33,665 bases of DNA, taken from positions 1 to 33,665 of the IMG/VR virus record IMGVR_UViG_3300025282_000135; one strand, given 5' to 3'. Shown here piece by piece: positions 1 to 33,665 of the stretch. Every line of letters begins with the position of its first letter. Within the stretch, counting starts at the first letter, position 1. A program made the position numbers and the translations under genes. This DNA is from a virus. The notes beneath the pieces were generated by a model, which worked only from the letters and a program-made list of their open reading frames with translations, was not told where the DNA came from and did no database searches.

Positions 1-288
1 AGTGTTGCAACGTCAAAGCAAACCCCTGAAATTATTGAAAGAATGTATTACAAAATTTATAGAGTTGCTGACAATTATCCTGTAATCGTATACGGAACAG
101 GAAGTACTGTGGCGCAATCAACCAGGGTTCTTGATTATACCAAACTATCTTACGATATTTCTGGAAGTTACTTTGATTTTGATATGTCTTTATTAGAGAA
201 AAATTACTCGTATGGTATATCTTTCCTGATCAGCTCAGGAGAACAGCAGGACGAGCAACCGGAAAGATTTAAATTTCGTGTAGAGTAG
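1..288 (+). CDS. C-terminal part of an unidentified, probably structural protein (5' truncated)
   Basis: The reading frame is open from base 1 to a TAG stop at 286-288, so the gene begins upstream of the window. The first in-frame ATG at 43 is probably internal, since the codons before it (reading SVATSKQTPEIIER) continue the same protein style. The visible 95 residues look like a beta-sandwich: alternating aromatic and polar residues (YYKIYRV, YPVIVYGTG, YSYGISFLI) and a closing FKFRVE strand. That suggests the last domain of a virion protein, which fits the structural genes that follow. I recognise no named family. The stop overlaps the ribosome binding site of the giant gene downstream, so the two are probably co-transcribed. 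Confidence 0.7.
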   Translation, partial: SVATSKQTPEIIERMYYKIYRVADNYPVIVYGTGSTVAQSTRVLDYTKLSYDISGSYFDFDMSLLEKNYSYGISFLISSGEQQDEQPERFKFRVE

Positions 289-292
289 GAGA
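287..292 (+). promoter_or_regulatory. Shine-Dalgarno for the giant gene, supporting a GTG start
   Basis: AGGAGA lies 6 bases before the GTG at 299 and overlaps the stop codon of the preceding gene. It supports the non-ATG start at 299. Confidence 0.65.
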
Positions 293-298
293 TTTTAA

Positions 299-3200
299 GT
301 GTCTCTTAAAGACAAATTCGAAAAAAATGTAAAAGAGTCACATAAGTCAGGATTTATAAAAAAATCTACGCTGGAGACTTTTTCAGGCGATGTCGAGTCC
401 AAAGATTTTGTTTTTCATTCTTTAGAATCAAGAAAGGAATTTATTCCGGATATAGACTATGCTTCGGCATCTAATTTTGCTAGATTTGGGTCTGCCAAAA
501 GATATTTTTTGGATTCGACCGATAGGATCATTAACACATACCCGTATGATGGGTCTGCGGCTGAGAAAACAGCGTGGGCGAACAGTTCGTCGTATTTGGA
601 CAAGTATGTTTTTGAAAAGGAGTACCCCAGGGCGACAGGGTATGCGATCTTTTCTCCCCATGCTGCTGGTGGCTGGGGAACACTATCGACACCCTTAATA
701 ACAGATCCCACCGATCCAAACTGGGCCGAAGGATATGGGAGTCCTAGTGATCAGGAATATATTGCTGTTAGAAGTGGTCCTAACGTTGACAACGTATACA
801 ACACAGGAACATTTCAAGAAGAAAATCTAAAATTTGACTTAAGTGGCAGTTGGAAAACTGGGGATTTTGGTGGCGCGACTGTTGAGTTTTGGCTTAAGAA
901 AGATTCATATATTCCCACCCTAACCGGGAAAGAAGTCATATTTGATTTGTGGAACGGAGAGACGGATCCCGATGCACATGGCAGACTCTTGATTGAGTTA
1001 ACTAGTAGCGGTGGCCATCCTCATGGCGCACCAACATTCTTGGTAACTGCTATGTCTGGTGTAATCGGCGGAGCGGGAGGCGGCGTCCAGAGGGCGATAA
1101 TTGGCTCTGGTTCATCTGATGATGATGTTTTCTTTGGTAATCCTGAGAATACAATCGCGGCAATAGGAACGGCATCGGTAGCCGATAATAATTGGCACCA
1201 TTATGCGATTGCGCTGAGGAACGATACAGGATCAATAGACACTATTGATATAGATTTTTATGTCGATGGAAGGCACCATGAGTCGGTTGCGACAGGAACA
1301 AAAATCCAAAGGGTGATGAGCAATCCTAATATTGCTCCTGCTGGTGGCAATATTGCTCATATTGGCGCGCTTAGGGCTGCGCCGCCTAATAATTCCAATG
1401 CTGCCATCGGCTGGGGAAAACTTTCCGGCTCTATTGATGAATTTAGGTATTGGAAGACTTATAGAAACTCAAAAGATATTGCCAAGAATTACTTTACACA
1501 TGTTTTTGGTGGAACAAACACGGATACTTCCAATACGAAGTTGGGAGTATATTATAAATTTAATGAAGGCATTGTAGGAAATCCTGCATTCGATTCTGTT
1601 GTGTTGGATTATTCGGGGAGAGTATCCAACGGCAGATGGGTAGGGCTTGACACGGGCAGCCACCGCTCAGAAGGATCCGCCATTAATGAATCTAGTGCGT
1701 CTTCTACGCCAGAATTTAAAGATCCGATTTTATATCGAAATCATAGAGATATTATAAATTATATTGAAGAAAAGGAGTTGTCTGGAACACTTCATGATTC
1801 TAGAAACAACTCGTACCTGCTTAATAATTTACCAGGATGGATACTTGATGAACAAGATTTAACATCTTCTGGTTCCGTTGGGGAACTGACTAAACTCACG
1901 CAAGTTATAGCGAGCTATTTTGATAAGTTGTACCACCAGTCGGAATTTTTGTCTAAACTCAAACATGTAGATTACGAGAAACAAAATTCGTACCCTGCGG
2001 GAATGTTAAATTCTATTCTTCAATCATATGGCATGAACTCTGCGGATTTCTTTATCGATTCCGATGTTGTTCAGGCCCTTTTTCGGAGAGATGAAGATCG
2101 ACTCTTTGAGAAGAGCCTGCATGATATTAAAAATGTTATTTATAAGAATATACACAATAATCTCATATCGATATATAAATCAAAGGGGACCGAAAAGGCA
2201 CTAAGGAATGTTCTTCGGTGTTTTGGTATTGATGACGAAGTATTCAGGTTAAATGTTTATAATAAAAACGGAGTATATGAACTCAAAGATCATGAAAGGA
2301 TAACAACGGAAAGAAAGAGGTTTGTTGACTTTTCGACGGCACAAACGGGAACGATTTTTCAAGCGACTTCATCTACGAGTATTTTAGGAGGAGAGCAAAC
2401 CCCAAATATGTCGCAGGCCTATATTAATTTTAGTACTGCTGATTTTGGCAACTCACATACTTGGGAAGCAGGCGTCTTTTTTCCAGATAGAAAAGATTTC
2501 TTTGATCCAAATTTTATATCGGTATCGCAAGTATCGGCATCAGTTTTTGGCGTTACAAATGTGGGCTCATCCCCGTCCCCACTCACAACTCACACGGGCC
2601 AATATGATCAGAGGATAACCCTATATGCCGTTAAGGTGGATGATCTTGGTAACCCGGATATAAGATCAAAGAAGGCCAAGTTTGTTGTCAAAGAAGGGAC
2701 AGGCACGGGAGATCTGGCAACGACTCCATTTACGTCTTCAATATTTGATCTATATGAAGGCACACATTGGAACTTTGCTCTTAGATGGAGCCCTAGAAAT
2801 GACTGGGGACATCTTGTTGACGCGGCTTCCTCTATATCCAATTCACATCTTGCAAGTGGATCGGCGGAAAAGCCGGGGATTAATCCTGGCGGTGGTGGTT
2901 CAATACCGGATGTGGGTGGCCCCCTTGTCGCGGAGCCCACGGCTATATCCACGTCGGATCCCGTTACGGGTGCCCCACTTACCATAGATAGATCGTATAA
3001 TATTGAATTATACGGAGTTCAAATGGACGCTGGAGAAATTGTTCGTGAGATCTCAGGGACAGTGTTTCACGCACCGCCGGTCACATCAAGTGTGAGCCTT
3101 GTAAGAGGGTATATAGGGGCTACAAGGACAGGACATACGGGCACGGTTCTAGCGCCTTCTGATGTAATGGTTAGAAATTTTAGGTGTTATAAAACATATG

Positions 3201-6200
3201 TTGACAACGATGAGGTGAAGCGGCACATATTGGATCCATTCAATTACGGCCTTAAAACTCCGTATTATAGCAATTTTGTGTTTAATGATAATCAAACATA
3301 TTCTGAGTTTTTTCCAAGAACGGATTCCCTTGTTTTAAATTGGGATTTTGAATATCCTGAGGAAACTGATGAAGCTACTGCGTTGACTGGAAGTACGGCT
3401 ACTATTACGTCTCCGCTCGGCCAGTATAATGAGGTCCTTGATATTTCGTCGGGGTCGTTAAAAAGGGTCGGCTCTCCGTTGCCTGGGCAGACAAACCCAG
3501 ACAATATTGCGACTGAGCCCGTATATAAGTATCATCCGGGCCGCGCCGTTGGATTTGACTCCGGCTCTTCTCTGTTTAGAACGAAGTATTATCAAATGCT
3601 CGATTTAAATGTTCCCGGAAATTTACATGATTATGATCTAATCAATATTGAAGAGACAAATCCAAATACGTTTACCAAGAGAACTCGGCCCACAAATATG
3701 TTCTTCTCTATTGAATCAAGCATGTATGGGCTCATTTCGGAAGAAATGCTCCATATGTTCTCAACGATCCAACAGTTTAATAACTACATTGGAAACCCTG
3801 TCAATAAGTACAGAATCGAATATAAGGAACTTAAAAAGCTAAGAGAGATTTACTTTAGAAAGATAGAAAGGCAACCGGACTTTGATAAATTTGTTAATTA
3901 TTATAAGTGGCTAGATTCGTCTATAACGTACTTGGTCCAGGATCTGTTCCCTGTCTCTGCTGAACACTCTTCTGATATTAGAACGGTAATTGAAAGCCAT
4001 GTTCTAGAGAGAAACAAGTATCAGCATAAGTATACGAATATGATCTCGGGAACTTCTCGCGAACGGCAATTTGCCCCGACGGGTCATGGTCTTAGAGACA
4101 ATCCAAATCTCAATTTCAATAATACTACAAAACTTCCGCCTCCTGTAGGCGGGGGGAACTCGTCGGCCCAGGGGCCGAATAATGATAATAGAGAAAATTC
4201 CAATGAAAACGATAGAGGCGGAACTAATTTTGCCGACGTTCGAAATTTTCATGTCACGCCGGATGGGACGTCCAAGGCTGGAATTACGGCGCTAAGGATT
4301 ACAAAGGATGCGGCAGATCCTGAAATTACGTCTGGTGACGTTGGGGTTGATGCAACGCGCCAAGCGATTAGAAATTCTGCAAGGGTAGACTTGGGCAGGC
4401 GAACAACGGTGAACATGGCTTTTGTCACCAATATGAAGGGTGGTACAAATGCTCGTCGAAATCAGAACATCTTTGCCTGGACGGGCCTGCGGTTTGGAGA
4501 TACAATTGTGGCCACGCCCTCGGCGACATCAAGCGCCCAGGAGAGGATTGATAACGAGGCAAGCTTTCCGGAAAGAAAGCAGAGAATAGAGTACGAGACT
4601 GTGATTACGGATAACGCTGGTGTCACGACGTTAACGACACAAAAGATAGCGCCTGGGGCGTATTATGAGACCAATAATACCGTTGATGTCGAGATAGTTG
4701 CCGACGATGGATCAACTGTAGGTACGGAGCTTGTAGCTCTTCATGAGGACGGCTATGCGTCACAATTAAATAATCCATATGAATCATCTCTGAATGGAAG
4801 CCCTTATATTTCTGATAAGGTCGGTGGGTTTTTTCATAGGCACCATAAAGTAGCTGCAACCGATAGGCGCGAAGGATACGTATTTACAAACGGCACCACA
4901 TTTGAAAGAACGTTTGGTACAACTCCGGTAACACTTTGGAGATTTCCAAAGATAAAACGGCCACTGAGCATTCGCAATATCAAGACCACGGCGGACTCTG
5001 TGGGAAATTATAGCGCCTCATACGAGATTGCACAAATCGTTAGTGGGCGAAGAGAAAATAATCTGGCTGCTTCGGATGGAAGAGCCGTAGTAAGCTCTTC
5101 TTTCGCCGAGACGCCATTTTTAAACAACGGGCAGTCTGCTAGCTTTGGAACCACTGGATTGACCGAGAGAACGCTGGATGACGGGAATTATAATCGCAGC
5201 GTCTTTGTCCAAAGGTTCTCCTCCCCCGGGGATAAATATACGATGAGCGAGGGTTACCTGGATACGTATGCGGGCGAATATTCTGTATACAATTCTCTTA
5301 ACTTTAGAAACTTGGTTGTTAGAACGGTTCTGCGTAATAACTTATCGGCGAAAACTGAAAAGTTTACATTGGACACCGGCTCAATACACGGCATTTATCA
5401 GAACCCACTGAAGGTTATTAAGTCTAGTTCCCTTGGAGTAGTCGCAACATCTAGCGTATTTGATAATTTCTTTGTTATTCATCCTATACCAAGAAGCGAT
5501 TCACAGTATACATGGATTACGGGCTCCGCAATTCTACTACCTCTTGGATATCAAACGGGTTCCTTGGTTAATTCAAATCATTCTGGAATTGATTTTTTGA
5601 ATGTATTACTAAAGACAGGCCAGGCACCCGTAGACTTTACTAGCCTGAATACTAGAGTGGTCGAAACATTTAATGTAACGGCATCCGTCCTAGGAGGGAC
5701 TGATAGCTCTGAAGCCTTTGTAAACACAAAATTTGGCGTGCTTGGCGATCAACTCAACGCAAGGCTGTTGAATAGAAACGGGCCATTTGGATGGCCTATT
5801 TGGAAGCAAATCAGGTCGTCTCAGAACCCAGTAACAAGGTGGCAAAATAGAAACAACGTTCATTCTGTTAATTCTGTCATAGGCGCTGAGAACAGATTGG
5901 TTAATGATGGAAAAAATCTATTTTTGTCGTCCTCAGTTGTAACCGTCAAATACAGGCCGGTCCAGCATAGTGTTGAAACAAAGAAAGGTCCAGCGACGTA
6001 TCGGTACACACATGCAGCCGAGAAAGACTTAACTCCACACCAAGTACTAGATGATGGTATTTATGATAAGAGAACTATGCACGATGTGTTGTTTGAATTG
6101 TATTCAGATACAAAAGTTCCGGAAGGTATAAATCCCGTTAAGTCTTTTAATTCTTTAATTTATAAAGAAGGAGTTTGGCCAAGAGAAGTAAACGCTCTTC

Positions 6201-8878
6201 GCAATACAACAAGGACTAGAAAAAAATATATTTCACCATTTTGGAAAGATAGCAGGGACGCAAGGACGACTACCACTAAGGTTAACTCGTGTGGCATTGC
6301 TACGGCGTCGAGTATTTGGCCGCTGGATGCCGATTCGGATTGGACCATCGGGACAGCGACGGCAGAAACGGGAAACTTGACGTATAACTTTGCGAGTGGA
6401 ACAAGGGGAGAGTTGTTAACTTTTGATGGTTCTCCGGCATATGCCGCCACCCGCCTTCAATATGTGACTAATATTGGTGCGATTAAGGATTGGGATATAT
6501 ACACTACAATGCCTCTAAGGCTCCCCTCTCTTGAGATAGCGGATAACCCATCGAGGAATCCTTACCATAATAACGAGAGGGATTTTGAGAGAAATACCAA
6601 ACTAGCCGGCCAGGGCATGTCGGTGATTCCGGAGTTCTCATTTAGCAAGATCTTGGACAATCCGGAGATTGATCCAGCACAAGGAATTGGTAATTCTGTA
6701 TTAAAAGATTTAATAGTGTTTACCTTAACTGGTTCCTTCAATATTGCGTTTAGTGATTTGGCAAGCACCACAAAGGGCCCGGAATTCCTTGGTTCTTATT
6801 TATTAACGGATCCGGTGCAATTTGCACCAAGTGATTACGGCCCTACTAGTCAAGTAAGCCTAACGTTCAGGGCCCTAAAGAAATTTAAGCCGTATGATGG
6901 ATTTTATCCTGCCGAGAGAGTGCTTCAATTGTCTTCCATGTTATCTTCTTCTATAAAAGATATTGTGACCTTAGCGGGTCCCCAGAGGACAGCTAGAACG
7001 ATGATACAGCCGTTTACTTCTCCGGGTATCTTATTGAATTCTATTAAGTCTGGAATCGCGGTAGACTATCCTTTAGTAACGTCGTCGGTTGTTGCGTATA
7101 ACGCCGCGCTAGCGCCGACTAGCGGCTCGCTTTTTGGTACGCACCTTATAGAGTACTCTGCTACGCTAAACGGCGGTACGGGCCTAAGGAGACTTCCGTT
7201 TGAGGCTCTTAGAGATCCGATCCCATATTTGTTTCCGCTTGGGAGCACTGGATGGCATGATAATTCGGCGGGCCCGGAATACTTAACGAATTCAACTGCT
7301 TCAATTACACAAGCAAAAGTTGAGCATAGAACAATTCTGTATACTAAGGCGATAGATAATTTTGAAACTGAAGTTGAGTATATGAATCTTGAAGGTGGCG
7401 GCGCTGAAATTTTATTCCCTGCGGAAAGAAAATGGAATTCTTTTGAAGTGAACGAAACCTATAAAGGCAGAATTTCTTTAATGTCTAATGATTTTTTGAG
7501 TTGTGGTAACGTTGGGGGATATGGACCAAACTTTCTTTATACAAATATAGGAGGTCTAAGAGAGATATTTAATCCATTTGTGCCTTCATTTGTTGAAGCG
7601 GCTCGCAAATTAGATGAGTCATCTGCATATAGCGTTGAAAATAATCATGTTGAATTAACATTTATACCGTCATCTTCTAAGCCGACTGTGCATGATGTAT
7701 TGGGTACTTCCACAAGAACATTTAAGGATTGGAGAACTTTGGACGCGATAGGAACAGTCACGGCCCTAGCAGATGTTCAAAGAGATCTTATGGCCATCAC
7801 TGCGTCTTTGAATATAGATGAGATTGTAGTTGATCCAGGCACACAGGTTACGGACGATAACAGAATAACAACTGTAGACGATGCACAAACAAGCGATAAA
7901 ATTTGGAGAATTAGGCCGAAGTGGCAGACGCCCGCCATTAATTTTGTCAATGTACTGAGAGACCTGCAAGCGGCGGGAGCATCTGGAGACTTACTTGAGT
8001 TACACAAGAATCAGACAAGCATATGGACAACCGCCGGAGAAGTCCCATCTAAGAATACAAGCAACGGGGTCTTCATGATTCTTGATGAACCAAATGATGG
8101 TTCCAAATCTCTATGGGATGCAATTGGTATTCCAAGAGAAGACAGAAGAAAGAGGATTGGCGAGGTAAGAGAGTCTTTTGAGATCAAAGAGGCGGTTGTT
8201 GCGGTTCCGATGAGAATAGATCCGGTAACGCAGGACATCTTATTTTTTAATTTATGCGAGGATCATCATCTATATGAGCAGACACGGGAAGCATTGGGGG
8301 AGTTCTTATTCCCGCCAAGATTTGACTTTGCAAGAAATCCCCAGTTTTCACCGGTTGTTATGCACGTATTTGAGTTTTCTACGGAGTTGTCAGAGGTTGA
8401 TCTATGTGCCATATGGCAAAATACAAATGTTAACCTTGGAAGGGATGACAACTTTGAGATTAAAGAAAAAACAATTGTAGATTTAACTACTTTTGATGAT
8501 ATGGAATTTACGGATGAGATTAGATGGATGATATTCAAGGTGAAACAAAGGGCAATAGTGAATAAGCGGTCCATAACTGAATTTGGCCAAGAGGTGGGAC
8601 AGGACTTAACATCTAAATATTCCTATAATTGGCCTTATGATTATTTCTCCTTGATTGAATTAGGGGAACTTGAGATAAGCCTAAAATTTGGAGAAGATAC
8701 GCGAACAACCAAGATGAAACCGCTACAAAACATATTAATCGATTCCAAATCTCAAGCGAAGATAGATGAGAAACAAGAACAAAAATCGGAAGTTTGCGGT
8801 ATGAAACAAGAACAAAAGACAAGAAAGAAGAAGGCGGCAGCGCGGGAAGCTGAATCGGTTACGAGAGGTAGAAAGTAA
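299..8878 (+). CDS. Giant virion structural protein with LamG-like domain (2859 aa)
   Basis: This single uninterrupted frame fills a quarter of the window. Start GTG 299 has an AGGAGA site. Residues about 180-430 look like a LamG/concanavalin-type jelly roll: a strand reading ATVEFWLKK, then NNWHHYAIALRND, then IDFYVDGR, and a closing SGSIDEFRYWKTYRN followed by GVYYKFNEG. Such folds often bind glycans. Residues about 620-646 (IYKSKGTEKALRNVLRCFGI) resemble a helix motif found in phage tail/baseplate proteins, and a helical segment lies at about 1134-1245. A Gly/Asn-rich, probably disordered linker lies near 1283-1312. The rest is strand-rich with many Ser/Thr/Gly. The last 40 residues are very basic and Gln/Lys rich. 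The role is inferred: a tail, baseplate or adhesin component. It ends in TAATG, overlapping the next start by one base, which suggests translational coupling. Confidence 0.75.
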   Translation: MSLKDKFEKNVKESHKSGFIKKSTLETFSGDVESKDFVFHSLESRKEFIPDIDYASASNFARFGSAKRYFLDSTDRIINTYPYDGSAAEKTAWANSSSYLDKYVFEKEYPRATGYAIFSPHAAGGWGTLSTPLITDPTDPNWAEGYGSPSDQEYIAVRSGPNVDNVYNTGTFQEENLKFDLSGSWKTGDFGGATVEFWLKKDSYIPTLTGKEVIFDLWNGETDPDAHGRLLIELTSSGGHPHGAPTFLVTAMSGVIGGAGGGVQRAIIGSGSSDDDVFFGNPENTIAAIGTASVADNNWHHYAIALRNDTGSIDTIDIDFYVDGRHHESVATGTKIQRVMSNPNIAPAGGNIAHIGALRAAPPNNSNAAIGWGKLSGSIDEFRYWKTYRNSKDIAKNYFTHVFGGTNTDTSNTKLGVYYKFNEGIVGNPAFDSVVLDYSGRVSNGRWVGLDTGSHRSEGSAINESSASSTPEFKDPILYRNHRDIINYIEEKELSGTLHDSRNNSYLLNNLPGWILDEQDLTSSGSVGELTKLTQVIASYFDKLYHQSEFLSKLKHVDYEKQNSYPAGMLNSILQSYGMNSADFFIDSDVVQALFRRDEDRLFEKSLHDIKNVIYKNIHNNLISIYKSKGTEKALRNVLRCFGIDDEVFRLNVYNKNGVYELKDHERITTERKRFVDFSTAQTGTIFQATSSTSILGGEQTPNMSQAYINFSTADFGNSHTWEAGVFFPDRKDFFDPNFISVSQVSASVFGVTNVGSSPSPLTTHTGQYDQRITLYAVKVDDLGNPDIRSKKAKFVVKEGTGTGDLATTPFTSSIFDLYEGTHWNFALRWSPRNDWGHLVDAASSISNSHLASGSAEKPGINPGGGGSIPDVGGPLVAEPTAISTSDPVTGAPLTIDRSYNIELYGVQMDAGEIVREISGTVFHAPPVTSSVSLVRGYIGATRTGHTGTVLAPSDVMVRNFRCYKTYVDNDEVKRHILDPFNYGLKTPYYSNFVFNDNQTYSEFFPRTDSLVLNWDFEYPEETDEATALTGSTATITSPLGQYNEVLDISSGSLKRVGSPLPGQTNPDNIATEPVYKYHPGRAVGFDSGSSLFRTKYYQMLDLNVPGNLHDYDLINIEETNPNTFTKRTRPTNMFFSIESSMYGLISEEMLHMFSTIQQFNNYIGNPVNKYRIEYKELKKLREIYFRKIERQPDFDKFVNYYKWLDSSITYLVQDLFPVSAEHSSDIRTVIESHVLERNKYQHKYTNMISGTSRERQFAPTGHGLRDNPNLNFNNTTKLPPPVGGGNSSAQGPNNDNRENSNENDRGGTNFADVRNFHVTPDGTSKAGITALRITKDAADPEITSGDVGVDATRQAIRNSARVDLGRRTTVNMAFVTNMKGGTNARRNQNIFAWTGLRFGDTIVATPSATSSAQERIDNEASFPERKQRIEYETVITDNAGVTTLTTQKIAPGAYYETNNTVDVEIVADDGSTVGTELVALHEDGYASQLNNPYESSLNGSPYISDKVGGFFHRHHKVAATDRREGYVFTNGTTFERTFGTTPVTLWRFPKIKRPLSIRNIKTTADSVGNYSASYEIAQIVSGRRENNLAASDGRAVVSSSFAETPFLNNGQSASFGTTGLTERTLDDGNYNRSVFVQRFSSPGDKYTMSEGYLDTYAGEYSVYNSLNFRNLVVRTVLRNNLSAKTEKFTLDTGSIHGIYQNPLKVIKSSSLGVVATSSVFDNFFVIHPIPRSDSQYTWITGSAILLPLGYQTGSLVNSNHSGIDFLNVLLKTGQAPVDFTSLNTRVVETFNVTASVLGGTDSSEAFVNTKFGVLGDQLNARLLNRNGPFGWPIWKQIRSSQNPVTRWQNRNNVHSVNSVIGAENRLVNDGKNLFLSSSVVTVKYRPVQHSVETKKGPATYRYTHAAEKDLTPHQVLDDGIYDKRTMHDVLFELYSDTKVPEGINPVKSFNSLIYKEGVWPREVNALRNTTRTRKKYISPFWKDSRDARTTTTKVNSCGIATASSIWPLDADSDWTIGTATAETGNLTYNFASGTRGELLTFDGSPAYAATRLQYVTNIGAIKDWDIYTTMPLRLPSLEIADNPSRNPYHNNERDFERNTKLAGQGMSVIPEFSFSKILDNPEIDPAQGIGNSVLKDLIVFTLTGSFNIAFSDLASTTKGPEFLGSYLLTDPVQFAPSDYGPTSQVSLTFRALKKFKPYDGFYPAERVLQLSSMLSSSIKDIVTLAGPQRTARTMIQPFTSPGILLNSIKSGIAVDYPLVTSSVVAYNAALAPTSGSLFGTHLIEYSATLNGGTGLRRLPFEALRDPIPYLFPLGSTGWHDNSAGPEYLTNSTASITQAKVEHRTILYTKAIDNFETEVEYMNLEGGGAEILFPAERKWNSFEVNETYKGRISLMSNDFLSCGNVGGYGPNFLYTNIGGLREIFNPFVPSFVEAARKLDESSAYSVENNHVELTFIPSSSKPTVHDVLGTSTRTFKDWRTLDAIGTVTALADVQRDLMAITASLNIDEIVVDPGTQVTDDNRITTVDDAQTSDKIWRIRPKWQTPAINFVNVLRDLQAAGASGDLLELHKNQTSIWTTAGEVPSKNTSNGVFMILDEPNDGSKSLWDAIGIPREDRRKRIGEVRESFEIKEAVVAVPMRIDPVTQDILFFNLCEDHHLYEQTREALGEFLFPPRFDFARNPQFSPVVMHVFEFSTELSEVDLCAIWQNTNVNLGRDDNFEIKEKTIVDLTTFDDMEFTDEIRWMIFKVKQRAIVNKRSITEFGQEVGQDLTSKYSYNWPYDYFSLIELGELEISLKFGEDTRTTKMKPLQNILIDSKSQAKIDEKQEQKSEVCGMKQEQKTRKKKAAAREAESVTRGRK

Positions 8879-10059
8879 TGGCGGAATTTTTTAATAGGAA
8901 AGAAGAAGTACTGGACATAAAGTTAACAAAGCACGGCGAAAGGTTATTGCGAGACGGCAAACTAGACCCGGCTTATTATGCTTTTTACGATGATGACATA
9001 ATTTATGATGTTAGGTATGCGTCCGCCACTAGCTCCAATTCCCAGAGAGGCCTCCAGCTAGAAGAACAGAGCGAAGCGACGGAAAGAATTTTTGAGACAC
9101 CCAGGCTGAAAGTTTTTCATAAAACACCGCTAAATCAATCAACGTATGATGTTGGGGACTATGGAGGCTTGGATTACCAAGAGGAGGTATGGAAATTAAA
9201 GCCCTTTTTTGGAGGAGAGCCTGAACTTGGAGGAGAGGGTCCACCGGGATCAGAACCAGAAACAGGCGAACAAGAAGAGATATGCTTTGACCCTATTAAG
9301 GGAGTCCCGATACAATGCGACGAAGAAGATGCGTTTAGAATGCCGGCCTCCGTAACGCAAAGATTTGAACGCGTTGTTGTTAGAGATTTCGAAACCAGAA
9401 CGTTGTCGCTTTCCGCTCTTGGGCTTCTTGGACTACAGGGCTCCACGAGGCTTGGGAACTCTTCGCTTCATTCTGATTTTGCGCCTGCGTGGGATGTAAA
9501 ATTACTGACTAATGAAATTAGCGGGGCGGTTACGTATTTCCCAAACCAGGCGGAGTCGTTCCAGATTGGGATTAACGAGCAAATACCACAGATAGATATA
9601 GAGGTAAAATCATTTTTAAACATAGACACTTTTGAATTCGAAAGGATCGATGATCTTGTTTTCTCTGCATTGGAAACTAATGGAGTCTTTGAAAAAGAGA
9701 ACTTGGATATAGAGGTCTACATGGTGGATGAATCTGGCTGCATTAAAAAAGATCTGACGGATGATGAGATTACGGATCTTAAAGCAGGATATGTGCTTAA
9801 AAATCCGGCTGCGTCAGCGTCAGAGCAAGATGCGTTTATTGATTCGCTTGCTTACGAAGGCCATTCATGCCCCGAATATAAGCAATTATTCTTTGCGGAT
9901 CCGAGTGTACTTGGGGAAACTTCCTTTAACCTGGGTGCTAATTACGTTGAATATTGGTTTAATATTTTTGTAGATGATCAAATAGACACTAGTTTTGTGA
10001 AGCTAAAACCGACGCAGGTATATAGCCCGGATAACATAGAACCAGAGAAGGAATGTTGA
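8878..10059 (+). CDS. Probable virion structural protein, 393 aa
   Basis: The ATG at 8878 shares its A with the upstream TAA stop, which indicates coupled translation with the giant gene. The N-terminus (residues 10-47) carries a compact motif, VLDIKLTKHGERLLRDGK followed by YYAFYDDDIIYD. It aligns without gaps to the start of the 295-residue protein encoded at 17400. Residues about 115-155 are acidic and Gly/Pro/Glu rich (linker-like) and contain two Cys. The remainder is strand-rich and acidic, ending in a polar tail. There is no signal peptide or membrane segment. I do not recognise a named family; virion structure is inferred from the neighbours and the shared N-terminal module. Confidence 0.65.
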   Translation: MAEFFNRKEEVLDIKLTKHGERLLRDGKLDPAYYAFYDDDIIYDVRYASATSSNSQRGLQLEEQSEATERIFETPRLKVFHKTPLNQSTYDVGDYGGLDYQEEVWKLKPFFGGEPELGGEGPPGSEPETGEQEEICFDPIKGVPIQCDEEDAFRMPASVTQRFERVVVRDFETRTLSLSALGLLGLQGSTRLGNSSLHSDFAPAWDVKLLTNEISGAVTYFPNQAESFQIGINEQIPQIDIEVKSFLNIDTFEFERIDDLVFSALETNGVFEKENLDIEVYMVDESGCIKKDLTDDEITDLKAGYVLKNPAASASEQDAFIDSLAYEGHSCPEYKQLFFADPSVLGETSFNLGANYVEYWFNIFVDDQIDTSFVKLKPTQVYSPDNIEPEKEC

Positions 10060-10060
10060 G

Positions 10061-12670
10061 ATGAGTTTCCCTAGATCAATTGTTGAAAAAATTATATTAG
10101 ATGACCATACGGTGTCTTGTATTTTTTCGTTCTTTTCACAACCGAAAAAAAGAAAGCTTCCCTGGATTTTCGATAAAAGCTATGTGAAAAACTTGAGAAT
10201 GAAGGTCGTATTGGCGTACAATAATAAACAAGTACAAAACTTCGTAACGAAGATAACTGACATGCGGACATTGGATGACTTAGAATATTTGCTATTTGTA
10301 ACGGAAACAGGTGAATTTTACAGGCCGGGGCTTCCATTTCACGAACACACTTTTAATAGCCCCTCTCCGGAAGATGGCTATGTTGGCTTCATGGAGGGCG
10401 CAAGTCACCATGGGACTGGGCAAAGGAAACTAACAAGATACAATGTAAAAGACTATATTTCGATAGAAGATCACTCTCTGGAGAGCCTTTTCTTTCTTAA
10501 TAAAAATGACTTCGTTAAGTATAAAATAAAGAGCGACGCTTCTGACAGGTTTACGTTTAAAGTCCCGGCCCAGGCGAATGTGAGGCTTCCGGTCCCGGCG
10601 GACAAGGTAGAAAGCTTAGCCTTGTGCACGTTTGTATACAGTAGCATAGGCAGGCAGCGATTTAGCAAAGATTATTATGCTGCGATTGACGGTCATCAGC
10701 CGGCCTCGAAGGTTGTCAACAACAACCTGCTAATGGACCTTTTAAGAGCGTCTGGGACGCCATTTAAGACTGGACCGCTGTCGTCTATACCGGGAGACTC
10801 TGATACGGCGATAATGGCTGAAGATCTGTACGGTAGTATACAAACGATTAGTCCTCTAAAAATATCAAAAATGCCCGATTTTAATAGTATCGGAGGAATA
10901 TTTTCAATTAATATTAAAAACTTACTTAGGAAGCATACAAATTATGACTCTCTGGTGGAAAATGAGAGTTTGCTAAGAGAGTATTTGTTGTTTTCGGACA
11001 GTATGCGGATTAGAATTGGGGTTGAAAGAGTCCCTCAAACGGGAGGAGGGATTTTAGTATCTGAAAGTATTTTCAATGGCAACGAAGAGGGCTTGTCTGA
11101 TCTGTCGGGCAATGGAAATAAGCTTGTTCATATTGACTTAGATAACAATCCACACCATACAAAATCTTTTTATTTTATTGATTCAAGAGTTAGCTATGAT
11201 GGAATAGGCCCCGAAGAGAAATGGAGATATAAAATAAAGCTAACGATACCAAATAGATTTGAAGAGTACCTAAATAAAAAAGTTGAAGAGGCAGACAAGT
11301 ATGTTCTCTTGTTGAATCAGGTTTTGGAACACATACAAGAATCGGGGGCGTACAGAGATAAACTTCAAATAATAGGAAACGAGATGATCAAAGACCTGGA
11401 GAGTGAATTATCATTAAACCAGATAATCAATTTTATTAAGGGCGTTATAATAAAAATTTTGCCGATTAGAGATTCGCGCTTGAATTTTATTAATGTAATG
11501 AATTCTTATACTATTTTAGGCATTGACGACTTGCAGAAAATGGCTAATATCTTAGTAAACATTTCTAAGTACCTGGGGACGTTTAAATTAAAAAAGGATC
11601 GATCTGTTATAAATGAGAAAAATGAACGTAATTATGTTGATAACAACAATTTAAATGAGATAGTAATTGAGCATCTTTATGAAGAACAGTATGTGCCTTA
11701 TAGGTTTAACTCGGGCTTTAACTTTGTTGCTGGGAACGCCGAACCAGTGATTGATTCTAATATTCTTCTAGAGAGGTTTTCGAATGAGACGAATAGGTTG
11801 GCTGGGAGTGATAATGAGGGGTATCTGTCAGTCCTTAGTACAGCCTTGGATGGAGAGGTTATTCAGGGGTTTAATGACACCCCCGAGAATGAAAATTTAG
11901 CGTTGGCAAAGATTATAAACTATAATGTTAATGAAAGCTTTGAAGAGGGAAATTCTCTTCAGGAAGAGATCCAGGTAGTGATGTCGAATCAGGGATGCAT
12001 GCTTGTTGATCGAACAAACCAGCATCTGCTTGATCAAAGCCCTGGAAATCTATCAAGGCAAGATCAAAATAAAACCACGGCCCAAGACTTATATGGAAAA
12101 ATGAACCCAAGGCAGTTTTTTAAAGACTTTACGTCGGAGAAGCAAAAAAGAAAGAAGATAGAAAGAGATCGTGATTTTGAATTATTTAATGATTTAAATA
12201 TTGCAATGATTTTCTCAAGAAATAATTTATCAAGAGTAGACTTTGGAGAAATAACAAGAGGCATGACAGCTAGCCCTCCTCATCTTACAAATTTAAATGG
12301 TATATTAAATTTTACAAATTTTGCGTCTGTAGTTTTTAGACGTAGAAACCTGGTAAGGGTTGAGTATTTGGATAGAATTACAGATGGAGGTAACACCTGG
12401 ACCGTTTTAACTCGGGAGGCGTTAACAACACTAAGAAGCAGAAAGGGGATGCTGTGTCGTTTGGTCTCTTTGCCTCCTGTTAAAAACACCGACTTGCCTA
12501 TTTATAGTGAGTATTTCTATGTATATAAAGGTACGGAAGAGTCTGTGACAACCTTGGACACTGTTTTAACTCCCACCCCGAGAGGGGCGGAAGCAGTGGT
12601 GGCAGAACTACCGGCTGACGCAGTTGTTGAAGAAGGAGCCCTTTCAGGCATAGCCGAGGAATTATACTAA
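10061..12670 (+). CDS. Probable virion structural protein, 869 aa
   Basis: The ATG at 10061 follows the previous TGA by one base, with a GAAGGA site inside the end of the upstream gene. The N-terminal third looks like mixed alpha/beta structure. Residues about 400-520 are strongly helical (from NKKVEEADKYVLLLNQVLEHI through LPIRDSRLNFINVMNSY to QKMANILVNISKYLGTFK), probably a helical bundle. The C-terminal 200 residues return to mixed structure and end in an Ala/Glu/Val-rich segment. No catalytic motif, signal peptide or membrane segment is visible. Size and position between structural genes suggest a tail or baseplate component, but no family was recognised. The stop overlaps the next start as TAATG. 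Confidence 0.6.
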   Translation: MSFPRSIVEKIILDDHTVSCIFSFFSQPKKRKLPWIFDKSYVKNLRMKVVLAYNNKQVQNFVTKITDMRTLDDLEYLLFVTETGEFYRPGLPFHEHTFNSPSPEDGYVGFMEGASHHGTGQRKLTRYNVKDYISIEDHSLESLFFLNKNDFVKYKIKSDASDRFTFKVPAQANVRLPVPADKVESLALCTFVYSSIGRQRFSKDYYAAIDGHQPASKVVNNNLLMDLLRASGTPFKTGPLSSIPGDSDTAIMAEDLYGSIQTISPLKISKMPDFNSIGGIFSINIKNLLRKHTNYDSLVENESLLREYLLFSDSMRIRIGVERVPQTGGGILVSESIFNGNEEGLSDLSGNGNKLVHIDLDNNPHHTKSFYFIDSRVSYDGIGPEEKWRYKIKLTIPNRFEEYLNKKVEEADKYVLLLNQVLEHIQESGAYRDKLQIIGNEMIKDLESELSLNQIINFIKGVIIKILPIRDSRLNFINVMNSYTILGIDDLQKMANILVNISKYLGTFKLKKDRSVINEKNERNYVDNNNLNEIVIEHLYEEQYVPYRFNSGFNFVAGNAEPVIDSNILLERFSNETNRLAGSDNEGYLSVLSTALDGEVIQGFNDTPENENLALAKIINYNVNESFEEGNSLQEEIQVVMSNQGCMLVDRTNQHLLDQSPGNLSRQDQNKTTAQDLYGKMNPRQFFKDFTSEKQKRKKIERDRDFELFNDLNIAMIFSRNNLSRVDFGEITRGMTASPPHLTNLNGILNFTNFASVVFRRRNLVRVEYLDRITDGGNTWTVLTREALTTLRSRKGMLCRLVSLPPVKNTDLPIYSEYFYVYKGTEESVTTLDTVLTPTPRGAEAVVAELPADAVVEEGALSGIAEELY

Positions 12671-14475
12671 TGCCGCATTTAAAAGAAAACAACCTACAGT
12701 TTGTGTTCTCCTCTCACTATAAGAACAGAAGATTGGCGACTGCTCTAGAGGCTATAGGGGCGGATATGTTTAGGAAGTATACTGGCCGAATATGGAGTTC
12801 GGATAATGTAAATTATCATGGAACGTATGAGATACCCGATAGTGCGGCAAAGCTAGGGGAAGATTTTATTAACGCGGATGAAGCGCAATCAATGGCATAC
12901 TTATCTGCCATTCATGGAACAAATTATGAGCTACTGGGGCATGAGACTTACTCCAACAGAAAAAACAACGCAGAATTGCCTTCTGTTCTAAATGTTATAA
13001 GGGCTTCGGAAGATATGTCAGAGCCTGGCCTACCGCAAGAGTTTATTGAGGAATTTGAAAGTGAGGATATACGGAATCGGTTTCCGCATATTGAAGTGGG
13101 TCCTGCGGCCCCTCTAACAGAGCTAGATCCTGATTTCGATCCAGATGTGCCTAAGAGAGTTGAAAGAGTCACCTATTTAGCTGCCCATCCGGATATGAAT
13201 AAGTTTGACTATCGGCCATTTACGCCCATAAATGAAAAAGAAAATAACTTTTATACGGACATGTACGATTTTTTTAAAACCCCGGTTGTAGGAGAAGAGG
13301 TAACAGTTTTTGATGAGAAGGGCTTTCCGATCGTCATACAGCCGACGGTAGAGCAACTAATCAAGGACTTGGTTAATTTTAGACCAAATGAAGAATTTGA
13401 TGATTATAATTTTCTTATTGATAGGCCTTTAGATAGAAGCTCATATGACATATTGTTTGAAATAGGAGAGGTTGATCCGTCAACGTCAGTTCCCGATGAC
13501 AACGACGTTGAATTCGCTCCAGAAATAACGAATTTGTTTCCTATAGATGAAATCGATAGGTACAATTATTTCTTAGATGATTATGAGTTCTTGATTGCAA
13601 CCAAGCCGGAAATCCCGGAACAGGTGTTGCCGAATATATATTTAATGTCTCTTGTTGCAACGGACAATGTTGTCTCGGAGGACCTAGAAGAGATTATTTT
13701 TGATGACGATGGCAATCCATTTTTAAACCAGACTACGTATAAGGATTCTGAGACGAACTTTGATAGATTTATTACACTAGATGGGTTTATACAAGCGGCG
13801 GATAGTATATCGAAGGCAACGATGAAGGAGTATTATAAGCAATACGCTGAAAACTATACTAAAGTTACGCTGGATTTTGCGGATAAGACGGCGATGGCAC
13901 AATACTGGACCTCGGCAAATATGAAGATGTTTGATGAGAGTGCACTTTTTAATACCAAATTAAGTACGATACCGTATTATACGATGTTCAGAATCCCCAG
14001 AAGAGTAGATGCAAAAGAACATTTGTGGCCATCTTTATTTAATAAAATAGTTGGTGAAGGAGGTCTTGCATTCCAATGGGATATTTTGGATCAGAATGGT
14101 TGGGAATACCTATGGGGAGATATTCAGACAAGCCTGATAACCGCTCTTGTACAGAAATTGTCGGATAGGGCGGAGTACTCCGCTATACTTGAAGACTTGG
14201 AGTTTAATGGAGAGGTGGTTGATTTTTGGGAAAATATAGAGCAGGCTGTCCATATTTTCAATAAGATCCAGGGATCTGAATCGGGGGTACCTCATTATTA
14301 TATTCATCATGGGCCGCGAATCCTGGAGAGTTCCAATGTTTTGTACGACGTAATACGCGAAGGAAGCTTCGTTTCTCCGGTATTTACGGATTGGTTCAAC
14401 GAAGACACAATTTTTAGTCTCTTGGAAAGCGCAACGGACAACCCATTACTTGGGGGGGTTCCGAATATATTCTAA
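12670..14475 (+). CDS. Acidic probable virion structural protein, 601 aa
   Basis: The ATG at 12670 overlaps the upstream TAA by one base. The protein is notably acidic, with many Asp/Glu clusters, for example near residues 120-165 (EEFESEDIRNRF, LDPDFDPDVP) and 240-330 (repeated DDYNFL / DRYNYFLDDYEFL-type stretches). The C-terminal third is richer in aromatic residues and looks folded (WDILDQNGWEYLWGDI). No enzyme motif, signal peptide or transmembrane helix is visible. The function is unknown; it sits within what appears to be a late structural operon, so a tail or baseplate component is inferred. It is followed by a 25-base gap before the next ATG. Confidence 0.6.
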   Translation: MPHLKENNLQFVFSSHYKNRRLATALEAIGADMFRKYTGRIWSSDNVNYHGTYEIPDSAAKLGEDFINADEAQSMAYLSAIHGTNYELLGHETYSNRKNNAELPSVLNVIRASEDMSEPGLPQEFIEEFESEDIRNRFPHIEVGPAAPLTELDPDFDPDVPKRVERVTYLAAHPDMNKFDYRPFTPINEKENNFYTDMYDFFKTPVVGEEVTVFDEKGFPIVIQPTVEQLIKDLVNFRPNEEFDDYNFLIDRPLDRSSYDILFEIGEVDPSTSVPDDNDVEFAPEITNLFPIDEIDRYNYFLDDYEFLIATKPEIPEQVLPNIYLMSLVATDNVVSEDLEEIIFDDDGNPFLNQTTYKDSETNFDRFITLDGFIQAADSISKATMKEYYKQYAENYTKVTLDFADKTAMAQYWTSANMKMFDESALFNTKLSTIPYYTMFRIPRRVDAKEHLWPSLFNKIVGEGGLAFQWDILDQNGWEYLWGDIQTSLITALVQKLSDRAEYSAILEDLEFNGEVVDFWENIEQAVHIFNKIQGSESGVPHYYIHHGPRILESSNVLYDVIREGSFVSPVFTDWFNEDTIFSLLESATDNPLLGGVPNIF

Positions 14476-14500
14476 TTTTATATTTAGTTGAGAAGATACG

Positions 14501-17341
14501 ATGCCCGATATTAAAGACGCAAATGAAAACATCGCAGCGATAATAGCTGAAGAAATAGAGCAATATTATGGAAAAGCCCCAGGGGGCGGTTCTGATTTTG
14601 AAGGCGTTCCCACTAGAACCTTTAAGAGGATTTTAAAGGGGGATTTGGCCCTTAACGAGACTCTATTTTATGAGCTTCAAAAATACGATCAGAACAATAA
14701 ACTGCTTCAGAAAATCTTTTTGCCCGTGGGGCCATTTAGACAGTATACAGAGTTCTATGATTCTCAGGTAAAGTATGGAAAGTTTTATAGGTATAAGATT
14801 TTCGCCTGGCAACTAATCCATGGGACTAGGTATAAATATAGAAATATTGAGGCCGGAACCATTAAGGGCGTTGGAGCCTCAATTCCGGCGCTTAATTCCC
14901 TATTTGGAGAATTAAAAACATCTTTTTCTAAGCTTCAAGACGTGGCCAATAATGGATTTTTCTTTTTCGAACAGAATATAAAACTAAGCTCTGGAAAATT
15001 TAAAAACTTTGCGACCGAGATGAATGGGTTTATGCGCTATTTGGTGGGTTTAGTAGAGAACCCTTCGACCACTTCACAGTCTGTGTGGTGGAGAACGATT
15101 GACAATCCGGGTAATATTGGTTTATGGCCTGATTTCGTAGAAGGTTGGGCATCGGAAGGTCCAATCGAAGGGCTGGCAACAAATATTAATGATGGCTTCC
15201 TATCCGCTGCGGCGGCCTTTTGTCTGTTGCCGCTAGATCCACCACCCTTCCCGGAAGAAAAATCTCAATCTAGAGCCGCATGGATAAAAGAGTTTATCTC
15301 GGAGGGTAATTACTCCTATAATCAACTTATTTCTGGAAAACAGAATTTGGGAAAGATTGTGCAGATGCTTGATGCTCAAGTGGGATCTTTTCGATCTATA
15401 CATGAGATGATGGCCGCTCCGTTTAGCTCAGCGACATGGGGTGAGCACTATATTGAGAATATAAACCCGGAAAACGCCCAGCAAAACCTGATAGGCAGGA
15501 TCAACTCCTCAGTGCAGAGGCACATGAAAGGTATCGAAAATTTTGATTATGAGCCATTTGGAAATCCCATAGGCGCGGATTATTCGTATATGCACGATCA
15601 GATCGCTGTTAAGATCCGCACTCTTCTCGACAGTGCCATGAACCCGAATCAGGCTTTCCAGCAAGAGGTAGTCTTGGTTCTTAAAGACTTGTACTACCAG
15701 TTCCTAAATGCGCTTGAGTGCCATGAGATTGAACCGGAAGAGGATGATGGAATTGTCAAATTTGAGTTTGAGGTGGTTACTGAACCGTCAAACAAAATCT
15801 TACGAGTTCCCATTTATACGTCAGAAATTTATGTTCTTGACGATCCTCCGATAACTCCGAAAGTAGAAATCTCTCCGGTAAAGGGAAACAACGGGAAGAT
15901 ACTAATATTATTTGAAGAAATAATAGGGGAATATTTTGCACCTCCGATATCGATTGAACCCGAAGACTCTGAAATATTTGGAAGGCTGGGAGAAAGAGCA
16001 AGAGTGGAAGGAAACTACAATAATGGCCTTCTACTGTTTAAAACAAACCATGAGACGATAGATCCCGAAATCACGGAGAACGATCCGGAACGCGCTGCCA
16101 GGATGGTGGTGACCAATAGACTCCATGAGACCTATGGATTCGAAATATTTAGAATAGGTCCCGATCCTACTGGCATAACTCCCGTGCCCGAAAAGTATTC
16201 TGATTTTAGTGGTAAAAAAATTGGGGTAGCCAAATATCAAGAAAGTCTAATATTTGAAGACGACACACTCTTGCCCAATACAAAATATTATTACACATTT
16301 CGTTCTGTTGATTTCCATGGAAATGTTTCAAATCCGACTATCGTATATGAAGTCGAGCTAGTTGATGATTATGGCTTGGTGTATTTATTGGTTAAGCCAC
16401 TAACAATACTAAAGATTAGTGAAGCATGGCATCGCTCAATGCAAATGATTGCTCGCCGCTCCCATACGGGGCTCCCTGTGCATTTACCGATCGACAAATA
16501 CTATATTCCTCCCATGAACAAGTATAAGACGGCCCGACAACTTGCACAAATAGTTCCGGCGATAGGGCACTTTAATGTGGCTGACCCCACTACTTTTTTT
16601 GGGGACCTCTCTGTGTTTGCTTCTCTTGGAGGCTCTCAAGGGGCTCCGGTGGGCGGTGGAACTGATAATATATCGGACTTTTTTGCTCAGTGGATGAAAA
16701 CGCAGCAAGAAACACAAATTCATATGAAACTGGAGCAGGCGCTTGCAGCATTTGCCGCAGGGGAGCAGTGGCCGGCACCGATATTGAACGGCCCCGGCTC
16801 AGGTTCTCCAAGTGAAATATATCTTCTTCTTCTTAAATTTGTCGAGTGGCTTCAGAGCGAGCCGGGGGGAGCAGGCCCTGCTATAGCGCAAACAATTAAT
16901 GATTCACTACTAATAGATGCTATTTCTGCTGAAGAAGAAGTCCCTGCATGGTACGACCAGGGAGCGCTCACTATCACCGGAGGAGGGCTGATAGGGGGTG
17001 AAGGACCATCGCTACAGGTTCTTGAGGCACTTGATACGTTTGAAGAGCAGCAACAACAGAAAAAGGATCTTCTAGGAGTAGTTGAGAAAATTAAAGAGTT
17101 GGCTGCCAATGCGGGAGAACACATTCCAAAGTTTAACCCCGAACTATTTGGTAAGAAATTTAAGATAAGAGTAAGTTCAAAAAACTCAGGTAAAAAGTTT
17201 GACTTAAATATTTCTTTCCCAAGGATAGAGATAAGAACAAAGGACTCAATCAATACGGATATTCAACTGAAACCATCTGTACCGAAGGAACTGACATCTA
17301 AGGGGAAACAGCTAGTGATTGTTGGGACCGGGCGAGATTAA
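14501..17341 (+). CDS. Probable virion structural protein with fibronectin III-like domain, 946 aa
   Basis: Start ATG 14501 has a GAGAAG-type site upstream. Residues about 72-115 (from FRQYTEFYDS to FYRYKIFAWQL) look like a beta module. Residues about 445-620 resemble an expanded fibronectin type III fold: PPITPKVEISPVKGNNGKI at the start, and LLPNTKYYYTFRSVDFHGNVS then a VYEVEL strand at the end. Between about 690 and 830 the chain is Ala/Gly/Pro rich and probably flexible. A Gln-rich helix (EEQQQQKKDLLGVVEKIKEL) precedes a C-terminal beta segment (KKFKIRVSSKNSGKKFDLNI). Such modules are common in phage tail and fibre proteins, but the exact role is not visible. The longest non-coding gap of the window (58 bases) follows. 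Confidence 0.6.
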   Translation: MPDIKDANENIAAIIAEEIEQYYGKAPGGGSDFEGVPTRTFKRILKGDLALNETLFYELQKYDQNNKLLQKIFLPVGPFRQYTEFYDSQVKYGKFYRYKIFAWQLIHGTRYKYRNIEAGTIKGVGASIPALNSLFGELKTSFSKLQDVANNGFFFFEQNIKLSSGKFKNFATEMNGFMRYLVGLVENPSTTSQSVWWRTIDNPGNIGLWPDFVEGWASEGPIEGLATNINDGFLSAAAAFCLLPLDPPPFPEEKSQSRAAWIKEFISEGNYSYNQLISGKQNLGKIVQMLDAQVGSFRSIHEMMAAPFSSATWGEHYIENINPENAQQNLIGRINSSVQRHMKGIENFDYEPFGNPIGADYSYMHDQIAVKIRTLLDSAMNPNQAFQQEVVLVLKDLYYQFLNALECHEIEPEEDDGIVKFEFEVVTEPSNKILRVPIYTSEIYVLDDPPITPKVEISPVKGNNGKILILFEEIIGEYFAPPISIEPEDSEIFGRLGERARVEGNYNNGLLLFKTNHETIDPEITENDPERAARMVVTNRLHETYGFEIFRIGPDPTGITPVPEKYSDFSGKKIGVAKYQESLIFEDDTLLPNTKYYYTFRSVDFHGNVSNPTIVYEVELVDDYGLVYLLVKPLTILKISEAWHRSMQMIARRSHTGLPVHLPIDKYYIPPMNKYKTARQLAQIVPAIGHFNVADPTTFFGDLSVFASLGGSQGAPVGGGTDNISDFFAQWMKTQQETQIHMKLEQALAAFAAGEQWPAPILNGPGSGSPSEIYLLLLKFVEWLQSEPGGAGPAIAQTINDSLLIDAISAEEEVPAWYDQGALTITGGGLIGGEGPSLQVLEALDTFEEQQQQKKDLLGVVEKIKELAANAGEHIPKFNPELFGKKFKIRVSSKNSGKKFDLNISFPRIEIRTKDSINTDIQLKPSVPKELTSKGKQLVIVGTGRD

Positions 17342-17350
17342 AATGAAGCG

Positions 17351-17378
17351 ACTATTTATACTTAAACAACTATTTATA
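17351..17378 (+). promoter_or_regulatory. Tandem ACTATTTATA elements, possible late promoter or regulatory site
   Basis: ACTATTTATA occurs at 17351-17360 and again at 17369-17378, an 18-base period, in the 58-base gap before the gene at 17400. The strand is assigned by the downstream gene only. On the opposite strand each copy reads TATAAATAGT, which contains the T4 late-promoter octamer TATAAATA. A third copy lies at 19567. The orientation relative to the + strand genes is therefore the wrong way round for a classical T4 late promoter, and the role is unproven. Confidence 0.4.
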
Positions 17379-17387
17379 ACAGCCTAC

Positions 17388-17393
17388 AGGAGA
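17388..17393 (+). promoter_or_regulatory. Shine-Dalgarno for the gene at 17400
   Basis: AGGAGA ends 6 bases before the ATG at 17400, a strong and well-spaced site. Confidence 0.65.
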
Positions 17394-17399
17394 TAATTA

Positions 17400-18287
17400 A
17401 TGGGTTTCTTGGATAACAGCGGGGATATCATCCTCGACGCCGTTTTGACCGATGTGGGACGAAGAGCATTGGCAAAGGGTGATGGAAGTTTTAATATTAC
17501 ACATTTTTCTTTAGGGGATGACGAGATCGATTATTCCTTATATAATACGGATAACAATCCTGGTACGGAAGACATTGACATTAGAAAAACCCCTATTTTG
17601 GAAGCAATCACTGATTCAAAGACGGCACTTAAATATAGGTTAATGACTCTATTAAACACTGAGTTTGTATATTTGCCTGTTGTTAGGCTTGCGAAGTCTC
17701 TTTCTACTCAAGGTGGTGATTTTAATAATAATGGATATTTTGTTGTTGCTGTCAATGAGGAGACCTCTAATCAGCTTGTATCCGACGGGGCGGATAAGAA
17801 CCCCGGGGTTATTTTAGGGCATACAACGCAGGCTGCGACCAACTCTCTAATTGAAATCCACCAAGGCATCGAAACGGATATGGGAGATCCCAATAATCTG
17901 CAAGCTTCACTGAGCGAGACTTCTTACAATGTATTTGTAGATACTAAATTTGTTCGTTCATTAGTTGGCCAAACCGGCGGAGCGTCGCCTGCGACTATTA
18001 ATTCCGATGGAATTGGAAAAATATCTGTCGGTTCGGATCTGATCAGCAATCTGTCCCCGTCGGAGAAGTCTCCCGTCATTAAGGGGCCACCGGGAACTAG
18101 ACTTAGGTTCTCTGTATTTCCCACTCTTAACATTAGTGGAAATTCTAATTTTTATTTTACACAGCTAGGAAGCACACAAGTAATCAGTACGACTACGTAT
18201 CTTACATTAGATACTAATATTAAGATTGTTGGTAGAAAGACAGGTTATCAACTTACGATACCGATAAGATTTATAAGAAAGCAATAG
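17400..18287 (+). CDS. Probable virion structural protein, 295 aa
   Basis: The ATG at 17400 has a strong AGGAGA site. Residues 8-48 hold a motif (ILDAVLTDVGRRALAKGDG, then HFSLGDDEIDYSLY) that aligns without gaps over residues 11-36 with the 393-residue protein at 8878: shared LD at 12-13, LT at 16-17, and G20, R22, L24, G27 and F36. I recall similar N-termini in structural proteins of large aquatic phages, but cannot name a family. The rest is strand-rich with Thr/Ser, as in tail or sheath-like proteins. There is no signal peptide or membrane helix. The downstream gene follows after 12 bases. Confidence 0.65.
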   Translation: MGFLDNSGDIILDAVLTDVGRRALAKGDGSFNITHFSLGDDEIDYSLYNTDNNPGTEDIDIRKTPILEAITDSKTALKYRLMTLLNTEFVYLPVVRLAKSLSTQGGDFNNNGYFVVAVNEETSNQLVSDGADKNPGVILGHTTQAATNSLIEIHQGIETDMGDPNNLQASLSETSYNVFVDTKFVRSLVGQTGGASPATINSDGIGKISVGSDLISNLSPSEKSPVIKGPPGTRLRFSVFPTLNISGNSNFYFTQLGSTQVISTTTYLTLDTNIKIVGRKTGYQLTIPIRFIRKQ

Positions 18288-18299
18288 GATAGGTAAAGA

Positions 18300-19529
18300 A
18301 TGGGTTCATTTGTTAAGCCTCTTGGGGCGCAAGATAAAATAACAACTAAAACAAACTTATACGAACTAATCCCGGTTACAGGGACGGTTGTGTCTGCCAC
18401 ATATGAAGAAGGCAGTGGTGTAAAAGACCTGGTTGAGACAAACATCAAGAACTATAGCCACGGACTATTCCAATCCGTGTTCGATTACCCGTATGCAAGT
18501 TCGTCGGCGAACCATATTTTCGATATTACGGCGGGGCATGCGTCCTCATCTTGGACAACGGGGACAACATTTCAATATAATCGCTCTGACAAGATTCGAA
18601 TGTATAATGAAATGGCTGCGCAACTTATGGGATACGATGCCGATGGCAATCTAAGAAGATTTGATCTAGATGGTAATTTGGCCACTGGAACGAAGATTAA
18701 TGAAGCCTTCTTTATGAACTTTGCTAGGCTTACCACAAAGGATGAGATACGTCGGGGTACGTTTAAGCTAGATATTAATATTTCTGGAACCATGACGGCT
18801 TCGGCAGGAAGATTCTTTAGCGCGAGTTTTGGCAATGCGGCCATTGTTAGGGTCTGGGATGACCACGCTTCGCCAACTAAAGTAGATCCGGAATATTTTA
18901 CGAACTCTCCCGCTGGCGAATATGGGGTGCTGAGGATTTCTGGCACTAATGATAACGGAACCGGACTACAACACACGAAGTCGGTTGGCTTGGTGTTCTA
19001 TCAGGCGGGGGTAGCCGTATTGGATACGGAGTTGTTTGGTGGACCTGGCACTGACTCACGGCCCGCTCTTGAAGTGTCTGCATCTGGGCTTGGAGGTTTC
19101 TCAAGAGGATATTTCCATAACGATGTTCCAAGCGCTGCTGCCCTTGGCGCTGCCGGTGAACCTCCTGCGGGTGGACCCGGAACCGTTAGCGGCTCTCTTA
19201 TGATCAGATATCAGAGCGTCACGGGAGCGGCAAACTTCCTCAGGACATGCATTAGTAATGTAGAATTCCAGAATATAACTGAGTTGAATTCAACTATCTA
19301 TAAATGCGCTGCTAATCACACTGAATTTAATTATAGCACGAATCCAACGTATTTAACGGGAAGTAAAATTAGGGTCAAGAATAGTGCGGAGGATAATCCT
19401 GCTAGCTATATAACTACTATTGGTCTATATTCATCAAATGGAGAATTGATGGCTGTGGCGAAGCTTTCCGAGCCAATCAAGAAATCGCCAGAAACGGATC
19501 TAATTCTTAGAACACGCTTGGATTTCTAA
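18300..19529 (+). CDS. Probable virion structural protein, paralogue of the gene at 20668 (409 aa)
   Basis: The start ATG at 18300 is preceded by a weak purine-rich site. The protein is rich in Gly/Ser/Thr and beta strands. It shares an ordered series of short matches with the 445-residue protein at 20668: RGTFKLDINISGT against KGSVRLKYYISGT, VGLVFYQAGVAVL against VGVVLYNEGIIIL, NYSTNPTYL against NHSNNPTYL, and near the C-terminus GELMAVAKLSEPIKKS against RNLIGVAKVGTPVRKT. This indicates common ancestry by duplication. The two copies are now separated by a homing endonuclease gene. The function is inferred as virion structure; no enzyme motif is seen. Confidence 0.65.
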   Translation: MGSFVKPLGAQDKITTKTNLYELIPVTGTVVSATYEEGSGVKDLVETNIKNYSHGLFQSVFDYPYASSSANHIFDITAGHASSSWTTGTTFQYNRSDKIRMYNEMAAQLMGYDADGNLRRFDLDGNLATGTKINEAFFMNFARLTTKDEIRRGTFKLDINISGTMTASAGRFFSASFGNAAIVRVWDDHASPTKVDPEYFTNSPAGEYGVLRISGTNDNGTGLQHTKSVGLVFYQAGVAVLDTELFGGPGTDSRPALEVSASGLGGFSRGYFHNDVPSAAALGAAGEPPAGGPGTVSGSLMIRYQSVTGAANFLRTCISNVEFQNITELNSTIYKCAANHTEFNYSTNPTYLTGSKIRVKNSAEDNPASYITTIGLYSSNGELMAVAKLSEPIKKSPETDLILRTRLDF

Positions 19530-19566
19530 AAATAAATTCATTAGTCGGGTCTTTTAGAATCGGTTT

Positions 19567-19576
19567 ACTATTTATA
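19567..19576 (+). promoter_or_regulatory. Third ACTATTTATA element, abutting the homing endonuclease start
   Basis: This exact copy of the element found twice at 17351-17378 ends 3 bases before the ATG at 19580. The 50-base gap holding it (19530-19579) shows no convincing Shine-Dalgarno or terminator hairpin. If it were a T4-like late promoter, it would fire on the opposite strand (TATAAATAGT); read on the + strand it lies too close to the ATG to make a normal leader. Confidence 0.35.
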
Positions 19577-19579
19577 TAC

Positions 19580-20650
19580 ATGGGAAACTATGAAAATAGG
19601 TGCGTTGTCTGCGAAGAAGCGTTCTCCGCAAGAATTCCACATAAAAAAACTTGCTCAAAAGAATGCCGCAAGAAGCATCAGATAACTCTTCGTAAAAAAA
19701 GATCTGGTTCCGATAAGTTTGTTGAAATTAAGTGCTATGCTTGCGATACTTTATTTATGCCCAAGAGAAAGGCACATACTTATTGTTCTAAAAAATGCAA
19801 AAAACATGCCGAGTATCTTCGCTTAAAGCCGCTGATGGCAAAAGGATGCATCCAGTGTGGTAAAGGGTTCGAAACTCGCAAGGAGGCAACAAAGTATTGC
19901 TCTCAGGCGTGTGTAAACCACACTATGGCTAATCCACCAGTAACCAAGAACTGCGAATGGTGTAATGAAGAGTTCACGGTACCCTTTATTATTCGACGCA
20001 GAAGGTTCTGCTCTAAGAGTTGTTCAACTAGTCATATGAATGAAAATAGGGATGAGGCGGTATCAAAGAGGGTTGGGAGAAGACTAAAAGAAGCTTATGC
20101 ATCCGGGAGATTAATTCACCCGTTCAAGGGAAGAAAACACACACAAAAAACAAAAGACAAGATTAGTCGATATCATATTGAAAATGGAACATCAAAAGGC
20201 AAAAACAATCCCATGTATGGCAAAAAACACACAGCTAAAACAAAAGAAAAAATAAGCAAGACTAGGGCGGAGAGGATAATAAACGGAGACTACGCTAGCT
20301 GGTTCCACAAGGGAACTCATTTCTCCAAGAAGCTCAACAAGGGAGTTGTCTTTCGGTCTTCTTGGGAAGAGCGCGCCTTTAAATCTTTAGATGTTAATGA
20401 TAATGTTATAGATTATGCGCCTGAGCCATTTTCATTGGAATACCACTATGTACAAAAAAGAAATTATATCCCAGATATCCTTGTGACCTACAAAGACGGA
20501 ACGCAGAAGCTTATCGAGATTAAACCGGAGTATTTCGTGGGCGATAAAAAGAACCAAGCCAAGTTCAAAGCAGCCAAGAAATTTTGCAAAGAGCGCAACA
20601 TTATTTTTGAGGTCTGGACCGAAAAAACTATTAGGGGCTTAACTACTTAG
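19580..20650 (+). CDS. Putative free-standing homing endonuclease: four zinc fingers, NUMOD3-like repeats, PD-(D/E)XK nuclease (356 aa)
   Basis: The N-terminal half holds four regular Cys4 fingers of form CxxC-x13/15-CSxxC: Cys 8/11/25/29, 52/55/69/73, 90/93/107/111 and 125/128/144/148. Residues 180-235 carry two NUMOD3-type repeats (PFKGRKHTQKTKDKIS and PMYGKKHTAKTKEKIS), DNA-binding elements typical of phage homing endonucleases. The C-terminal domain (about 255-345) has PD-(D/E)XK features: Glu263 in SWEERAF, Asp299 in YIPDI, and Glu313-Lys315 in LIEIKP. By family knowledge such proteins cut a target allele lacking the gene and spread by repair. The gene is flanked by paralogous structural genes, an expected setting for a mobile nuclease. 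No good ribosome site precedes the ATG, but no better in-frame start exists before residue 60. Confidence 0.8.
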   Translation: MGNYENRCVVCEEAFSARIPHKKTCSKECRKKHQITLRKKRSGSDKFVEIKCYACDTLFMPKRKAHTYCSKKCKKHAEYLRLKPLMAKGCIQCGKGFETRKEATKYCSQACVNHTMANPPVTKNCEWCNEEFTVPFIIRRRRFCSKSCSTSHMNENRDEAVSKRVGRRLKEAYASGRLIHPFKGRKHTQKTKDKISRYHIENGTSKGKNNPMYGKKHTAKTKEKISKTRAERIINGDYASWFHKGTHFSKKLNKGVVFRSSWEERAFKSLDVNDNVIDYAPEPFSLEYHYVQKRNYIPDILVTYKDGTQKLIEIKPEYFVGDKKNQAKFKAAKKFCKERNIIFEVWTEKTIRGLTT

Positions 20651-20667
20651 TATTAGTGGAGTAGGAC

Positions 20668-22005
20668 ATGTTTTATAAGTTCAAGCGAAACGACGTATTA
20701 AAGAATATAGTGAGGACTCACCCCAAGTATGAGATATTCTCTTGGTCTGGCTCCTTGTATATAAACCAGAAGCAGACTGCGGCAACAACTCCAATTGGAC
20801 CCCCTCTTGTTTCGGGTAGCTCCTTAAACCTATATGAGTACAACGTTGTATCTCAGTCTACAATTATAGTTGCTTTGGGCGAAGGCTCGGAGTTTGAGAA
20901 TGTTGTTGTTAGTAAGGATACCGATGGAACAAACACAGTTCTTCCTCAGAGAGGAGAATATCCGTTTACGGCCTCGGTGAAGCGCTTTTTATATGTGCCC
21001 TCTAGGTTTTCTGATTATTCGTCATCCTTGATTGTCGGAGATCCTAATTTTAGAAAGTTGAATCCGATGGAGTTTTCAGGGGCACTGATGCGCAGAGCGC
21101 TAGGAAACACGATGGATTTTTATAGGCCATATGGTCCACAATATATGGCCAACCATAATGACCTTGACCAGTTGGCGACGCAGTTTGATCCAGATGATAC
21201 TGCATTTCCGGTGACAAACAATTTAATTGATGTACCGAAGATCTTTTATGGCGATAGCCTTAGAAAGGGCAGTGTAAGGCTCAAATATTATATCTCTGGA
21301 ACCAAGATAGCTGAAGCGCATGATCTCTATCATAATGGGGATCTTATTCAAATAAGTGGAAATCAGGCGGCTACGGTACCGCTTAGTTCGACAGTTGGAG
21401 TGGTCTTATATAATGAAGGAATCATTATATTGAGCGGCTCGTCGGACCCAAAAAGGACAGGCTATAAGCTATCTGAGAATGATGACAATAAAGACTTTTA
21501 TAAGAGAGTCGCTGGTGACGCTGGCGGTGGGGTTGGAGGAAGCGGCAGTCATATTACGGACTGGCCTCAATGGCAATACTTCTTTAACGGAGTGGGGCCG
21601 GATCGAACATTCTTACAGTCAGCAGGACCTATGCAGGCTGAGATCTCCAGCTACCAACTTGAATTTGAGGGCGTGCATGAAGTACCTGCGTTGACGATGT
21701 TCGCGCACGCACCGAAGACACATCTAAATCATTCAAATAACCCCACCTATTTGGCGTTTAGCCAGAGCCTATACCCAACGAGCACGAACATATACGCTTT
21801 CCAGCAGAACGAAGTCGCACGAATACAAAACACTGTTTCTAGCTCTTTTCATAACGTATCTGGAACATTCCAAAAACAGACATTTATTTCAAATGTAGCA
21901 ATTTTTGATAAAGATAGAAATCTAATAGGGGTTGCGAAAGTGGGGACACCTGTTCGCAAGACTGAAGAACAAGATTATACCTTTAAGCTCACGCTAGACA
22001 CATGA
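20668..22005 (+). CDS. Probable virion structural protein, paralogue of the gene at 18300 (445 aa)
   Basis: The ATG at 20668 follows the endonuclease stop by 17 bases, with a GGAG/TAGGA-type site. The N-terminus begins MFYKFKRNDVLKNIVRTHPK, a basic and aromatic segment absent from its paralogue. The middle and C-terminal parts match the 409-residue protein at 18300 through the ISGT, VVLYNEG, NPTY and VAKVGTPVRK segments. It is Gly/Ser/Thr rich with many beta strands and no membrane segment. A virion role (tail or decoration) is inferred from composition and context. The last codons overlap the resolvase start as ATGA, so the replication island that follows is probably translated from the same message. 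Confidence 0.65.
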   Translation: MFYKFKRNDVLKNIVRTHPKYEIFSWSGSLYINQKQTAATTPIGPPLVSGSSLNLYEYNVVSQSTIIVALGEGSEFENVVVSKDTDGTNTVLPQRGEYPFTASVKRFLYVPSRFSDYSSSLIVGDPNFRKLNPMEFSGALMRRALGNTMDFYRPYGPQYMANHNDLDQLATQFDPDDTAFPVTNNLIDVPKIFYGDSLRKGSVRLKYYISGTKIAEAHDLYHNGDLIQISGNQAATVPLSSTVGVVLYNEGIIILSGSSDPKRTGYKLSENDDNKDFYKRVAGDAGGGVGGSGSHITDWPQWQYFFNGVGPDRTFLQSAGPMQAEISSYQLEFEGVHEVPALTMFAHAPKTHLNHSNNPTYLAFSQSLYPTSTNIYAFQQNEVARIQNTVSSSFHNVSGTFQKQTFISNVAIFDKDRNLIGVAKVGTPVRKTEEQDYTFKLTLDT

Positions 22006-22532
22006 TTCTAGGATTGGACGTAAGCACCAGCGCCACTGGCTTTGCGATAATAAGTCGCGATGGCGAACTTGTATATTCCAATTATGTTGACACGAGAAAC
22101 AGGCGCAAATATCCGGACATATTTGATGTATGTGAGCAAATCAAAGGAATGCTAACAAAAATCAAAGAAGAATTCGAAGTCGAAAGGATATGCATTGAAG
22201 AGTCTCTCCAGTCGTTTAGAAGCGGGTATTCATCTGCGAATACAATTGCGGTTCTTTCTAAGATTAACGGGATGACGTCACTTATGTGCTTCGAGATTTT
22301 TTCAATCAAGCCGGAGTACGTTAATTCTGCGACAGCCAGAAAGCTCTGTGGTATAAAGGTTCCCAAGGGAAAGGACACCAAGAAACATGTTTTGGAGCAT
22401 GTCTTGGGAGCCGAACCCAGTTTTGTTATAGAGTACACAAGAACGGGGACGTATAAGCCGTACTGCTATGATAAGGCTGATGCCTATGTCGTAGCAAAAA
22501 GCGCTTGGAAAGAATGCAAGGAAGCACGGTAA
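22002..22532 (+). CDS. RuvC-like Holliday junction resolvase (176 aa)
   Basis: The protein begins with the RNase H-fold strand ILGLDVSTSATGFAI, where Asp6 is the first expected metal ligand. The second acidic motif is ICIEESLQSF (Glu66), and the C-terminal motif is CYDKADAYVVAKSAW, offering Asp160 (or Asp157) as the last ligand. This order and the 176-residue length fit small phage and bacterial RuvC-type resolvases, which cut four-way DNA junctions as a dimer. In a T4-like phage this would resolve recombination intermediates before packaging, a job done in T4 by the unrelated endonuclease VII. The start overlaps the upstream stop (ATGA) and the 3' end overlaps the primase gene, so expression is probably coupled. 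Confidence 0.8.
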   Translation: MILGLDVSTSATGFAIISRDGELVYSNYVDTRNRRKYPDIFDVCEQIKGMLTKIKEEFEVERICIEESLQSFRSGYSSANTIAVLSKINGMTSLMCFEIFSIKPEYVNSATARKLCGIKVPKGKDTKKHVLEHVLGAEPSFVIEYTRTGTYKPYCYDKADAYVVAKSAWKECKEAR

Positions 22533-23449
22533 AACTACAGGTTCTATCGCGGATCTTAGGAAGGTATAGGAAGCAGAACCAGGAGTTTCTGTTCTCGTGC
22601 CCTACCTGCGAGCACCGCAAAAAGAAACTATCTGTAAATGTGGAGAAGAATAAGTTTCAGTGCTGGACATGTGGATTCTCTGGAAGCACATTGAGTGCAA
22701 TTGTTAAGAAATATGGAGAACCCAAGGATAAAAAGGAATGGCTAGAAGCCGGTGAAGTTGTTGATATCAACGATTTTTATAAGATCTTTGAAGAGGAAAC
22801 CGAGAAAAGAGAAGAAGTCGTCCTTCCGGAAGAATACATATGCCTAGTAAATGAAGATGTTCCCAGATCTGCCCTGATGGCTAAAAAATATCTTAAGGAA
22901 AGAGGGGTAACCCGGGACGATATCTTGCTAAATAAGATTGGATATTGTGCAACTGGCGAATATGCAAGAAGAGTTATCGTACCCTCTTTTGATATTGAAG
23001 GAGAAATTGATTATTTTATAGCAAGAAGCTATACGGGAGACTTTTTAAAGTACAAAAATCCAAAAGTTAGTAGGAATATTGTCTTTAATGATTTGTACAT
23101 TAACTGGAATGATGATATAGTGCTGGTCGAAGGTGTGTTTGATGCCATTAGGGCCGGATATAATACCATACCTTTATTGGGTTCTACTTTGAATGTAAAT
23201 TCTGTGCTGTTCTCTAAGATTGTTAATAATGATACCGGGGTTTATTTGGCTCTTGACCCGGATGCCCACATAAAAGAGAATAAAATCGCTATAGAACTCA
23301 TGAAATATGGGATTGATGTATATAAAATTGAAATCGGAGACTATGAGGACGTAGCGGAGATGCCTAAAGACGTCTTTGAGCGGAGAAAAACGGGCGCCCA
23401 GCGCCTAGACAGAGAGGGGTGCATGCTGAACTACGTTTTTTATGCGTAA
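22514..23449 (+). CDS. Small DNA primase: zinc ribbon plus Toprim (311 aa)
   Basis: A DnaG/T4 gp61-type primase is indicated by a Cys4 zinc ribbon (CPTC at residues 29-32, CWTC at 50-53 followed by GFSGS) and a Toprim-like core: Glu in LVEGVFDAIRAGY and acidic residues in LALDPDAH. It makes RNA primers for lagging-strand synthesis. The length is close to that of T4 gp61 (342 residues), and there is no fused helicase domain. I chose ATG 22514; an in-frame TTG at 22505 would add three residues. Both starts lie inside the 3' end of the resolvase gene. The next gene's GTG follows the TAA by 11 bases, with the ribosome site partly over the stop, so these genes look co-expressed. Confidence 0.8.
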   Translation: MQGSTVKLQVLSRILGRYRKQNQEFLFSCPTCEHRKKKLSVNVEKNKFQCWTCGFSGSTLSAIVKKYGEPKDKKEWLEAGEVVDINDFYKIFEEETEKREEVVLPEEYICLVNEDVPRSALMAKKYLKERGVTRDDILLNKIGYCATGEYARRVIVPSFDIEGEIDYFIARSYTGDFLKYKNPKVSRNIVFNDLYINWNDDIVLVEGVFDAIRAGYNTIPLLGSTLNVNSVLFSKIVNNDTGVYLALDPDAHIKENKIAIELMKYGIDVYKIEIGDYEDVAEMPKDVFERRKTGAQRLDREGCMLNYVFYA

Positions 23450-23454
23450 AGGGG
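23448..23454 (+). promoter_or_regulatory. Shine-Dalgarno deciding the GTG start of the Mre11-Rad50 fusion
   Basis: AAAGGGG overlaps the primase stop and sits 6 bases before the GTG at 23461. It favours that GTG over the upstream in-frame GTG at 23419, which would add 14 residues lying inside the primase gene. The sequence from 23461 also begins exactly at the first conserved strand (RIAHIADIH). Confidence 0.7.
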
Positions 23455-23460
23455 CTAGAA

Positions 23461-26400
23461 GTGAGAATTGCGCACATAGCAGACATTCATATTAGGAATT
23501 ATAAGTATCATAAGGAGTATAAGGCTGCTTTTGAAGACTTATATGTCAAGTTACGCGAACAAAGGGTGGATTTAATCTGCCTTCTTGGTGATATAGCGCA
23601 CACAAAGACAGATATATCGCCGGAATTTGTCAAAATGACATCAGATCTCTTTATCGAGCTAGGAAAGATCGCTCCAATGAAGATTATTCTTGGAAACCAT
23701 GATCTTAATTGCAAGGCTAAGGCTCGTCTGGACGCTATTACGCCCATAGTAGACGCATTGAATGATAAAAACATTGAATTGTGGAAGTATTCGGGAATTA
23801 GAAAGTGTGGTTCTTACTTAAACAATGATAAAACTGTACTTCCTGTTAACTTTAATGTTTTTTCTATTTTAGATCCTGAAAACTGGACAAGACCGGAAAG
23901 CGGAGCCATTAATATTGCTTTATACCACGGCTCGATAAGCGGATGCACAGTTGACAACGGGTGGGTCATGGAAAATGGGGATAATAATGTTGAGTGTTTT
24001 GAGGGGCACGATCTAGTACTGTTGGGAGACATCCACAAGAGGCAGAATATGGACAAAGAGGGTAGAATCGCCTATCCGGGGTCCTTAATCCAGCAAAACT
24101 TTGCGGAGGACCGCGAAAAGGGGTTCTTAGTCTGGAATATTAATAGTAAAGACAATATAGTATCTGAATTTGTCCCTGTAAAAAATATAAGGCCGTTTAT
24201 CAACGTTTCTGTAGAAAATAAGGCCCTAAAATGCGCAAAAGAGGATATAAGAGGGGCCCGAGTCAGGCTTGTGGTAAATGAACTCTTAACCACAAAAGAA
24301 ACGCAGGATTTATTGTCAGAGATTAGAGAACAGTTACCGGAGAGCGTCGTTATCCAAAATAATGTGGGTAAATTAACTGGTATACTTGATGCTGAAGGTA
24401 GAAAGATAGAAAAAGACGACTTGGCGGGGACAGGCGTACAAAATAAATTTCTTGAAGAATTTTTAAGCGCTCATGACGTAGGCGATGAAAAAGTTCAGGC
24501 GGTTCTAGAACTTAATAAGAAGTACAATCACTTAGTGGCCTCTTCCTCTCCTACAACGGAACAAATTCAGTGGGATATAGACAAAATAGAGTGGAATAAT
24601 TTCTTTAATTATGGTGAAAATAACGAAATAAATTTTGAGGACTTAAACGGTATAATAGGAATATTCGGAAAGAGTTATTCTGGCAAGTCTAGTGTTATTG
24701 ACACTCTGTTGTTTACTATTTTCAACAATTCAACTAAGAATGTTAGGAAAAACATAAACTATATAAACTCTGATAAAGATAGGGCTGACGCCAAAGTCCA
24801 TCTTAAAATCGACGGACAATCTTTTGCTGTTGAAAGAAAGCTTGAAAAGTATAAAAAATCTGGAAAACCTGAAGCCAAATCAGATGTACACTTCGCAAAC
24901 GTAACTAGCGGTGAGGTGTTAAATCAATTAGATAAGAAAGAAACAGATAGACAGATACAGAAAGTGTTTGGAAGGTTTGAGGATTTCTTGCTGACGTCAG
25001 TATCGTCCCAACTGGGCTCCCTGTCGTTTATTAACGAGGGGACGACTAAGCGGAGAGAAGTCCTATCAAGATTTCTTGGATTGGACGTTTTTTCAAAGAT
25101 AAATGATCTGGTAAAAGTAGAAACCAGGGATTTGAAGGGTGCCCTTAAAAAGGCGTCCTTGGAGGAGGTTGAGAATAAAATAAACAAAAGCAAGGAAGAA
25201 CTAAAGGATACTAAAAAAGACTGTAAAAAAATAAAAATCAGCATTGATAAACAAAAAGGTTTGATACACGAAATTAAAGAAGCTATTGCGGAAGCAAGCG
25301 AGGCAATATCCAATATCAGTATTCTTGGCATAGATATAGTTGAGTTGAAGGACAGGCACGAGTTCCTGCTCCTACATTCTGATAACGTAAGGCAGGAAAT
25401 AGAAGACAAACAATCTAAGATTGATGAATATAATCTCAAGTTAGAAAAGATAGAAAAATTTATAGAGGTATACGACTACCAGGGTTTTCTTGAGAAGAGA
25501 GAAACGTATGAGAAAATTGAAAAAGAGATTGCGGGGCTCTTGGAAGAAGAGAGAAGAATAAGACGCGATATTGAGGTAGACCAAGAAAAAATAAAGATTC
25601 TTGATAGCGTCCCTTGTAAAGAATGCGAGGAGTTTGCAGGGTGCAGATTTATAGTCGGTGCGGTGGATTCGAAAAAAGGCGTAAGCAAGAAACTAAAGGC
25701 CGAAGAGCAGGCACGAGCAAAACTTGCTGCTTTCGAGAGCGTTAGAGGTGGCGAAGATTTTAAAAAAGAAACAGAGAGGGCCGAAAAGTATAAAAAGTGC
25801 GAACTCCTAGAAAAGGAATTATTAGTAAAGATCCTTAGATTAAACGCCGAGATACAAGAGTGTAAAACGAGCGTTAATAAAACAAATGACGAGCTTGATG
25901 AGATCGATGACAAGAAGGCAAGATATTATAAGGATATAGAGAATGAAACGAGGGCGAGAGAGCTTAGGGAACTCTTGGAAAAAAAGGGCTGCCACCTTGT
26001 TTCGATGGAAAGGCGACTTGAGGAGTCCAATAAGGACTATGAAGGCGCTAGCAGGAGAGAAGCGGCAATCTATGGGATCCTTGGGGTCCTACTGGAAGAA
26101 GAGAAACAAATCAAAAAACTACAAGCGGATTATGAGGTATATGATTTATATCTAAAGGCCACGAGTTCAAATGGCATACCTTTTGCGATCTTAAAAAACA
26201 ACCTGTCCCTGATAAACGAGCAGATTAATAATGTTTTGGCGAACGTGGTTGACTTTAAAGCATATTTTGCGACCGACGATAACAGGCTGGAGATCCTGCT
26301 AGAGCACCCAGGGAGCGAGCTTAGGCCGATAGAGCTTGGCTCCGGAGCGGAGAAGACCTTGGTGTCGATTGCGGTTCGTATTGCCATGACGAGCTTTTCT

Positions 26401-26610
26401 AACCTGCCACGCGCAAACTTCTTTATTTTGGATGAACCAGGAACAGCCCTGGACGCAGAGAATCTTAGGGCCTTTGACAGGATTTTAGACCTACTTAGGC
26501 AGCAGTTTAGATTTACACTCTTGATCACGCACATTTCAGAGATGAAAGACTCTGTTGATAAAATCATTGAAGTGAACAAAAATAATAAATACGCATATAT
26601 AAAGGCTTAG
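23461..26610 (+). CDS. Single-chain Mre11-Rad50 (SbcD-SbcC, gp47-gp46-like) nuclease-ATPase fusion (1049 aa)
   Basis: Residues 1-225 form a calcineurin-type phosphodiesterase with the Mre11 motifs in order: D8-x-H10, G43-D44, G78-N79-H80, H156 and G189-D190-I191-H192. Residues about 230-375 resemble the Mre11 capping domain and a Rad50-binding helical segment. After a short Ser/Thr/Pro linker the Rad50 part begins (DKIEWNNFFNYGE), with Walker A GKSYSGKS at 403-410, a long Lys/Glu-rich coiled coil, a CxxC zinc hook at 719-722, the ABC signature LGSGAEKT at 959-966, and Walker B with Asp991-Glu992 (FFILDEP). In T4 and bacteria these are two proteins; here they are one frame with no stop. The complex processes DNA ends for recombination-dependent replication. 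Start GTG 23461 is chosen on its ribosome site. Confidence 0.88.
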   Translation: MRIAHIADIHIRNYKYHKEYKAAFEDLYVKLREQRVDLICLLGDIAHTKTDISPEFVKMTSDLFIELGKIAPMKIILGNHDLNCKAKARLDAITPIVDALNDKNIELWKYSGIRKCGSYLNNDKTVLPVNFNVFSILDPENWTRPESGAINIALYHGSISGCTVDNGWVMENGDNNVECFEGHDLVLLGDIHKRQNMDKEGRIAYPGSLIQQNFAEDREKGFLVWNINSKDNIVSEFVPVKNIRPFINVSVENKALKCAKEDIRGARVRLVVNELLTTKETQDLLSEIREQLPESVVIQNNVGKLTGILDAEGRKIEKDDLAGTGVQNKFLEEFLSAHDVGDEKVQAVLELNKKYNHLVASSSPTTEQIQWDIDKIEWNNFFNYGENNEINFEDLNGIIGIFGKSYSGKSSVIDTLLFTIFNNSTKNVRKNINYINSDKDRADAKVHLKIDGQSFAVERKLEKYKKSGKPEAKSDVHFANVTSGEVLNQLDKKETDRQIQKVFGRFEDFLLTSVSSQLGSLSFINEGTTKRREVLSRFLGLDVFSKINDLVKVETRDLKGALKKASLEEVENKINKSKEELKDTKKDCKKIKISIDKQKGLIHEIKEAIAEASEAISNISILGIDIVELKDRHEFLLLHSDNVRQEIEDKQSKIDEYNLKLEKIEKFIEVYDYQGFLEKRETYEKIEKEIAGLLEEERRIRRDIEVDQEKIKILDSVPCKECEEFAGCRFIVGAVDSKKGVSKKLKAEEQARAKLAAFESVRGGEDFKKETERAEKYKKCELLEKELLVKILRLNAEIQECKTSVNKTNDELDEIDDKKARYYKDIENETRARELRELLEKKGCHLVSMERRLEESNKDYEGASRREAAIYGILGVLLEEEKQIKKLQADYEVYDLYLKATSSNGIPFAILKNNLSLINEQINNVLANVVDFKAYFATDDNRLEILLEHPGSELRPIELGSGAEKTLVSIAVRIAMTSFSNLPRANFFILDEPGTALDAENLRAFDRILDLLRQQFRFTLLITHISEMKDSVDKIIEVNKNNKYAYIKA

Positions 26611-26633
26611 AACAAAACTAATTATTAAAACAA

Positions 26634-26639
26634 GGGAGA
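26634..26639 (+). promoter_or_regulatory. Shine-Dalgarno for the holin-like gene
   Basis: GGGAGA lies 6 bases before the ATG at 26646, within the 35-base gap after the fusion gene. Confidence 0.6.
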
Positions 26640-26645
26640 TACGAA

Positions 26646-26840
26646 ATGTCTGAAGGAATGAAAGCTGTACTTGATAGATATGTTGAAAGATTTGTTAGTA
26701 GGAAATTTCTTACGTGGCTAACGGCGACATGGCTAGTTTTGAATACGTCGTTGACCAGCGAGGACTGGGTAGCGGTTTCCTTGGTCTACATCAGTAGTCA
26801 AGCAGCGGTTGATTTGGCGAAAGCATGGAGGCATGGATGA
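26646..26840 (+). CDS. Small two-helix membrane protein, holin-like (64 aa)
   Basis: The ATG at 26646 has a GGGAGA site. The 64-residue product has a charged N-terminus, then two hydrophobic segments, about residues 20-36 (KFLTWLTATWLVLNTSL) and 41-58 (WVAVSLVYISSQAAVDLA), joined by a short TSED turn, and a basic C-terminus. This hairpin layout fits class II holins, which permit endolysin release or membrane depolarisation at the end of infection. The evidence is topology only, with no sequence family recognised, and no endolysin gene is seen in the window. The next gene starts within its last codons. Confidence 0.5.
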   Translation: MSEGMKAVLDRYVERFVSRKFLTWLTATWLVLNTSLTSEDWVAVSLVYISSQAAVDLAKAWRHG

Positions 26841-27193
26841 TGCTAGAAAAAATGGAAAATATTTTATTGGATATTAAAAAATACTGGAAATATACCGTCC
26901 TGGGAGTCTTAGCCTTGGCCGCCCTTGTTGTGGGGCTTTTGAATAAAGAAAGCGCGACATTAAAGAAAATTGATGATATTGTTGACGATTCAAAAGACAA
27001 GATGTCGGATATAAAAATCAGTAAAAAGGAAGTAGAGATAAGAAGCGAAATTAAAAAGAGGTACGTGGAGGAGGAAAGGGAGGAAAAACTACGGGGACTA
27101 AAAGAGATCAGAAACATAGAGGACAGGATGAAACGCCTCGCGAGCCTGACAAAATTTTACGCGATGCTCAATCATGATAATAAAAGAAGATAA
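26837..27193 (+). CDS. Membrane-anchored coiled-coil protein, Rz/i-spanin-like topology (118 aa)
   Basis: I chose ATG 26837, which overlaps the upstream stop and has GGAGG 5 bases before it; the upstream in-frame ATG at 26825 and the ATG at 26840 are alternatives. Residues about 17-34 (YTVLGVLALAALVVGLL) form one transmembrane helix, followed by about 80 residues of highly charged heptad-like sequence (KKIDDIVDDSKDKMSDIKI through EEREEKLRGLKEIRNIEDRM). One N-terminal anchor plus a coiled coil is the layout of Rz-type inner-membrane spanins. It directly follows a holin-like gene, which fits a lysis role, but no lipoprotein partner is visible. It could equally be an unrelated membrane protein. 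Confidence 0.5.
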   Translation: MMLEKMENILLDIKKYWKYTVLGVLALAALVVGLLNKESATLKKIDDIVDDSKDKMSDIKISKKEVEIRSEIKKRYVEEEREEKLRGLKEIRNIEDRMKRLASLTKFYAMLNHDNKRR

Positions 27194-27704
27194 AATAAAT
27201 CGAATAATACTTGAGGAAGTTAGAGAAGTGATGCTTGAGCAATTCACTGGAGATCATCTCGTAGCAGCCTTACAAGCCGTAATTCAATCGAGAACAGATG
27301 CCTCTGTCAAGAATCAAATGAGGAGTCCAAAGACTCCGGAAATGATGCTCGCCAAGGAACTATCTGACTTGGGACTAGACAGCCAGCTTTACAACACCCT
27401 TAAAAACAAGGAACTTGAGCCGAACTTAATTAATCAGGCGCTCAAACTGATTTTCAAGAAAGTAAAAGATAGGCCAGACGCAGGCAAGCTAGGTGTTTTT
27501 GATCAATTTTTTAACTTGGACGATAATATTTTAGCGGTCCTAGATGAAGAGACTATTAATGAAATCATGATAGAGCTAGAGGGAATTATGAATAATGCCA
27601 TGGTGGCACCTGGAGCCCCAATAGATATGACTCTGCCGATGATCAGAGATATTTTTATGCAGGTATTACAGCAAAAGACCGGACTTGTGCCGATGGGGAT
27701 ATAA
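27174..27704 (+). CDS. Unrecognised helical protein (176 aa)
   Basis: The ATG at 27174 lies within the end of the previous gene (20-base overlap). A second in-frame ATG at 27231 (residue 20) is preceded by a purine-rich stretch and could be the true start, but the first 19 residues (KEDKINRIILEEVREV) read as a normal amphipathic helix, so I kept the longer form. The protein is mostly helical and Met/Leu/Asp/Glu rich, with no membrane segment, signal peptide or catalytic motif. Its position just upstream of the packaging genes is the only clue to its function. Confidence 0.55.
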   Translation: MIIKEDKINRIILEEVREVMLEQFTGDHLVAALQAVIQSRTDASVKNQMRSPKTPEMMLAKELSDLGLDSQLYNTLKNKELEPNLINQALKLIFKKVKDRPDAGKLGVFDQFFNLDDNILAVLDEETINEIMIELEGIMNNAMVAPGAPIDMTLPMIRDIFMQVLQQKTGLVPMGI

Positions 27705-27705
27705 A

Positions 27706-28116
27706 ATGAGAAAGGTAACGACGACTCTTGTTTGTTTCTTATTTGTGATAAACATAGGAATTGGCAATGCCATGGCCCAAGTTACAGAATTTGAACCCTT
27801 TCCTATGCTGACTCTTCATCAGGGGGAAGAGTATGTTGGGGTGCTTTTGTCAGAATCTGATTTTACTGAGATTATTGAATTAAAATTGAATCATACATTT
27901 TTGAAAAAAGTAAACGAGATTCTTGAGAGGGAACTTGAGATAAAAAATAAAAACCTGGAAGACACTATGGCGTTATTTAACGATGTGACGAGCAAGATTA
28001 AGACAGAGGTTAGAAAACAGTCTTGGTTTGAAAAGAACAAGGGTATGATTGGGGTTGTAACCGGACTTGTAATCGGTGCAGGGCTAACGGTACTAGCGGC
28101 GCGGGCTGTCCAGTGA
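27706..28116 (+). CDS. Exported protein with signal peptide and C-terminal membrane helix (136 aa)
   Basis: The start is ATG 27706, one base after the previous stop; a TTG 21 bases upstream in frame is unlikely because the ATG begins a clear signal peptide. Residues 1-25 are basic then hydrophobic (TTLVCFLFVINIGIG) and end in AMA-Q, a plausible signal peptidase I site. Cys10 is not in a lipobox context. Residues about 60-110 look like a charged helix or coiled coil, and residues about 113-133 (IGVVTGLVIGAGLTVLAARA) form a Gly-rich transmembrane helix. Crossing the envelope with the bulk outside suggests an envelope or lysis role, loosely like a one-piece spanin but without the lipid anchor. 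The stop overlaps the next start as TGATG. Confidence 0.55.
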   Translation: MRKVTTTLVCFLFVINIGIGNAMAQVTEFEPFPMLTLHQGEEYVGVLLSESDFTEIIELKLNHTFLKKVNEILERELEIKNKNLEDTMALFNDVTSKIKTEVRKQSWFEKNKGMIGVVTGLVIGAGLTVLAARAVQ

Positions 28117-28532
28117 TGGACAAGAATGACTATGTTGCAGCCCTTGAGAAGGCGATCTCCGATAAATACGGTTCGGAAGCCTCAAGAGATATTCGGTATT
28201 TTTGGGATAGTGATAAAGAAAAAGAATACAAAAGACAATTAAAAGAACTTGCTAAAAAAAGCCTAGAACAGGGCAGGAATAAAGAACAAATTGAAAAAAA
28301 CGGCTATTTATTATTGAAAAAAAATAGAAAAAGTGAATTATATTCAAATTGTCCGTTGTGCTCAATTAGAACCCAAACAGTCTTTGATGATATCAAGGTT
28401 GAAAAATACGAGTGTTGCCAGCACTGCTTTGTTGATTTTGTTGAACACAGAGAAGAACGGTGGACAACAGGCTGGAGGCCGGATAAAGAAGCAATAACAT
28501 TAGCGCTTAAAAGGAGAAAAAAGAATGTCTAA
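28116..28532 (+). CDS. Small zinc-binding protein of unknown function (138 aa)
   Basis: ATG 28116 overlaps the preceding TGA; a GTG at 28113 is a less likely start. The N-terminal half is Lys/Glu-rich and helical. Residues 79-82 (CPLC) and 101-104 (CQHC) form two CxxC knuckles about 18 residues apart, a probable zinc ribbon. It is followed by FVEHREERWTTGWRPDKE and a basic C-terminus (ALKRRKKNV). Such ribbons occur in many DNA- or RNA-binding phage proteins, and it sits two genes before the large terminase. It lacks HNH catalytic residues, so I do not call it a nuclease. Its ATG overlap and the 8-base overlap with the next gene suggest operon expression. Confidence 0.55.
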   Translation: MDKNDYVAALEKAISDKYGSEASRDIRYFWDSDKEKEYKRQLKELAKKSLEQGRNKEQIEKNGYLLLKKNRKSELYSNCPLCSIRTQTVFDDIKVEKYECCQHCFVDFVEHREERWTTGWRPDKEAITLALKRRKKNV

Positions 28533-28923
28533 TATTAGCGATATTTTGGCAGGCCTACAGCAGGCGGCGGCCAATGCATATGACGGTGGCGAAGAGACCG
28601 GAGCCCTTAAGAGAGAAGAGGGAAATCCCCTTTTGGATTATCGAGTAAACGATGATTTCAAGGTTAGATTTCAGGGAGACAAAATATACATTACGTATAG
28701 TATTGAACTCCCGAGAAAAGACTATCATGAAAGAGATTTCGATCTTGATTTAGAGCAAACATTTCAGGACCTTTCTTCCTATTTAAAAAAGGAGTATAAG
28801 AAGGTAACTGGAAACTCTGTGCAGCTTAAAAAAGATGGTGAATTGGACAAGGACATTGAGTATGTGTCGATTTACAAGATTCTTGTTACGGCAACGTGTC
28901 CATATAAGATATCGGGACTTTAA
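28525..28923 (+). CDS. Conserved-looking small protein upstream of terminase (132 aa)
   Basis: ATG 28525 overlaps the previous gene by 8 bases and has an AAGGAG-like site within it. The N-terminus (ISDILAGLQQAAANAY) is a short amphipathic helix, followed by an apparently alpha/beta domain of strands and charged helices (DDFKVRFQGDKIYITYSI, LDLEQTFQDLSSYLKKEYK, VSIYKILVTATCPY). There is no metal, nucleotide or membrane motif. Its place immediately before the large terminase could suit a small terminase or another packaging partner, but it lacks the clear helix-turn-helix and coiled-coil layout of small terminases, so no function is assigned. Confidence 0.55.
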   Translation: MSNISDILAGLQQAAANAYDGGEETGALKREEGNPLLDYRVNDDFKVRFQGDKIYITYSIELPRKDYHERDFDLDLEQTFQDLSSYLKKEYKKVTGNSVQLKKDGELDKDIEYVSIYKILVTATCPYKISGL

Positions 28924-28927
28924 TTAA

Positions 28928-30508
28928 ATGAGTTTGACGGTAAAGGAGATGAAGAAGGAGATCTTGCGTTGCGGCAAGGATCCCGTTTACTTTATCGATA
29001 ATTATGCAAAGATTTCTCACCCGACAAGGGGGACATTGCCATTTAAACTATTCCCATTCCAGAAGGACGTATTAAAGGAGTTCATAGGCAATAGGTTCAG
29101 TATACTACTGAAGGCACGCCAGTTAGGGATGTCTACGACAGTAGCTGCGTATTGTGCGTGGCTAATGATCTTTCATAAAGATCGAAACATCCTTGTTGTG
29201 GCGACACAGAAGGCGAAAGCAGCCAATATTATTAAGAAAGTAAAGGTGGTATTTAAGAATCTGCCGGAATGGATGATGATGTCAGAAGTTATAACAAACA
29301 ATAAGTTCTCTATGGAATTAGAAAATGGTTCACAAGTTGTTGCAAGCTCAACCGGTGCTGACGCCGGTCGTTCTGAGGCCCTTTCATTGCTTATTGTTGA
29401 CGAGGCGGCGCACGTTGAAAGCCTGGACGAACTTTGGGCTGGCATTTATCCAACGCTCTCCACAGGAGGCAGATGCATTGCCCTCAGCACGCCATTGGGA
29501 ACCGGGAATTGGTTCCATAAGTACTACATTGACGCAGAGCAGGGGTTAAATGACTTTAAACCAATAAAGCTGATGTGGGATGTTCATCCTGAGAGAGACG
29601 AAGAATGGTTCCATAAGGAAACTAGAAACATGAGTAAGCGCAAAATTGCGCAGGAGCTTATGTGTAACTTTAATGCCTCTGGAGATACGGTAGTAACCCC
29701 GGAAGACATTAATCGATTAAAGGCGGGCGTTAAAACCCCGATATACAAGACTGGTTTTGATAGTAATGTATGGGTATGGGAGGATCCGATTCCCGGAGAA
29801 TCTTATTTTGGGGTCGCGGATGTTTCACGAGGAGATGGAGAAGACTTTTCTGCCCTCCACGTTATTAAATTGGGAACAGGCGAGGTGGTCTTGGAGTACA
29901 AAGGCAAGCCCTCTGTTGATATGTTTGCTAAGATGCTGTTTGAAATCGGCACAAATCATGGTGCGTGTCTAATGGCTGTTGAGAACGCTGGAGTTGGCTG
30001 GACCGTAATAGAAAAGTTAAAGGATTTGGAATACCCATCCATATATCACGCTGAGAAGCACTCACATCAATATGTTGAACCCTTCGCGGCGGACTACACC
30101 AAAAACTCGGTGGCGGGGTTTTCGACAACGGCCAAAACCAGGCCGCTTATTGTAGCGAAGATGGAAGAGAGTATTAGAAACAAGGACTTTATTTCATATT
30201 CTTCTAGATATGCGGCAGAGCTAGACACCTTTATTTGGTATAACGGCAAAGCATCTGCCAGAAGAGGGTTTAATGATGACCTTGTTATGGCTTCTGCAAT
30301 TTGTTGTTGGATAAAAGACACTGCTTTGGTTGTCAACAAGAGAGACTTGGCCTATAAAATGGCGTTCCTTAACGCAATGTCAAGGTCGACGTCTATTTTT
30401 GATACCAAGATCGTTGGCCAGAAGTCCAGGTCGGCGGTTGAGAAAAAATTTGAAAATAAAGAAAAACACAAGCAACTTGTTGATTTTGGATGGGTACTTA
30501 AGGGGTAA
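28928..30508 (+). CDS. Terminase large subunit, T4 gp17-like packaging ATPase-nuclease (526 aa)
   Basis: This motor protein translocates DNA into the prohead and cuts the concatemer. ATPase motifs: a deviant Walker A at residues 62-71 (KARQLGMSTT), Walker B LLIVDEAAH with Asp158-Glu159, and coupling motif ALSTP at 185-189. The RNase H-fold nuclease follows, with Asp298 (FGVADVSRGDGEDFS), Glu352 (LMAVENAGVGW) and Asp450/451 (RRGFNDDLVMAS), the expected three acidic positions. The length is a little shorter than T4 gp17 (610). The usual Walker A lysine position holds Met68; Lys62 lies earlier, as in other large terminases with a KxRQxGxS/T loop. The gene follows its neighbour by 4 bases and is directly followed by the portal gene. 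Confidence 0.92.
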   Translation: MSLTVKEMKKEILRCGKDPVYFIDNYAKISHPTRGTLPFKLFPFQKDVLKEFIGNRFSILLKARQLGMSTTVAAYCAWLMIFHKDRNILVVATQKAKAANIIKKVKVVFKNLPEWMMMSEVITNNKFSMELENGSQVVASSTGADAGRSEALSLLIVDEAAHVESLDELWAGIYPTLSTGGRCIALSTPLGTGNWFHKYYIDAEQGLNDFKPIKLMWDVHPERDEEWFHKETRNMSKRKIAQELMCNFNASGDTVVTPEDINRLKAGVKTPIYKTGFDSNVWVWEDPIPGESYFGVADVSRGDGEDFSALHVIKLGTGEVVLEYKGKPSVDMFAKMLFEIGTNHGACLMAVENAGVGWTVIEKLKDLEYPSIYHAEKHSHQYVEPFAADYTKNSVAGFSTTAKTRPLIVAKMEESIRNKDFISYSSRYAAELDTFIWYNGKASARRGFNDDLVMASAICCWIKDTALVVNKRDLAYKMAFLNAMSRSTSIFDTKIVGQKSRSAVEKKFENKEKHKQLVDFGWVLKG

Positions 30509-30511
30509 AAG

Positions 30512-33500
30512 ATGAAAGACTATAAGCAAGGCACCTCGGGAGCCACTAGAAATCCCAAGAATGAAATATCACCTCTGTTCCGGGGCCTGACAAGGCTGTT
30601 CAGCGGGCCGTATGTAAATTATAGAAGGCAGCAGGTACGCAAGGGTAGAAAGAGCCAGCTTCAAACAAGCAAGTTCCTATCGCTAGGTGGACTTGAGTTT
30701 AAAAAGGAATATGGACTTGAGCCATTTAAGAATCTCATGGCTGGCCAATTGCAGGCCTCGTCGCGTGCGGAGCGCTACTTGGACTTTGATCAGATGGAGT
30801 TCATGGCCGAGATTGCTTCGAGCATGGATATTTATGCGGACGAAATTACGACGGCCACGGATTTTCAAGAAATCTTAAAAATTAAATGTCCTAACGAAGA
30901 AATTAAAAGTATTCTACATACGCTGTTTTATGAGGTGTTAAATGTAGAATTCAATTTATTCGGTTGGACTAGAACGATGTGCAAATATGGGGATCTTTAT
31001 CTCTATTTGGACATTGATGAAAAACTAGGTATTACGAATGTAATTGGGTTGCCCTCTGTTGAGATTGAACGCCTAGAAGGCGAAGACAAGACCAATGCGA
31101 ATTATGTACAGTACCAGTGGAACGCTGGGGCGGTTACGTTTGAGAATTGGCAGGTTGCACACTTTAGAATTCTCGGAAATGATAAATTCGCTCCCTATGG
31201 AACGTCTATTCTGGAACCCGCTCGACGTATCTGGCGTCAGCTCTGTTATTCATATGATACAAAAGTTTGGGTGAAATCAGGGGGTTATAAGGAAATTCAA
31301 TATGTCGAGCCCGGGGAAACTGTGCTTGCATACGATTATAAAAATTCTCAATTGGTTGAAACAAAAGTTAAGAATGTTGCCTCCATGGGAAGACAAGAGG
31401 TAGTTGAGATCCAGACTGCGCATAGGACCATTAAGGTTACTCCGAATCATGGTATGTATGTTAAAACAAAGTCGGGAGAGATTATCTGCAAACAAGCTAA
31501 GGACTTGATTGTCTCCAACGGAAAAGGTGGCTGGGACTGTAGAAAGGCAGATAAGCTTATTTTGCCTTCTGGATGGCAAGAACAAAAAGATGGCCATTGT
31601 ATCAAAATCTCTCAAGATATTTATGAGGGACAATGGCCGGTTCGAAATGTCTCTTGGCGAGGCGAAGATTTTTATACGACTCCCGAGTTCTTAAGGGTTC
31701 TAGGGTTTATGATTGGAGATGGATGGATTAATAAGAATAAGCTTGGATTTGCTCTTGGCATTGAAGAAGAACAAAACGAATGTTACGTTAATCTGATGAA
31801 AGAGACAATGAGATTAGGTGATCTGGAGCGCGTAGACGCAGAGCATAAAAGAGGTGGACAAGTTAATTTTAATTCTAAAGAAGTTGTATCCATTTTTAAA
31901 GAGGCTGGATTCATTTCTGGGTTTGATAAAAAAAGAGTGCCCTCGTGGGTTTATAGTATGAACCAGGAGAATAAAGTCGAGTTCCTTAGGGGACTGATGG
32001 ACGCGGATGGATGCTGGACTGATGGACGACTAGCGCTATCTAACAAAGAACTAATGGAGGATGTTAGAATCCTAGCACAACAAGCCGGTGTCGCGGTGGG
32101 ACGTGAAATTAAGTTGGATAGAAAAGCTGGGATCTACGAAGATAAATGTTTTGGAGAAATAACAAGAAAAGATAGCTATAGACTGTATTTGAACCTTGAT
32201 TCCATAGTTGAAGAAGATGTCACTTATGAGACTGTATGTAGAGTAATCGATATTGGAGAAGAGGAGACTTATGATCTAGAAGTAGAGCATGAGTCTCACA
32301 ACTTTGTATCGGAAGGTATTGTGGCAAGCAACACGCTTATTGAGGACGCCATGATGGCGTACCGTGTGGTTCGTTCACCGGAGCGCAGAGTGTTCTATAT
32401 CGATGTTGGAAACATTGATCCAAATGATGTCGAAGCATACATCGAGAAAATGAAGACAAACCTCCGTAGACACCAGATTGTGGATCAGTCTACTGGCCGT
32501 GTTGACCTAAGATATAACCCTTTAAGTATTGAAGAGGACTACTTTGTTCCACTGAGGGGAGATAAATCATCTCGGATTGAAACGCTACCAGGCGGAACGT
32601 ATACTGGCGACATTGACGATGTTAATTATCTGAGGGACAAATTGTTTTCCGCTCTCAAGGTTCCAAAGAGTTACCTTGCACAAGGTGATCAAATGGAAGA
32701 CAAGACGACTCTCGCGCAAAAGGATATGCATTTTGCAAGAACGGTCCAGAGGCTCCAGCGAGCGGTTATATCAGAACTGTATAAGGTAGCGGTTGTTCAT
32801 CTTTACACGCTTGGATATAGAGACAAGGATCTGGCAACTTTTACTCTGCATTTAAACAATCCTTCCAAGATTGCGGAGTTGCAAGAGCTAGAATATTTAA
32901 ATACAAAGTTTGGTTTGATTAACAATACGCCGGAAGGGTACTTCTCTAAGCGGTGGATCTCTAAGAACATCCTTAATCATAGCGATGATGAAATCATCAA
33001 GAACAAGATTGAGATGTTCCATGACGCCAAGTTCATGGCGAAGCTTGAATCTGTTGCTGCCGAGGAAGCAGCGATGCAACAGCAGGCCATGATGGGTGGT
33101 ATGGGTGGAATGCCTGGAATGGAGGGTATGATGCCCGGACCCGAACAGATGGCGGCAATGGGTGCGCCTCCTGATGGCGGAATGCCTCCTGAAGAAGAGA
33201 CAATGCTCCTTGCGGAACCTGGAGCAGAAGAAGGCCCCGCCCCCCCTGGAGCAGAAGCCGGCCTTGGGATGCCTCCTCCGCCGGCAAAGAGAGATGGACC
33301 TAAAAAGAACGATGGTAGATCTCATGGAGGGCCCTTCAAGAGAAACATGGACAAACTTGTTGGCAAGATGGATCCTAGGCAGACAGGGATAGTCCCTCCG
33401 GACATGATGTCTTTTTCTAGGGGAATGGTTTTTGGAGATTCTGTGCAGCCCGACCCGGATGAGACGCTCCTTTTAGAGGCGTCTTCAAAGGTTGAAGAAC

Positions 33501-33589
33501 TATTTAAAGATGTAGAACTATCCAAAATTGATAAAGAAAAGATCGATGAACAAATTTCTTATCATAAAAAGAGAAGCAGTAAAAAGTAG
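30512..33589 (+). CDS. Portal vertex protein (T4 gp20-like) precursor interrupted by an intein (1025 aa; about 662 after splicing)
   Basis: The frame starts at ATG 30512 with AAGGGG 6 bases before it. Residues 1-244 and 608-1025 together form a gp20-type portal. The N-extein ends SILEPARRIWRQL and the C-extein begins TLIEDAMMAYRVVRSPERR then VFYIDVGNI, the highly conserved portal signature, which becomes continuous only after residues 245-607 are removed. The spliced portal would be about 662 residues, longer than T4 gp20 (524). The excess lies mainly in the C-terminal tail, with a Met/Gly/Pro-rich low-complexity stretch near residues 850-930. The portal forms the dodecameric DNA channel and docks the terminase encoded just upstream. 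Without splicing the inserted domain would disrupt it, so intein activity should matter for infectivity. Confidence 0.9.
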   Translation: MKDYKQGTSGATRNPKNEISPLFRGLTRLFSGPYVNYRRQQVRKGRKSQLQTSKFLSLGGLEFKKEYGLEPFKNLMAGQLQASSRAERYLDFDQMEFMAEIASSMDIYADEITTATDFQEILKIKCPNEEIKSILHTLFYEVLNVEFNLFGWTRTMCKYGDLYLYLDIDEKLGITNVIGLPSVEIERLEGEDKTNANYVQYQWNAGAVTFENWQVAHFRILGNDKFAPYGTSILEPARRIWRQLCYSYDTKVWVKSGGYKEIQYVEPGETVLAYDYKNSQLVETKVKNVASMGRQEVVEIQTAHRTIKVTPNHGMYVKTKSGEIICKQAKDLIVSNGKGGWDCRKADKLILPSGWQEQKDGHCIKISQDIYEGQWPVRNVSWRGEDFYTTPEFLRVLGFMIGDGWINKNKLGFALGIEEEQNECYVNLMKETMRLGDLERVDAEHKRGGQVNFNSKEVVSIFKEAGFISGFDKKRVPSWVYSMNQENKVEFLRGLMDADGCWTDGRLALSNKELMEDVRILAQQAGVAVGREIKLDRKAGIYEDKCFGEITRKDSYRLYLNLDSIVEEDVTYETVCRVIDIGEEETYDLEVEHESHNFVSEGIVASNTLIEDAMMAYRVVRSPERRVFYIDVGNIDPNDVEAYIEKMKTNLRRHQIVDQSTGRVDLRYNPLSIEEDYFVPLRGDKSSRIETLPGGTYTGDIDDVNYLRDKLFSALKVPKSYLAQGDQMEDKTTLAQKDMHFARTVQRLQRAVISELYKVAVVHLYTLGYRDKDLATFTLHLNNPSKIAELQELEYLNTKFGLINNTPEGYFSKRWISKNILNHSDDEIIKNKIEMFHDAKFMAKLESVAAEEAAMQQQAMMGGMGGMPGMEGMMPGPEQMAAMGAPPDGGMPPEEETMLLAEPGAEEGPAPPGAEAGLGMPPPPAKRDGPKKNDGRSHGGPFKRNMDKLVGKMDPRQTGIVPPDMMSFSRGMVFGDSVQPDPDETLLLEASSKVEELFKDVELSKIDKEKIDEQISYHKKRSSKK
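31244..32332 (+). mobile_element. Intein with LAGLIDADG homing endonuclease inside the portal gene (363 aa)
   Basis: The insert begins with Cys245 (CYSYDTKVWV, block A) and ends EGIVASN at Asn607, before Thr608. Splicing block B is VTPNHGMYV (Thr310, His313). The endonuclease has two dodecapeptide motifs, LGFMIGDGWI (Asp403) and LRGLMDADGCW (Asp499), so it belongs to the two-motif LAGLIDADG type. The C-terminal blocks are YDLEVEHESHNFV and EGIVASN. The penultimate residue is Ser rather than the usual His. By family knowledge it excises itself from the precursor protein and cuts intein-free portal alleles to spread. Its boundaries are set by the conserved portal sequence on each side and by the nucleophile rules Cys1, Asn-last and Thr+1. 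Confidence 0.9.
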
Positions 33590-33600
33590 GGAGTATATGA

Positions 33601-33665
33601 ATGAAGCACAATAAACGCAGGAATACAGCATTTCTTTTCGAGTGTCTTATTCGGGAAATGACTGT
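33601..33665 (+). CDS. Start of an unidentified gene after the portal (3' truncated)
   Basis: ATG 33601 is preceded by AGGGAG at 33588-33593 and stays open to the window end, giving the start MKHNKRRNTAFLFECLIREM. An ATG 4 bases upstream in another frame stops after five codons. In T4-like phages prohead core and protease genes follow the portal, but 21 residues are too few to identify this one. Confidence 0.5.
   Translation, partial: MKHNKRRNTAFLFECLIREMT

Follow-up and report, generated by a model that had tools for sequence, protein, structure and literature searches.

Does one gene of the virus recorded as IMGVR_UViG_3300025282_000135 in IMG/VR encode both Mre11 and Rad50, and if so, how does it relate to the usual two-subunit enzyme? 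The original prediction, made from the 33,665 nucleotides analysed here (the window, a 33.7-kb fragment), held that the two homologues are fused although they are normally separate. They are indeed separate as a rule in T4, bacteria, archaea and eukaryotes; the exception, however, belongs to an already described class (PMC3175470). In the window, a single uninterrupted frame extends from a GTG at 23419 to the stop codon at 26608-26610 (1063 aa in the ORF reading). The GTG at 23461, which sits shortly past the primase stop codon (23447-23449) and follows AGGGG by six bases, is the likely start of the fused gene. Residues are numbered below such that residue n starts at 23464+3(n-1).

23450..23454, + strand: Shine-Dalgarno-like AGGGG, read directly, 6 nt upstream of the GTG at 23461
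23461..26610, + strand: fused Mre11-Rad50 gene with GTG start, about 1049 aa, a single ORF in 97 of 107 loci

The encoded protein consists of an Mre11-type phosphodiesterase domain, a capping domain, a Rad50-binding helix-loop-helix (HLH), a junction of about 7 residues and a complete Rad50 half, in that order. Pfam detects Metallophos (4.8e-11, residues 1-192), SMC_N (5.2e-14, residues 372-1041) and AAA_23, and a profile search of the PDB assigns the first part to SbcD/Mre11 and the second to SbcC/Rad50. The open frame, Pfam, the PDB profiles and an independent contig thus agree that homologues of Mre11 and Rad50 are present in one polypeptide.

23464..24192, + strand: Mre11 phosphodiesterase domain, residues 1 to about 243 (Pfam Metallophos; 89-sequence alignment; SbcD/Mre11 fold)
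24196..24363, + strand: capping domain, residues about 245-300 (secondary structure and pLDDT of the model; the SbcD nuclease-plus-capping match spans 1-300)
24568..25083, + strand: N-terminal ATPase lobe of Rad50, residues 369-540, including the Q-loop with Q516 (Pfam, alignment, structure match)
24667-24693: Walker A, G402-x5-K408-S409-S410 (alignment)
26176..26607, + strand: C-terminal ATPase lobe of Rad50, residues 905-1048, with H-loop H1023 (alignment; SbcC structure match)
26332-26358: signature, S960-G961-A-E963 (alignment)
26422-26454: Walker B, FILDE with D990/E991, and D-loop D997 (alignment)

The superfamily motifs, namely phosphodiesterase motifs I-IV and Walker A, Q-loop, signature, Walker B and H-loop, are all found in the protein, and the five ATPase motifs are conserved in an alignment of 89 sequences. 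Together with the coiled coil described below, they bear out the prediction of a complete Rad50 half. An AlphaFold2 model of the fused protein as a single chain, built on 58 relatives, has a mean pLDDT of 82.1 and a pTM of 0.52. Its pLDDT drops below 50 only at residues 302-316, a loop that follows the capping domain. Both the capping domain and the Rad50-binding helices that had been proposed are present in the model. The Rad50 half superposes on Escherichia coli SbcC (7yzo_D; Z 31.6, 352 residues, 3.5 A, over 370-1048) and the Mre11 half on Staphylococcus aureus SbcD (7dog_B; Z 25.4, 274 residues, 3.4 A) and on 4tug_E (Z 24.3). Among predicted viral structures, the best full-length match is a Tupanvirus repair protein (23% identity, E 2e-68), and the next ones are likewise full-length proteins of giant viruses; Tenacibaculum phages are also represented among the structural matches.

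In T4, cyanophages, SPO1-like phages and most jumbo phages, gp47 and gp46 are as a rule encoded by two neighbouring genes, which invites the suspicion that two genes were joined here by a sequencing error or by read-through. We give such an artefact practically no chance, as independent contigs rule it out. Contig L005 shares 99.9% identity with the window over 12 kb and keeps the same fused frame, with 2 base differences over 3144 (at 23678 and 25161) that leave the junction untouched. It lacks a 1-kb insert of the window (about 19556-20604) and hence represents a separate genome and a separate assembly. An alignment-based scan of viral contigs revealed at least 589 relatives of the fused protein in IMG/VR. 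The search for other full-length fusions that had been proposed found them in one frame in 97 of the 107 loci fetched, corresponding to 89 distinct sequences. The fusion is likewise one frame in a 735-kb metagenomic phage and one annotated CDS, WWT39521.1, in an isolate, Microcystis phage Mel-JY01. The stretch N351-W370 measures 20 residues in 84 of the 89 sequences. Since relatives at about 27-39% identity keep the architecture, the catalytic residues and the junction length, we regard the fusion as genuine and under selection. Each of 12 larger records (104-190 kb, Mel-JY01 included) carries one fused copy, and no second Mre11/Rad50 match was found in these 12 records; one of them encodes an additional 258-aa metallophosphatase. 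The window also holds a single copy. Matches in a plasmid collection were partial and distant only.

The 10 exceptions among the 107 loci are mostly contig ends. The rest comprise an N run in a single MAG, two loci in which no ORF could be aligned and one gene into which an endonuclease ORF has inserted. A seemingly truncated fusion on a WOR-3 chromosome (L099) was set aside, its frame entering an N stretch, that is, a scaffold gap, from which we draw no inference. The interrupted gene belongs to a 484-kb phage (LR756508.1; L003:4944-9166), in which a relative (27% identity) of an endonuclease of the window is placed just past GDIHKRQ and the Mre11 domain is split into two frames with extra tails. 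A group I intron or other RNA element was rejected, as no Rfam family reached the gathering score in the window, L002 or the interrupted LR756508 gene. The latter looks like a gene in pieces, comparable to the nrdA gene of phage Aeh1, which is split by mobE. In the window, the endonuclease gene (ORF 19580-20650, zinc-finger/NUMOD3/TnsA-like) lies in the insert that L005 lacks, and a short different sequence joins the flanks there. By this comparison, the endonuclease gene of the window is a mobile element inserted recently, and L005 provides a naturally empty site.

Does the fused protein retain what a nuclease needs? The motif residues of its Mre11 half are D7xH9, G42D43, G77N78H79D80, H155 and G188D189I190H191. 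All five phosphodiesterase motifs had been announced; motifs I-IV are indeed present, but motif V is GDxH and not GHxH.

24025..24036, + strand: motif V, GDIH, with Asp replacing the first His of the canonical GHxH (D189 in 89/89)

D7 (88 of 89 distinct sequences), H9 (86), D43, N78, H79, H155 and H191 are nearly invariant. All 89 have Asp at position 189, while GHxH is found in the T4, E. coli, cyanophage, jumbo phage and SPO1-like phage proteins. Mimivirus R555 also has Asp in place of the equivalent of Pfu His206 (PMC3175470). This substitution of a metal-ligand His could alter catalysis, and its constancy in the family, together with its presence in R555, would fit a regulatory or tethering derivative whose nuclease activity was lost through the changed ligand. 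We consider such a loss improbable: the other metal ligands would not be expected to stay almost invariant had catalysis gone, Asp is able to bind metal, and two further proteins, the T5-like D12 of Vibrio phage PG07 and the phiXF1 fusion, carry GDLH. The idea that GDxH is unique to fusions was rejected on account of the PG07 protein. Loss of essential catalytic residues, which the original prediction had named as an argument against itself, is thus not what the 89 sequences reveal, D189 excepted.

The Rad50 half departs from the textbook at its apex.

25084..26163, + strand: antiparallel coiled coil, arms about 541-714 and 728-900 (model)
25609..25662, + strand: apical hook VPCKECEEFAGCRFIVGA, residues 716-733, with cysteines C718, C721 and C727 (hook alignment)

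The arms of the coiled coil are about 170 residues each in the model. The hook apex of the window reads VPCKECEEFAGCRFI and includes CKEC (C718/C721), so that a CxxC can be read there as had been claimed, but the cysteines that align with those of relatives are C718 and C727, the usual hook among relatives being PCG-x(3-4)-C-[KR]FI. One group of relatives carries DPxCxxC and a few are without an evident cysteine pair. A zinc hook is plausible in the fused family, in a non-textbook form in most members, and zinc-mediated end-tethering may differ given this variation.

How the two halves are joined bears on how the enzyme could work.

24430..24546, + strand: Rad50-binding helix-loop-helix, helices 323-336 and 341-361 (model; position as in Mre11, PMC3175470, PMC7260605)
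24547..24567, + strand: junction, residues 362-368, from the second HLH helix to the first Rad50 strand (alignment, model)

A linker of 9-12 residues was expected for R555-type fusions from the distance in Thermotoga maritima (PMC3175470); the junction of the window, about 7 residues between the HLH (323-361) and the first Rad50 strand (369) of the model, is slightly below this prediction. In relatives, acidic residues precede an RN[IV]xW motif at the junction (R in 86 and N in 85 of 89 sequences). The window and its near-copy L005 are among the few sequences departing from this pattern, and residues 360-365 of the window protein read SSSPTT. This Ser/Thr/Pro stretch had been taken as a sign of a functional fusion; the fusion is genuine and the junction length is kept, but the composition is peculiar to the window. 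What is conserved at the junction, as judged from the alignment, is its length and not its composition.

We consider it highly probable that the protein is a phage Mre11-Rad50 recombination nuclease of the gp47-gp46 type made as a single, R555-type chain, and propose that it operates as follows. Its most likely function would be that of a homodimeric gp46/gp47-like end-resection nuclease for recombination-dependent replication. The Rad50-binding helices of each chain would dock in cis, at the base of the coiled coil of that same chain. Two chains would then pair into a homodimer that corresponds to the usual M2R2 unit, and ATP binding would close the Rad50 heads over the nuclease sites. DNA ends and ATP hydrolysis would free the nuclease, which would resect 5' strands or open hairpins or blocked ends. 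The resulting 3' tails would feed strand invasion by RecA/UvsX and hence recombination-dependent replication, with the neighbouring primase and RuvC-type resolvase.

In the open form of solved Mre11-Rad50 complexes, the base of the Rad50 coiled coil is bound by the HLH. The usual RBD-coil interface is found again in the DNA-bound cutting state of the E. coli enzyme, in which the nuclease dimer moves to the side (PMC7260605). As the chain runs straight from the HLH into Rad50 and the interface is kept when cutting, the same cycle would be possible in the fusion, and the position of the join, after the Rad50-binding helices, suggests that it is probably unchanged. The 1:1 stoichiometry that had been foreseen follows directly from the single chain. 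The further proposal, that fusion could alter assembly and opening, found no support for these same reasons, and a changed opening mechanism is possible but unsupported. We hold it unlikely that R555-type proteins constitute a distinct enzyme branch, characterized by the Asp-for-His site, a non-CxxC hook and a fixed-length RN[IV]xW junction that relays between ATPase head and nuclease; were this so, the homodimer would be gated differently from SbcCD.

The genes around the fusion were also considered.

22002..22532, + strand: RuvC-like Holliday-junction resolvase, conserved neighbour (relatives in 70 loci)
22505..23449, + strand: DnaG-type primase, conserved upstream neighbour (Pfam/PHROG)

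Primase relatives are found in 89 loci. Of these, 88 could be placed, and in every one the primase lies upstream of the fused gene on the same strand, within 300 bp in 40. A T4-type terminase and a T4-type portal are encoded downstream, and 10 of the 12 large relatives (104-190 kb) carry a RecA-type recombinase. This neighbourhood is the setting of T4 gp46/gp47, in which ends are resected for recombination-dependent replication. It also bears on whether the protein could be an SMC-like defence or anti-plasmid protein instead of a replication and recombination enzyme, as the presence of SMC-related Jet/Wadjet and Lamassu proteins among the structural matches might suggest. These proteins come after Rad50 in the ranking, and what they match is the generic ATPase and coil, whereas the Mre11 half matches SbcD/Mre11. 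The location of the gene in a conserved block that includes primase, RuvC and packaging genes, and its single copy in each of the 12 large relatives, further argue against a defence role, which we deem very improbable.

Other genes of the window were noted in passing. A 64-aa ORF with a hydrophobic stretch and no known family (26646-26840) lies just after the fused gene and has relatives in 80 loci. Upstream of the RuvC and primase genes, two proteins of unknown family (18300-19529 and 20668-22005) are conserved in 58 loci each. The portal gene (30512-33589) contains an intein with LAGLIDADG at residues about 243-607 (Pfam Intein_splicing, 2.8e-15); its relative in L006 is a 651-aa frame, against 1025 aa in the window. 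A 2859-aa protein (299-8878) has a weak laminin-G-like match, below cutoff, and no relative in the fetched loci, the flanks of which mostly stop short of it.

Is the fusion new? Yoshida, Claverie and Ogata reported in 2011 Mre11/Rad50 fusions in Mimivirus (R555), Bacillus phage 0305phi8-36, plasmids, bacteria and eukaryotes (PMC3175470). R555-type fusions keep the capping and HLH regions and have a suitable linker, and many were proposed to be phage-borne; R555 homologues abound in aquatic metagenomes, with enrichment in the viral fractions, and often have phage genes such as primases as neighbours, the metagenomic evidence consisting at that time of short fragments only (PMC3175470). This was the only paper on natural Mre11/Rad50 fusions found in the literature searched, in which activity data for R555-type fusions were not found either. 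A report on divergent marine SMC proteins (PMC12153180) was discarded, as it concerns a different family and does not mention fusion.

A tree was built on conserved columns of Mre11 and of the Rad50 head from 20 members of the main family, 10 separate pairs and 2 other fusions, R555 being left out. The main fused family forms one side of a branch (100/99), outside the branch of the separate T4-like pairs. XacN1 branches together with the separate pair of an Erwinia jumbo phage (100/98). Phages have therefore fused Mre11 and Rad50 more than once, and we rejected a single origin for all phage fusions. Long branches make the placement of the phiXF1, Burkholderia, Moorella and PG07 proteins unreliable.

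Single-chain Mre11-Rad50 is thus a normal and abundant solution in marine tailed phages, also present in giant viruses, and not an oddity. Long contigs confirm the proposal of 2011 that many R555-like genes belong to phages. Fusion makes the pair one transferable gene. A compact natural single-chain homodimer would be easier to express, trap and image than a two-subunit complex, and stoichiometry and cis docking would be directly testable in it. The constant GDxH and the variable hook indicate which textbook features of Mre11-Rad50 are dispensable.

Among known systems, E. coli SbcCD resembles the window protein in the folds of both halves and in the ATPase motifs. It differs by its two subunits, GHIH and a CPLC hook, and SbcC alone (1048 aa) equals the whole fusion in length. 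T4 gp47/gp46 and their cyanophage homologues share the nuclease and ATPase domains and a likely role in recombination-dependent replication, but have separate genes, GHxH, a CPTC hook, a shorter coil (gp46, 560 aa) and a separate tree branch. XacN1 BBA65453 (1099 aa) and phiXF1_71 (951 aa) also combine Mre11 and Rad50 halves in one CDS; XacN1 differs by GHFH and its independent fusion, and phiXF1 stands elsewhere on a long branch. The XacN1 gene (L108:3875-7174) is annotated "recombination endonuclease subunit" and that of phiXF1 (L119:3983-6838) "hypothetical protein". The nearest match in an isolated phage is the Mel-JY01 protein, a full-length fusion encoded downstream of a DNA primase-like gene, which is nonetheless only about 28% identical, has the hook CKHCCNN and is annotated only as "AAA domain containing protein". 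The closest likeness is with the R555 type as published: an Mre11-then-Rad50 chain, capping and HLH regions, a short junction, Asp for Pfu His206, aquatic viral abundance and an adjoining phage primase; as judged from its 12 large relatives, the fusion may also be the only form in the virus. Unlike R555 (1351 aa), the window protein has about 1049 aa and resides in a tailed phage with T4-type portal and terminase. We assign it as a further member of the R555-type Mre11/Rad50 fusions, a class known since 2011.
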